From contig AP031352.1 of NCBI GenBank assembly GCA_037833965.1, positions 14,984,501 through 15,048,500 on the forward strand: DNA of 64,000 bases, read 5' to 3'. The number at the start of each line of letters is the position of its first letter. Position 1 is the stretch's first letter. Made by a program: the position numbers and the translations under genes. The DNA is from Marchantia polymorpha subsp. ruderalis. Taxonomy: Eukaryota; Streptophyta; Marchantiopsida; Marchantiales; Marchantiaceae. The notes under the pieces are model-generated. The model was not told the DNA's origin. It saw nothing but the letters and a program-made list of their open reading frames with translations, and made no database searches. Shown here in pieces: positions 1 to 64,000 of this stretch.

Positions 1-2
1 AC

Positions 3-221
3 ATTGATAGGAGTGAACGTATTTGTAGGCTATGTGATGGGAGAAATGTTGAGGATGAAGAGCATGTGTTTATTACTTGTACTAGATATATAGAGATTCG
101 AGTAGCGCATAAAGTTGATGTCGAGAATTTCTTTTCTCTGCTTCAACTCGAGCCTTATGATTTAGGTTGTTACATTAGAGATATTATTAGTTACCGTTCT
201 AGTGCTTTGGGCACTAGCTAG
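3..221 (+). pseudogene. LINE ORF2 C-terminal fragment (zinc-knuckle region)
   Basis: The fragment is open to the TAG at 219-221 and carries the C-x2-C-x9-H-x4-C motif (RICRLCDGRNVEDEEH, then C after four residues) near its start. The 5' part lies outside the window, so whether the whole ORF2 is intact cannot be said. Reading begins at the first full codon, not at a start codon. Confidence 0.85.
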
Positions 222-232
222 GGGGTTCTTTT

Positions 233-250
233 ACCATTTACCATTTACCA
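233..250 (+). repeat. Solo 3' tail insertion (TTTACCA units)
   Basis: Eighteen bases of the LINE tail interrupt a 3' UTR that is continuous in other copies. TTTT flanks both sides (229-232 and 251-254), consistent with a 4-bp target-site duplication. No other LINE sequence is present in the insertion. Confidence 0.75.
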
Positions 251-361
251 TTTTGGTTCTCTCCTAGTTTGGAGTTGGATTGTTTGTATTGTGTTTTTTT
301 TAGCCTTTTGACCCTTTGGGTCCCACGGGCTTGATCTATTTACCATTTACCATTTACCATT

Positions 362-840
362 TGAGGTGGAATGTGACGGAATTGGATTGGGATCTGCAAC
401 CTATGGCCCTTCGCGAGCGTATTAAGGAGGAGTTTCTCAACATCATTTGGAGGAGAGGAGGCACTAAAATGCAGTTTTATCAACTTCATGTGAATCCTAT
501 GCTTATTTATTGTGAGCAAGGGTACCTTGTTGCAGAGATTGCTACATCTTTACGTCATATTATTGCCAGGCATAGAATAGGATCTCATAGGCTTGGAATT
601 GAGGAAGAACGTTGGTTGAATATTGATAGGAGTGAACGGATTTGTAGGCTATGTGATGCGAGAAATGTTGAGGATGAAGAGCATGTGTTTATTACTTGTA
701 CTAGATATATAGAGATTCGAGTGGCGCATAAAGTTGATGTCGAGAATTTCTTTTCTCTGCTTCAACTCGAGCCTTATGATTTAGGTTGTTACATTAGAGA
801 TATTATTAGTTACCGTTCTAGTGCTTTGGACACTAGCTAG
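362..840 (+). pseudogene. LINE ORF2 C-terminal fragment
   Basis: About 159 residues downstream of the reverse transcriptase are open to the TAG at 838-840, including the zinc-knuckle-like motif (here DARNVEDEEH). There is no start codon of its own and no RT catalytic motif. It is a dead 5'-truncated copy. Confidence 0.8.
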
Positions 841-896
841 GGGGTTTTTTTGGTTCTCTCCTAGTTTGAAGTTGGATTGTTTGTATTGTGTTTTTT

Positions 897-917
897 ACCA
901 TTTACCATTTGCCATTT
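897..917 (+). repeat. Solo 3' tail insertion
   Basis: Three tail units, one altered to GCCATTT, interrupt the T-run just before the terminal hairpin. The same T-run is unbroken in other copies. The flanking T bases prevent a definite call of the target-site duplication. Confidence 0.65.
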
Positions 918-978
918 AGCCTTTTGATCCTTTGGGTCCCACGGGCTTGATCTATTTACCATTACCATTTACCATTTG

Positions 979-2048
979 AAAAGCCAAGATATTGGGAAAC
1001 AATATCATTGGCTTCGTCTTGGATCGATTGGAGGATCTTACAGTTATTTGGCAGTTTGTTACTTTGCACCATTATCCATGCAGATCTACTCCACAAGCAC
1101 TTGCAATCGAAGTCAACCATTCCATCGGCTCATAGGACATGTTCTCAAATATCAAGACAAAGGTGAAGTTTTTCTTGTTGGAGACTTCAATGCCCGTATA
1201 CGTTCCGCTCAATTTACACAATTTGATAGTTCCTTGTCTTCTCACTCTTTTGAAGAAAGTAGAGATAGTTTGTGGTCTAGAGTCTCTTGTGATTCTTGTA
1301 CAAATGATTTGACTGAGCATTTCTTGACTTTTGAAGCCACTTGTAATCTGAAGTTCTCAATGGTGTTTCTTTCTTTCCCAACTCTCACTCCTATACATGT
1401 TTTTCCTCTACAGGTGTTAGCACTATAGATTATCTTTTGTCCTCTGCCACTAATAGTTCATTTATCTCAGCGTTTGATATTCTAGAGCCTCAACCAGAAT
1501 CAGATCATACACCTCTTTTATTTACTCTTTTGTTATCAACGTCAATCCCTCAATCCCTATTATTAGTTACCGTTCTAGTGCTTTGGGCCCTAGCTAGGGG
1601 GTTCTTTTGGTTCTCTCCTAGTTTGAAGTTGGATTGTTTGTATTGTGTTTTTTAGCCTTTTGACCCTTTGGGTCCCACGGGCTTGATCTATTTACCATTT
1701 ACCATTTACCTCTCCCTACATGTCATTATGTTTCTACTTCCCCCAAGTTTTGTTTAGATGCTAGTAAGAAGCAACTTTATAGTGAACATTTCCAAGACCT
1801 CTTGACTTGTACTACTTGGAGCCTTGATCCACATACATCTAGTTTGCAACTAACTAAGTTGCTCCAAAACTCTGCTTCTAAGTTCTTTTTGAGACATAAG
1901 ACCAGGAGAGCTAGAGGTCTTCCTTGCAATGGATGGTTTGACTTTGATTGCAAGCAAGCGAGAGCGAGATCACTTGATAAATCCTTGGATCTTCACAATC
2001 GGTTGATTATGACAAGACTTTACAAAGACTTGATGAAGTCCAAGATGT
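979..2048 (+). pseudogene. LINE ORF2 endonuclease fragment (B), broken
   Basis: The endonuclease motif GDFNAR is present near 1180-1200, and the SDH motif (PESDHTPL) near 1495-1515. One A is missing in the codon run near 1353 relative to other B copies, which shifts the frame between the two motifs. The piece 1709-2048 encodes the linker before the RT, including LPCNGWFDFDCKQAR. It is not functional. Confidence 0.8.
1550..1708 (+). mobile_element. Short LINE 3' fragment nested in B
   Basis: The last about 20 codons of ORF2, the 3' UTR, the hairpin and the tail are inserted into B ORF2 between CAATCCCTC and TCCCTACATG. A partial copy of the flank (AATCCCT) sits at the 5' junction. Confidence 0.75.
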
Positions 2049-2510
2049 AGATCTTCTTACAAGAAGAGTTAGGTGTAAAGAACCAAACTCCTTATGCTAT
2101 TTTTCTTGCGGAAACAGGTTGTCTACCTCTTGAGGCTGAAGCTCTCTACTTGACCATCACTTATATTAGAAGGGTGAGATCTCTTGATGCTTCTCGACTT
2201 CCTCTTCATGCTTTGCGTGCCACACGTTCCAAGGGATGGTGCAGATGTGATGACTTGGTCTTTGAGGCGGAATGTGACGGAATTGGATTGGGATCTGCAA
2301 CCTATGGCCCTTCGCGAGCGTATTAAGGAGGAGTTTCTCAACATCATTTGGAGGAGAGGAGGCACTAAAATGCAGTTTTATCAACTTCATGTGAATCCTA
2401 TGCTTATTTATTGTGAGCAAGGGTACCTTGTTGCAGAGATTGCTACATCTTTACGTCATATTATTGCCAGGCATAGAACAGGATCTCATAGGCTTGGAAT
2501 TGAAGAAGCT
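2049..2510 (+). mobile_element. A-type ORF2 stretch embedded in B
   Basis: The sequence switches from B to A at about 2049 and back to B at about 2511. Neither end has a tail or an obvious duplication. It encodes the region downstream of the RT, with a 2-bp deletion near 2240. The missing tail argues for recombination or template switching rather than ordinary insertion. Confidence 0.6.
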
Positions 2511-2714
2511 GGTTCCAAGCTGGTTTTTGTCCTACATTCAACACTATAGACCATATCTTGGTTTTACGTGTTCTATGGGAGAAATCCAAGGGTAAATGGT
2601 AAAAAATGGTAAAATGGTAAATAGATCAAGCCCGTGGAACCCAAAGGGTCAAAAGGCTAAAAAATACAATACAAACAATCCAACTCCAAACAAGGAGAGA
2701 ACCAAAAGAACCCC

Positions 2715-2995
2715 CTAGCTAGTGCCCAAAGCACTAGAACGGTAACTAATACTATCTCTAATGTAACAACCTAAATCATAAGGCTCGAGTTGAAGCAGAG
2801 AAAAAAAATTCTCGACATCAACTTTATGCGCCACTCGAATCTCTACATACCTAGAACAAGTAAGAAATACATGCTCTTCATCCTCAACTTTTCTTCCATC
2901 ACATAGCCTACAAATACGTTCACTCCTATCAATGTTCAACCAACGCCCTTCTTCAATCCCAAGACTATGAGATCCAGTTCTATGTCTAGCAATAA
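2715..2995 (-). pseudogene. B1 ORF2 C-terminus
   Basis: This is the zinc-knuckle region of subfamily B (RKVEDEEHVFLTCSRYVEIRV), ending in the stop at 2715-2717. It is separated from the rest of ORF2 by the 5.9-kb insertion 2996-8891. One codon reads DSISYRS where other copies have DIISYRS. Confidence 0.8.
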
Positions 2996-3051
2996 ATAGA
3001 TGTAGAGGAGCTCATCTAGTAAATGGTAAATGGTAAATGGTAAATAGATCA

Positions 3052-3081
3052 AGCCCGTGGGACCCAAAGGGTCAAAAGGCT
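3052..3081 (-). promoter_or_regulatory. 3'-terminal RNA hairpin of A1
   Basis: In element sense, AGCC pairs with GGCT (outer stem) and GACCC with GGGTC (inner stem). The apical loop is TTT and the internal loop is TTTT/CCACG. The tail follows about nine bases later. The structure occurs in all three subfamilies although the rest of the C 3' UTR differs. By analogy with LINEs whose RT recognises a 3' stem-loop, it may be the RT entry site. The pairing is seen; the function is inferred. Confidence 0.7.
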
Positions 3082-3137
3082 AAAAAACACAATACAAACA
3101 ATCCAACTCCAAACTAGGAGAGAACCAAAAGAACCCC

Positions 3138-6100
3138 CTAGCTAGTGCCCAAAGCACTAGAACGGTAACTAATAATATCTCTAATGTAACAACCTAAATC
3201 ATAAGGCTCGAGTTGAAGCAGAGAAAAGAAATTCTCGACATCAACTTTATGCGCCACTCGAATCTCTATATATCTAGTACAAGTAATAAACACATGCTCT
3301 TCATCCTCAACATTTCTCCCATCACATAGCCTACAAATACGTTCACTCCTATCAATATTCAACCAACGTCCTTCCTCAATTCCAAGCCTATGAGATCCTG
3401 TTCTATGCCTCGCAATAATATGACGTAAAGATGTAGCAATCTCTGCAACAAGGTACCCTTGCTCACAATAAATAAGCATAGGATTCACATGAAGTTGATA
3501 AAACTGCATTTTAGTGCCTCCTCTCCTCCAAATGATGTTGAGAAACTCCTCCTTAATACGCTCGCGAAGGGTCATAGGTTGCAGATCCCAATCCAATTCC
3601 GTCACATTCCACCTCAAAGACCAAGTCATCACATCTGCAAACCATCCCTTGGAACGTGTGGCACGCAAAGCATGAAGAGGAAGTCGAGAAGCATCAAGAG
3701 ATCTCACCCTTCTAATATAAGTGATGGTCAAGTAGAGAGCTTCAGCCTCAAGAGGTAGACAACCGGTTTCCGCAAGAAGAATAGCATAAGGAGTTTGGTT
3801 CCTTACACCTAACTCTTCTTGTAAGAAGATCTTTTGCACCCTCTCCACACGCTCCCAACTTGTCTTCTTACTGCCAGGACCCCACACTTGTGTCCCATAT
3901 AGAACCACCGGCAACACTAAACTCCTAAATAAAAATTTCCTAAGACTCCAAGATACTAGATGGGCTCTTCTACATCGATTTAACAATGAATATAGAGCTT
4001 TGTAACCAGCTTCTACTCTCTTTTGTACACAAAGTGCCCAACTATAATTCTGAGAAAAATCAATGCCTAAATATTTGTAACTCTTCACTTGTTCCAATTC
4101 TAGTCCCTTGTAAAAGAAAGAGAACTTGGATCTAGTGCCCACAAGAATGATCTTTGATTTTTCCAGATTGACCTCCATCTGATTTCGAGTACAAAAGCTA
4201 GCCAAAGTATCAAGGTGTTTCTGTAAACTAATTGCATCACGTGCTAGTAATATGATATCATCTGCGTACAAAAGAGCTTTGATCACAAAGTCTCCAAGTT
4301 TGACTCCTTCACTCTCACAATCATCCAACCACCTTTCTATATCATCTATGAATATTCCGAATAGAGTAGGAGAGAGAGGACAACCTTGAATAACTCCAAT
4401 GGTGCTCGAGATCTCTTGAGGCTGAGAGGCATTAATCTTAGCTCGAACTGAAGTGTATAAAGTGGCCACAGCTCCGAGTAGATTAGCCGGTACTCCAATG
4501 TCTTGTAGTCTTTCCCATAAAAGCTTTCGAGGAACAGTATCAAAAGCTTTCTTCAAATCGATGAAGGCACAAAATAAAGCTTTCCCATTGCCCTTGGATT
4601 TCTCCCATAAAACACGTAAGGCCAAAATATGGTCAATAGTGTTGTATGTAGGACGAAAACCGGCTTGGGCCTTTGCTCTCTTCTGAAAATCCTCTGTCCA
4701 TGTGCTCAACTTCGATTCTACCAACTTCCCAAACAACTTGGCAAAAACACTACCAACCATGATGGTGCGATAGTTTGTCACCACGTTCTTCCTTCCTGAT
4801 TTATGAATAGGAACAATCTTCCGCATGGACCAAGTTGATGGAAAACCGTGAACCATAGCATCTTCCAAAAGCTTAGTGAGAACCGGTCCAATACAATCTC
4901 CTCCCCACTTGATAAGTTCAATGGACAAGCCATCTAAATCCTCACATTTGCCATTTGCTAATTTTCGGAGAATAGTCATCACCTCTCCTTCCGAAAATAA
5001 TCCAGGTGTTGCTTCGCAATATGGCATAGATGTGGCTTCTGGAAAGAAATAGAGCTTTTCGGCAAAAGCTACCAAAGACTCGGAATCAAGAGAAGGTTTT
5101 GACGATGGTGTAGCTAATCGTCTCCAAAAGGACTTGGGATCCTTCATCAGGTCCTTTGTCAAGGATTCTTGCTTTCGTCTTAAGAAAGCTCGTTTCTTAG
5201 ACTTCACCAAGTCTTTGTATATCCTTGTCAAAAGAAGCCGACTTTGAATATCCAAAGACCTATCAACAGACCTTGCCCTTGCTAGCTTGCATTCGGAGTC
5301 AAACCATCCATTGCAAGGTAGCCCCTTAGCAATCCTAGTACTATGCCTCAAAAAGAACTTCGATGCAGAAGTTTTGAGCAATTCTATGAGCTGTAAACTA
5401 GCGGTATGCGAATCTGGACTCCATATGGTGTGAGTCAAAAGATCTTGTAGATGTTCTGCATAAAGGTCTCTTTTACAAGGATCTAAGCGAAACTTGGGAG
5501 AAGCTAAAAGAGATTGGCAAGGTGAAGTAGAGATTGATTTTGACATTGAAAGTGTGAACAAAAGAGGTGCATGATCTGATTCAGGTTGAGGATCCAAAAC
5601 ATCAAAATTGGAGATCAGAGAGGTACTAACCAAGGAAGACAAGAGAAAATCTATTGTGCTAGCACCGGTAGGGGAAAAACAAGTATTGGACTGAGAGTTG
5701 GGAAAGCGAGAGGTTCCATTGAGAACCTTCAAGTTACAAGTGGCTCCAAATGTCAAAAAGTGCTCTGTCAAAGAGTTTGTGGAAGGATCAAAAGAGGTTC
5801 TAGACCACAAACTATCGTAAATTTCTTCAAACATAGAAGAAGCCAAGGGATCACTAAATTGAGTAAATTGAGCACAACGTATACGAGCATTGAAATCTCC
5901 AGCAAGAAAGACATCCCCTTTACTTTGGAATCTAAGAACATCTTCAATAAGCCGATGGAATGGTTCACTTCGGTTGCAAAAGCGTGTTGAGTAGATACCC
6001 ATGGACAATGGTGCAAAATAACAAATTGCCAAATAGCAATAAGATCCTCCAACCACCCCGAGACGTAGCCAATGATACTGTCCACCAACATCTTGAGCTT

Positions 6101-6344
6101 CTAGATGTATGAGAGGTAGAAGATGAGACCTGATGAAAGTAGCAATACCTCCTTGACCCCTTCCCGCATGTTGTCTTCTTTGGTTCCATGTCGACCCCAC
6201 CAAGGTAAACCCTTCCAACTCAGCAATAGTATTGCTTTCATGTTCCCAAGTCTCCACAATGTTGATGACGTCAGCCATCTTCCAAATCGGAGCAGCACTC
6301 ACATACTTTGTTGTTGAAAGTCCTCGGATATTCCACACCAACAC
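3138..6344 (-). CDS. LINE ORF2 (A1): endonuclease-reverse transcriptase
   Basis: The protein nicks target DNA and reverse transcribes the element RNA at the nick. Counting from the GTG at 6344: the APE-type endonuclease holds N5 (WNIRG), E31, D150/N152 (GDFNAR), D232 and S256-D257-H258. The RT holds FIDLKKAFD around D596, GVIQGCPLSP and Y693-A-D-D. A C-x2-C-x9-H-x4-C motif lies near the C-terminus. All 1068 codons are open. No ATG precedes the catalytic WNIRG: the position that is ATG in B and C is GTG here, and the first in-frame ATG is codon 23. The frame is open back to the UAG of ORF1, so read-through or a non-AUG start is needed. Confidence 0.92.
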   Translation of the reverse strand: MLVWNIRGLSTTKYVSAAPIWKMADVINIVETWEHESNTIAELEGFTLVGSTWNQRRQHAGRGQGGIATFIRSHLLPLIHLEAQDVGGQYHWLRLGVVGGSYCYLAICYFAPLSMGIYSTRFCNRSEPFHRLIEDVLRFQSKGDVFLAGDFNARIRCAQFTQFSDPLASSMFEEIYDSLWSRTSFDPSTNSLTEHFLTFGATCNLKVLNGTSRFPNSQSNTCFSPTGASTIDFLLSSLVSTSLISNFDVLDPQPESDHAPLLFTLSMSKSISTSPCQSLLASPKFRLDPCKRDLYAEHLQDLLTHTIWSPDSHTASLQLIELLKTSASKFFLRHSTRIAKGLPCNGWFDSECKLARARSVDRSLDIQSRLLLTRIYKDLVKSKKRAFLRRKQESLTKDLMKDPKSFWRRLATPSSKPSLDSESLVAFAEKLYFFPEATSMPYCEATPGLFSEGEVMTILRKLANGKCEDLDGLSIELIKWGGDCIGPVLTKLLEDAMVHGFPSTWSMRKIVPIHKSGRKNVVTNYRTIMVGSVFAKLFGKLVESKLSTWTEDFQKRAKAQAGFRPTYNTIDHILALRVLWEKSKGNGKALFCAFIDLKKAFDTVPRKLLWERLQDIGVPANLLGAVATLYTSVRAKINASQPQEISSTIGVIQGCPLSPTLFGIFIDDIERWLDDCESEGVKLGDFVIKALLYADDIILLARDAISLQKHLDTLASFCTRNQMEVNLEKSKIILVGTRSKFSFFYKGLELEQVKSYKYLGIDFSQNYSWALCVQKRVEAGYKALYSLLNRCRRAHLVSWSLRKFLFRSLVLPVVLYGTQVWGPGSKKTSWERVERVQKIFLQEELGVRNQTPYAILLAETGCLPLEAEALYLTITYIRRVRSLDASRLPLHALRATRSKGWFADVMTWSLRWNVTELDWDLQPMTLRERIKEEFLNIIWRRGGTKMQFYQLHVNPMLIYCEQGYLVAEIATSLRHIIARHRTGSHRLGIEEGRWLNIDRSERICRLCDGRNVEDEEHVFITCTRYIEIRVAHKVDVENFFSLLQLEPYDLGCYIRDIISYRSSALGTS

Positions 6345-6356
6345 CCTTATCTTCTC

Positions 6357-6365
6357 GGATTGCTA
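6357..6365 (-). promoter_or_regulatory. In-frame UAG CAA UCC between ORF1 and ORF2 (A1)
   Basis: The only barrier between ORF1 and ORF2 is this amber codon, because both are in the same frame. The six following bases fit the tobamovirus read-through pattern CARYYA except at the last position. The identical nine bases occur at all ten junctions in the window. Leaky termination is inferred. Confidence 0.65.
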
Positions 6366-7118
6366 TGTTGACGACACCTTCCTCCTCTGAGTAACGATTG
6401 CTCTCCCATCGTGTAAATAAGCAACAAAACCCGATTCTTGAGCCTCTTTTACCTTCGCAAGCTCCTTTCTCCTAACTTCCACTTGTAGAGGAGTCAGATC
6501 AGGATCCAACCATATTCTACGTCCCTTTAACATAGCCTTATTAGCCAAGGCAACATCACGTTGAGTTTGATTGACAAACTTCACTATAATACCACGAGGT
6601 TGAGCTCCCTTGTTTCCAATACGATAAGCTTGAGCCAATTCCGCATTGGAAACCTGAAGTGTTTCATCCAAAAACTTGGTGACAACACTCTTGACATCTT
6701 CATTCTCTATTTCAGGTAAACCTGAAATTCTCACATTCTTCCTACGTGCAAGCTGGTTGGACTTTTCAATCTCTTGTTCTTGACAAAAAGAGATTTGAGC
6801 AGCCTTTGTAGCTTCAGCGTAGGATTTGATCTTCAAATCTAAGCTTTCCACCACCTCATGCAATCTAGGACTATCCGCACTTGTCATCTGAGAGCATACC
6901 TTCCCTTGGATGTCATCCACAGACTTAGATACATCCCACATCACACCCACACTATCCTTGAACACCTTCTCCACGTTCTTCTGTGATCCCTTCAACTCTC
7001 GAATTTGATTATGTGCGAGAGTTAAAGCAGCCTGTTGCATCTTGAATTCATGTCGAAGTTCCTTCAATTCTTCGAAAATTGTTTGCAGAAGTTGAAAAAT
7101 ATCGTCTTGAGAAGCCAT
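6363..7118 (-). CDS. LINE ORF1 (A1): L1-type RNA-binding protein
   Basis: The 251-aa protein has a long N-terminal heptad region (about 5-75), a second helix around 95-125 and an RRM-like core starting RKNVRISGLPE (about 128-215). The basic C-terminal part contains DPDLTPLQVEVRRKEL. This order matches mammalian L1 ORF1p, a trimeric RNA chaperone that coats the element RNA. No CCHC knuckles are present, unlike many plant LINE ORF1 proteins. The start is a clear ATG (MASQDD) just downstream of the monomer array and leader. It ends in the UAG shared with the ORF2 frame. Confidence 0.88.
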   Translation of the reverse strand: MASQDDIFQLLQTIFEELKELRHEFKMQQAALTLAHNQIRELKGSQKNVEKVFKDSVGVMWDVSKSVDDIQGKVCSQMTSADSPRLHEVVESLDLKIKSYAEATKAAQISFCQEQEIEKSNQLARRKNVRISGLPEIENEDVKSVVTKFLDETLQVSNAELAQAYRIGNKGAQPRGIIVKFVNQTQRDVALANKAMLKGRRIWLDPDLTPLQVEVRRKELAKVKEAQESGFVAYLHDGRAIVTQRRKVSST

Positions 7119-7197
7119 GTCGTATCAACTTCCGTATCAACCAAAACACTCTAAATTCTAGGTCAAAACACCAAAAAATATCGTAACTTCTCACTCA

Positions 7198-7946
7198 AGC
7201 GTCCATGCACCTTCAAACTTGATGAGCTTCTGCCGAATATCAATCCCCAAGTCCTCAAAAATTTTCAGCCTCAGATCTTGCTTTGTCGAAAAGATAAAAA
7301 TGTCTGAACATTTTTGTGACCACCCGAACACTCGGGATAAAAAGTCGAAACTCAAAATGGTCTGTAACTTCTGACTCAAGCGTCCGTTCACCTTCAAACT
7401 TTTTATGCTACTGCCGAATATTGATCTCCAAGTCCCCAAAAATTTTCAGACTCAGATCATGCTTCGTCAAAAAGATAAAAATGTCTGAACATTTTTGTGA
7501 CCACGGAACACTCGAAACAAAAAGTCGAAACTCCAAATGGGCTGTAACTTCTGACTCAAGCGTCCGTTAACCTTCAAACTTTTTATGCTTCTGCCGAATA
7601 TTGATCTCCAAGTCCCCAAAAATTTTCAGCCTCAGATCATGCTTCGTCAAAAAGATAAAAATGTCTGAACATTTTTGTGACCACCCGAACACTCGAAACA
7701 AAAAGTCGAAACTCCAAATGGGCTGTAACTTCTGAATCAAGCGTCCGTTCACCTTCAAACTTTTTATGCTACTGCCGAATATTGATCTCCAAGTCCCCAA
7801 AAATTTTCAGCCTCAGATCATGCTTCGTCAAAAAGATAAAAATCTCTGAACATTTTTGTGACCACCCTACCACTCGAAACAAAAAGTCGAAACTCCAAAT
7901 GGGCTATAACTTCTGAATCAAGCGTCCGTTCACCTTCAAACTTTTT
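7198..7946 (-). repeat. 5' UTR monomers type M1, 181 bp
   Basis: Units begin at 7198, 7379, 7559, 7740 and 7921 (partial), a spacing of 181, 180, 181 and 181 bp. They are AT-rich and lie directly upstream of ORF1. Mouse L1 5' UTRs have comparable promoter monomers, so a promoter role is plausible. The bases between 7119 and 7197 are a unique leader. Confidence 0.88.
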
Positions 7947-7955
7947 ACGTCAGAC

Positions 7956-8777
7956 TTAGTGTCTTGGAGTCTTAGGAAATTCTTATTCAGGAGCTTAGTG
8001 TTTCCCGTTATCTTATATGGAACACAAGTGTGGGGTCCTGGTTGTAAGAAGACAGGTTGGCAGCGTTTGGAGAGGGTGCAAAAGATCTTCTTACAAGAAG
8101 AATTGGGTGTGAGGACCCAAACTTCTTATGCAATTCTTCTTGCGGAAACAGGTTGTCTACCTCTTGAGGCTGAAGCTCTCTTTTTGACTATCACTTACGT
8201 CAAAAGAGTGAGATCTCTTGATGCTTCTCGACTTCCTCTTGAAGCTCCGCATGCCACACGTCCCAAGGGTTGGTTTGCAGATGTGGTGACTTGGTCTTTG
8301 AGGTGGAATGTGACGGAACTTGATTGGAATTTGCAACCTATTGCCCTACGCGAGCGTATTAGGGAGGAATTTCTCAGCATTATGTGGAGCACACGAGGCA
8401 CCAAGATGCAATTTTATCAACTTCATGTGAATCCTATGCTTGTTTATTGTGAGCAAGGATACTTACTTGCAGAGATATCTACTTCTTTACGTCATATTAT
8501 TGCTAGACATAGAACTGGATCTCATAGTCTTGGGATTGAAGAAGTGCGTTGGTTGAACATTGATAGGAGTGAACGTATTTGTAGGCTATGTGATTGAAGA
8601 AAAGTTGAGGATGAAGAGCATGTATTTCTTACTTGTTCTAGGTATGTAGAGATCCGAGTGGCGCATAAAGTTGATGTCGAGAATTTCTTTTCTCTGCTTC
8701 AACTCGAGCCTTATGATTTAGGTTGTTACATTAGAGATATTATTAGTTACCGTTCTAGTGCTTTGGGCACTAGCTAG
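7956..8777 (+). pseudogene. LINE ORF2 C-terminal half (B), broken
   Basis: It continues the plus-strand B copy interrupted by A1, from VSWSLRKFLFRSL through the zinc-knuckle region to the TAG at 8775-8777. A GGA codon after LCD has become TGA (8595-8597), removing the last about 60 residues. It lacks the RT catalytic core. Confidence 0.82.
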
Positions 8778-9413
8778 GGGGTTCTTTTGGTTCTCTCCTA
8801 GTTTGGAGTTGAATTGTTTGTATTGTGTTTTTTAGCCTTTTGACCCTTTGGGTCCCACGGGCTTGATCTATTTACCATTTACAATTTACCATAATATGAC
8901 GTAAAGAAGTAGATATCTCTGCAAGTAAGTATCCTTGCTCACAATAAACAAGCATAGGATTCACATGAAGTTGATAAAACTGCATCTTGGTGCCTCGTGT
9001 GCTCCACATAATGCTGAGAAATTCCTCCTTAATACGCTCGCGTAGGGCAATAGGTTGCAAATTCCAATCGAGTTCCGTCACATTCCACCTCAAAGACCAA
9101 GTCACCACATCTGCAAACCAACCCTTGGGACGTGTGGCACGCAAAGCTTCAAGAGGAAGTCGAGAAGCATCAAGAGATATCACTCTATTGACGTAAGTGA
9201 TAGTCAAAAAGAGAGCTTCAGCCTCAAGAGGTAGACAACCTGTTTCCGCAAGAAGAATTGCATAAGAAGTTTGGGTCCTCACACCCAATTCTTCTTGTAA
9301 GAAGATCTTTTGCACCCTCTCCAAACGCTGCCAACCTGTCTTCTTACAACCAGGACCCCACACTTGTGTTCCATATAAGATAACGGGAAACACTAAGCTC
9401 CTGATCAAGAATT

Positions 9414-9431
9414 GGTAAATGGTAAATGGTA
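9414..9431 (-). repeat. Solo 3' tail insertion in B1
   Basis: Eighteen bases of GGTAAAT repeats are flanked by AATT on both sides (9410-9413 and 9432-9435). The uninterrupted sequence is seen near 51555. Confidence 0.75.
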
Positions 9432-9588
9432 AATTTCCTAAGACTCCAAGACACTAGATGAGCTCCTCTACATCTATTTAGCAATGAATATAGAGCTTTG
9501 AAACCAGCTTCTACCCTCTTTTGCACACAAAGTGCCCAACTATAATCAGATGAGAAATCAATGCCCAAATATTTGTAACTTTTCACTT

Positions 9589-9666
9589 TATTTGTGTTTT
9601 TTAGCCTTTTGACCCTTTGGGTCCCACGGGCTTGATCCATTTACCATTTACCACCATTTACCATTT
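9589..9666 (+). mobile_element. 78-bp LINE 3' fragment nested in B1
   Basis: Only the last part of the 3' UTR, the hairpin and the tail are present. ACTT flanks both sides (9585-9588 and 9667-9670). The hairpin is complete, so this may be close to the shortest body that reverse transcription left here. Confidence 0.8.
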
Positions 9667-10709
9667 ACTTGTTCCAACTCTAATCCTTTGTAACAGAAAG
9701 AGAGCTTGGATCTAGTTCCCACAAGAATGACTTTGGACTTCTCTAAATTGACTTCCATCTGATTTTGAGTACAAAAGCTAGCCAAAGTGTCGAGGTGTTT
9801 CTGTAAACTAGTGGCATCACGTGCTAGTAATATGACATCATCTGCATACAAAAGAGCTTTGATGACAAAGCCTCCAAGTTTAACACCTTCGCTATCACAA
9901 TCCTCCAACCACCTTTCTATATCATCTATGAAAACTCCAAAGAGAGTGGGAGAGAGAGGACAACCTTGAATGACTCCAATGGTGCTGATAATCTCTTCGG
10001 TTTGAGAAGTGTTGATCTTGGCTCGAAATGAGTGGTATAATGCAGCCACCGCTGCCAAGAGATCTGATGGTACTCCAATAGTTTGCAATCTTTGCCATAA
10101 AAGCTCACGAGGTACTGTGTCAAAAGCTTTCTTGAAATCAATGAAGGCACAAAACAAAGCTTTTCCATTACCCTTGGATTTCTCCCATAGAACACGTAAA
10201 ACCAAGATATGGTCTATAGTGTTGAATGTAGGACGAAAACCAGCTTGGAACCGCGCTCTCTTCTGACAAGATTCAGCTCATGTGCTCAACTTTGACTCCA
10301 CCAATTTGCCAAATAACTTGGCAAAAATACTACCCACCATGATAGTGCGATAGTTTGTCACCAAGGCCTTGCTCCCAGATTTGTGAATAGGAACAATCTT
10401 CCGTAGAGACCAAGATGAAGGAAAGCCATGAATAGCAGCATACTCTAACACTTTCGTGAGTATAGGCCCAATAGCATCTCCTCCCCACTTGAGAAGTTCA
10501 ATGGAAAGCCCATCCAAATCCTCACATTTACCATTTGCCAATTGTGTGAGTTGAGTCATCACTTCAACTTCTGAAAATAATGGTAAATGGTAAATGGTAA
10601 ATAGATAAATGGTAAATAGATAAAGCCCGTGGGACCCAAAGGGGCAAAAGGCTAAAAAACACAATACAAACAATCCAACTCCAAACTAGGAGAGAACCAA
10701 AAGAACCCC

Positions 10710-13700
10710 CTAGCTAGTGCCCAAAGCACTAGAACGGTAACTAATAATATCTCTAATGTAACAACCTAAATCATAAGGCTCGAGTTGAAGCAGAGAAAAG
10801 AAATTCTCGACATCAACTTTATGCGCCACTCGAATCTCTATATATCTAATACAAGTAATAAACACATGCTCTTCATCCTCAACATTTCTCCCATCACATA
10901 GCCTACAAATCCGTTCACTCCTATCAATATTCAACCAACGTCCTTCCTCAATTCCAAGCCTATGAGATCCTGTTCTATGCCTGGCAATAATATGACGTAA
11001 AGATGTAGCAATCTCTGCAACAAGGTACCCTTGCTCACAATAAATAAGCATAGGATTCACATGAAGTTGATAAAACTGCATTTTAGTGCCTACTCTCCTC
11101 CAAATGATGTTGAGAAACTCCTCCTTAATACGCTCGCGAAGGGCCATAGGTTGCAGATCCCAATCCAATTCCGTCACATTCCACCTCAAAGACCAAGTCA
11201 TCACATCTGCAAACCATCCCTTGGAACGTGTGGCACGCAAAGCATGAAGAGGAAGTCGAGAAGCATCAAGAGATCTCACCCTTCTAATATAAGTGATGGT
11301 CAAGTAGAGAGCTTAAGCCTCAAGAGGTAGACAACCTGTTTCCGCAAGAAGAATAGCATAAGGAGTTTGGTTCCTTACACCTAACTCTTCTTGTAAGAAG
11401 ATCTTTTGCACCCTCTCCACACGCTCCCAACTTGTCTTCTTACTGCCAGGACCCCACACTTGTGTCCCATATAGAACCACCGGCAACACTAAACTCCTAA
11501 ATAAAAATTTCCTAAGACTCCAAGATACTAGATGAGCTCTTCTACATCGATTTAACAATGAATATAGAGCTTTGTAACCAGCTTCTACTCTCTTTTGTAC
11601 ACAAAGTGCCCAACTATAATTCTGAGAAAAATCAATGCCTAAATATTTGTAACTCTTCACTTGTTCCAATTCTAGTCCCTTGTAAAAGAGAGAGAACTTG
11701 GATCTAGTGCCCACAAGAATGATCTTTGATTTTTCCAGATTGACCTCCATCTGATTTCGAGTACAAAAGCTAGCCAAAGTATCAAGGTGTTTCTGTAAAC
11801 TAATTGCATCACGTGCTAGTAATATAATATCATCTGCATACAAAAGAGCTTTGATCACAAAGTCTCCAAGTTTGACTCCTTCACTCTCACAATCATCCAA
11901 CCACCTTTCTATATCATCTATGAATATTCCGAATAGAGTAGGAGAGAGAGGACAACCTTGAATAACTCCAATGGTGCTCGAGATCTCTTGAGGCTGAGAG
12001 GCATCAATCTTAGCTCGAACTGAAGTGTATAAAGTGGCCACAGCTCCGAGTAGATTAGCCGGTACTCCAATGTCTTGTAGTCTTTCCCATAAAAGCTTTC
12101 GAGGAACAGTATCAAAAGCTTTCTTCAAATCGATGAAGGCACAAAATAAAGCTTTCCCATTGCCCTTGGATTTCTCCCATAAAACACGTAAGGCCAAAAT
12201 ATGGTCAATAGTGTTGTATGTAGGACGAAAACCGGCTTGGGCCTTTGCTCTCTTCTGAAAATCCTCTGTCCATGTGCTCAACTTAGATTCTACCAACTTC
12301 CCAAACAACTTGGCAAAAACACTACCAACCATGATGGTGCGATAGTTTGTCACCACGTCCTTCCTTCCTGATTTATGAATAGGAACAATCTTCCGCATGG
12401 ACCAAGTTGATGGAAAACCATGAACCATAGCATCTTCCAAAAGCTTAGTGAGAACCGGTCCAATACAATCTCCTCCCCACTTGATAAGTTCAATGGACAA
12501 GCCATCTAAATCCTCACATTTGCCATTTGCTAATTTTCGGAGAATAGTCATCACCTCTCCTTCCGAAAATAATCCAGTTGTTGCTTCGCAATATGGCATA
12601 GATGTGGCTTCTGGAAAGAAATAGAGCTTTTTGGCAAAAGCTACCAAAGACTCGGAATCAAGAGAAGGTTTTGACGATGGTGTAGCTAATCGTCTCCAAA
12701 AGGACTTGGGATCCTTCATCAGGTCCTTTGTCAAGGATTCTTGCTTTCGTCTTAAGAAAGCTCGTTTCTTAGACTTCACCAAGTCTTTGTATATCCTTGT
12801 CAAAAGAAGCCGACTTTGAATATCCAAAGACCTATCAACAGACCTTGCCCTTGCTAGCTTGCATTCGGAGTCAAACCATCCATTGCAAGGTAGCCCCTTA
12901 GCAATCCTAGTACTATGCCTCAAAAAGAACTTCGATGCAGAAGTTTTGAGCAATTCTATGAGCTGTAAACTAGCGGTATGCGAATCTGGACTCCATATGG
13001 TGTGAGTCAAAAGATCTTGTAGATGTTCTGCATAAAGGTCTCTTTTACAAGGATCTAAGCGAAACTTGGGAGAAGCTAAAAGAGATTGGCAAGGTGAAGT
13101 AGAGATTGATTTTGACATTGAAAGTGTGAACAAAAGAGGTGCATGATCTGATTCAGGTTGAGGATCCAAAACATCAAAATTGGAGATCAGAGAGGTACTA
13201 ACCAAGGAAGACAAGAGAAAATCTATTGTGCTAGCACCGGTAGGGGAAAAACAAGTATTGGACTGAGAGTTGGGAAAGCGAGAGGTTCCATTGAGAACCT
13301 TCAAGTTACAAGTGGCTCCAAATGTCAAAAAGTGCTCTGTCAAAGAGTTTGTGGAAGGATCAAAAGAGGTTCTAGACCACAAACTATCGTAAATTTCTTC
13401 AAACATAGAAGAAGCCAAGGGATCACTAAATTGAGTAAATTGAGCACAACGTATACGAGCATTGAAATCTCCAGCAAGAAAGACATCCCCTTTACTTTGG
13501 AATCTAAGAACATCTTCAATAAGCCGATGGAATGGTTCACTTCGGTTGCAAAAGCGTGTTGAGTAGATACCCATGGACAATGGTGCAAAATAACAAATTG
13601 CCAAATAGCAATAAGATCCTCCAACCACCCCGAGACGTAGCCAATGATACTGTCCACCAACATCTTGAGCTTCTAGATGTATGAGAGGTAGAAGATGAGA

Positions 13701-13916
13701 CCTGATGAAAGTAGCAATACCTCCTTGACCCCTTCCCGCATGTTGTCTTCTCTGGTTCCATGTCGACCCCACCAAGGTAAACCCTTCCAACTGAGCAATA
13801 GTATTGCTTTCATGTTCCCAAGTCTCCACAATGTTGATGACGTCAGCCATCTTCCAAATCGGAGCAGTACTCACATACTTTGTTGTTGAAAGTCCTCGGA
13901 TATTCCACACCAACAC
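10710..13916 (-). pseudogene. LINE ORF2 (A2), one premature stop
   Basis: The endonuclease and RT motifs are all present and the first 867 codons are open. A GAA codon in LPLEAEAL has become TAA (11313-11315), cutting off the last about 200 residues including the zinc-knuckle-like motif. As in A1, GTG stands where B and C have the first ATG. The rest is collinear with A1. Confidence 0.9.
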
Positions 13917-13934
13917 CCTTATCTTCTCGGATTG

Positions 13935-14690
13935 CTATGTTGACGACACCCTCCTCCTCTGAGTAACGATTGCTCTCCCATCGTGTAAATAAGCAACAAA
14001 ACCCGATTCTTGAGCCTCTTTTACCTTCGCAAGCTCCTTTCTCCTAACTTCCACTTGTACAGGAGTCAGATCAGGATCCAACCATATTCTACGTCCCTTT
14101 AACATAGCCTTATTAGCCAAGGCAACATCACGTTGAGTTTGATTGACAAACTTCACTATAATACCACGAGGTTGAGCTCCCTTGTTTCCAATACGAAAAG
14201 CTTGAGCCAATTCCGCATTGGAAACCTGAAGTGTTTCATCCAAAAACTTGGTGACAACACTCTTGACATCTTCATTCTCTATTTCAGGTAAACATGAAAT
14301 TCTCACATTCTTCCTACGTGCAAGCTGGTTGGACTTTTCAATCTCTTGTTCTTGACAAAAAGAGATTTGAGCAGCCTTTGTAGCTTCAGCGTAGGATTTG
14401 ATCTTCAAATCTAAGCTTTCGACCACCTCATGCAATCTAGGACTATCCGCACTTGTCATCTGAGAGCATACCTTCCCTTGGATGTCATCCACAGATTTAG
14501 ATACATCCCACATCACACCCACACTATCCTTGAACACCTTCTCCACGTTCTTCTGTGATCCCTTCAACTCTCGAATTTGATTATGTGCGAGAGTTAAAGC
14601 AGCCTGTTGCATCTTGAATTCATGTCGAAGTTCCTTCAACTCTTCCAAAATTGTTTGCAGAGGCTGAAAAATATCGTCTTGAGAAGCCAT
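13935..14690 (-). CDS. LINE ORF1 (A2)
   Basis: All 251 codons are open with the same coiled coil, RRM-like and C-terminal parts as A1. It differs by a few residues (PLQTILEEL at the N-terminus, ISCLPE for ISGLPE, AFRIG for AYRIG). The Gly-to-Cys change lies in a residue constant in the other copies. It ends in the UAG before CAAUCC. Confidence 0.88.
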   Translation of the reverse strand: MASQDDIFQPLQTILEELKELRHEFKMQQAALTLAHNQIRELKGSQKNVEKVFKDSVGVMWDVSKSVDDIQGKVCSQMTSADSPRLHEVVESLDLKIKSYAEATKAAQISFCQEQEIEKSNQLARRKNVRISCLPEIENEDVKSVVTKFLDETLQVSNAELAQAFRIGNKGAQPRGIIVKFVNQTQRDVALANKAMLKGRRIWLDPDLTPVQVEVRRKELAKVKEAQESGFVAYLHDGRAIVTQRRRVSST

Positions 14691-14769
14691 GTCGTATCAA
14701 CTTCCGTATCAACCGAAACACTCTAAATTCTAGGTCGAAACACCAAAAAATATCGTAACTTCTCACTCA

Positions 14770-15659
14770 AGCGTCCATGCACCTTCAAACTTGATGAGCT
14801 TCTGCCGAATATCAATCCCCAAGTCCTCAAAAATTTTCAGCCTCAGATCATGCTTTGTCGAAAAGATAAAAATGTCTGAACATTTTTGTGACCACCTGAA
14901 CACTCGAGATAAAAAGTCGAAACTCAAAATGGTCTGTAACTTCTGAAACAAGCGTCCGTTCACCTTCAAACTTTTTATGCTACTGCCGAATATTGATCTC
15001 CAAGTCCCCAAAAATTTTCAGCCTCAGATCATGCTTCGTCAAAAAGATAAAAATGTCTGAACATTTTTGTGACCACCGGAACACTCAAAACAAAAAGTCG
15101 AAACTCCAAATGGGCTGTAACTTCTGACTCAAGCGTCCGTTCACCTTCAAACTTTTTATGCTACTGCCAAATATTGATCTCCAAGTCCTCAAAAATCTTC
15201 AGCCTCAGATCATGCTTCGTCGAAAAGATAAAAATGTCTGAACATTTTTGTGACCACCGGAACACTCAAAACAAAAAGTCGAAACTCCAAATGGGCTGTA
15301 ACTTCTGAATCAAGCGTCCGTTCACCTTCAAACTTTTTATGCTACTGCCGAATATTGATCTCCAAGTCCCTAAAATTTTTCAGCCTCAGATCATGCTTCG
15401 TCAAAAAGATAAAAATGCCTCAACATTTTTGTGACCACCGGAACACTCGAAACAAAAAGTTGAAACTCCAAATGGGCTGTAACTTCTGAATCAAGCGTCC
15501 GTTCACCTTCAAACTTTTTATGCTACTGCCGAATATTATTCTCCAAGTCTCCAAAAATTTTCAGCCTCAGATCATACTTCGCCAAAAAGATAAAAATGTC
15601 TGAACATTTTTGTGACCACGTGAAACACTCGCAATTGACACTCTTCGCTGAAGAAATTC
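14770..15659 (-). repeat. 5' UTR monomers M1 of A2
   Basis: Units start at 14770, 14951, 15132, 15313 and 15494, each exactly 181 bp apart. The last unit is about 166 bp and runs into the first M2 unit. Confidence 0.9.
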
Positions 15660-16744
15660 GTGAACTTCGGCGTCCCAACTCCAAAATGCGTGAAATTTTG
15701 CAGGCTGGAGCGCGCTACCCAACTCCACGCCCCTGCAAAGTTTCAGCTTCCGTGGACACTCAGACACGAAGAAACGATCTCTGCAAGAAACGATCTCGAC
15801 CTAAACACTCGAAAACTCCAACTCGAAACTTGAGAAATCCGTGAACTTCGGCGTCCCAACTCCAAAATGCGTGAAATTTTGCAAGCTGGAGCGCGCTATC
15901 CAACTCCACGCACCTGCAAATTTTCAGCTTCCGTGGACACTCGGACGCGAAGAAACGATCTCTGCAAGAAATGATCTCGACCCCAACACTCGAAAACTCC
16001 AACTCGAAACTTGAGAAATCCGTGAACTTCGGCGTCCCAACTCCAAAATGCGTGTAATTTTGCAGGCTGGAGCGCGCTACCCAACTCCACGCCCCTGCAA
16101 ATTTTCAGCTTCCGTGGACACTCAGACGCGAAGAAACAATCTCTTTAAGAAACGATCTCGACCCCAACACTCGAAAACTCCAACTCGAAACTTGAGAAAT
16201 CCGTGAACTTCGGCGTCCCAACTCCAAAATGCGTGAAATTTTGCAGGCTGGAGCGCGCTACCCAACTCCACGCCCCTGCAAATTTTCAGCTTCCGTGGAC
16301 ACTCAGACGCGAAGAAACGATCTCTTTAAGAAACGATCTCGACCCCAACACTCGAAAACTCCAACTCGAAACTTGAGAAATCCGTGAACTTCGGCGTCCC
16401 AACTCCAAAATGCGTGAAATTTTGCAGGCTGGAGCGCGCTACCCAACTCCACGCCCCTGCAAATTTTCAGCTTCCGTGGACACTCAGACACGAAGAAACG
16501 ATCTCTGCAAGAAACGATCTCGACCCCAACACTCGAAAACTCCAACTCGAAACTTGAGAAATCCGTGAACTTCGGCGTCCCAACTCCAAAATGCGTGAAA
16601 TTTTGCAGGCTGGAGCGCGCTACCCAACTCCACGCCCCTGCAAATTTTCAGCTTCCGTGGACACTCAAACGCGAAGAAACGATCTCTGCAAGAAACGATC
16701 TCGACCCCAACACTCGAAAACTCCAACTCGAAACTTGAGAAAAA
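15660..16744 (-). repeat. 5' UTR monomers M2 of A2
   Basis: Six units start at 15660, 15841, 16022, 16203, 16384 and 16565, each exactly 181 bp apart. M2 is richer in GC than M1 and contains a 14-bp imperfect inverted repeat (CCTGCAAAATTTCA and its complement) about 30 bp apart. Short open frames across each unit lack ATG and shift between units, so I do not call them genes. Confidence 0.9.
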
Positions 16745-16758
16745 CTTCAAAAAATGGT

Positions 16759-18084
16759 AAATAAGTCTGGATTTCCTTCACAATGTGGCATAGATGCAAC
16801 ATTGGGAAAAAACTTGGGATCAAGAGTAGGTTTAGAAGATCGCACTGCCAACCGCCTCCAAAAGGATTTGGGATTCTCCAAGAGCTCCTTTGTCAAGCAC
16901 TCTTGCTTCTGCCTCAAAAATGCTCGTTTCTTGGACTTCACCAAGTCTTTGTAAAGTCTTGTCATCATCAACCGATTGTGAAGATCCAAGGATTTATCAA
17001 GTGATCTCGCCCTCGCTTGCTTGCAATCAAAGTCAAACCATCCATTGCAAGGAAGACCTCTAGCTCTCCTGGTCTTATGTCTCAAAAAGAACTTAGAAGC
17101 AGAGTTTTGGAGCAACTCAGTTAGTTGCAAACTAGATGTATGTGCATCAAGGCTCCAAGTAGTACAAGTCAAGAGGTCTTGGAAATGTTCACTATAAAGT
17201 TGCTTCTTACTAGCATCTAAACAAAACTTGGGGGAAGTAGAAACATAGTGACATGTAGGGAGAGGGATTGACGTTGATAACAAAAGAGTAAATAAAAGAG
17301 GTGTATGATCTGATTCTGGTTGAGGCTCTAGAATATCAAACGCTGAGATAAATGAACTATTAGTGGCAGAGGACAAAAGATAATCTATAGTGCTAACACC
17401 TGTAGAGTAAAAACATGTATTGGGGTGACAGTTGGGAAAGAAAGAAACACCATTGAGAACTTTCAGATTACAAATGGCTCCAAAAGTCAAGAAATGCTCG
17501 GTCAAATCATTTGTACAAGAATCACAAGAGACTCTAGACCACAAACTATCTCTACTTTCTTCAAAAGAGTGAGAAGACAAGGAACTATCAAATTGTGTAA
17601 ATTGAGCGGAACGTATGCGGGCATTGAAGTCTCCAACAAGAAAAACTTCACCTTTGTCTTGATATTTGAGAACATGTCCTATGAGCCGATGGAATGGTTG
17701 ACTTCGATTGCAAGTGCTTGTGGAGTAGATCTGCATGGATAATGGTGCAAAGTAACAAACTGCCAAATAACTGTAAGATCCTCCAATCGATCCAAGACGA
17801 AGCCAATGATATTGTTTCCCAATATCTTGGCTTTCCAAATGTAGCATAGGAAGAAGTTCAGATCTGATGAAAGTAGCAATGCCTCCAAAGCCTCTTCCTG
17901 CTTGTCGATTTCTATGGTTCCAAGTAGATCCCACCAGAGTAAAACCTTGTATCTCTCCAATAACATTACTTTCATGCTCCCAAGTCTCAACAATGTTGAG
18001 GATGTCCGCCATCTTCACAATCGGATGTGCACTCACATACTTAGTCGTAGATAGGCCTCTTATGTTCCATATCAACACCCTCAA
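16759..18084 (-). pseudogene. B1 ORF2 N-terminal part (endonuclease)
   Basis: It is open from LRVLIWNIRG (the usual ATG is ATA here, giving I) through E in ETWEHE, GDFNAR and PESDHTPL to the linker, where A2 interrupts. The frame is open upstream to the UAG at 18097-18099. About 40 bp near the A2 junction is missing relative to other B copies (16815 region). Lost ATG and interruption make it non-functional. Confidence 0.82.
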
Positions 18085-18121
18085 TCTCTTGGATTGCTAG
18101 GTTGATGATTGTCTCCTCCTC

Positions 18122-18147
18122 TCCTCCATTTACCATTTACCATTTAC
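18122..18147 (+). repeat. Solo 3' tail insertion in B1 ORF1
   Basis: A 26-bp insertion (TCCTCC followed by ATTTACC units) lies in the end of B1 ORF1 compared with 54030-54060. The TCCTCC part repeats the flanking sequence. Confidence 0.7.
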
Positions 18148-18188
18148 TTGGTGATAATAGCTTGACTATCTAATAGCTTGACAGAGTG

Positions 18189-19080
18189 CGTCCAATTTTG
18201 AGTTTCGAGCTTTGAGTTTCAAAATTTGAGGGCAAGAGATTCTTATGGGAGCTGTATCTTCTACGTTCGGAGTGATCTGGAGCTGAAATTTAATGGAACG
18301 CTAGATTGGGGCAGGGCGCACGAGCCTGCAAAATTTCAGGCCGAACGCCATTTGGAGCGAGAAGTTGACGTGTCTTGGAGGTCTAAGCTTTTTGAGAGGG
18401 GAGGGCCGAATCTTGTAGGGGCCGTAACTTTGGGCTCGAGTGTAAATGGGGGCTGAAATTTTGTGGCGTTATGACGTCGGGTAGAGCGCTCAAGCCTGTC
18501 AATTTTCAGGTCGAACGGAGTTTCAGAGTCACAATGCGTCCAATTTTGAGTTTCAAGATTTGAGGGCAAGAGATTTTTACGGGAGCTGTATCTTCTACGT
18601 TCGGAGTGATCTGGAGCTGAAATTTGGTGGAACGCTGGAGTGGGGCAGGGCGCACGAGCCTGCAAAATTTCAGGCCGAACGCCATTCGGAGCGAGAAGTT
18701 GACGTGTCTTGGAGGTCTGAGCTTTTTGAGAGGGGAGGGCCGAATCTTGCAGGGGCCGTAACTTTGGGCTCGAGTGTAAACGGGGGATGAAATTTTGTGG
18801 CGTTGTGACGTTGGGTAGAGCGCTCAAGCATGTCAATTTTCAGGTCGAACGGAGTTTCAGAGTCACAGTGCGTCCAATTTTGAGTTTCGAGCTTTGAGTT
18901 TCAAGATTTGAGGGCAAGAGATTCTTACGGGAACTGTATCTTCTACGTTCTGAGTGATCTGGAGCTGAAATTTGGTGGAACGCAGGAGTAGGGCAGGGCG
19001 CACGAGCCTGCAAAATTTCAAGCCGAACGCCATTTGGAGCGAGAAGTTGACGTGCCTTGGAGTTTAGAGCTTTTCGAGAG
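18189..19080 (+). repeat. 5' UTR monomers of subfamily C, 334-348 bp
   Basis: Units start at 18189, 18537 and 18871 (partial). The 14-bp length difference is a GAGTTTCGAGCTTT-type stretch. Each unit is a dimer: both halves carry GCTGAAATTT followed about 40-50 bp later by an AATTTCAGG-type box. The same pair of boxes occurs in B and M2 monomers, so all may descend from one unit of about 170 bp. Confidence 0.8.
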
Positions 19081-19114
19081 AGAATTCACATGATGGCGTC
19101 TCAAGACAATTTCA

Positions 19115-19136
19115 TGGTAAATGGTAAATGGTAAAT
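19115..19136 (-). repeat. Solo 3' tail insertion in C1 ORF1
   Basis: TGGTAAA units are inserted seven codons after the ORF1 start. No LINE body is present. The duplication at the edges is at most one or two bases. Confidence 0.65.
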
Positions 19137-19634
19137 ACTCAATCTGTTGCAAACGGTTTTGGAAGAGTTGAAAGTACTACATGCAGAGTTCAAGGTACAG
19201 AGCTCTACTTTAATTGCAGCTCAATATGAAATTAGAGAGTTGAAGCTCTCTCAAAAGAGTTTCGAGAAGATTATGGTTGATATTTCAGAACACGTAAAGA
19301 ATATCCAAGAGAAAGTTGGTTCTCAAGCTTCCACTCCTGCTACTCCTAAATTGCATGAAGTGGTTGAAAGTCTAGAGGTGAAGATGAAATCTTATGTAGA
19401 AGCCACCAAGTCTGCTCATATCTCTTTCTGTCAAGAGCAAGAGATTGAAAAGACTAATCAATTTGCTCGTAGAAAGAATGTGAGAATTTTTGGTCTACCT
19501 GAATCTGAGAAGGAAGAGGTGAAGAGTGTTGCCACCAAGTTTTTAGCTGAAACACTTGATGTTCCTAATGCGGATGTGGCTCAAGCTTTTCGCATTGGAA
19601 CCATAAGAACTCAACCTCGAGCCATCATAGTTAA

Positions 19635-20158
19635 ATGGTAAATGGTAAATGGTAAATAGATCAAGCCCGTGGGACCCAAAGGGTCAAAAGGCTAAAAAAC
19701 ACAATACAAACAATCCAACTCCAAACTAGGAGAGAACCAAAAGAACCCCCTAGCTAGTGCCCAAAGCACTAGAACGGTAACTAATAACATCTCTAATATA
19801 ACAACCTAAACCATGAGGCTCGAGTTGAAGCAGAGAAAAGAAATTCTCGACATCAACTTTATGCGCTACTCGAATCTCTATATATCTAGTACAAGTAATA
19901 AACACATGCTCTTCATCCTCAACATTTCTCCCATCACATAGCCTACAAATCCGTTCACTCCTATCAATATTCAACCAACGTCCTTCCTCAATTCCAAGCC
20001 TATGAGATCCTGTTCTATGCCTGGCAATAATATGACGTAAAGATGTAGCAATCTCTGCAACAAGGTACCCTTGCTCACAATAAATAAGCATAGGATTCAC
20101 ATGAAGTTGATAAAACTGCATTTTAGTGCCTCCTCTCCTCCAAATGATGTTGTATGAC
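19635..20158 (-). mobile_element. LINE subfamily A, 5'-truncated 3' fragment in C1
   Basis: It comprises tail, hairpin, 3' UTR and the last about 130 codons of ORF2 (stop at 19750-19752, A-type VFITCTRYIEIRV). GTTAA flanks both sides (19630-19634 and 20159-20163), a clear 5-bp target-site duplication. Six bases of filler precede the right copy. Confidence 0.88.
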
Positions 20159-21126
20159 GTTAAGTTCAATGACCAAACTTAACGTGATACAGCTTTAGCC
20201 AACAAAGCTGTACTCAAAGGACGTAGGATTTGGTTAGATCCCGATCTCACACCTCTACAAGTAGAGGCAAGGAGAAAGGAGCTTGCAAAAGTCAAAGAAG
20301 CTCAAGATGCTGGATTTTTTGCTTATCTTCGTGATGGACAAGCAATTGTCACTCAAAGGAAGAGACAATCATCCACATAGCAATCCAAGAGCTTGAGGGT
20401 GTTAATGTGGAATATTAGAGGTCTTTCTACAACCAAGTATGTGAGTGCTAATCCGATTTGGAAGATGGCGGACATCATCAACATTGTGGAGACGTGGGAA
20501 CATGAGAGCAACACTATTGGAGAGATACCAGGGTTTACTTTGGTGGGATCCACTTGGAATCAGAGAAATCAACGAGCTAAAAGGGGCTATGGCGGTATTG
20601 CTACTTTCATCAGATCTCAATTTCTACCTTTGATACATTTAGAAGGTCAGGATATTGGAGGTCAATATCATTGGCTTCGTCTTGGTTTGGTTGGAGGATC
20701 TTATAGTTATTTGGCTGTTTGTTACTTTGCACCATTGTCCATGCCTATCTACTCCACACGCACTTGCAATCGGAGTCAACCATTCCATCGACTTATAGGA
20801 GATGTTCTCAATTATCAAAGCAAAGGTGAAGTTTTTCTGGTTGGAGATTTCAATGCTCGAATAGGTTGTGCACAATTTACTCAAGTTGGTGATCTCTTGA
20901 GTTCTCCCTCCTTTGAAGAACTTGAAGATAGTATGTGGTGTAGAAAGTCTTCTGATATTTGTACAAATCCTTTGACAGAACACTTTCTAACCTTTGGAGC
21001 CACATGTAATTTGAAAGTTCCTCAACGGTATCTCTCTCTTTCCCAACTCCCTTTCCAATACGTGCTTTTCTCCTACAGGTGTTAGCACCATTGATTATCT
21101 TCTATCCTCAGTCACTCATAGCTCTT

Positions 21127-21145
21127 ACCATTTACCATTTACCAT
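21127..21145 (+). repeat. Solo 3' tail insertion with target-site duplication
   Basis: Nineteen bases of tail are flanked by AGCTCTT on both sides (21120-21126 and 21146-21152). The duplication may be 9 bp if the last AT of the tail belongs to it. The uninterrupted site is seen near 26357. Confidence 0.85.
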
Positions 21146-21597
21146 AGCTCTTTTATTTTGAAATTTGATATTCTAGAACCTCAGCCAGAGTCAGATCATG
21201 CACCTCTCTTATTTACTCTCTTGTTATCAAAAACAATCCCTCTCTCTCCATGCCATTCTGTTTTAGCTTCTCCCAAGTTTCGTTTAGATCCTAGTAAGAA
21301 AGAGTTGTACATGTTACATTTTCAAAACCTTTTGACTCACACTTCATGGAGCCTTGATCCACATACAGCGAGTGGGCAATTAATAGAGTTGCTCAAAGAC
21401 ACTGCTTCTAAGTTCTTTTTGCGGCACAAGGATCGAAGAGCTAGGAGGCTTCCTTGCAATGGATGGTTTGACTTGGATTGTAAGCAAGCGAGGATGAGAT
21501 CAGTTGACAAGTCTTTGGATTTCCAAAGTCGGCTTACCTTGACAAGGCTTTACAAAGACTTGGTGCAGTCTAAAAAAAGAGCTTTTTTGAGGACGAA

Positions 21598-21671
21598 TGG
21601 TAAATAGATCAAGCCCGTGGAAAAATTTGGGCCATTTCTCGATTTATGCGTGTCATCCTTGCGCAGGGGCC

Positions 21672-21703
<32 letters not shown>

Positions 21704-21768
21704 TAGGATGTCCCCGAAGGGACATCCGATAAAATTGGAACGATACAGAGAAGATTCGAGACATCCGA
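21598..21768 (-). mobile_element. U6 snRNA-LINE chimeric insertion (copy 1)
   Basis: In element sense the insertion reads: a short U6-like scrap, an inverted part of U6, a complete U6 snRNA, then the last 23 bases of the LINE (CCACGGGCTTGATCTATTT plus four more). ACGAA flanks it (21593-21597 and 21769-21773). This fits target-primed synthesis that started on a LINE tail and jumped to the 3' end of U6 RNA, then folded back. Comparable U6/L1 chimeras are known in mammals. Confidence 0.85.
21621..21723 (-). pseudogene. U6: U6 snRNA pseudocopy, full length
   Basis: The minus strand reads from GTCCCTTCGGGGACATCC through GATACAGAGAAGATTAGCA and the ACGCATAAATCGAGAAATGG region to the terminal T-run. 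It includes the catalytic ACAGAGA box. Compared with plant U6 as I recall it, only one base near position 19 and one near the 3' end differ. No USE or TATA promoter is upstream, so it is a retrocopy, not a gene. Confidence 0.88.
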
Positions 21769-23716
21769 ACGAAGCAGGAATCCTTGACAAAGGAGTTGAT
21801 GGAGAATCCCAAATCCTTTTGGAGACGGTTAGCTGTAAGGTCTTCAAAACCTACTCTTGATCCCAAGAGTTTGATTGACTTTGCTGAAAAGCTTTATTTC
21901 TTTCCCAACGCTGCATCAATGCCTTGTTGTGAAGGAACATCAGGCTTATCGACGAGCTTAGAAATCGACGAGCAGGAAGAGGCTTTGGAGGCATTGCTAC
22001 TTTCATCAGATCTGAACTTCTTCCTATGATACATTTGGAAAGTAAAGATATTGGGAAACAATATCATTGGCTTCGTCTTGGATTGATTGGAGGATCTTAC
22101 AGTTATTTGGCAGTTTGCTACTTTGCACCATTATCCATGCAGATCTACTCCACAAGCACTTGCAATCGAAGTCAACCATTCCATCAGCTCATAGGAGATG
22201 TTCTCAAATATCAAGACAAAGGTGAAGTTTTTCTTGTTGGAGACTTCAATGCCCGCATCAGTTCCGCTCAATTTACACAATTTGATAGTTCCTTGTCTTC
22301 TCACTCTTTTGAAGAAAGTAGAGATAGTTTGTGGTCTAGAGTCTCTTGTGATCCTTGTACAAATGATTTGACTGAGCATTTCTTGACTTTTGGAGCCACT
22401 TGTAATCTGAAAGTTCTCAATGGTGTTTTTTTCTTTCCCAACTCTCACTCCAATACATGTTTTTCCTCTACTGGTGTTAGCACTATAGATTATCTTTTGT
22501 CCTCTGCCACTAATAGTTCATTTATCTCAGCGTTTGATATTCTAGAGCCTCAACCAGAATCAGATCATACACCTCTTTTATTTACTCTTTTGTTGTCAAC
22601 GTCAATCCCTCTTTCTACATGTCACTATGTTTCTACTTCCCCCAAGTTTTGTTTAGATGCTAGTAAGAAGCAACTTTATAGTGAACATTTCCAAGACCTC
22701 TTGACTTGTACTACTTGGAGCCTTGATCCACATACATCTAGTTTGCAACTAACTGAGTTGCTCCAAAACTCTGCTTCTAAGTTCTTTTTGAGACATAAGA
22801 CCAGGAGAGCTAGAGGTCTTCCTTGCAATGGATGGTTTGACTTTGATTGCAAGCAAGCGAGGGCGAGATCACTTGATAAATCCTTGGATCTTCACAATCG
22901 GTTGATTATGACAAGACTTTACAAAGACTTGGTGAAGTCCAAGAAACGAGCATTTTTGAGGCAGAAGCAAGAGTGCTTGACAAAGGAGCTCTTGGAGAAT
23001 CCCAAATCCTTTTGGAGGCGGTTGGCAATACGATCTTCTAAACCTACTCTTGATCCCAAGTCTTTGATTTCTTTTGCTGAAAAGCTTTATTTCTTTCCCA
23101 ATGTTGCATCTATGCCACATTGTGAAGGAAATCCAGGCTTATTTTCAGAAGTTGAAGTGATGACTCAACTCACACAATTGGCAAATGGTAAATGTGAGGA
23201 TTTGGATGGGCTTTCTATTGAACTTCTCAAGTGGGGAGGAGATGCTATTGGGCCTATACTCACAAAAGTGTTAGAGGATGCTGCTATTCATGGCTTTCCT
23301 TCATCTTGGTCTCTACGGAAGATTGTTCCTATTCACAAATCTGGGAGCAAGGCCTTGGTGACAAACTATCGCACTATCATGGTGGGTAGTATTTTTGCCA
23401 AGTTATTTGGCAAATTGGTGGAGTCAAAGTTGAGCACATGGGCTGAATCTTGTCAGAAGGAGCTCGGTTCCAAGCTGGTTTTCGTCCTACATTCAACACT
23501 ATAGACCATATCTTGGTTTTACGTGTTCTATGGGAGAAATCCAAGGGTAATGGAAAAGCTTTGTTTTGTGCCTTCATTGATTTCAAGAAAGCTTTTGACA
23601 CAGTACCTCGTGAGCTTTTATGGCAAAGATTGCAAGCCATTGGAGTACCATCAGATCTCTTGGCAGCGGTGGCTGCATTATACCACTCAGTTCGGGCCAA
23701 GATCAACACTTCTCAA

Positions 23717-24262
23717 ACCGAAGAGATTATCAGCACCATTGGAGTCATTCAAGGTTGTCCTCTCTCTCCCACTCTCTTTGGAGTTTTCATAGATGATATA
23801 GAAAGGTGGTTGGAGGATTGTGATAGCGAAGGTGTTAAACTTGGAGGTTTTGTCATCAAAGCTCTTTTGTATGCAGTAAATGGTAAATGGTAAATGGTAA
23901 ATGGTAAATAGATCAAGCCCGTGGGACCCAAAGGGTCAAAAGGCTAAAAAACACAATACAAACAATCCAACTCCAAACTAGGAGAGAACCAAAAGAACCC
24001 CCTAGCTAGTGCCCAAAGCACTAGAACGGTAACTAATAATATCTCTAATGTAACAACCTAAATCATAAGGCTCGAGTTGAAGCAGAGAAAAGAAATTCTC
24101 GAACCGAAGAGATTATCAGCACCATTGGAGTCATTCAAGGTTGTCCTCTCTCTCCCACTCTCTTTGGAGTTTTCATAGATGATATAGAAAGGTGGTTGGA
24201 GGATTGTGATAGCGAAGGTGTTAAACTTGGAGGTTTTGTCATCAAAGCTCTTTTGTATGCAG
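23717..24262 (+). repeat. 160-bp direct duplication around a 3' fragment
   Basis: Bases 23717-23876 recur at 24103-24262 (offset 386). Between them lies a 226-bp minus-strand LINE 3' end (23877-24102). Both copies end at the same base followed by GTAAATGG units, so the second copy also carries a tail junction. This looks like a duplication of the junction, not a plain target-site duplication. Confidence 0.75.
23877..24102 (-). mobile_element. LINE 3' fragment (A/B type) in B ORF2
   Basis: Tail, hairpin, 3' UTR and about 30 codons of ORF2 are present. It interrupts B ORF2 just before the YADD codons. A and B share this 3' UTR, so the subfamily cannot be decided from so short a piece. Confidence 0.75.
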
Positions 24263-24289
24263 TAAATGGTAAATGGTAAATGGTAAATA
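24262..24289 (-). repeat. Solo 3' tail with local duplication
   Basis: Four GTAAATG units sit between TATGCA and GATGATGTCAT. About 30 bases after it (GATGATGTCATATTACTAGC and on) are repeated once before ORF2 continues. It may derive from the adjacent 3' fragment rather than from a separate insertion. Confidence 0.6.
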
Positions 24290-25138
24290 GATGATGTCAT
24301 ATTACTAGCACGTGATGCCATATGCAGATGATGTCATATTACTAGCACGTGATGCCACTAGTTTACAAAAACACCTCGACACTTTGGCTAGCTTTTGTAC
24401 TCAAAATCAGATGGAAGTCAATTTGGAGAAGTCCAAAGTCATTCTTGTGGGCACTAGATCCAAGCTCTCTTTCTGTTACAAAGGATTAGAGTTGGAACAA
24501 GTGAAAAGTTACAAATATTTGGGCATTGATTTCTCATCTGATTATAGTTGGGCACTTTGTGTGCAAAAGAGGGTAGAAGCTGGTTTCAAAGCTCTATATT
24601 CATTGCTAAATAGATGTAGAGGAGCTCATCTAGTGTCTTGGAGTCTTAGGAAATTCTTATTCAGGAGCTTAGTGTTTCCCGTTATCTTATATGGAACACA
24701 AGTGTGGGGTCCTGGTTGTAAGAAGACAGGTTGGCAGCGTTTGGAGAGGGTGCAAAAGATCTTCTTACAAGAAGAATTGGGTGTGAGGACCCAAACTTCT
24801 TATGCAATTCTTCTTGCGGAAACAGGTTGTCTACCTCTTGAGGCTGAAGCTCTCTTTTTGACTATCACTTACGTCAAAAGAGTGAGATCTCTTGGTGCTT
24901 CTCGACTTCCTCTTGAAGCTCTGCATGCCACACGTCCCAAGAGTTGGTTTGCAGATGTGGTGACTTGGTCTTTGAGGTGGAATGTGACGGAACTTGATTG
25001 GAATTTGCAACCTATTGCCCTACGCGAGCGTATTAGGGAGGAATTTCTCAGCATTATGTGGAGCACACGAGGCACCAAGGTAATGGTAATGGTAATAGAT
25101 CAAGCCCGGGGGACCCAAAGGGTCAAAAGGCGCACTCA

Positions 25139-25621
25139 AGTCTAGAGGTGAAGATGAAATCTTATGCAGAAGCCACCAAGTCTGCTCATATCTCTTTCTG
25201 TCAAGAGCAAGAGATTGAAAAGACTAATCAATTTGCTCGTAGAAAGAATGTAAGAATTTCTGGTCTACCTGAATCTGAGAAGGAAGAGGTGAAGAGTGTT
25301 GTCACCAAGTTTTTAGCTGAAACACTTGATGTTCCTAATGCGGATGTGGCTCAAGCTTTTCGCATTGGAACCATAGGAACTCAACCTCGAGCCATCATAG
25401 TTAAGTTCAATGACCAAACTCAACGTGATACAGCTTTAGCCAACAAAGCTGTACTCAAAGGACGTAGGATTTGGTTAGATCCCGATCTCACACCTCTACA
25501 AGTAGAGGCAAGGAGAAAGGAGCTTGCAAAAGTCAAAGAAGCTCAAGATGCTGGATTTTTTGCTTATCTTCGTGATGGACAAGCAATTGTCACTCAAAGG
25601 AAGAGACAATCATCCACATAG
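25139..25621 (+). pseudogene. LINE ORF1 (C), N-terminally truncated
   Basis: The sequence from SLEVKMKSYAEATKS to RQSST-UAG is open. It has the second helix, the RRM-like core (NVRISGLPESEKEEV) and the C-terminal domain, but not the long coiled coil. The stop at 25619-25621 is in frame with ORF2 and followed by CAATCC. Confidence 0.85.
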
Positions 25622-27748
25622 CAATCCAAGAGCTTGAGGGTGTTAATGTGGAATATTAGAGGTCTTTCTACAACCAAGTATGTGAGTGCTAATCCGATTT
25701 GGAAGATGGCGGACATCATCAACATTGTGGAGACGTGGGAACATGAGAGCAACACTATTGGAGAGATACCAGGGTTTACTTTGGTGGGATCCACTTGGAA
25801 TCAGAGAAGTCAACGAGCTGGAAGAGGCTATGGCGGTATTGCTACTTTCATCAGATCTCAATTTCTACCTTTGATACATTTAGAAGGTCAGGATATTGGA
25901 GGTCAATATCATTGGCTTCGTCTTGGTTTGGTTGGAGGATCTTATAGTTATTTGGCTGTTTGTTACTTTGCACCATTGTCCATGCCTATCTACTCCACAC
26001 GCACTTGCAATCGGAGTCAACCATTCCATCGACTTATAGGAGATGTTCTCAATTATCAAAGCAAAGGTGAAGTTTTTCTGGTTGGAGATTTCAATGCTCG
26101 AATAGGTTGTGCACAATTTACTCAAGTTGGTGATCTCTTGAGTTCTCCCTCCTTTGAAGAACTTGAAGATAGTATGTGGTGTAGAAAGTCTTCTGATATT
26201 TGTACAAATCCTTTGACAGAACACTTTCTAACCTTTGGAGCCACATGTAATTTGAAAGTTCTCAACGGTATCTCTCTCTTTCCCAACTCCCTTTCCAATA
26301 CGTGCTTTTCTCCTACAGGTGTTAGCACCATTGATTATCTTCTATCTTCAGCCACTCATAGCTCTTTTATTTCGAAATTTGATATTCTAGAACCTCTGCC
26401 AGAGTCAGATCATGCACCTCTCTTATTTACTCTCTTGTTATCAAAAACAATCCCTCTCTCTCCATGCCATTCTGTTTTAGCTTCTCCCAAGTTTCGTTTA
26501 GATCCTAGTAAGAAAGAGTTGTACATGTTACATTTTCAAAACCTTTTGACTCACACTTCATGGAGCCTTGATCCACATACAGCGAGTGGGCAATTAATAG
26601 AGTTGCTCAAAGACACTGCTTCTAAGTTCTTTTTGCGGCACAAGGATCGAAGAGCTAGGAGGCTTCCTTGCAATGGATGGTTTGACTTGGATTGTAAGCA
26701 AGCGAGGATGAGATCAGTTGACAAGTCTTTGGATTTCCAAAGTCGGCTTACCTTGACAAGGCTTTACAAAGACTTGGTGAAGTCTAAAAAAAGAGCTTTT
26801 TTGAGGACGAAGCAGGAATCCTTGACAAAGGAGTTGATGGAGAATCCCAAATCCTTTTGGAGACGGTTAGCTGTAAGGTCTTCAAAGCCTACTCTTGATC
26901 CCAAGAGTTTGATTGACTTTGCTGAAAAGCTTTATTTCTTTCCCAACGCTGCATCAATGCCTTGTTGTGAAGGAACATCAGGCTTATTTTCTGAATCAGA
27001 GGTGATGACTCAAGTTAGAAAATTAGCAAATGGTAAATCGGAGGATTTGGATGGTCTCTCTATTGAACTTTTGAAGTGGGGAGGAGATCTTATTGGACCG
27101 AGACTCACCAAAGCGTTAGAGAATGCAGCTATGTATGGTTTTCCTTCAGCTTGGTCATTACGGAAGATTGTGCCTATTCACAAGTCAGGAAGGAAGGACT
27201 TGGTGACAAACTATCGCACAATCATGGTGGGTAGTGTTTTTGCCAAGTTGTTTGGCAAATTGGTGGAGTCAAAGTTGAGCACATGGACTGAATCTCATCG
27301 AAAGAGAGCGCGGTTTCAAGCAGGCTTTCGCCCCACATACAACACCATTGACCATATCTTGGCTTTGCGTGTTTTATGGGAGAAATCGAAGGGCAATGGC
27401 AAAGCTTTGTTTTGCGCCTTCATTGATTTTAAGAAAGCTTTTGACACCGTACCTCGTGAGCTATTATGGGAAAGGCTGCAAGTCATTGGAGTACCATCAG
27501 ATCTTCTAGCAGCTGTGGCCACGCTTTACCAATCTGTTCGAGCCAAGATCAACACTTCTCAAACTAAAGAGGTTCTGAGTACCATTGGAGTGATTCAAGG
27601 TTGTCCTCTCTCTCCTACTCTATTTGGAGTTTTTATAGGTGATATCGAAGAGTGGTTGGAGGCATGTGATAGTGAAGGTGTCAAGCTTGGAAACTTTGTT
27701 ATCAAAGCTCTCTTGGTAAATGGTAAATGGTAAATGGTAAATAGATCA

Positions 27749-27778
27749 AGCCCGTGGGACCCAAAGGGTCAAAAGGCT
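27749..27778 (-). promoter_or_regulatory. 3'-terminal RNA hairpin of A3
   Basis: The two stems (AGCC/GGCT and GACCC/GGGTC) are perfect. Nine bases separate the outer stem from the first full tail unit. Confidence 0.7.
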
Positions 27779-27834
27779 AAAAAACACAATACAAACAATC
27801 CAACTCCAAACTAGGAGAGAACCAAAAGAACCCC

Positions 27835-30800
27835 CTAGCTAGTGCCCAAAGCACTAGAACGGTAACTAATAATATCTCTAATGTAACAACCTAAATCATA
27901 AGGCTCGAGTTGAAGCAGAGAAAAGAAATTCTCGACATCAACTTTATGCGCCACTCGAATCTCTATATATCTAGTACAAGTAATAAACACATGCTCTTCA
28001 TCCTCAACATTTCTCCCATCACATAGCCTACAAATCCGTTCACTCCTATCAATATTCAACCAACGTCCTTCCTCAATTCCAAGCCTATGAGATCCTGTTC
28101 TATGCCTCGCAATAATATGACGTAAAGATGTAGCAATCTCTGCAACAAGGTACCCTTGCTCACAATAAATAAGCATAGGATTCACATGAAGTTGATAAAA
28201 CTGCATTTTAGTGCCTCCTCTCCTCCAAATGATGTTGAGAAACTCCTCCTTAATACGCTCGCGAAGGGCCATAGGTTGCAGATCCCAATCCAATTCCGTC
28301 ACATTCCACCTCAAAGACCAAGTCATCACATCTGCAAACCATCCCTTGGAACGTGTGGCACGCAAAGCATGAAGAGGAAGTCGAGAAGCATCAAGAGATC
28401 TCACCCTTCTAATATAAGTGATGGTCAAGTAGAGAGCTTCAGCCTCAAGAGGTAGACAACCGGTTTCCGCAAGAAGAATAGCATAAGGAGTTTGGTTCCT
28501 TACACCTAACTCTTCTTGTAAGAAGATCTTTTGCACCCTCTCCACACGCTCCCAACTTGTCTTCTTACTGCCAGGACCCCACACTTGTGTCCCATATAGA
28601 ACCACCGGCAACACTAAACTCCTAAATAAAAATTTCCTAAGACTCCAAGATACTAGATGGGCTCTTCTACATCGATTTAACAATGAATATAGAGCTTTGT
28701 AACCAGCTTCTACTCTCTTTTGTACACAAAGTGCCCAACTATAATTCTGAGAAAAATCAATGCCTAAATATTTGTAACTCTTCACTTGTTCCAATTCTAG
28801 TCCCTTGTAAAAGAAAGAGAACTTGGATCTAGTGCCCACAAGAATGATCTTTGATTTTTCCAGATTGACCTCCATCTGATTTCGAGTACAAAAGCTAGCC
28901 AAAGTATCAAGGTGTTTCTGTAAACTAATTGCATCACGTGCTAGTAATATGATATCATCTGCGTACAAAAGAGCTTTGATCACAAAGTCTCCAAGTTTGA
29001 CTCCTTCACTCTCACAATCATCCAACCACCTTTCTATATCATCTATGAATATTCCGAATAGAGTAGGAGAGAGAGGACAACCTTGAATAACTCCAATGGT
29101 GCTCGAGATCTCTTGAGGCTGAGAGGCATTAATCTTAGCTCGAACTGAAGTGTATAAAGTGGCCACAGCTCCGAGTAGATTAGCCGGTACTCCAATGTCT
29201 TGTAGTCTTTCCCATAAAAGCTTTCGAGGAACAGTATCAAAAGCTTTCTTCAAATCGATGAAGGCACAAAATAAAGCTTTCCCATTGCCCTTGGATTTCT
29301 CCCATAAAACACGTAAGGCCAAAATATGGTCAATAGTGTTGTATGTAGGACGAAAACCGGCTTGGGCCTTTGCTCTCTTCTGAAAATCCTCTGTCCATGT
29401 GCTCAACTTCGATTCTACCAACTTCCCAAACAACTTGGCAAAAACACTACCAACCATGATGGTGCGATAGTTTGTCACCACGTTCTTCCTTCCTGATTTA
29501 TGAATAGGAACAATCTTCCGCATGGACCAAGTTGATGGAAAACCGTGAACCATAGCATCTTCCAAAAGCTTAGTGAGAACCGGTCCAATACAATCTCCTC
29601 CCCACTTGATAAGTTCAATGGACAAGCCATCTAAATCCTCACATTTGCCATTTGCTAATTTTCGGAGAATAGTCATCACCTCTCCTTCCGAAAATAATCC
29701 AGGTGTTGCTTCGCAATATGGCATAGATGTGGCTTCTGGAAAGAAATAGAGCTTTTCGGCAAAAGCTACCAAAGACTCGGAATCAAGAGAAGGTTTTGAC
29801 GATGGTGTAGCTAATCGTCTCCAAAAGGACTTGGGATCCTTCATCAGGTCCTTTGTCAAGGATTCTTGCTTTCGTCTTAAGAAAGCTCGTTTCTTAGACT
29901 TCACCAAGTCTTTGTATATCCTTGTCAAAAGAAGCCGACTTTGAATATCCAAAGACCTATCAACAGACCTTGCCCTTGCTAGCTTGCATTCGGAGTCAAA
30001 CCATCCATTGCAAGGTAGCCCCTTAGCAATCCTAGTACTATGCCTCAAAAAGAACTTCGATGCAGAAGTTTTGAGCAATTCTATGAGCTGTAAACTAGCG
30101 GTATGCGAATCTGGACTCCATATGGTGTGAGTCAAAAGATCTTGTAGATGTTCTGCATAAAGGTCTCTTTTACAAGGATCTAAGCGAAACTTGGGAGAAG
30201 CTAAAAGAGATTGGCAAGGTGAAGTAGAGATTGATTTTGACATTGAAAGTGTGAACAAAAGAGGTGCATGATCTGATTCAGGTTGAGGATCCAAAACATC
30301 AAAATTGGAGATCAGAGAGGTACTAACCAAGGAAGACAAGAGAAAATCTATTGTGCTAGCACCGGTAGGGGAAAAACAAGTATTGGACTGAGAGTTGGGA
30401 AAGCGAGAGGTTCCATTGAGAACCTTCAAGTTACAAGTGGCTCCAAATGTCAAAAAGTGCTCTGTCAAAGAGTTTGTGGAAGGATCAAAAGAGGTTCTAG
30501 ACCACAAACTATCGTAAATTTCTTCAAACATAGAAGAAGCCAAGGGATCACTAAATTGAGTAAATTGAGCACAACGTATACGAGCATTGAAATCTCCAGC
30601 AAGAAAGACATCCCCTTTACTTTGGAATCTAAGAACATCTTCAATAAGCCGATGGAATGGTTCACTTCGGTTGCAAAAGCGTGTTGAGTAGATACCCATG
30701 GACAATGGTGCAAAATAACAAATTGCCAAATAGCAATAAGATCCTCCAACCACCCCGAGACGTAGCCAATGATACTGTCCACCAACATCTTGAGCTTCTA

Positions 30801-31041
30801 GATGTATGAGAGGTAGAAGATGAGACCTGATGAAAGTAGCAATACCTCCTTGACCCCTTCCCGCATGTTGTCTTCTTTGGTTCCATGTCGACCCCACCAA
30901 GGTAAACCCTTCCAACTCAGCAATAGTATTGCTTTCATGTTCCCAAGTCTCCACAATGTTGATGACGTCAGCCATCTTCCAAATCGGAGCAGCACTCACA
31001 TACTTTGTTGTTGAAAGTCCTCGGATATTCCACACCAACAC
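27835..31041 (-). CDS. LINE ORF2 (A3): endonuclease-reverse transcriptase
   Basis: All 1068 codons are open with the same catalytic residues and spacing as A1. I noticed one residue difference from A1 (MALRERI here, MTLRERI there). The first codon in the open frame after the UAG is 31059. GTG again replaces the ATG found in B and C, and the next ATG (codon 23) lies past the WNIRG strand that carries the catalytic Asn. The stop is followed by the 3' UTR shared with subfamily B. Confidence 0.93.
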   Translation of the reverse strand: MLVWNIRGLSTTKYVSAAPIWKMADVINIVETWEHESNTIAELEGFTLVGSTWNQRRQHAGRGQGGIATFIRSHLLPLIHLEAQDVGGQYHWLRLGVVGGSYCYLAICYFAPLSMGIYSTRFCNRSEPFHRLIEDVLRFQSKGDVFLAGDFNARIRCAQFTQFSDPLASSMFEEIYDSLWSRTSFDPSTNSLTEHFLTFGATCNLKVLNGTSRFPNSQSNTCFSPTGASTIDFLLSSLVSTSLISNFDVLDPQPESDHAPLLFTLSMSKSISTSPCQSLLASPKFRLDPCKRDLYAEHLQDLLTHTIWSPDSHTASLQLIELLKTSASKFFLRHSTRIAKGLPCNGWFDSECKLARARSVDRSLDIQSRLLLTRIYKDLVKSKKRAFLRRKQESLTKDLMKDPKSFWRRLATPSSKPSLDSESLVAFAEKLYFFPEATSMPYCEATPGLFSEGEVMTILRKLANGKCEDLDGLSIELIKWGGDCIGPVLTKLLEDAMVHGFPSTWSMRKIVPIHKSGRKNVVTNYRTIMVGSVFAKLFGKLVESKLSTWTEDFQKRAKAQAGFRPTYNTIDHILALRVLWEKSKGNGKALFCAFIDLKKAFDTVPRKLLWERLQDIGVPANLLGAVATLYTSVRAKINASQPQEISSTIGVIQGCPLSPTLFGIFIDDIERWLDDCESEGVKLGDFVIKALLYADDIILLARDAISLQKHLDTLASFCTRNQMEVNLEKSKIILVGTRSKFSFFYKGLELEQVKSYKYLGIDFSQNYSWALCVQKRVEAGYKALYSLLNRCRRAHLVSWSLRKFLFRSLVLPVVLYGTQVWGPGSKKTSWERVERVQKIFLQEELGVRNQTPYAILLAETGCLPLEAEALYLTITYIRRVRSLDASRLPLHALRATRSKGWFADVMTWSLRWNVTELDWDLQPMALRERIKEEFLNIIWRRGGTKMQFYQLHVNPMLIYCEQGYLVAEIATSLRHIIARHRTGSHRLGIEEGRWLNIDRSERICRLCDGRNVEDEEHVFITCTRYIEIRVAHKVDVENFFSLLQLEPYDLGCYIRDIISYRSSALGTS

Positions 31042-31053
31042 CCTTATCTTCTC

Positions 31054-31062
31054 GGATTGCTA
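31054..31062 (-). promoter_or_regulatory. In-frame UAG CAA UCC between ORF1 and ORF2 (A3)
   Basis: This is the sole stop between two long ORFs in one frame in the best-preserved copy. Read-through would give a fusion of roughly 1325 residues. Confidence 0.65.
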
Positions 31063-31815
31063 TGTTGACGACACCTTCCTCCTCTGAGTAACGATTGCTC
31101 TCCCATCGTGTAAATAAGCAACAAAACCCGATTCTTGAGCCTCTTTTACCTTCGCAAGCTCCTTTCTCCTAACTTCCACTTGTAGAGGAGTCAGATCAGG
31201 ATCCAACCATATTCTACGTCCCTTTAACATAGCCTTATTAGCCAAGGCAACATCACGTTGAGTTTGATTGACAAACTTCACTATAATACCACGAGGTTGA
31301 GCTCCCTTGTTTCCAATACGATAAGCTTGAGCCAATTCCGCATTGGAAACCTGAAGTGTTTCATCCAAAAACTTGGTGACAACACTCTTGACATCTTCAT
31401 TCTCTATTTCAGGTAAACCTGAAATTCTCACATTCTTCCTACGTGCAAGCTGGTTGGACTTTTCAATCTCTTGTTCTTGACAAAAAGAGATTTGAGCAGC
31501 CTTTGTAGCTTCAGCGTAGGATTTGATCTTCAAATCTAAGCTTTCCACCACCTCATGCAATCTAGGACTATCCGCACTTGTCATCTGAGAGCATACCTTC
31601 CCTTGGATGTCATCCACAGACTTAGATACATCCCACATCACACCCACACTATCCTTGAACACCTTCTCCACGTTCTTCTGTGATCCCTTCAACTCTCGAA
31701 TTTGATTATGTGCGAGAGTTAAAGCAGCCTGTTGCATCTTGAATTCATGTCGAAGTTCCTTCAATTCTTCGAAAATTGTTTGCAGAAGTTGAAAAATATC
31801 GTCTTGAGAAGCCAT
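31060..31815 (-). CDS. LINE ORF1 (A3)
   Basis: The 251-aa protein appears identical to A1 in translation: MASQDDIFQLLQTIFEEL, an acidic-basic coiled coil, the RRM-like core and a C-terminal QRRKVSST. It would bind the element RNA and form the transposition particle with ORF2. The ATG is about 80 bases after the last M1 unit. Confidence 0.9.
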   Translation of the reverse strand: MASQDDIFQLLQTIFEELKELRHEFKMQQAALTLAHNQIRELKGSQKNVEKVFKDSVGVMWDVSKSVDDIQGKVCSQMTSADSPRLHEVVESLDLKIKSYAEATKAAQISFCQEQEIEKSNQLARRKNVRISGLPEIENEDVKSVVTKFLDETLQVSNAELAQAYRIGNKGAQPRGIIVKFVNQTQRDVALANKAMLKGRRIWLDPDLTPLQVEVRRKELAKVKEAQESGFVAYLHDGRAIVTQRRKVSST

Positions 31816-31894
31816 GTCGTATCAACTTCCGTATCAACCAAAACACTCTAAATTCTAGGTCAAAACACCAAAAAATATCGTAACTTCTCACTCA

Positions 31895-32783
31895 AGCGTC
31901 CATGCACCTTCAAACTTGATGAGCTTCTGCCGAATATCAATCCCCAAGTCCTCAAAAATTTTCAGCCTCAGATCTTGCTTTGTCGAAAAGATAAAAATGT
32001 CTGAACATTTTTGTGACCACCCGAACACTCGGGATAAAAAGTCGAAACTCAAAATGGTCTGTAACTTCTGACTCAAGCGTCCGTTCACCTTCAAACTTTT
32101 TATGCTACTGCCGAATATTGATCTCCAAGTCCCCAAAAATTTTCAGACTCAGATCATGCTTCGTCAAAAAGATAAAAATGTCTGAACATTTTTGTGACCA
32201 CGGAACACTCGAAACAAAAAGTCGAAACTCCAAATGGGCTGTAACTTCTGACTCAAGCGTCCGTTAACCTTCAAACTTTTTATGCTTCTGCCGAATATTG
32301 ATCTCCAAGTCCCCAAAAATTTTCAGCCTCAGATCATGCTTCGTCAAAAAGATAAAAATGTCTGAACATTTTTGTGACCACCCGAACACTCGAAACAAAA
32401 AGTCGAAACTCCAAATGGGCTGTAACTTCTGAATCAAGCGTCCGTTCACCTTCAAACTTTTTATGCTTCTGCCGAATATTGATCTCCAAGTCCCCAAAAA
32501 TTTTCAGCCTCAGATCATGCTTCGTCAAAAAGATAAAAATCTCTGAACATTTTTGTGACCACCCTACCACTCGAAACAAAAAGTCGAAACTCCAAATGGG
32601 CTATAACTTCTGAATCAAGCGTCCGTTCACCTTCAAACTTTTTATGCTACTGCCGAATATTGATCTCCAAGTCCCCAAAAATTTTCAGCCTCAGATCATG
32701 CTTCGTCAAAAAGATAAAAATGTCTGAACATTTTTGTGACCACGTGAAACACTCCCAATTGACACTCTTTGCTGAAGAAATTC
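31895..32783 (-). repeat. 5' UTR monomers M1 of A3
   Basis: Five units start at 31895, 32076, 32256, 32437 and 32618, with the same one-base short unit as A1. The final unit grades into M2 across CGTGAAACACTC. Confidence 0.9.
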
Positions 32784-34217
32784 GTGAACTTCGGTGTCGC
32801 AACTCCAAAATGCGTGAAATTTTGCAGGCTGGAGCGCGCTACCGAACTCCACGCCCCTGCAAATTTTCAATTTCCGTGGACACTCAGACACGAAGATACG
32901 ATCTCTGCAAGAAACGATCTCGACCCCAACACTCGAAAACTCCAACTCGAAACTTGAGAAATCCGTGAACTTAGGCGTCCCAACTCCAAAATGCGTGAAA
33001 TTTTGCAGGCTGGAGCGCACTACGGAACTCCACGCCCCTGCAAATTTTCAGCTTCCGTGGACACTCAGACGCGAAGATACGATCTCTGCAAGAAACGATC
33101 TCGACCCCAACACTCGAAAACTCCAACTCGAAACTTGAGAAATCCGTGAACTTCGGCGTCTCAACTCCAAAATGCGTGAAATTTTGCAGGCTGGAGCGCG
33201 CTACCGAACTCCACGCCCCTGCAAATTTTCAGCTTCCGTGGACACTCAGACGCGAAGATACGATCTCTGCAAGGAACGATCTCGACCCCAACACTCGAAA
33301 ACTCCAACTCGAAACTTGAGAAATCCGTGAACTTCGGCGTCCCAACTCCAAAATGCGTGAAATTTTGCAGGCTGGAGCGCGCTACCGAACTCCACGCCCC
33401 TGCAAATTTTCAGCTTCCGTGGACACTCAGACACGATCTCTGCAAGAAACGATCTCGACCCGAACACTCGAAAACTCCAACTCGAAACTTGAGAAATCCG
33501 TGAACTTCGGCGTCCCAACTCCAAAATGCGTGAAATTTTGCAGGCTGGAGCGCGCTACCGAACTCCACGTCCCTGCAAATTTTCAGCTTCCGTGGACACT
33601 CAGACGCGAAGATACGATCTCTGCAAGAAACGATCTCGACCCGAACACTCGAAAACTCCAACTCGAAACTTGAGAAATCCGTGAACTTCGGCGTCCCAAC
33701 TCCAAAATGCGTGAAATTTTGCAGGCTGGAGCGCGCTACCGAACTCCACGTCCCTGCAAATTTTCAGCTTCCGTGGACACTCAGACGCGAAGATACGATC
33801 TCTGCAAGAAACGATCTCGACCCCAACACTCGAAAACTCCAACTCGAAACTTGAGAAATCCGTGAACTTCGGCGTCCCAACTCCAAAATGCGTGAAATTT
33901 TGCAGGCTGGAGCGCGCTACCGAACTCCACGCCCCTGCAAATTTTCAGCTTCCGTGGACACTCAGACGCGAAGATACGATCTCTGCAAGAAACGATCTCG
34001 ACCCCAACACTCGAAAACTCCAACTCGAAACTTGAGAAATCCGTGAACTTCGGCGTCTCAACTCCAAAATGCGTGAAATTTTGCAGGCTGGAGCGCGCTA
34101 CCGAACTCCACGCCCCTGCAAATTTTCAGCTTCCGTGGACACTCAGACGCGAAGATACGATCTCTGCAAGAAACGATCTCGACCCCAACACTCGAAAACT
34201 CCAACTCGAAACTTGAG
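32784..34217 (-). repeat. 5' UTR monomers M2 of A3
   Basis: Eight units start at 32784, 32965, 33146, 33327, 33500, 33681, 33862 and 34043. The spacing is 181 bp except 173 bp for the fourth, which lacks eight bases after GACAC. The copies differ by only a few bases (for example CACGCCCC or CACGTCCC), which suggests recent unit amplification. Confidence 0.92.

Positions 34218-34258
<41 letters not shown>
34218..34258. repeat. 41-base A homopolymer at the 5' edge of A3
   Basis: Forty-one A on the plus strand, so T on the element strand, separate the last M2 unit from the interrupted C ORF2. Other A copies have three to five A at this point. It is on the wrong end and strand to be a poly(A) tail of A3. 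Confidence 0.85.
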
Positions 34259-34260
<2 letters not shown>

Positions 34261-35200
34261 CAGATGATATCATATTACTAGCACGTGATGCAATTAGTTT
34301 ACAGAAACACCTATACACTTTGGCTAGCTTTTGTACCCAGAATCAGATGGAGGTAAATATAGAGAAGTCCAAAGTCATGATAGTGGGCACTAGATCCAAG
34401 TTTTCCTTCTACTACCAGGATCTACAATTAGAAGAGGTGAAGAGTTATAAATATCTAGGCATTGATTTTTCTAATGATTATAGTTGGGCACTTTGTGTGC
34501 AAAAGAGAGTAGAAGGTGGTTACAAAGCTCTATATTCATTGCTAAATCGGTGTAGAAGGGCTCATCTTGTGTCTTGGAGTCTAAGGAAATTTTTATTCAG
34601 AAGCTTAGTGTTGCCGGTAGTATTGTATGGAACCCAAGTGTGGGGTCCTGGTTGTAAGAAGACAGGATGGGAGCGTGTGGAGAGGGTGCAGAAGATATTT
34701 CTACAAGAAGAATTGGGTGTGAGAAACCAAACCTCATATGCTATTCTTCTTGCGGAAACAGGTTGTTTACCTCTAGAGGCTGAAGCTCTATACTTGACCA
34801 TCACTTACATCACAAGGGTGAGATCTCTTGATGCTTCTCGCCTTCCTCCTCAGGCTTTGAGTGCCACACGTGCCAAAGGATGGTTAGCGGATGTGATAAC
34901 TTGGTCTTTGAGGTGGAATGTGACGGAACGCGATTGGGACCTACAACCTATAGCGCTACGTGAACGTCTAAAGGAGGAGTTTCTGAACATTATTTGGAGC
35001 AAGCGCGGCACCAAGATGCAGTTTTATCAACTTCATGTGAATCCTATGCTTGTTTATTGTGAACAGGATTACCTACTTGCAGGAATCTCTACGTCCTTAC
35101 GTCATATTATTGCTAGGCATAGAACTGGATCTCATAGGCTAGGAATTGAGGAAGGACGTTGGCTTAATATTGATAGGAGTGAATGTATTTGTAGGCTATG

Positions 35201-35399
35201 TCTCAAGTCTAGAGGTGAAGATGAAATCTTATGCAGAAGCCACCAAGTCTGCTCATATCTCTTTCTGTCAAGAGCAAGAGATTGAAAAGACTAATCAATT
35301 TGCTCGTAGAAAGAATGTAAGAATTTCTGGTCTACCTGAATCTGAGAAGGAAGAGGTGAAGAGTGTTGTCACCAAGTTTTTAGCTGAAACACACTGTCA
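35201..35399 (+). pseudogene. Second copy of a C ORF1 stretch
   Basis: It encodes SLEVKMKSYAEATKS through KFLAETH and begins with the same CTCAAGTCTAGAGG breakpoint as 25135. It ends in a few filler bases before the CAAG target repeat. Confidence 0.75.
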
Positions 35400-35402
35400 C
35401 AA

Positions 35403-35775
35403 GATGCAGTTTTATCAACTTCATGTGAATCCTATGCTTGTTTATTGTGAGCAAGGATACTTACTTGCAGAGATATCTACTTCTTTACGTCATATTATTG
35501 CTAGACATAGAACTGGATCTCATAGTCTTGGGATTGAAGAAGGGCGTTGGTTGAACATTGATAGGAGTGAACGTATTTGTAGGCTATGTGATGGAAGAAA
35601 AGTTGAGGATGAAGAGCATGTATTTCTTACTTGTTCTAGGTATGTAGAGATTCGAGTGGCGCATAAAGTTGATGTCGAGAATTTTTTTTCTCTGCTTCAA
35701 CTCGAGCCTTATGATTTAGGTTGTTACATTAGAGATATTATTAGTTACCGTTCTAGTGCTTTGGGCACTAGCTAG
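35403..35775 (+). pseudogene. LINE ORF2 (B) C-terminus after the C insertion
   Basis: It continues the B copy from KMQFYQLHVNPMLV through the zinc-knuckle-like motif (RKVEDEEHVFLTC) to the TAG. It is followed by the A/B-type 3' UTR, hairpin and tail to 35888. Confidence 0.82.
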
Positions 35776-37106
35776 GGGGTTCTTTTGGTTCTCTCCTAGT
35801 TTGGAGTTGGATTGTTTGTATTGTGTTTTTTAGCCTTTTGACCCTTTGGGTCCCACGGGCTTGATCTATTTACCATTTACCATTTACCTTATTTTCTGAA
35901 TTAGAGGTGATGACTCAAGTTAGAAAATTAGCAAATGGTAAATCGGAGGATTTGGATGGTCTCTCTATTGAACTTTTGAAGTGGGGAGGAGATCTTATTG
36001 GACCGAGACTCACCAAAGCGTTAGAGAATGCAGCTATGTATGGTTTTCCTTCAGCTTGGTCATTACGGAAGATTGTGCCTATTCACAAGTCAGGAAGGAA
36101 GGACTTGGTGACAAACTATCGCACAATCATGGTGGGTAGTGTTTTTGCCAAGTTGTTTGGCAAATTGGTGGAGTCAAAGTTGAGCACATGGACTGAATCT
36201 CATCGAAAGAGAGCGCGGTTTCAAGCAGGCTTTCGCCCCACATACAACACCATTGACCATATCTTGGCTTTGCGTGTTTTGTGGGAGAAATCGAAGGGCA
36301 ATGGCAAAGCTTTGTTTTGCGCCTTCATTGATTTTAAGAAAGCTTTTGACACCGTACCTCGTGAGCTATTATGGGAAAGGCTGCAAGTCATTGGAGTACC
36401 ATCAGATCTTCTAGCAGCTGTGGCCACGCTTTACCAATCTGTTCGAGCCAAGATCAACACTTCTCAAACTGAAGAGGTTTTGAGTACCATTGGAGTGATT
36501 CAAGGTTCTCCTCTCTCTCCTACTCTATTTGGAGTTTTTATAGATGATATCGAAGAGTGGTTGGAGGCATGTGATAGTGAAGGTGTCAAGCTTGGAAACT
36601 TTGTTATCAAAGCTCTCTTGTATGCAGATGATATCATATTACTAGCACGTGATGCAATTAGTTTCCAGAAACACCTATACACTTTGGCTAGCTTTTGTAC
36701 CCAGAATCAGATGGAGGTAAATATAGAGAAGTCCAAAGTCATGATAGTGGGCACTAGATCCAAGTTTTCCTTCTACTACCAGGATCTACAATTAGAAGAG
36801 GTGAAGAGTTATAAATATCTAGGCATTGATTTTTCTAATGATTATAGTTGGGCACTTTGTGTGCAAAAGAGAGTAGAAGGTGGTTACAAAGCTCTATATT
36901 CATTGCTAAATCGGTGTAGAAGGGCTCATCTTGTGTCTTGGAGTCTTAGGAAATTTTTATTCAGAAGCTTAGTGTTGCCGGTAGTATTGTATGGAACCCA
37001 AGTGTGGGGTCCTGGTTGTAAGAAGACAGGATGGGAGCGTGTGGAGAGGGTGCAGAAGATATTTCTACAAGAAGAATTGGGTGTGAGAAACCAAACCTCA
37101 TATGCT

Positions 37107-38448
37107 CTTAGCAGCGGTGGCTGCATTATATCACTCAGTTCGGGCCAAGATCAACACTTCTCAGACCGAAGAGATTATCAGCACTATTGGAGTCATTCAA
37201 GGTTGTCCTCTGTCTCCCACTCTCTTTGGAGTTTTCATAGATGATATAGAAAGGTGGTTGGAGGATTGTGATAGCGAAGGTGTTAAACTTGGAGGCTTTG
37301 TCATCAAAGCTCTTTTGTATGCAGATGATGTCATATTACTAGCACGTGATGCCACTAGTTTACAGAAACACCTCGACACTTTGGCTAGCTTTTGTACTCA
37401 AAATCAGATGGAAGTCAATTTGGAGAAGTCCAAAGTCATTCTTGTGGGCACTAGATCCAAGCTCTCTTTCTGTTACAAAGGATTAGAGTTGGAACAAGTG
37501 AAAAGTTACAAATATTTGGGCATTGATTTCTCATCTGATTATAGTTGGGCACTTTGTGTGCAAAAGAGGGTAGAAGCTGGTTTCAAAGCTCTATATTCAT
37601 TGCTAAATAGATGTAGAGGAGCTCGTCTAATGTCTTGGAGTCTTAGGAAATTCTTATTCAGGAGCTTAGTGTTTCCCGTTATCTTATATGGAACACAAGT
37701 GTGGGGTCCTGGTTGTAAGAAGACAGGTTGGCAGCGTTTGGAGAGGGTGCAAAAGATCTTCTTACAAGAAGAATTGGGTGTGAGGACCCAAACTTCTTAT
37801 GCAATTCTTCTTGCGGAAACAGGTTGTCTACCTCTTGAGGCTGAAGCTCTCTTTTTGACTATCACTTACGTCAAAAGAGTGAGATCTCTTGGTGCTTCTC
37901 GACTTCCTCTTGAAGCTTTGCGTGCCACACGTCCCAAGGGTTGGTTTGCAGATGTGGTGACTTGGTCTTTGAGGTGGAATGTGACGGAACTCGATTGGAA
38001 TTTGCAACCTATTGCCCTACGCGAGCGTATTAAGGAGGAATTTCTCAGCATTATGTGGAGCACACGAGGCACCAAGATGCAGTTTTATCAACTTCATGTG
38101 AATCCTATGCTTGTTTATTGTGAGCAAGGATACTTACTTGCAGAGATATCTACTTCTTTACGTCATATTATTGCTAGACATAGAACAGGATCTCATAGTC
38201 TTGGGATTGAAGAGGGGCGTTGGTTGAACATTGATAGGAGTGAACGTATTTGTAGACTATGTGATGGAAGAAAAGTTGAGGATGAAGAGCATGTATTTCT
38301 TACTTGTTCTAGGTATGTAGAGATTCGAGTGGCCCATAAAGTTGATGTCGAGAATTTCTTTTCTCTGCTTGAACTCGAGCCTTATGATTTAGGTTGTTAC
38401 ATTAGGGATATTATTAGTTACCGTTCTAGTGCTTTGGGCACTAGCTAG
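37107..38448 (+). pseudogene. LINE ORF2 (B), RT to C-terminus, open
   Basis: About 447 codons are open without a stop: GVIQGCPLSP, YADDVILLA, NLEKSKVILVG, YKYLGIDFS, then the zinc-knuckle-like motif. The endonuclease and the first RT motifs are missing, so it is a 5'-truncated remnant. It gives the best view of the B C-terminus in the window. Confidence 0.85.
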
Positions 38449-38557
38449 GGGGTTCTTTTGGTTCTCTCCTAGTTTGGAGTTGGATTGTTTGTATTGTGTT
38501 TTTTAGCCTTTTGACCCTTTGGGTCCCACGGGCTTGATCTATTTACCATTTACCATT
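37107..38557 (+). mobile_element. LINE subfamily B, 5'-truncated copy in C1
   Basis: It starts in the RT at LAAVAALYHSVRAK and runs through a complete C-terminus, 3' UTR, hairpin (38505-38534) and three tail units. It interrupts C ORF2 between CATATGCT and TATTCTTC with little or no target-site duplication. Confidence 0.85.
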
Positions 38558-39324
38558 TTATTCTTCTTGCGGAAACAGGTTGTTTACCTCTAGAGGCTGA
38601 AGCTCTATACTTGACCATCACTTACATCACAAGGGTGAGATCTCTTGATGCTTCTCGCCTTCCTCCTCAGGCTTTGAGTGCCACACGTGCCAAAGGATGG
38701 TTAGCGGATGTGATAACTTGGTCTTTGAGGTGGAATGTGACGGAACGCGATTGGGACCTACAACCTATAGCACTACGTGAACGTCTAAAGGAGGAGTTTC
38801 TGAACATTATTTGGAGCAAGCGCGGCACCAAGATGCAGTTTTATCAACTTCATGTGAATCCTATGCTTGTTTAGTGTGAACAGGATTACCTACTTGTAGG
38901 AATCTCTACGTCCTTACGTCATCTTATTGCTAGGCATAGAACTGGATCTCATAGGCTAGGAATTGAGGAAAGACGTTGGCTTAATATTGATAGGAGTCAA
39001 CGTATTTGTAGGCTATGTGATGGAAGAGAAGTTGAGGATGAAGAGCATGTATTTCTTACTTGTACTAGATATGCAGAGATTAGAGTGACCCATAATATAG
39101 ATGTAGAGAATTTTTATTCTTTGTTACAGTTAGTTCCTTTTGATTTAGGTTGTTATATTAGGGACATTATTAGTTATCGTTCTAGTGCTCTTGGCACTAG
39201 CTAGGGTTTGGCCTTTGGGGTCTTTTCCCTTGTTTGTGGCTGTCGCTTGTATTGTGTTTTTCAGCCTTTTGACCCTTTGGGTCCCCCGGGCTTGATCTAT
39301 TACCATTTACCATTTACCATTTAC

Positions 39325-39517
39325 GTAGAGACCAAGATGAAGGAATGCCATGAATAGCAGCATCCTCTAATACTTTCGTGAGTATAGGCCCAATAGCATC
39401 TCCTCCCCACTTGAGAAGTTCAATGGAAAGCCCATCCAAATCCTCACATTTACCGGACATAAGACCAGGAGAGCTAGAGGTCTTCCTTGCAATGGATGGT
39501 TTGACTTTGATTGCAAG
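39325..39517. mobile_element. Two short B ORF2 scraps at the C1/B2 boundary
   Basis: Bases 39325-39454 are minus-strand B ORF2 (region SSWSLRK). Bases 39455-39517 are plus-strand B ORF2 (LPCNGWFDFDCK region). Neither has a tail. The first junction (tail then GTAGAGACC) is shared with 51162. Confidence 0.75.
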
Positions 39518-39520
39518 CTG

Positions 39521-40073
39521 TCAAGAAGTTGTCATTTCGAAACTTTGAGTTTAGGGATTTGAGCATGAATCTTGCGGAGTCCATATCTTCTTGCTGGAAA
39601 GTCAACAGGAGCTGAGATTTGGTGGGCTTGTTCACAACGGCCGGGCGCACATACCTGCAAATTTTCAGCCCCAACGGAGCTGCTGTCAAGAAGTTGTCAT
39701 TTCGAAACTTTAAGTTTAGGGATTTGAGCATGAATCTTGCGGAGGCCATATCTTCTTGCTGGAGTGTCAACAGGAGCTGAGATTTGGTGGGCTTGTTCAC
39801 GACGGCTGGGCGCACATACCTGCAAATTTTCAGCCCCAACAGAGCTGCTGTCAAGAAGTTGTCATTTCGAAACTTTGAGTTTAGGGATTTGAGCATGAAT
39901 CTTGCGGAGGCCATATCTTCTTGCTGGAGTCTCAACAGGAGCTGAGATTTGATGGGCTTGTTCACGACGGCCGGGCGCACATACCTGCAAATTTTCAGCC
40001 CCAACAGAGCTGCTGTCAAGAAGTTTTCATTTCGAAACTTTGAGCTTGTGTAACATCTTGCAAAGTTGGGTTC
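39521..40073 (+). repeat. 5' UTR monomers of subfamily B, 165 bp
   Basis: Units start at 39521, 39686, 39851 and 40016 (partial), exactly 165 bp apart. Each has GAGCTGAGATTTG, then GGGCGCACATACCTGCAAAT and a TTTTCAG box, the same arrangement as in C monomers. Confidence 0.88.
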
Positions 40074-40811
40074 ATGATGGATTCTGAAAACAAACTTCTC
40101 AATCTTGTGCAAACGGTTTTGGAGGAATTGAAAGTGCTACGCCAAGAATTCAGGGCACAAAATGTTGCTTTGGCTGCTGCAAAGAATGAAATCAGGGAGT
40201 TGAAGATTTCTCACAAAAGTTTTGAGAAGATGATGCTCCAAATCTCTGGATCTGTTGAGGACATTCAAGACAAGGTTGGTTCTCAAGCTTCTACTGTTAC
40301 TACTCCTGCTTTGCATGAAGTGGTTGAAACTCTTGAGGTGAAAATGAAGTCCTATGCTGAAGCTACCAAGTCTGCTCATATCTCTTTCTGTCAAGAGCAA
40401 GAGATTGAAAAGGCTAGTCAATTTGCTCGTATGAAGAATGTGAGGATTTCGGGTCTACCTGAATCTGAGAAGGAAGAGGTGAAGAGTGTGGTCACCAAGT
40501 TTTTGACTGAAACACTTGATGTTTCTAATCCGGATTTGGCTCATGCTTATCGTATTGGCAACAAAGGCACACAACCTCGTGCCATTATTGTTAAGTTTGT
40601 AGATCAAGCTCAACGTGATATGGCTTTAGCTAACAAGGCCATTCTCAAGGGACGGAGGATTTGGTTAGATCCAGATCTTACACCTCTTCAAGTTGAAGCA
40701 AGGAGGAAGGAGCTTGCAAAAGTCAAAGAAGCTCAAGATGCAGGTTTTGTAGCTTATCTACGTGATAGTCAAGCTATTATCACCAAGAGGAGGAGACAAT
40801 CATCAACCTAG
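40074..40811 (+). CDS. LINE ORF1 (B2)
   Basis: The 245-aa protein starts MMDSENKLLNLVQTVLEEL. It has a coiled coil to about residue 70, an RRM-like core (NVRISGLPESEKEEV) and a C-terminal domain (DPDLTPLQVEARRKEL). It is clearly homologous to A and C ORF1 but differs in the N-terminal heptads, the fastest-changing part of L1 ORF1 proteins. The start lies shortly after the last monomer. The stop is the UAG at 40809-40811. Confidence 0.9.
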   Translation: MMDSENKLLNLVQTVLEELKVLRQEFRAQNVALAAAKNEIRELKISHKSFEKMMLQISGSVEDIQDKVGSQASTVTTPALHEVVETLEVKMKSYAEATKSAHISFCQEQEIEKASQFARMKNVRISGLPESEKEEVKSVVTKFLTETLDVSNPDLAHAYRIGNKGTQPRAIIVKFVDQAQRDMALANKAILKGRRIWLDPDLTPLQVEARRKELAKVKEAQDAGFVAYLRDSQAIITKRRRQSST

Positions 40812-40817
40812 CAATCC
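40809..40817 (+). promoter_or_regulatory. In-frame UAG CAA UCC between ORF1 and ORF2 (B2)
   Basis: UAG is followed by eight sense codons (QSKRLRVL) and then the first ORF2 ATG in the same frame. These codons are similar in A and C at the protein level (QS, RVL), as expected if they are translated. Confidence 0.65.
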
Positions 40818-40823
40818 AAGAGA

Positions 40824-43661
40824 TTGAGGGTGTTGATGTGGAACATAAGAGGCCTATCTACAACTAAGTATGTGAGTGCACATCCGATTTGGAAGATGGC
40901 GGACATCCTCAACATTGTTGAGACTTGGGAGCATGAAAGTAATGTTATTGGAGAGATACAAGGGTTTACTCTGGTGGGATCTACTTGGAACCATAGAACT
41001 CGACGAGCAGGAAGAGGCTTTGGAGGCATTGCTACTTTCATCAGATCTGAACTTCTTCCTATGATACATTTGGAAAGCCAAGATATTGGGAAACAATATC
41101 ATTGGCTTCGTCTTGGATCGATTGGAGGATCTTACAGTTATTTGGCAGTTTGTTACTTTGCACCATTATCCATGCAGATCTACTCCACAAGCACTTGCAA
41201 TCGAAGTCAACCATTCCATCGGCTCATAGGAGATGTTTTCAAATATCAAGACAAAGGTGAAGTTTTTCTTGTTGGAGACTTCAATGCCCGCATACGTTCC
41301 GCTCAATTTACACAATTTGATAGTTCCTTGTCTTCTCACTCTTTTGAAGAAAGTAGAGATAGTTTGTGGTCTAGAGTCTCTTGTGATCCTTGTACAAATG
41401 ATTTGACTGAGCATTTCTTGACTTTTGGAGCCACTTGTAATCTGAAAGTTCTCAATGGTGTTTCTTTCTTTCCCAACTCTCACTCCAATACATGTTTTTC
41501 CTCTACTGGTGTTAGCACTATAGATTATCTTTTGTCCTCTACCACTAATAGTTCATTTATCTCAGCGTTTGATATTCTAGAGCCTCAACCAGAATCAGAT
41601 CATACACCTCTTTTATTTACTCTTTTGCTGCCAACGTCAATCCCTCTCCCTACATACTATGTTTCTACTTCCCCCAAGTTTTGTTTAGATGCTAGTAAAA
41701 AGCAACTTTATAGTGAACATTTCCAAGACCTCTTGACTTGTACAACTTGGAGCCTTGATCCACATACATCTAGTTTGCAACTAACAGAGTTGCTCCAAAA
41801 CTCTGCTTCTAAGTTCTTTTTGAGACATAAGACCAGGAGAGCTAGAGGTCTTCCTTGCAATGGATGGTTTGACTTTGATTGCAAGCAAGCGAGGGCGAGA
41901 TCACTTGATAAATCCTTGGATCTTCACAATCGGTTGATTATGACAAGACTTTACAAAGACTTGGTGAAGTCCAAGAAACGAGCATTTTTGAGGCAGAAGC
42001 AAGAGTGCTTGACAAAGGAGCTCTTGAAGAATCCCAAATCCTTTTGGAGGCGGTTGGCAGTACGATCTTCTAAACCTACTCTTGATCCCAAGTCTTTGAT
42101 TTCTTTTGCTGAAAAGCTTTATTTTTTTCCCAATGTTGCATCTATGCCACATTGTGAAGGAAATCCAGGCTTATTTTCAGAAGTTGAAGTGATGACTCAA
42201 CTAAGACAATTGGCAAATGGTAAATGTGAGGATTTGGATGGGCTTTCCATTGAACTTCTCAAGTGGGGAGGAGATGCTATTGGGCCTATGCTTACGAAAG
42301 CGTTAGAGGATGCTGCTATTCATGGCTTTACTTCATCTTGGTCTCTACGGAAGATTGTTCCTATTCACAAATCTGGGAGCAAGGCCTTGGTGACAAACTA
42401 TCGCACTATCATGGTGGGTAGTATTTTTGCCAAGTTATTTGGCAAATTGGTGGAGTCAAAGTTGAGCACATGGGCTGAATCTTGTCAGAAGAGAGCGCGG
42501 TTCCAAGCTGGTTTTCGTCCTACATTCAACACTATAGACCATATCTTGGTTTTACGTGTTCTATGGGAGAAATCCAAGGGTAATGGAAAAGCTTTGTTTT
42601 GTGCCTTCATTGATTTCAAGAAAGCTTTTGACACAGTACCTCGTGAGCTTTTATGGCAAAGATTGCAAGCCATTGGAGTACCATCAGATCTCTTGGCAGC
42701 GGTGGCTGCATTATACCACTCAGTTCGGGCCAAGATCAACACTTCTCAAACCGAAGAGATTATCAGCACCATTGGAGTCATTCAAGGTTGTCCTCTCTCT
42801 CCCACTCTCTTTGGAGTTTTCATAGATGATATAGAAAGGTGGTTGGAGGATTGTGATAGCGAAGGTGTTAAACTTGGAGGTTTTGTCATCAAAGCTCTTT
42901 TGTATGCAGATGATGTCATATTACTAGCACGTGATGCCACTAGTTTACAGAAACACCTCGACACTTTGGCTAGCTTTTGTACTCAAAATCAGATGGAAGT
43001 CAATTTGGAGAAGTCCAAAGTCATTCTTGTGGGCACTAGATCCAAGCTCTCTTTCTGTTACAAAGGATTAGAGTTGGAACAAGTGAAAAGTTACAAATAT
43101 TTGGGCATTGATTTCTCATCTGATTATAGTTGGGCACTTTGTGTGCAAAAGAGGGTAGAAGCTGGTTTCAAAGCTCTATATTCATTGCTAAATAGATGTA
43201 GAGGAGCTCATCTAGTGTCTTGGAGTCTTAGGAAATTCTTATTCAGGAGCTTAGTGTTTCCCGTTATCTTATATGGAACACAAGTGTGGGGTCCTGGTTG
43301 TAAGAAGACAGGTTGGCAGCGTTTGGAGAGGGTGCAAAAGATCTTCTTACAAGAAGAATTGGGTGTGAGGACCCAAACTTCTTATGCAATTCTTCTTGCG
43401 GAAACAGGTTGTCTACCTCTTGAGGCTGAAGCTCTCTTTTTGACTATCACTTACGTCAAAAGAGTGAGATCTCTTGGTGCTTCTCGACTTCCTCTTGAAG
43501 CTCTGCATGCCACACGTCCCAAGAGTTGGTTTGCAGATGTGGTGACTTGGTCTTTGAGGTGGAATGTGACGGAACTTGATTGGAATTTGCAACCTATTGC
43601 CCTACGCGAGCGTATTAGGGAGGAATTTCTCAGCATTATGTGGAGCACACGAGGCACCAAG
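40824..43661 (+). pseudogene. LINE ORF2 (B2), cut by C2 insertion
   Basis: It is open from the UAG through the endonuclease (ETWEHE, GDFNAR, SDH), the RT (FIDFKKAFD, GVIQGCPLSP, YADDVILLA) and the post-RT region to GTK, where C2 cuts off about 120 residues with the zinc-knuckle-like motif. Translation would continue 22 codons into C2. The ATG is at 40836. It would probably lack full retrotransposition activity. Confidence 0.88.
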
Positions 43662-43719
43662 GTAATGGTAATGGTAATAGATCAAGCCCGGGGGACCCAA
43701 AGGGTCAAAAGGCGCACTC

Positions 43720-44203
43720 AAGTCTAGAGGTGAAGATGAAATCTTATGCAGAAGCCACCAAGTCTGCTCATATCTCTTTCTGTCAAGAGCAAGAGATTGA
43801 AAAGACTAATCAATTTGCTCGTAGAAAGAATGTAAGAATTTCTGGTCTACCTGAATCTGAGAAGGAAGAGGTGAAGAGTGTTGTCACCAAGTTTTTAGCT
43901 GAAACACTTGATGTTCCTAATGCGGATGTGGCTCAAGCTTTTCGCATTGGAACCATAGGAACTCAACCTCGAGCCATCATAGTTAAGTTCAATGACCAAA
44001 CTCAACGTGATACAGCTTTAGCCAACAAAGCTGTACTCAAAGGACGTAGGATTTGGTTAGATCCCGATCTCACACCTCTACAAGTAGAGGCAAGGAGAAA
44101 GGAGCTTGCAAAAGTCAAAGAAGCTCAAGATGCTGGATTTTTTGCTTATCTTCGTGATGGACAAGCAATTGTCACTCAAACGAAGAGACAATCATCCACA
44201 TAG
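43720..44203 (+). pseudogene. LINE ORF1 (C2), N-terminally truncated
   Basis: The same open stretch as at 25139, with one change near the end (QTKRQSST for QRKRQSST). The coiled coil and start codon are missing. The UAG at 44201-44203 is in frame with ORF2. Confidence 0.85.
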
Positions 44204-44215
44204 CAATCCAAGAGC

Positions 44216-47200
44216 TTGAGGGTGTTAATGTGGAATATTAGAGGTCTTTCTACAACCAAGTATGTGAGTGCTAATCCGATTTGGAAGATGGCGGACATCA
44301 TCAACATTGTGGAGACGTGGGAACATGAGAGCAACACTATTGGACAGATACCATGGTTTACTTTGGTGGGATCCACTTGGAATCAGAGAAGTCAACGAGC
44401 TGGAAGAGGCTATGGCGGTATTGCTACTTTCATCAGATCTCAATTTCTACCTTTGATACATTTAGAAGGTCAGGATATTGGAGGTCAATATCATTGGCTT
44501 CGTCTTGGTTTGGTTGGAGGATCTTATAGTTATTTGGCTGTTTGTTACTTTGCACCATTGTCCATGCCTATCTACTCCACACGCACTTGCAATCGGAGTC
44601 AACCATTCCATCGACTTATAGGAGATGTTCTCAATTATCAGAGCAAAGGTGAAGTTTTTCTGGTTGGAGATTTCAATGCTCGAATAGGTTGTGCACAATT
44701 TACTCAAGTTGGTGATCTCTTGAGTTCTCCCTCCTTTGAAGAACTTGAAGATAGTATGTGGTGTAGAAAGTCTTCTGATATTTGTACAAATCCTTTGACA
44801 GAACACTTTCTAACCTTTGGAGCCACATGTAATTTGAAAGTTCTCAACGGTATCTCTCTCTTTCCCAACTCCCTTTCCAATACGTGCTTTTCTCCTACAG
44901 GTGTTAGCACCATTGATTATCTTCTATCTTCAGCCACTCATAGCTCTTTTATTTCGAAATTTGATATTCTAGAACCTCAGCCAGAGTCTGATCATGCACC
45001 TCTCTTATTTACTCTCTTGTTATCAAAAACAATCCCTCTCTCTCCATGCCATTCTGTTTTAGCTTCTCCCAAGTTTCGTTTAGATCCTAGTAAGAAAGAG
45101 TTGTACATGTTACATTTTCAAAACCTTTTGACTCACACTTCATGGAGCCTTGATCCACATACAGCGAGTGGGCAATTAATAGAGTTGCTCAAAGACACTG
45201 CTTCTAAGTTCTTTTTGCGGCACAAGGATCGAAGAGCTAGGAGGCTTCCTTGCAATGGATGGTTTGACTTGGATTGTAAGCAAGCGAGGATGAGATCAGT
45301 TGACAAGTCTTTGGATTTCCAAAGTCGGCTTACCTTGACAAGGCTTTACAAAGACTTGGTGAAGTCTAAAAAAAGAGCTTTTTTGAGGACGAAGCAGGAA
45401 TCCTTGACAAAGGAGTTGATGGAGAATCCCAAATCCTTTTGGAGACGGTTAGCTGTAAGGTCTTCAAAACCTACTCTTGATCCCAAGAGTTTGATTGACT
45501 TTGCTGAAAAGCTTTATTTCTTTCCCAACGCTGCATCAATGCCTTGTTGTGAAGGAACATCAGGCTTATTTTCTGAATCAGAGGTGATGACTCAAGTTAG
45601 AAAATTAGCAAATGGTAAATCGGAGGATTTGGATGGTCTCTCTATTGAACTTTTGAAGTGGGGAGGAGATCTTATTGGACCGAGACTCACCAAAGCGTTA
45701 GAGAATGCAGCTATGTATGGTTTTCCTTCAGCTTGGTCATTACGGAAGATTGTGCCTATTCACAAGTCAGGAAGGAAGGACTTGGTGACAAACTATCGCA
45801 CAATCATGGTGGGTAGTGTTTTTGCCAAGTTGTTTGGCAAATTGGTGGAGTCAAAGTTGAGCACATGGACTGAATCTCATCGAAAGAGAGCGCGGTTTCA
45901 AGCAGGCTTTCGCCCCACATACAACACCATTGACCATATCTTGGCTTTGCGTGTTTTATGGGAGAAATCGAAGGGCAATGGCAAAGCTTTGTTTTGCGCC
46001 TTCATTGATTTTAAGAAAGCTTTTGACACCGTACCTCGTGAGCTATTATGGGAAAGGCTGCAAGTCATTGGAGTACCATCAGATCTTCTAGCAGCTGTGG
46101 CCACGCTTTACCAATCTGTTCGAGCCAAGATCAACACTTCTCAAACTGAAGAGGTTCTGAGTACCATTGGAGTGATTCAAGGTTCTCCTCTCTCTCCTAC
46201 TCTTTTTGGAGTTTTTATAGATGATATCGAAGAGTGGTTGGAGGCATGTGATAGTGAAGGTGTCAAGCTTGGAAACTTTGTTATCAAAGCTCTCTTGTAT
46301 GCAGATGATATCATATTACTAGCACGTGATGCAATTAGTTTACAGAAACACCTATACACTTTAGCTAGCTTTTGTACCCAGAATCAGATGGAGGTAAATA
46401 TAGAGAAGTCCAAAGTCATGATAGTGGGCACTAGATCCAAGTTTTCCTTCTACTACCAGGATCTACAATTAGAAGAGGTGAAGAGTTATAAATATCTAGG
46501 CATTGATTTTTCTAATGATTATAGTTGGGCACTTTGTGTGCAAAAGAGAGTAGAAGGTGGTTACAAAGCTCTATATTCATTGCTAAATCGGTGTAGAAGG
46601 GCTCATCTTGTGTCTTGGAGTCTAAGGAAATTTTTATTCAGAAGCTTAGTGTTGCCGGTAGTATTGTATGGAACCCAAGTGTGGGGTCCTGGTTGTAAGA
46701 AGACAGGATGGGAGCGTGTGGAGAGGGTGCAGAAGATATTTCTACAAGAAGAATTGGGTGTGAGAAACCAAACCTCATATGCTATTCTTCTTGCGGAAAC
46801 AGGTTGTTTACCTCTAGAGGCTGAAGCTCTATACTTGACCATCACTTACATCACAAGGGTGAGATCTCTTGATGCTTCTCGCCTTCCTCCTCAGGCTTTG
46901 AGTGCCACACGTGCCAAAGGATGGTTAGCGGATGTGATAACTTGGTCTTTGAGGTGGAATGTGACGGAACGCGATTGGGACCTACAACCTATAGCGCTAC
47001 GTGAACGTCTAAAGGAGGAGTTTCTGAACATTATTTGGAGCAAGCGCGGCACTAAGATGCAGTTTTATCAACTTCATGTGAATCCTATGCTTGTTTATTG
47101 TGAACAGGATTACCTACTTGCAGGAATCTCTACGTCCTTACGTCATATTATTGCTAGGCATAGAACTGGATCTCATAGGCTAGGAATTGAGCGTTGGCTT

Positions 47201-47422
47201 AATATTGATAGGAGTCAACGTATTTGTAGGCTATGTGATGGAAGAGAAGTTGAGGATGAAGAGCATGTATTTTTTACTTGTACTAGATATGCAGAGATTA
47301 GAGTGACTCATAATATAGATGTAGAGAATTTTTATTCTTTGTTACAGTTAGTTCCTTTTGATTTAGGTTGTTATATTAGGGACATTATTAGTTATCGTTC
47401 TAGTGCTCTTGGCACTAGCTAG
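44216..47422 (+). CDS. LINE ORF2 (C2): endonuclease-reverse transcriptase
   Basis: This is the only uninterrupted C ORF2. It is open from the codon after UAG to the TAG at 47420-47422. ATG is at 44228, 24 bases after the UAG. The endonuclease has WNIRG, ETWEHE, GDFNAR and PESDHAPL. The RT has FIDFKKAFD, GVIQGSPLSP and YADDIILLA. The C-terminal motif is RICRLCDGREVEDEEH with C after four residues. Two codons are missing before RWLNIDRSQ compared with other copies. Ser in place of Cys in RT motif B is shared with C1 and C3. Without an intact ORF1 it is not autonomous. Confidence 0.9.
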   Translation: MRVLMWNIRGLSTTKYVSANPIWKMADIINIVETWEHESNTIGQIPWFTLVGSTWNQRSQRAGRGYGGIATFIRSQFLPLIHLEGQDIGGQYHWLRLGLVGGSYSYLAVCYFAPLSMPIYSTRTCNRSQPFHRLIGDVLNYQSKGEVFLVGDFNARIGCAQFTQVGDLLSSPSFEELEDSMWCRKSSDICTNPLTEHFLTFGATCNLKVLNGISLFPNSLSNTCFSPTGVSTIDYLLSSATHSSFISKFDILEPQPESDHAPLLFTLLLSKTIPLSPCHSVLASPKFRLDPSKKELYMLHFQNLLTHTSWSLDPHTASGQLIELLKDTASKFFLRHKDRRARRLPCNGWFDLDCKQARMRSVDKSLDFQSRLTLTRLYKDLVKSKKRAFLRTKQESLTKELMENPKSFWRRLAVRSSKPTLDPKSLIDFAEKLYFFPNAASMPCCEGTSGLFSESEVMTQVRKLANGKSEDLDGLSIELLKWGGDLIGPRLTKALENAAMYGFPSAWSLRKIVPIHKSGRKDLVTNYRTIMVGSVFAKLFGKLVESKLSTWTESHRKRARFQAGFRPTYNTIDHILALRVLWEKSKGNGKALFCAFIDFKKAFDTVPRELLWERLQVIGVPSDLLAAVATLYQSVRAKINTSQTEEVLSTIGVIQGSPLSPTLFGVFIDDIEEWLEACDSEGVKLGNFVIKALLYADDIILLARDAISLQKHLYTLASFCTQNQMEVNIEKSKVMIVGTRSKFSFYYQDLQLEEVKSYKYLGIDFSNDYSWALCVQKRVEGGYKALYSLLNRCRRAHLVSWSLRKFLFRSLVLPVVLYGTQVWGPGCKKTGWERVERVQKIFLQEELGVRNQTSYAILLAETGCLPLEAEALYLTITYITRVRSLDASRLPPQALSATRAKGWLADVITWSLRWNVTERDWDLQPIALRERLKEEFLNIIWSKRGTKMQFYQLHVNPMLVYCEQDYLLAGISTSLRHIIARHRTGSHRLGIERWLNIDRSQRICRLCDGREVEDEEHVFFTCTRYAEIRVTHNIDVENFYSLLQLVPFDLGCYIRDIISYRSSALGTS

Positions 47423-47480
47423 GGTTTGGCCTTTGGGGTCTTTTCCCTTGTTTGTGGCTGTCGCTTGTATTGTGTTTTTC

Positions 47481-47510
47481 AGCCTTTTGACCCTTTGGGT
47501 CCCCCGGGCT
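47481..47510 (+). promoter_or_regulatory. 3'-terminal RNA hairpin of C2
   Basis: Both stems are the same as in A and B; the internal loop is TTTT/CCCCG. The upstream C 3' UTR (GGTTTGGCCTTTGGGG region) is unlike A and B, so conservation is concentrated in the hairpin. Confidence 0.7.
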
Positions 47511-47537
47511 TGATCTATTACCATTACCATTACCATT

Positions 47538-48133
47538 ACTTGACCATCACTTATATTAGAAGGGTGAGATCTCTTGATGCTTCTCGACTTCCTCTTCATG
47601 CTTTGCGTGCCACACGTTCCAAGGGATGGTTTGCAGATGTGATGACTTGGTCTTTGAGGTGGAATGTGACGGAATTGGATTGGGATCTGCAACCTATGGC
47701 CCTTCGCGAGCGTATTAAGTAGGAGTTTCTCAACATCATTTGGAGGAGAGGAGGCACTAAAATGCAGTTTTATCAACTTCATGTGAATCCTATGCTTATT
47801 TATTGTGAGCAAGGGTACCTTGTTGCAGAGATTGCTACATCTTTACGTCATATTATTGCCAGGCATAGAACAGGATCTCATAGGCTTGGAATTGAGGAAG
47901 GACGTTGGTTGAATATTGATAGGAGTGAACGGATTTGTAGGCTATGTGATGGGAGAAATGTTGAGGATGAAGAGCATGTGTTTATTACTTGTATTAGATA
48001 TATAGAGATTCGAGTGGCGCATAAAGTTGATGTCGAGAATTTCTTTTCTCTGCTTCAACTCGAGCCTTATGATTTAGGTTGTTACATTAGAGATATTATT
48101 AGTTACCGTTTTAGTGCTTTGGGCACTAGCTAG
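47538..48133 (+). pseudogene. LINE ORF2 C-terminal fragment (A)
   Basis: It holds the post-RT region and zinc-knuckle-like motif. A GAG codon in RIKEEF has become TAG (47720-47722). The downstream part is open to the normal stop at 48131-48133. Confidence 0.82.
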
Positions 48134-48248
48134 GGGGTTCTTTTGGTTCTCTCCTAGTTTGGAGTTGGATTGTTTGTATTGTGTTTTTTAGCCTTTTGAC
48201 CCTTTGGGTCCCACGGGCTTGATCTATTTACCATTTACCATTTACCAT
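47538..48248 (+). mobile_element. LINE subfamily A, 5'-truncated copy
   Basis: It starts at the LTITYIRRVRSL region of ORF2 and ends with a tail at 48226-48248. It abuts the tail of C2 on the left and C3 on the right. ORF2 has one stop. Confidence 0.82.
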
Positions 48249-48373
48249 TCTGTTTTAGCTTCTCCCAAGTTTCGTTTAGATCCTAGTAAGAAAGAGTTGT
48301 ACATGTTACATTTTCAAAACCTTTTGACTCACACTTCATGGAGCCTTGATCCACATACAGCGAGTGGGCAATT

Positions 48374-48618
48374 GGTAAATGGTAAATGGTAAATGGTAAA
48401 TAGATCAAGCCCGTGGGACCCAAAGGGTCAAAAGGCTAAAAAACACAATACAAACAATCCAACTCCAAACTAGGAGAGAACCAAAAGAACCCCCTAGCTA
48501 GTGCCCAAAGCACTAGAACGGTAACTAATAATATCTCTAATGTAACAACCTAAATCATAAGGCTCGAGTTGAAGCAGAGTTAATAGTTAGTAGCTCGAGT
48601 TAAGCAGAGTTTAAGCAG
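48374..48618 (-). mobile_element. LINE 3' fragment with patchwork filler
   Basis: Tail, hairpin, 3' UTR and about 30 ORF2 codons lie at 48374-48579. Then 39 bases of filler (48580-48618) are built from pieces of the neighbourhood (CTCGAGTT, AAGCAGAG, TTAATAG). AATT flanks the whole (48370-48373 and 48619-48622). Confidence 0.75.
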
Positions 48619-48838
48619 AATTAATAGAGTTGCTCAAAGACACTGCTTCTAAGTTCTTTTTGCGGCACAAGGATCGAAGAGCTAGGGGGCTTCCTTGCAA
48701 TGGATGGTTTGACTTGGATTGTAAGCAAGCGAGGATGAGATCAGTTGACAAGTCTTTGGATTTCCAAAGTCGGCTTACCTTGACAAGGCTTTACAAAGAC
48801 TTGGTGAAATCTAAAAAAAGAGCTTTTTTGAGGACGAA

Positions 48839-48912
48839 TGGTAAATAGATCAAGCCCGTGGAAAAATTTGGGCCATTTCTCGATTTATGCGTGTCATCCT
48901 TGCGCAGGGGCC

Positions 48913-48944
<32 letters not shown>

Positions 48945-49009
48945 TAGGATGTCCCCGAAGGGACATCCGATAAAATTGGAACGATACAGAGAAGATTCGA
49001 GACATCCGA
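48839..49009 (-). mobile_element. U6 snRNA-LINE chimeric insertion (copy 2)
   Basis: Same 171-bp structure, target site and ACGAA repeats as copy 1 (offset 27,241). The flanking C ORF2 differs at a few bases between the two loci, so this is an older duplication, not a second independent event. Confidence 0.85.
48862..48964 (-). pseudogene. U6: U6 snRNA pseudocopy, full length (copy 2)
   Basis: It has the same sequence as the copy at 21621-21723, including the CTATAAAATTGG variant near position 19. It is a retrocopy without its own promoter. Confidence 0.88.
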
Positions 49010-51162
49010 ACGAAGCAGGAATCCTTGACAAAGGAGTTGATGGAGAATCCCAAATCCTTTTGGAGACGGTTAGCTGTAAGGTCTTCAAAACCTACTCTTG
49101 ATCCCAAGAGTTTGATTGACTTTGCTGAAAAGCTTTATTTCTTTCCCAACGCTGCATCAATGCCTTGTTGTGAAGGAACATCAGGCTTATTTTCTGAATC
49201 AGAGGTGATGACTCAAGTTAGAAAATTAGCAAATGGTAAATCGGAGGATTTGGATGGTCTCTCTATTGAACTTTTGAAGTGGGGAGGAGATCTTATTGGA
49301 CCGAGACTCACCAAAGCGTTAGAGAATGCAGCTATGTATGGTTTTCCTTCAGCTTTGTCATTACGGAAGATTGTGCCTATTCACAAGTCAGGAAGGAAGG
49401 ACTTGGTGACAAACTATCGCACTATCATGGTGGGTAGTGTTTTTGCCAAGTTGTTTGGCAAATTGGTGGAGTCAAAGTTGAGCACATGGACTGAATCTCA
49501 TCGAAAGAGAGCGCGGTTTCAAGCAGGCTTTCGCCCCACATACAACACCATTGACCATATCTTGGCTTTGCGTGTTTTGTGGGAGAAATCGAAGGGCAAT
49601 GGCAAAGCTTTGTTTTGCGCCTTCATTGATTTTAAGAAAGCTTTTGACACCGTACCTCGTGAGCTATTATGGGAAAGGCTGCAAGTCATTGGAGTACCAT
49701 CAGATCTTCTAGCAGCTGTGGCCACGCTTTATCAATCTGTTCGAGCCAAGATCAACACTTCTCAAACTGAAGAGGTTTTGAGTACCATTGGAGTGATTCA
49801 AGGTTCTCCTCTCTCTCCTACTCTTTTTGGAGTTTTTAAAGATGATATCGAAGAGTGGTTGGAGGCATGTGATAGTGAAGGTGTCAAGCTTGGAAACTTT
49901 GTTATCAAAGCTCTCTTGTATGCAGATGATATCATATTACTAGCACGTGATGCAATTAGTTTCCAGAAACACCTATACACTTTGGCTAGCTTTTGTACCC
50001 AGAATCAGATGGAGGTAAATATAGAGAAGTCCAAAGTCATGATAGTGGGCACTAGATCCAAGTTTTCCTTCTATTACCAGGATCTACAATTAGAAGAGGT
50101 GAAGAGTTATAAATATCTAGGCATTGATTTTTCTAATGATTATAGTTGGGCACTTTGTGTGCAAAAGAGAGTAGAAGGTGGTTACAAAGCTCTATATTCA
50201 TTGCTAAATCGGTGTAGAAGGGCTCATCTTGTGTCTTGGAGTCTTAGGAAATTTTTATTCAGAAGCTTAGTGTTGCCGGTAGTATTGTATGGAACCCAAG
50301 TGTGGGGTCCTGGTTGTAAGAAGACAGGATGGGAGCGTGTGGACAGGGTGCAGAAGATATTTCTACAAGAAGAATTGGGTGTGAGAAACCAAACCTCATA
50401 TGCTATTCTTCTTGCGGAAACAGGTTGTTTACCTCTAGAGGCTGAAGCTCTATACTTGACCATCACTTACATCACAAGGGTGAGATCTCTTGATGCTTCT
50501 CGCCTTCCTCCTCAGGCTTTGAGTGCCACTCGTGCCAAAGGATGGTTAGCGGATGTGATAACTTGGTCTTTGAGGTGGAATGTGACGGAACGCGATTGGG
50601 ACCTACAACCTATAGCACTACATGAACGTCTAAAGGAGGAGTTTCTGAACATTATTTGGAGCAAGCGCGGCACCAAGATGCAGTTTTATCAACTTCATGT
50701 GAATCCTATGCTTGTTTAGTGTGAACAGGATTACCTACTCGCAGGAATCTCTACGTCCTTACGTCATCTTATTGCTAGGCATAGAACTGGATCTCATAGG
50801 CTAGGAATTGAGGAAGGACGTTGGCTTAATATTGATAGGAGTCAACGTATTTGTAGGCTATGTGATGGAAGAGAAGTTGAGGATGAAGAGCATGTATTTC
50901 TTACTTGTACTAGATATGCAGAGATTAGAGTGACCCATAATATAGATGTAGAGAATTTTTATTCTTTGTTACAGTTAGTTCCTTTTGATTTAGGTTGTTA
51001 TATTAGGGACATTATTAGTTATCGTTCTAGTGCTCTTGGCACTAGCTAGGGTTTGGCCTTTGGGGTCTTTTCCCTTGTTTGTGGCTGTCGCTTGTATTGT
51101 GTTTTTCAGCCTTTTGACCCTTTGGGTCCCCCGGGCTTGATCTATTACCATTTACCATTTAC

Positions 51163-51540
51163 GTAGAGACCAAGATGAAGGAATGCCATGAATAGAAGCA
51201 TCCTCTAATACTTTCGTGAGTATAGGCCCAATAGCATCTCCTCCCCACTTGAGAAGTTCAATGGAAAGCCCATCCAAATCCTCACATTTACCATTTGCCA
51301 ATTGTCTGAGTTGAGTCATCACTTCAACTTCTGAAAATAAGCCTGGATTTCCTTCACAATGTGGCATAGATGCAACATTGGGAAAAAAATAAAGCTTTTC
51401 AGCAAAAGAAATCAAAGACTTGGGATCAAGAGTAGGTTTAGAAGATCGCACTGCCAACCGCCTCCAAAAGGATTTGGGATTCTCCAAGAGCTCCTTTGTC
51501 CGGGTAATGGTAAATGGTAAATGGTAAATAGACACTAAGC
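51163..51540 (-). mobile_element. Minus-strand B ORF2 fragment and tail scrap
   Basis: Bases 51163-51500 are B ORF2 around FPNVASMPHCEGNPGL, open on the minus strand. They are followed by tail units (51504-51531) and a short repeat of the next flank (ACACTAAGC). The order relative to B3 is not collinear, so this is a rearranged piece. Confidence 0.72.
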
Positions 51541-54011
51541 GGGAAACACTAAGCTCCTGAATAAGAATTTCCTAAGACTCCAAGACACTAGATGAGCTCC
51601 TCTACATCTATTTAGCAATGAATATAGAGCTTTGAAACCAGCTTCTACCCTCTTTTGCACACAAAGTGCCCAACTATAATCAGATGAGAAATCAATGCCC
51701 AAATATTTGTAACTTTTCACTTGTTCCAACTCTAATCCTTTGTAACAGAAAGAGAGCTTGGATCTAGTGCCCACAAGAATGACTTTGGACTTCTCCAAAT
51801 TGACTTCCATCTGATTTTGAGTACAAAAGCTAGCCAAAGTGTCGAGGTGTTTCTGTAAACTAGTGGCATCACGTGCTAGTAATATGACATCATCTGCATA
51901 CAAAAGAGCTTTGATGACAAAGCCTCCAAGTTTAACACCTTCGCTATCACAATCCTCCAACCACCTTTCTATATCATCTATGAAAACTCCAAAGAGAGTG
52001 GGAGAGAGAGGACAACCTTGAATGACTCTAATGGTGCTGATAATCTCTTCGGTTTGAGAAGTGTTGATCTTGGCCCGAACTGAGTGGTATAATGCAGCCA
52101 CCGCTGCCAAGAGATCTGATGGTACTCCAATGGTTTGCAATCTTTGCCATAAAAGCTCACGAGGTACTGTGTCAAAAGCTTTCTTGAAATCAATGAAGGC
52201 ACAAAACAAAGCTTTTCCATTACCCTTGGATTTCTCCCATAGAACACGTAAAACCAAGATATGGTCTATAGTGTTGAATGTAGGACGAAAACCAGCTTGG
52301 AACCGCGCTCTCTTCTGACAAGATTCAGCCCATGTGCTCAACTTTGACTCCACCAATTTGCCAAATAACTTGGCAAAAATACTACCCACCATGATAGTGC
52401 GATAGTTTGTCACCAAGGCCTTGCTCCCAGATTTGTGAATAGGAACAATCTTCCGTAGAGACCAAGATGAAGGAAAGCCATGAATAGCAGCATCCTCTAA
52501 CGCTTTCGTGAGTATAGGCCCAATAGCATCTCCTCCCCACTTGAGAAGTTCAATGGAAAGCCCATCCAAATCCTCACATTTACCATTTGCCAATTGTCTG
52601 AGTTGAGTCATCACTTCAACTTCTGAAAATAAGCCTGGATTTCCTTCACAATGTGGCATAGATGCAACATTGGGAAAAAAATAAAGCTTTTCAGCAAAAG
52701 AAATCAAAGACTTGGGATCAAGAGTAGGTTTAGAAGATCGTACTGCCAACCGCCTCCAAAAGGATTTGGGATTCTCCAAGAGCTCCTTTGTCAAGCACTC
52801 TTGCTTCTGCCTCAAAAATGCTCGTTTCTTGGACTTCACCAAGTCTTTGTAAAGTCTTGTCATAATCAACCGATTGTGAAGATCCAAGGATTTATCAAGT
52901 GATCTCGCCCTCGCTTGCTTGCAATCAAAGTCAAACCATCCATTGCAAGGAAGACCTCTAGCTCTCCTGGTCTTATGTCTCAAAAAGAACTTAGAAGCAG
53001 AGTTTTGGAGCAACTCTGTTAGTTGCAAACTAGATGTATGTGGATCAAGGCTCCAAGTTGTACAAGTCAAGAGGTCTTGGAAATGTTCACTATAAAGTTG
53101 CTTTTTACTAGCATCTAAACAAAACTTGGGGGAAGTAGAAACATAGTATGTAGGGTTACCATTTACCATTTACCATTTACCATAGGGAGAGGGATTGACG
53201 TTGGCAGCAAAAGAGTAAATAAAAGAGGTGTATGATCTGATTCTGGTTGAGGCTCTAGAATATCAAACGCTGAGATAAATGAACTATTAGTGGCAGAGGA
53301 CAAAAGATAATCTATAGTGCTAACACCAGTAGAGGAAAAACATGTATTGGAGTGAGAGTTGGGAAAGAAAGAAACACCATTGAGAACTTTCAGATTACAA
53401 GTGGCTCCAAAAGTCAAGAAATGCTCAGTCAAATCATTTGTACAAGGATCACAAGAGACTCTAGACCACAAACTATCTCTACTTTCTTCAAAAGAGTGAG
53501 AAGACAAGGAACTATCAAATTGTGTAAATTGAGCGGAACGTATGCAGGCATTGAAGTCTCCAACAAGAAAAACTTCACCTTTGTCTTGATATTTGAGAAC
53601 ATCTCCTATGAGCCGATGGAATGGTTGACTTCGATTGCAAGTGCTTGTGGAGTAGATCTGCATGGATAATGGTGCAAAGTAACAAACTGCCAAATAATTG
53701 TAAGATCCTCCAATCGATCCAAGACGAAGCCAATGATATTGTTTCCCAATATCTTGGCTTTCCAAATGTATCATAGGAAGAAGTTCAGATCTGATGAAAG
53801 TAGCAATGCCTCCAAAGCCTCTTCCTGCTCGTCGAGTTCTATGGTTCCAAGTAGATCCCACCAGAGTAAACCCTTGTATCTCTCCAATAACATTACTTTC
53901 ATGCTCCCAAGTCTCAAGAATGTTGAGGATGTCCGCCATCTTCCAAATCGGATGTGCACTCACATACTTAGTTGTAGATAGGCCTCTTATGTTCCACATC
54001 AACACCCTCAA
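51541..54011 (-). pseudogene. LINE ORF2 (B3), interrupted and truncated
   Basis: The endonuclease part 53183-54011 and RT part 51541-53155 are each open. GDFNACIRS has Cys where others have Arg next to the catalytic GDFN. TIRVIQGCPLSP has Arg for Gly in RT motif B. YADDVILLA is intact. The C-terminal region is absent. Confidence 0.83.
53156..53182 (+). repeat. Solo 3' tail insertion in B3 ORF2
   Basis: Nearly four TTTACCA units are flanked by TAGGG on both sides (53151-53155 and 53183-53187). The empty site is seen in B2 near 41648. Confidence 0.85.
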
Positions 54012-54023
54012 TCTCTTGGATTG

Positions 54024-54761
54024 CTAGGTTGATGATTGTCTCCTCCTCTTGGTGATAATAGCTTGACTATCACGTAGATAAGCTACAAAACCTGCATCTT
54101 GAGCTTCTTTGACTTTTGCAAGCTCCTTCCTCCTTGCTTCAACTTGAAGAGGTGTAAGATCTGAATCTAACCAAATCCTCCGTCCCTTGAGAATGGCCTT
54201 GTTAGCTAAAGCCATATCACGTTGAGCTTGATCTACAAACTTAACAATAATGGCACGAGGTTGTGTGCCTTTGTTGCCAATACGATAAGCATGAGCCAAA
54301 TCCGGATTAGAAACATCAAGTGTTTCAGTCAAAAACTTGGTGACCACACTCTTCACCTCTTCCTTCTCAGATTCAGGTAGACCCGAAATCCTCACATTCT
54401 TCATACGAGCAAATTGACTAGCCTTTTCAATCTCTTGCTCTTGACAGAAAGAGATATGAGCAGACTTGGTAGCTTCAGCATAGGACTTCATTTTCACCTC
54501 AAGAGTTTCAACCACTTCATGCAAAGCAGGAGTAGTAACAGTAGAAGCTTGAGAACCAACCTTGTCTTGAATGTCCTCAACAGATCCAGAGATTTGGAGC
54601 ATCATCTTCTCAAAACTTTTGTGAGAAATCTTCAACTCCCTGATTTCATTCTTTGCAGCAGCCAAAGCAACATTTTGTGCCTTGAATTCTTGGCGTAGCA
54701 CTTTCAATTCCTCCAAAACCGTTTGCACAAGATTGAGAAGTTTGTTTTCAGAATCCATCAT
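54024..54761 (-). CDS. LINE ORF1 (B3)
   Basis: The 245 codons are open and nearly identical to B2 ORF1 (EFKAQN for EFRAQN, LDSDLTP for LDPDLTP). The stop is UAG followed by CAATCC, in frame with ORF2. Confidence 0.9.
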   Translation of the reverse strand: MMDSENKLLNLVQTVLEELKVLRQEFKAQNVALAAAKNEIRELKISHKSFEKMMLQISGSVEDIQDKVGSQASTVTTPALHEVVETLEVKMKSYAEATKSAHISFCQEQEIEKASQFARMKNVRISGLPESEKEEVKSVVTKFLTETLDVSNPDLAHAYRIGNKGTQPRAIIVKFVDQAQRDMALANKAILKGRRIWLDSDLTPLQVEARRKELAKVKEAQDAGFVAYLRDSQAIITKRRRQSST

Positions 54762-54784
54762 GAACCCAACTTTGCAAGATGTTA

Positions 54785-55054
54785 CACAAGCTCAAAGTTT
54801 CGAAATGAAAACTTCTTGACAGCAGCTCCGTTGGAACTGAAAATTTGCAGGTATGTGCGCCCGGCCGTCGTGAACAAGCTTATCAAATCTCAGCTTCTGT
54901 TGACACTCCAGCAAGAAGATATGGCCTCCGCAAGATTCATGCTCAAATCCCTAAACTCAAAGTTTCGAAATGACAACTTCTTGACAGCAGCTCCGTTGGG
55001 GCTGAAAATTTGCAGGTATGTGCGCCCAGCCGTCGTGAACAAGCCCACCAAATC
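54785..55054 (-). repeat. 5' UTR monomers of B3
   Basis: Two equivalent points lie 165 bp apart (ACTTCTTGAC ending at 54820 and 54985). The array is cut at 55054 by C sequence. Confidence 0.85.
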
Positions 55055-56467
55055 CAATACAAGCGACAGCCACAAACAAGGGAAAAGACCCCAAAGGCCA
55101 AACCCTAGCTAGTGCCAAGAGCACTAGAACGATAACTAATAATGTCCCTAATATAACAACCTAAATCAAAAGGAACTAACTGTAACAAAGAATAAAAATT
55201 CTCTACATCTATATTATGGGTCACTCTGATCTCTGCATATCTAGTACATGTAAGAAATACATGCTCTTCATCCTCAACTTCTCTTCCATCACATAGCCTA
55301 CAAATACGTTGACTCCTATCAATATTAAGCCAACGTCCTTCCTCAATTCCTAGCCTATGAGATCCAGTTCTATGCCTAGCAATAAGATGACGTAAGGACG
55401 TAGAGATTCCTGCAAGTAGGTAATCCTGTTCACAATAAACAAGCATAGGATTCACATGAAGTTGATAAAACTGCATCTTGGTGCCGCGCTTGCTCCAAAT
55501 AATGTTCAAAAACTCCTCCTTTAGACGTTCACGTAGCGCTATAGGTTGTAGGTCCCAATCGCGTTCCGTCACATTCCACCTCAAAGACCAAGTTATCACA
55601 TCCGCTAACCATCCTTTGGCACGTGTGGCACTCAAAGCCTGAGGAGGAAGGCGAGAAGCATCAAGAGATCTCACCCTTGTGATGTAAGTGATGGTCAAGT
55701 ATAGAGCTTCAGCCTCTAGAGGTAAACAACCTGTTTCCGCAAGAAGAATAGCATATGAGGTTTGGTTTCTCACACCCAATTCTTCTTGTAGAAATATCTT
55801 CTGCACCCTCTCCACACGCTCCCATCCTGTCTTCTTACAACCAGGACCCCACACTTGGGTTCCATACAATACTACCGGCAACACTAAGCACTATAGCACT
55901 ATAGCACTACGTGAACGTCTAAAGGAGGAGTTTCTGAACATTATTTGGAGCAAGCGCGGCACCAAGATGCAGTTTTATCAACTTCATGTGAATCCTATGC
56001 TTGTTTATTGTGAACAGGATTACCTACTAGCAGGAATCTCTACGTCCTTACGTCATCTTATTGCTAGGCATAGAACTGGATCTCATAGGCTAGGAATTGA
56101 GGAAGGACGTTGGCTTAATATTGATAGGAGTCAACGTATTTGTAGGCTATGTGATGGAAGAGAAGTTGAGGATGAAGAGCATCCCATGAAGAGCATGTAT
56201 TTCTTACTTGTACTAGATATGCAGAGATTAGAGTGACTCATAATATAGATGTAGAGAATTTTTATTCTTTGTTACAGTTAGTTCCTTTTGATTTAGGTTG
56301 TTATATTAGGGACATTATTAGTTATCGTTCTAGTGCTCTTGGCACTAGCTAGGGTTTGGCCTTTGGGGTCTTTTCCCTTGTTTGTGGCTGTCGCTTGTAT
56401 TGTGTTTTTCAGCCTTTTGATCCTTTGGGTCCCCCGGGCTTGATCTATTATCATTTACCATTTACCA
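55055..56467. mobile_element. Inverted pair of C 3' regions
   Basis: Bases 55055-55889 are minus-strand C (3' UTR without its last about 60 bp and tail, then ORF2 back to LVLPVVLYG). Bases 55898-56467 are plus-strand C with 3' UTR, hairpin and tail. The junction has three ACTATAGC-like repeats. The arms overlap by about 450 bp, so the region can form a large hairpin. Twin priming with overlap is one explanation. Confidence 0.72.
55105..55889 (-). pseudogene. LINE ORF2 C-terminal fragment (C)
   Basis: About 260 codons are open from LPVVLYGTQVWGPG to the stop, including RICRLCDGREVEDEEH. The opposite arm (55898-56352) repeats its last part but has a 14-bp duplication near 56184 that shifts the frame. 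Confidence 0.8.
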
Positions 56468-59267
56468 ATCCAATTCCGTCACATTCCACCTCAAAGACCA
56501 AGTCATCACATCTGCAAACCATCCCTTGGAACGTGTGGCACGCAAAGCATGAAGAGGAAGTCGAGAAGCATCAAAAGATCTCACCCTTCTAATATGGTAA
56601 ATGGTAAATGGAAAATAGATCTTCTAATATAAGTGATGGTCAAGTAGAGAGCTTCAGCCTCAAGAGGTAGACAACCGGTTTCTGCAAGAAGAATAGCATA
56701 AGGAGTTTGGTTCCTTACACCTAACTCTTCTTGTAAGAAGATCTTTTGCACCCTCTCCACACGCTCCCAACTTGTCTTCTTACTGCCAGGACCCCACACT
56801 TGTGTCCCATATAGAACCACCGGCAACACTAAACTCCTAAATAAAAATTTCCTAAGACTCCAAGATACTAGATGAGCTCTTCTACATCGATTTAACAATG
56901 AATATAGAGCTTTGTAACCAGCTTCTACTCTCTTTTGTACACAAAGTGCCCAACTATAATTCTGAGAAAAATCAATGCCTAAATATTTGTAACTCTTCAC
57001 TTGTTCCAATTCTAGTCCCTTGTAAAAGAGAGAGAACTTGGATCTAGTGCCCACAAGAATGATCTTTGATTTTTCCAGATTGACCTCCATCTGATTTCGA
57101 GTACAAAAGCTAGCCAAAGTATCAAGGTGTTTCTGTAAACTAATTGCATCACGTGCTAGTAATATGATATCATCTGCATACAAAAGAGCTTTGATCACAA
57201 AGTCTCCAAGTTTGACTCCTTCACTCTCACAATCATCCAACCACCTTTCTATCATCTATGATATCATCTATGAATATTCCGAATAGAGTAGGAGAGAGAG
57301 GACAACCTTGAATAACTCCAATGGTGCTCGAGATCTCTTGAGGCTGAGAGGCATCAATCTTAGCTCGAACTGAAGTGTATAAAGTGGCCACAGCTCCGAG
57401 TAGATTAGCCGGTACTCCAATGTCTTGTAGTCTTTCCCATAAAAGCTTTCGAGGAACAGTATTAAAAGCTTTCTTCAAATCGATGAAGGCACAAAATAAA
57501 GCTTTCCCATTGCCCTTGGATTTCTCCCATAAAACACATAAGGCCAAAATTTGGTCAATATTGTTGTATGTAGGACGAAAACCGGCTTGGGCCTTTGCTC
57601 TCTTCTGAAAATCCTCTGTCCATGTGCTCAACTTCGATTCTACCAACTTCCCAAACAACTTGGCAAAAACACTACCAACCATGATGGTGTGATAGTTTGT
57701 CACCACGTCCTTCCTTCCTGATTTATGAATAGGAACAATCTTCCGCATGGACCAAGTTGATGGAAAACCATGAACCATAGCATCTTCCAAAAGCTTAGTG
57801 AGAACCGGTCCAATACAATCTCCTCCCCACTTGATAAGTTCAATGGACAAGCCATCTAAATCCTCACATTTGCCATTTGCTAATTTTCGGAGAATAGTCA
57901 TCACCTCTCCTTCCGAAAATAATCCAGGTGTTGCTTCGCAATATGGCATAGATGTGGCTTCTGGAAAGAAATAGAGCTTTTCGGAAAAAGCTACCAAAGA
58001 CTCGGAATCAAGAGAAGGTTTTGACGGTGGTGTAGCTAATCGTCTCCAAAAGGACTTGGGATCCTTCATCAGGTCCTTTGTCAAGGATTCTTGCTTTCTT
58101 CTCAAGAAAGCTCGTTTCTTAGACTTCACCAAGTCTTTGTATATCCTTGTCAAAAGAAGCCGACTTTGAATATCCAAAGACCTATCAACAGACCTTGCCC
58201 TTGCTAGCTTGCATTCGGAGTCAAACCATCCATTGCAAGGTAGCCCCTTAGCAATCCTAGTACTATGCCTCAAAAAGAACTTCGATGCAGAAGTTTTGAG
58301 CAATTCTATGAGCTGTAAACTAGCGGTATGCGAATCTGGACTCCATATGGTGTGAGTCAAAAGATCTTGTAGATGTTATGCATAAAGGACTCTTTTACAA
58401 GGATCTAAGCGAAACTTGGGAGAAGCTAAAAGAGATTGGCAAAGGTGAAGTAGAGATTGATTTTGACATTGAAAGTGTGAACAAAAGAGGTGCATGATCT
58501 GATTCAGGTTGAGGATCCAAAACATCAAAATTGGAGATCAGAGAGGTACTAACCAAGGAAGACAAGAGAAAATCTATTGTGCTAGCACCGGTAGGGGAAA
58601 AACAAGTATTGGACTGAGAGTTGGGAAAGCGAGAGGTTCCATTGAGAACCTTCAAGTTACAAGTGGCTCCAAATGTCAAAAAGTGCTCTGTCAAAGAGTT
58701 TGTGGAAGGATCAAAAGAGGTTCTAGACCACAAACTATCGTAAATTTCTTCAAACATAGAAGAAGCCAAGGGATCACTAAATTGAGTAAATTGAGCACAA
58801 CGTATACGAGCATTGAAATCTCCAGCAAGAAAGACATCCCCTTTACTTTGGAATCTAAGAACATCTTCAATAAGCCGATGGAATGGTTCACTTCGGTTGC
58901 AAAAGCGTGTTGAGTAGATACCCATGGACAATGGTGCAAAATAACAAATTTCCAAATAGCAATAAGATCCTCCAACCACCCCGAGACGTAGCCAATGATA
59001 CTGTCCACCAACATCTTGAGCTTCTAGATGTATGAGAGGTAGAAGATGAGACCTGATGAAAGTAGCAATACCTCCTTGACCCCTTCCCGCATGTTGTCTT
59101 CTCTGGTTCCATGTCAACCCCACCAAGGTAAACCCTTCCAACTCAGCAATAGTATTGCTTTCATGTTCCCAAGTCTCCACAATGTTGATGACGTCAGCCA
59201 TCTTCCAAATCGGAGCAGCACTCACATACTTTGTTGTTGAAAGTCCTCGGATATTCCACACCAACAC
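56466..59267 (-). pseudogene. LINE ORF2 (A4), several breaks
   Basis: The endonuclease and RT motifs are recognisable, but a tail insertion (56596-56620), a small duplication near 57252 (CATCTATGATAT) and indels near 58378-58442 break the frame. RKKAFNTV has Asn for Asp in RT motif A. GTG again stands at the ATG position of B and C. Confidence 0.85.
56596..56620 (-). repeat. Solo 3' tail insertion with 10-bp target-site duplication
   Basis: Three tail units plus TAGAT are flanked by CTTCTAATAT at 56586-56595 and 56621-56630. This is the clearest tail-only insertion in the window. Confidence 0.9.
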
Positions 59268-59285
59268 TCTTATCTTCTCGGATTG

Positions 59286-60041
59286 CTATGTTGACGACAC
59301 CCTCCTCCTCTGAGTAACGATTGCTCTCCCATCGTGTAAATAAGCAACAAAACCCGATTCTTGAGCCTCTTTTACCTTCGCAAGCTCCTTTCTCCTAACT
59401 TCCACTTGTAGAGGAGTCAGATCAGGATCCAACCATATTCTACGTCCCTTTAACATAGCCTTATTAGCCAAGGCAACATCACGTTGAGTTTGATTGACAA
59501 ACTTCACTATAATACCACGAGGTTGAGCTCCCTTGTTTCCAATACGAAAAGCTTGAGCCAATTCCGCATTGGAAACCTGAAGTGTTTCATCCAAAAACTT
59601 GGTGACAACACTCTTGACATCTTCATTCTCTATTTCAGGTAAACCTGAAATTCTCACATTCTTCCTACGTGCAAGCTGGTTGGACTTTTCAATCTCTTGT
59701 TCTTGACAAAAAGAGATTTGAGCAGCCTTTGTAGCTTCAGCGTAGGATTTGATCTTCAAATCTAAGCTTTCGACCACCTCATGCAATCTAGGACTATCCG
59801 CACTTGTCATCTGAGAGCATACCTTCCCTTGGATGTCATCCACAGATTTAGATACATCCCACATCACACCCACACTATCCTTGAACACCTTCTCCACGTT
59901 CTTCTATGATCCCTTCAACTCTCGAATTTGATTATGTGCGAGAGTTAAAGCAGCCTGTTGCATCTTGAATTCATGTCGAAGTTCCTTCAATTCTTCAAAA
60001 ATTGTTTGCAGAAGCTGAAAAATATCGTCTTGAGAAGCCAT
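59286..60041 (-). pseudogene. LINE ORF1 (A4), one premature stop
   Basis: The 252-codon frame is collinear with A1. CAG in GSQKN has become TAG (59904-59906), within the coiled coil. The remainder is open to the UAG at 59286-59288 in frame with ORF2. Confidence 0.88.
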
Positions 60042-60107
60042 GTCGTATCAACCGAAACACTCTAAATTCTAGGTCGAAACACCAAAAAATATCATAACTT
60101 CTCACTC

Positions 60108-60275
60108 CCTTCTCACCCAATCGAAGGCGAAGTTCGATAAATGCTGTGTCGCTGATTGCCCTGAAACTAACATAAAGCTCCATCACATTCGGAAGCTGGT
60201 AAAAAGGTTCAAAGGCAACATCGTCACCATCAACGTTAAGGGCAAACGCACCGGAAAACAGGATCTGGACAAGGT
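60108..60275. other. 168-bp unrecognised insert in A4 5' UTR
   Basis: The segment replaces two bases between CTCACTC and GCGTCCATG, which are adjacent in A1-A3. It resembles nothing else in the window and is richer in GC. The plus strand is open throughout and encodes KCCVADCPETNIKLHH and KGNIVTINVKGKRTGKQ; the minus strand is also open. It could be a captured host exon. I do not recognise the protein. Confidence 0.6.
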
Positions 60276-60983
60276 GCGTCCATGCACCTTCAAACTTGAT
60301 GAGCTTCTGCCGAATATCAATCCCCAAGTCCTCAAAAATTTTCAGCCTCAGATCATGTTTCGTCGAAAAGATAAAAATGTCTGAACATTTTTGTGACCAC
60401 CTGAACACTCGAGATAAAAAGTCGAAACTCAAAATGGTCTGTAACTTCTGACTCAAGCGTCCGTTCACCTTCAAACTTTTTATGCTACTGCCGAATATTG
60501 ATCTCCAAGTCCCTAAAAATTTTCAGCCTCAGTTCATGCTTCGTCAAAAAGATAAAAATGTCTGAACATTTTTGTGACCACCGGAACACTCGAAACAAAA
60601 AGTCGAAACTCCAAATGGGCAGTAACTTCTGACTGAAGCGTCCGTTGACCTTCAAACTTTTTATGCTACTGCCAAATATTGATCTCCAAGTCCCCAAAAA
60701 TGTTCAGTCTCAGATCATGCTTCGTCAAAAAGATAAAAATGTCTGAACATTTTTGTGACCACCGGAACACTCGAAACAAAAAGTCGAAACTCCAAATGGG
60801 CTGTAACTTCTGAATCAAGCGTCCGTTCACCTTCAAACTTTTTCTGCTACTGCCGAATATTATTCTCCAAGTCTTCAAAAATTTTCAGCCTCAGATCATA
60901 CTTCTTCAAAAAGATAAAAATGTCTGAACATTTTTGTGACCACGTGAAACACTCGCAATTGACACTCTTCGCTGAAGAAATTT
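60276..60983 (-). repeat. 5' UTR monomers M1 of A4
   Basis: Four units start at about 60275, 60456, 60637 and 60818, 181 bp apart, then run into M2. Confidence 0.88.
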
Positions 60984-62095
60984 GTGAACTTCGGCGTCCC
61001 AACTCCAAAATGCGTGAAATTTTGCGGGCTGGAGGGCGCTACCCAACTCCACGCCCCTGCAAATTTTCAGCTTCCGTGGACACTCAGACGCGAAGAAACA
61101 ATCTCTGCAAGAAACGATCTCGACCCCAACACTCGAAAACTCCAACTCGAAACTTGAGAAATCCGTGAACTTCGGCGTTCCAACTCCAAAATGCGTGAAA
61201 TTTTGCAGGATGGAGCGCGCTACCCAACTCCACGCCCCTGCAAATTTTCAGCTTCCGTGCACACTCAGACGCGAAGAAACGATCTCTGCAAGAAACGATC
61301 TCGACCCCAACACTCGAAAACTCTAACTCGAAACTTGAGAAATCCGTGAACTTCGGCGTCCCAACTCCAAAATGCGTGAAATTTTGCAGGCTTGAGCGCG
61401 CTACCCAACTCCACGCTCCTGCAATTTTTCAGCTTCCGTGGACACTCAGACGCGAAGAAACGATCTCTGCAAGAAACGATCTCGACCCCAACACTCGAAA
61501 ACTCTAACTCGAAACTTGAGAAATCCGTGAACTTCGGCGTCCCAACTCCAAAATGCGTGAAATTTTGCAAGCTGGAGCGCGCTACCCAACTCCACGCCCC
61601 TGCAAATTTTCAGCTTCCGTGGACACTCAGACGCGAAGAAACAATCTCTGCAAGAAACGATCTCGACCCCAACACTCGAAAACTCCAACTCGAAACTTGA
61701 GAAATCCGTGAACTTCGGCGTCCCAACTCCAAAATGCGTGAAATTTTGCAGGCTGGAGCGCGCTACCCAACTCCACGTTCCTGCAAATTTTCAGCTTCCG
61801 TGGACACTCAGACGCGAAGAAACGATCTCTGCAAGAAACGATCTCGACCCCAACACTCGAAAACTCTAACTCGAAACTTGAGAAATCCGTGAACTTCGGC
61901 GTCCCAACTCCAAAATGCGTGAAATTTTGCAGGCTGGAGCGCGCTACCCAACTCCACGCCCCTGCAAATTTTCAGCTTCCGTGGACACTCAGACGCGAAG
62001 AAACAATCTCTGCAAGAAACGATCTCGACCCCAACACTCGAAAACTCCAACTCAAAACTTGAGAAATCCGAGAACTTCGGCGTCCCAACTCCAAA
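60984..62095 (-). repeat. 5' UTR monomers M2 of A4
   Basis: Units start at 60984, 61165, 61346, 61527, 61708 and 61889, exactly 181 bp apart, with a partial unit at 62070. More unit-to-unit differences are seen than in A3, in line with an older copy. Confidence 0.9.
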
Positions 62096-63104
62096 AGGTG
62101 AAGTTTTTCTTGTTGGAGACTTCAATGCCCGCATACGTTCCGCTCAATTTACACAATTTGATAGTTCCTTGTCTTCTCATTCCTTTGAAGAAAGTAGAGA
62201 TAGTTTGTGGTCTAGAGTCTCTTGTGATCCTTGTACAAATGATTTGACTGAGCATTTCTTGACTTTTGGAGGCACTTGTAATCTGAAAGTTCTCAATGGT
62301 GTTTCTTTCTTTCCCAACTCTCACTCCAATACATGTTTTTCCTCTACTGGTGTTAGCACTATAGATTATCTTTTGTCCTCTGCCACTAATAGTTCATTTA
62401 TCTCAGCGTTTGATATTCTAGAGCCTCAACCAGAATCAGATCATACACCTCTTTTATTTACTCTTTTGTTGTCAACGTCAATCCCTCTCCCTACATGTCA
62501 CTATGTTTCTACTTCCCCCAAGTTTTGTTTAGATGCTAGTAAGAAGCAACTTTATAGTGAACATTTCCAAGACCTCTTGACTTGTACTACTTGGAGCCTT
62601 GATCCACATACATCTAGTTTGCAACTAACTGAGTTGCTCCAAAACTCTGCTTCTAAGTTCTTTTTGAGACACAACACCAGGAGAGCTAGAGGTCTTCCTT
62701 GCAATGGATGGTTTGACTTTGATTGCAAGCAAGCAAGGGCGAGATCACTTGATAAATCCTTGGATCTTCACAATCGGTTGATTATTAATCGGTTGATTAT
62801 CCATTACCATTACCATTACCATATGACAAGACTTTACAAAGACTTGGTGAGGTCCAAGAAACGAGCATTTTTGAGGCAGAAGCAAGAGTGCTTGACAAAG
62901 GAGCTCTTGGAGAATCCCAAATCCTTCTGGAGGCGGTTGGCAGTGCGATCTTCTAAACCTACTCTTGATCCCAAGTCTTTGATTTCTTTTGCTGAAAAGC
63001 TTTATTTTTTTCCCAATGTTGCATCTATGCCACATTGTGAAGGAAATCCAGGCTTATTTTCAGAAGTTGAAGTGATGACTCAACTCAGACAATTGGCAAA
63101 TGGT
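62095..63104 (+). pseudogene. LINE ORF2 (B) endonuclease-linker fragment
   Basis: It is open over about 310 codons with GDFNAR, PESDHTPL and LPCNGWFDFDCK. The 37-bp insertion at 62786-62822 plus the neighbouring sequence stays readable in the reading frame over this part (INRLIIHYHYHYH). There is no RT. Confidence 0.78.
62801..62822 (+). repeat. Solo C-type tail (ATTACC hexamers) in B ORF2
   Basis: Twenty-two bases of CCATTA hexamers are preceded by a 15-bp repeat of the flank (TAATCGGTTGATTAT). The hexamer unit points to subfamily C as the source. Confidence 0.75.
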
Positions 63105-63855
63105 AAATGGTAAATGGTAAATAGATCAAGCCCGTGGGATCCAAAGGGTCAAAAGGCTAAAAAACACAATACAAACAATCCAACTCCAAACTAGGAGAGA
63201 ACCAAAAGAACCCCCTAGCTAGTGCCCAAAGCACTAGAACGGTAACTAATCATATCTCTAATGTAACAACCTAAATCATAAGGCTCGAGTTGAAGCAGAG
63301 AAAAGAAATTCTCGACATCAACTTTATGCGCCACTCGAATCTCTACATACCTAGAACAAGTAAGAAATACATGCTCTTCATCCTCAACTTTTCTTCCATC
63401 ACATAGCCTACAAATACGTTCACTCCTATCAATGTTCAACCAACGCCCTTCTTCAATCCCAAGACTATGGGATCCAGTTCTATGTCTAGCAATAATATGA
63501 CGTAAAGAAGTAGATATCTCTGCAAGTAAGTATCCTTGCTCACAATAAACAAGCATAGGATTCACATGAAATTGATAAAACTGCATCTTGGTGCCTCGTC
63601 TGCTCCACATAATGCTGAGAAATTCCTCCTTAATACGCTCGCGTAGGGCAATAGGTTGCAAATTCCAATCGAGTTCCGTCACATTCCACCTCAAAGACCA
63701 AGTCACCACATCTGCAAACCAACTCTTGGGACGTGTGGCACGCAAAGCTTCAAGAGGAAGTCGAGAAGCATCAAGAGATCTCACTCTTTTGACGTAAGTG
63801 ATAGTCAAAAAGAGAGCTTCAGCCTCAAGAGGTAGACAACCTGTTTCCGCAAGAA
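63105..63855 (-). mobile_element. LINE subfamily B, 3' part
   Basis: Tail, hairpin (63129-63158, one mismatch in the inner stem), 3' UTR and ORF2 C-terminus are present. The tail is placed exactly where B ORF2 itself has AAATGGTAAATG, so the insertion point matches the tail sequence. It is interrupted at 63855 by a C element. Confidence 0.82.
63215..63855 (-). pseudogene. LINE ORF2 C-terminal fragment (B)
   Basis: About 213 codons are open from LAETGCLPLEAEALF to the stop, including RICRLCDGRKVEDEEH. The RT is not present in the window. Confidence 0.82.
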
Positions 63856-64000
63856 TGGTAAATGGTAAATGGTAATAGATCAAGCCCGGGGGACCCAAAG
63901 GGTCAAAAGGCTGAAAAACACAATACAAGCGACAGCCACAAACAAGGGAAAAGACCCCAAAGGCCAAACCCTAGCTAGTGCCAAGAGCACTAGAACGATA
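63856..64000 (-). mobile_element. LINE subfamily C 3' end (cut by window edge)
   Basis: C-type tail, hairpin with CCCCG internal loop, C-type 3' UTR and the last ten codons of ORF2 (stop at 63971-63973) are present. It is inserted in the minus-strand B after GCAAGAA. The rest lies beyond the window. Confidence 0.85.

Follow-up and report, generated by a model that had tools for sequence, protein, structure and literature searches.

In the LINE family described here from a liverwort genome, ORF1 and ORF2 share one reading frame and are separated by a UAG codon, and read-through of this UAG is probably the best explanation of how ORF2 would be expressed. The shared frame and the UAG are both kept across the subfamilies, and an AUG ahead of the endonuclease core is lacking in subfamily A and in the subfamily F copy L095 (F95). 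Read-through had been proposed in the sequence-only reading of the 64-kb window (the whole stretch of DNA that was analysed, 64,000 nucleotides), and this interpretation is upheld in part: read-through appears to be the best-supported mechanism, yet the conservation of the motif next to the stop is within chance. Its support is mainly due to the AUG that is missing from subfamily A and from one of the two F copies, a ground which did not form part of that reading and is the strongest point now available. In such a scheme, for which we infer the occurrence and rate of read-through, the residue inserted and the service of the fusion (whole or cleaved) as the working ORF2 protein, most ribosomes would stop at the UAG and release the ORF1 protein, and a minority, aided by the 3' C-A-A, would insert an amino acid and enter ORF2, leading to a small amount of ORF1-ORF2 fusion with a complete endonuclease.

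The ten in-frame UAG-CAAUCC junctions claimed for the window are all confirmed, as UAG CAA UCC is present at each of the positions given (Table 1; on the minus strand, where six of the junctions lie, the coordinate named is that of the lowest-numbered base of the TAG), and the two ORFs share a frame at each. Every one of the ten carries the sequence TAGCAATCC with AAGAG or GAGAAG after it, and past the UAG the ORF2 frame is free of stops for 234-1074 codons in every case. Five of these junctions have a complete ORF1 of no fewer than 245 codons from ATG, and at the remaining five ORF1 is truncated, chimeric or interrupted. However, as the ten junctions belong to related copies, their likeness should be counted as one ancestral event per subfamily and not as ten.

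Table 1. Positions of the LINE features in the 64-kb window.
Feature	Position	Strand	Remarks
ORF1, subfamily C copy	40074..40811	+	245 codons from ATG, ends in UAG
UAG CAA UCC junction, subfamily C copy (main finding)	40809..40817	+	
ORF2 frame, subfamily C copy	40812..43727	+	971 codons; PF03372 and PF00078; first in-frame ATG is codon 9
ORF1, intact subfamily A copy	31063..31815	-	251 aa
UAG junction, intact A copy	31060..31062	-	followed by CAAUCC; 28 codons without in-frame AUG
ORF2 frame, intact A copy	27835..31059	-	1074 codons and UAG stop; starts QSEKIRVLVWNIRGL
181-bp tandem repeats 5' of ORF1, A copy	31880..34220	-	putative 5' untranslated region
(TTTACCA)n tail, 3' end of A copy	27714..27742	-	
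UAG junction, intact subfamily A copy	6363..6365	-	ORF1 6366-7118, ORF2 frame 3138-6362
UAG junction, subfamily A copy	13935..13937	-	ORF2 3' part broken (873 codons)
UAG junction, decayed subfamily A copy	59286..59288	-	
UAG junction, subfamily C copy (18099)	18097..18099	-	upstream ORF1 frame only 10 codons; codon 9 is ATA
UAG junction, subfamily C copy	54024..54026	-	complete ORF1, broken ORF2
UAG junction, subfamily B copy	20378..20380	+	broken ORF1, upstream frame 65 codons
UAG junction, subfamily B copy	25619..25621	+	155 ORF1 codons from ATG; 703-codon ORF2 frame
UAG junction, subfamily B copy	44201..44203	+	1072-codon ORF2 frame

The genome-wide searches covered 241 Mb in 9 contigs, where TAGCAATCCRAGARNNT has 444 exact matches and its reversed control none. 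If the pattern sought is TAG-CAR with the endonuclease motif 15-30 nt further on, then 384 matches are obtained (reversed control 0), and those listed (100 of 384) all resemble the LINE family of the junction. With TAA or TGA in place of TAG, only 6 matches were obtained against 3 for the reversed control; by our own reading four of the six are copies of the junction with TAA, and TGA copies of it are absent. Hence, the statement that no stop other than UAG is used is true of the window and very nearly so of the genome (384 TAG versus 4 TAA and 0 TGA). Among 60 copies fetched irrespective of the stop codon, 58 have UAG, one has UAA and one is a chimeric copy, and UAG is also present in all 26 fetched copies of A, B and C in which both frames are good, nine of them, from C, having been selected by the motif. 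No fused ORF1-ORF2 frame was seen among the 150 scored endonuclease matches, in which the longest frame assigned to the family is of 1180 codons. Frame-shifted junctions, whose frequent occurrence had been named as an argument against read-through, are likewise not seen to be frequent, as 82 of 85 copies of A, B and C align gap-free to a subfamily reference over 129 nt spanning the junction, with the A and B copies picked by the 30 bases just 3' of the junction and those of C by the junction itself. A comparison of the stop with neighbouring bases among the fetched copies (changes at 0/270 in B and 3/120 in A) was set aside, because the copies had been picked by the adjacent 30 bases and truncated copies inflate the rates outside. 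Reassignment of the genetic code was also considered and is ruled out, since UAG terminates the ORF2 frame as well in intact copies.

The start codons available to ORF2 differ between the subfamilies. Of the 30 subfamily A copies that were fetched, 26 reach their first ATG of the ORF2 frame at codon 29 and 4 meet a stop before any such ATG; F95 also has its first in-frame ATG at codon 29. This codon falls 3' of the endonuclease WNIRGL motif, and as the PF03372 match of the A copy begins at ORF2 residue 9, it is too late to serve as a start. From -43 to +40, no ATG of any frame is shared by two or more of the 30 A copies, and the ATG present at -44 in 29 of them is out of frame. Further, no ORF2 AUG overlapping or adjoining the ORF1 stop is seen in A, B, C, F95 or F99, the second F copy. 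Due to the lack of an AUG ahead of the endonuclease core, ORF2 of A and F95 needs either UAG read-through or non-AUG initiation. In B and C an in-frame ATG is present at codon 9, and in F99 at codon 6. In a second LINE family of the same genome, ORF1 and ORF2 are in different frames, with an AUGA stop-start (ATGA overlap) in three of the four loci read; the fourth (L092), which looks decayed, has no ATGA, nor any in-frame ATG from its last stop to the endonuclease motif, and it is counted against read-through.

Between A, B and C, both ORF1 and ORF2 are under purifying selection (dN/dS 0.13-0.22 at dS 0.6-1.3, with one representative copy of each). Subfamily F is separated from these by dS 1.17-1.72, and the frame across the junction is open in both F copies. 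Subfamily A looks young and intact, judging from its copies: its 30-mer has 123 genome matches, all but 7 of those listed being exact, and a full ORF1, the UAG and an ORF2 open for 500 codons or more are combined in 13 of 30 fetched copies. The full 1074-codon frame is present in 57 of the 150 scored endonuclease matches (from 474 candidates, by hand count), and 32 of the 57 carry the profile start of the A copies. A search for relatives in the protein database gave one weak match among 2554 candidates (E 1.7e-5).

The domains of ORF2 are those of an L1-like element, viz. an N-terminal APE-type endonuclease (PF03372, E 2.1e-10 in the A copy and 4.2e-9 in the C copy) and a central reverse transcriptase (PF00078, E 2.1e-33 in both), and the label L1-like given to the family is based on this anatomy and on the sequence-only reading. 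ORF1 has no useful Pfam match and no sequence match in the PDB; its AlphaFold model for A (3 input sequences, mean pLDDT 62.7, pTM 0.32) has three long helices, then beta-alpha-beta-beta-alpha-beta, and then a helix and hairpin, and a tentative layout of coiled coil, RRM-like domain and C-terminal domain is predicted. The ORF2 endonuclease also has no match among PDB sequences, and its low-confidence model (mean pLDDT 44.6) was used only for the first strand, predicted at residues 7-12.

The sequence 3' of the stop agrees with the tobamovirus-like CARYYA, as had been claimed, at five of six positions inclusive of CAA, but its last base is C and not A. At +1 to +3, CAA is present in the fetched A-F copies with the exception of one chimeric A copy, the C, D, E and F copies having been found by patterns demanding CAR. 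At +4 to +6, YYA is absent, these bases being UCC in A, B and C and CUC or AUC in F (hexanucleotides CAACUC and CAAAUC), and among the matches listed (100 of 384) the variants CAAUUC (two), CAAUCU (one) and CAACCC (one) are seen. Of the 1866 other TAGs in the window, 15 (0.8%) are followed by CARYY; four of these 15 represent a single antisense site that recurs in A copies. Given UAG, a match to CARYYA at five or more of six positions is expected by chance in about 3% of cases (hand estimate from base composition). When the stop and the next six bases are compared with neighbouring third positions, the check suggested in the sequence-only reading, the direction is right but significance is lacking, as the probability that CAA and TCC both stay the same across A, B and C is about 0.55 x 0.38 = 0.21, and F alters the second codon. 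The hexanucleotide argument is thus weaker than claimed. A signal of synonymous constraint at the junction was rejected, since the 10-codon windows spanning the stop score -0.6 to 1.0 and those at codons 17-28 reach 2.86 at most, in comparison to a peak of 4.97 at ORF2 codons 168-192 (p 0.0455 by shuffling for this peak). For an RNA structure at the junction no support was obtained, as three 131-nt junctions, folded with nested pairing within their own span, do not fold beyond shuffled sequence (z -0.48, 0.25 and -0.11) and show no excess folding energy of the kind expected from a type II/III 3' stem-loop. The available text of a mammalian reporter study indicates that every one of the six CARYYA bases seemed to be of importance with a UGA stop, and that UAA in the CARYYA context leaked far less than UAG or UGA did (PMC4132726). 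The plant-virus type I signal is described as beginning with UAG-C-A-A (PMC11166343).

If the frame match were only an accident of descent without any expression signal, ORF2 being supplied from other copies, then the reduction of the ten junctions by common descent to one event per subfamily would be in keeping with it; however, the frames are under selection among A, B and C and no other arrangement is seen in the copies of the family, which speaks against this, and we give it hardly any credence. It is also very improbable that splicing or template switching removes the UAG from a part of the mRNAs to give a fused message. No support for this was found beyond a donor-like GTGAGT in the conserved stretch directly 3' of the junction, and an intron there would delete conserved C-terminal codons of ORF1 and N-terminal codons of the endonuclease. 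Ordinary termination-reinitiation at the codon 9 AUG, in which case A and F would be subfamilies that are dead or mobilised in trans, has in its favour the presence of this AUG in all fetched copies of B (30/30), C (25/25), D (4/4) and E (1/1), where the B copies were chosen by a motif containing this AUG and those of C, D and E by one without it. However, A looks young, abundant and intact with its ORF2 under selection, and the AUG (RVL-M-WNIRGL) has T at -3 and would lie inside the predicted first strand of the endonuclease (residues 7-12, low-confidence model). The residue at codon 9 also varies (ATA in the C copy 18099), and as A and F95 share GUG, the AUG of B and C may more simply be viewed as a derived V-to-M change. 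Re-initiation of this kind is considered improbable.

A larger, though still minor, share of probability belongs to AUG-independent re-initiation a few codons after the UAG at a near-cognate codon, likeliest the GUG at codon 7, by ribosomes that have finished ORF1 or come down close to its stop; a free ORF2 protein would thus be made and the shared frame would be incidental. A, B, C and F95 all have AGG GUG at codons 6-7, and the GUG has A at -3. This identity is also expected of a GUG start and is counted against read-through, but it is no strong sign, the chance of its being unchanged being about 0.34 x 0.44. Non-AUG starts are inefficient in eukaryotes, which argues against such re-initiation, and both the open shared frame and UAG-CAA would then have to be coincidence. 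An unconventional termination-reinitiation has been proposed, in the available text of PMC5972666, for mammalian LINE-1 ORF2. For read-through of the UAG, the frame open at 10/10 window junctions and in both F copies, the near-invariant UAG, the absence of a fused frame and the different frames of ORF1 and ORF2 in the other LINE family are counted in favour; the C at the sixth base, the motif variants in F, the lack of structure beyond shuffled sequence and the ATG in B, C and F99 are counted against it. We are evenly divided on the wider proposition that this is a land-plant lineage of L1-like LINEs without an ORF2 start codon, which would live on type I-like read-through and have as its active protein the ORF1-ORF2 fusion, produced at a fixed small ratio, as for tobamovirus replicases and gammaretroviral Gag-Pol, the AUG of B and C being derived.

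The likeness to type I viral read-through (tobamovirus UAG-CAR-YYA; PMC11166343 and PMC2754532, available text) extends to the UAG, the CAA, the in-frame downstream ORF and the lack of visible structure, and an excess of the upstream product would be an expected likeness. However, the last base in the liverwort LINE is C and not A, its second codon is variable in F, and the carrier is a LINE and not a virus, with read-through here proposed from sequence. Read-through of a LINE ORF1 stop was found suggested in only one paper of a search with subscription papers mostly outside it, viz. for the group 3 non-LTR retrotransposons of Paramecium, a ciliate clade called distinct from known clades (PMC5405496); unlike for the liverwort LINE, the available text of that paper gives no context motif and no argument from a missing AUG. 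In SART1 and similar LINEs, ORF2 also directly follows ORF1 and is coupled to its termination, but by a stop-start overlap with its own AUG, in contrast to the shared frame and the AUG-less subfamily A seen here (PMC5972666, available text). Zorro3 of Candida albicans, likewise a two-ORF L1-like element, differs in having an A-rich spacer between its ORFs, and alteration of its first ORF2 ATG is reported to lower retrotransposition to <5% (PMC1965478, available text). Celine of poplar is similarly a two-ORF plant LINE, is concentrated at centromeres, as the liverwort LINE may be, and is suspected by its authors of a non-canonical strategy for its ORFs; these, as described in the available text, overlap, its ORF1 is of the DUF4283 type (1617 bp) and it has a poly(A) tail (PMC11288735). 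The liverwort LINE has, in contrast, same-frame ORFs, a predicted coiled-coil/RRM-like ORF1 and a (TTTACCA)n tail. SIRE1 is a plant LTR retrotransposon for which read-through has been suggested. Stop-codon suppression between two ORFs of a plant retroelement was likewise proposed for RIRE2 (cited in the available text of PMC2754532). However, both RIRE2 and SIRE1 are LTR elements with gag-pol or env-like junctions, unlike the liverwort LINE.

It has long been asked how a two-ORF LINE message yields ORF2, and worked cases are few (stop-start coupling, AUG-independent initiation and single fused ORFs); same-frame ORFs split by UAG are unusual among such elements. An ORF2 without a usable AUG offers a short (about 60 nt) and clean test between read-through and re-initiation in a tractable plant. 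Should read-through be confirmed, the ORF1:ORF2 ratio of a LINE would be set by a leaky stop and would thereby be susceptible to host termination factors, and a fusion may be the working protein. The LINE family with the UAG junction forms one dense cluster per chromosome, possibly at the centromeres, and its expression may in that case bear on centromere upkeep.

The window corresponds to C3:14984501-15048500 of an assembly of 241,466,482 bases in nine contigs (here C1 to C9), and the ten LINE junctions at which the sequence-only reading had proposed programmed read-through are borne out, with TAG CAA TCC present in 10/10 and the ORF2 frame open after the stop. Three subfamilies of this L1-like family, which we designate A, B and C, are represented in the window. 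If ribosomes read through the junction UAG, they would continue from ORF1 into ORF2, and, judged from the sequence, such read-through is the simplest reading of how ORF2 is expressed: it would account for two ORFs in one frame, the retained UAG with CAA behind it, the missing AUG and the failure to find any fused frame.

Positions of the features described (window coordinates unless a contig is named)
Feature	Position	Strand
Subfamily A junctions	6365, 13937, 31062, 59288	minus
Subfamily B junctions	20378, 25619, 44201	
Subfamily C junctions	18099, 40809, 54026	
Intact A copy: 181-bp tandem repeats upstream of ORF1	31880-34220	minus
Intact A copy: ORF1, 251 codons	31063-31815	minus
Intact A copy: UAG junction stop	31060-31062	minus
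Intact A copy: ORF2 frame, 1074 codons	27835-31059	minus
Intact A copy: (TTTACCA)n after short 3' stretch	27714-27742	minus
ORF2 codons 168-195 in the 31062 copy	about 30475-30558	minus
181-bp repeats upstream of other A copies	7183-7947, 14755-16742, 60276-62107	
Further TTTACCA arrays (among others)	48373-48401, 63094-63122	
Antisense TAGCAATCC in ORF2 of A copies	5327, 12899, 30024, 58249	plus
Second LINE family, rows	C5:12474-23743; C6:2446-94416; C7:28231120-28242833	
LINE clusters, C1-C3	C1 3.32-3.52 Mb; C2 14.17-14.39 Mb; C3 14.91-15.30 Mb	
LINE clusters, C4-C6	C4 19.86-20.15 Mb; C5 15.8-16.1 Mb; C6 12.73-12.93 Mb	
LINE clusters, C7-C9	C7 11.94-12.10 Mb; C8 12.84-13.03 Mb; C9 10.41-10.79 Mb	

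Thirty A and 30 B copies were fetched by means of 30 bases starting 9 nt after the TAG start, disregarding the stop, a selection biased to well-kept neighbouring sequence. The A copies comprised 27 with TAGCAATCC, one with TAGCAATTC, one with TAACAATCC and one chimeric, and TAGCAATCC was present in 30/30 B copies. A further 30 loci (25 C, and 4 and 1 of two other subfamilies, D and E) were chosen by the junction motif and are uninformative on its conservation; several of those on C1 are triplicated, and matches on this contig occur as triplets spaced by about 360 kb, resembling a triplication reported on the Tak-2 U chromosome (PMC13078153). Among the A, B and C copies (85 in all), 26 (13 A, 4 B, 9 C) combine a full ORF1 with at least 500 open ORF2 codons, and TAG is present in 26/26. 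Frame-shifted junctions at high frequency, which the sequence-only reading had regarded as adverse to its proposal, were not seen, as 82 of these 85 copies are gap-free over 129 nt against a reference copy. Genome-wide, TAG-CAR followed 15-30 nt on by the endonuclease motif gave 384 matches (100 listed), whereas the same pattern with TAA or TGA gave 6, versus 3 in a reversed control. Four of these 6 are copies of this junction with TAA; the other two (C2:16711636 and C4:19963798) were judged on reading to be something else. Thus, the claim that UAG is the only stop used holds for the ten junctions of the window, and very nearly for the genome. A fused ORF1-ORF2 frame, expected to exceed 1300 codons, was absent from the 150 scored of 474 endonuclease candidates, where frames of this family reach at most 1180 codons; frames of 1356-1368 codons were assigned to a second LINE family, family assignment being by position and profile start.

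In an intact A copy, ORF2 contains PF03372 and PF00078 and itself terminates at UAG in a different context, and hence UAG is a normal stop in A copies. ORF1 gave no Pfam match at a useful level and no match to PDB sequences; its predicted layout (mean pLDDT 62.7, model from three sequences) is a coiled coil, an RRM-like fold and a C-terminal helix-hairpin, which would resemble the mammalian L1 ORF1 protein. The 181-bp repeats, of one or two kinds, are reminiscent of mouse L1 monomer promoters. The 3' tail of this copy, an array of the 7-bp unit, adjoins a B copy of opposite orientation, which suggests that copies insert into each other. The four antisense TAGCAATCC sites, each followed by TAG, are a chance match inherited by descent.

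Comparison of a single representative from each of A, B and C gave a dS of 0.61-1.27 and a dN/dS of 0.13-0.19 for ORF1 and 0.19-0.22 for the first part of ORF2. The hexanucleotide after the stop, described as conserved in the sequence-only reading, is indeed unchanged as CAA and TCC across these subfamilies; however, this lies within chance (about 0.21 from the family's rates, 12/22 Gln and 17/45 Ser codons being unchanged, junction pair included), and synonymous constraint is not marked in windows that include the stop. The strongest synonymous-site conservation in the compared part is at ORF2 codons 168-195 (shuffle p 0.0455, for the maximum), possibly an RNA element. A more divergent subfamily, F, surfaced in gapped TAG-CAR searches as two copies, F95 (locus L095) and F99 (locus L099), whose junctions, TAG CAA CTC and TAG CAA ATC, are both in frame. 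Their dS to A, B and C is 1.17-1.72, and part of this divergence is neutral, since both copies have decayed. UAG, frame and CAA thus occur together in F with a different second codon, but the search that yielded these copies itself required TAG-CAR, and conservation of CAR in all subfamilies cannot be read from them.

The likeness to the tobamovirus context CARYYA is partial: UAG and CAA occur in A, B, C and F, but the last base of the motif and the second codon of F differ, and these are among the weak points of the read-through reading. All six CARYYA bases appeared to matter in a mammalian reporter with UGA, and with CARYYA both UAG and UGA were far leakier than UAA (PMC4132726). In three junctions of 131 nt, folding energy around the stop did not exceed that of shuffled sequence, consistent with the 25 nucleotides around the stop that suffice for tobamovirus read-through (PMC2754532). 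The chief alternative is that translation re-initiates at a codon other than AUG, for which the candidate is GUG at codon 7 (counted in the ORF2 frame after UAG), which has A at -3 and is identical across A, B, C and F95. The first in-frame ATG after the UAG is codon 29 in 26/30 A copies and likewise in F95, and in the other 4/30 a stop precedes any in-frame ATG. The endonuclease match starts at ORF2 residue 9, and W10 and N11, the latter presumably the catalytic asparagine of such endonucleases, are common to ORF2 and a distant metagenomic relative; both would be lost by a start at codon 29, which comes after them. From -43 to +40, an ATG at any one position, in whichever frame, occurs in at most 1/30 A copies, and the ATG at -44 (29/30) is out of frame. 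In B and C, ATG stands at codon 9 and has T at -3 (the C copy at 18099 has ATA); since GTG is common to A and F95, this ATG would more simply be derived. F99, decayed in other respects, carries an ATG at codon 6.

The second LINE family, whose ORF1 appears zinc-knuckle-like by eye, has ORF1 and ORF2 in different frames, and its junction is ATGA (CAATGACG) in 3/4 loci read. From the ORF2 ATG, two of these (L091 and L094) open without a stop into SWNVGGL and one (L093) has a stop in between; the fourth (L092), without ATGA, lacks an ATG in the stretch from the last stop to this motif. Although the control is small and mixed (4 loci), the same-frame UAG is therefore not general to LINEs of this host. 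Among known elements, group 3 of the Paramecium LINEs has been suggested to read through the stop of ORF1 (PMC5405496), stop-start coupling is known for SART1 and unconventional re-initiation was proposed for mammalian L1 (both PMC5972666), and the first ATG of ORF2 is important in Zorro3 (PMC1965478); in the open-licence papers searched, no L1-like element of a plant was seen to combine a same-frame UAG-CAA with the lack of an ORF2 AUG. Some copies of the second family lie in rows near contig ends, with ORF2 frames of up to 1368 codons, and this family is possibly a subtelomeric or telomere-seeking LINE. Among the matches listed for the family with the UAG junction, most copies fall in a single dense cluster on each contig, a distribution that centromeres would be expected to show, and the clusters may be centromeres; in poplar, the centromeric LINE Celine has ORFs that overlap (PMC11288735).
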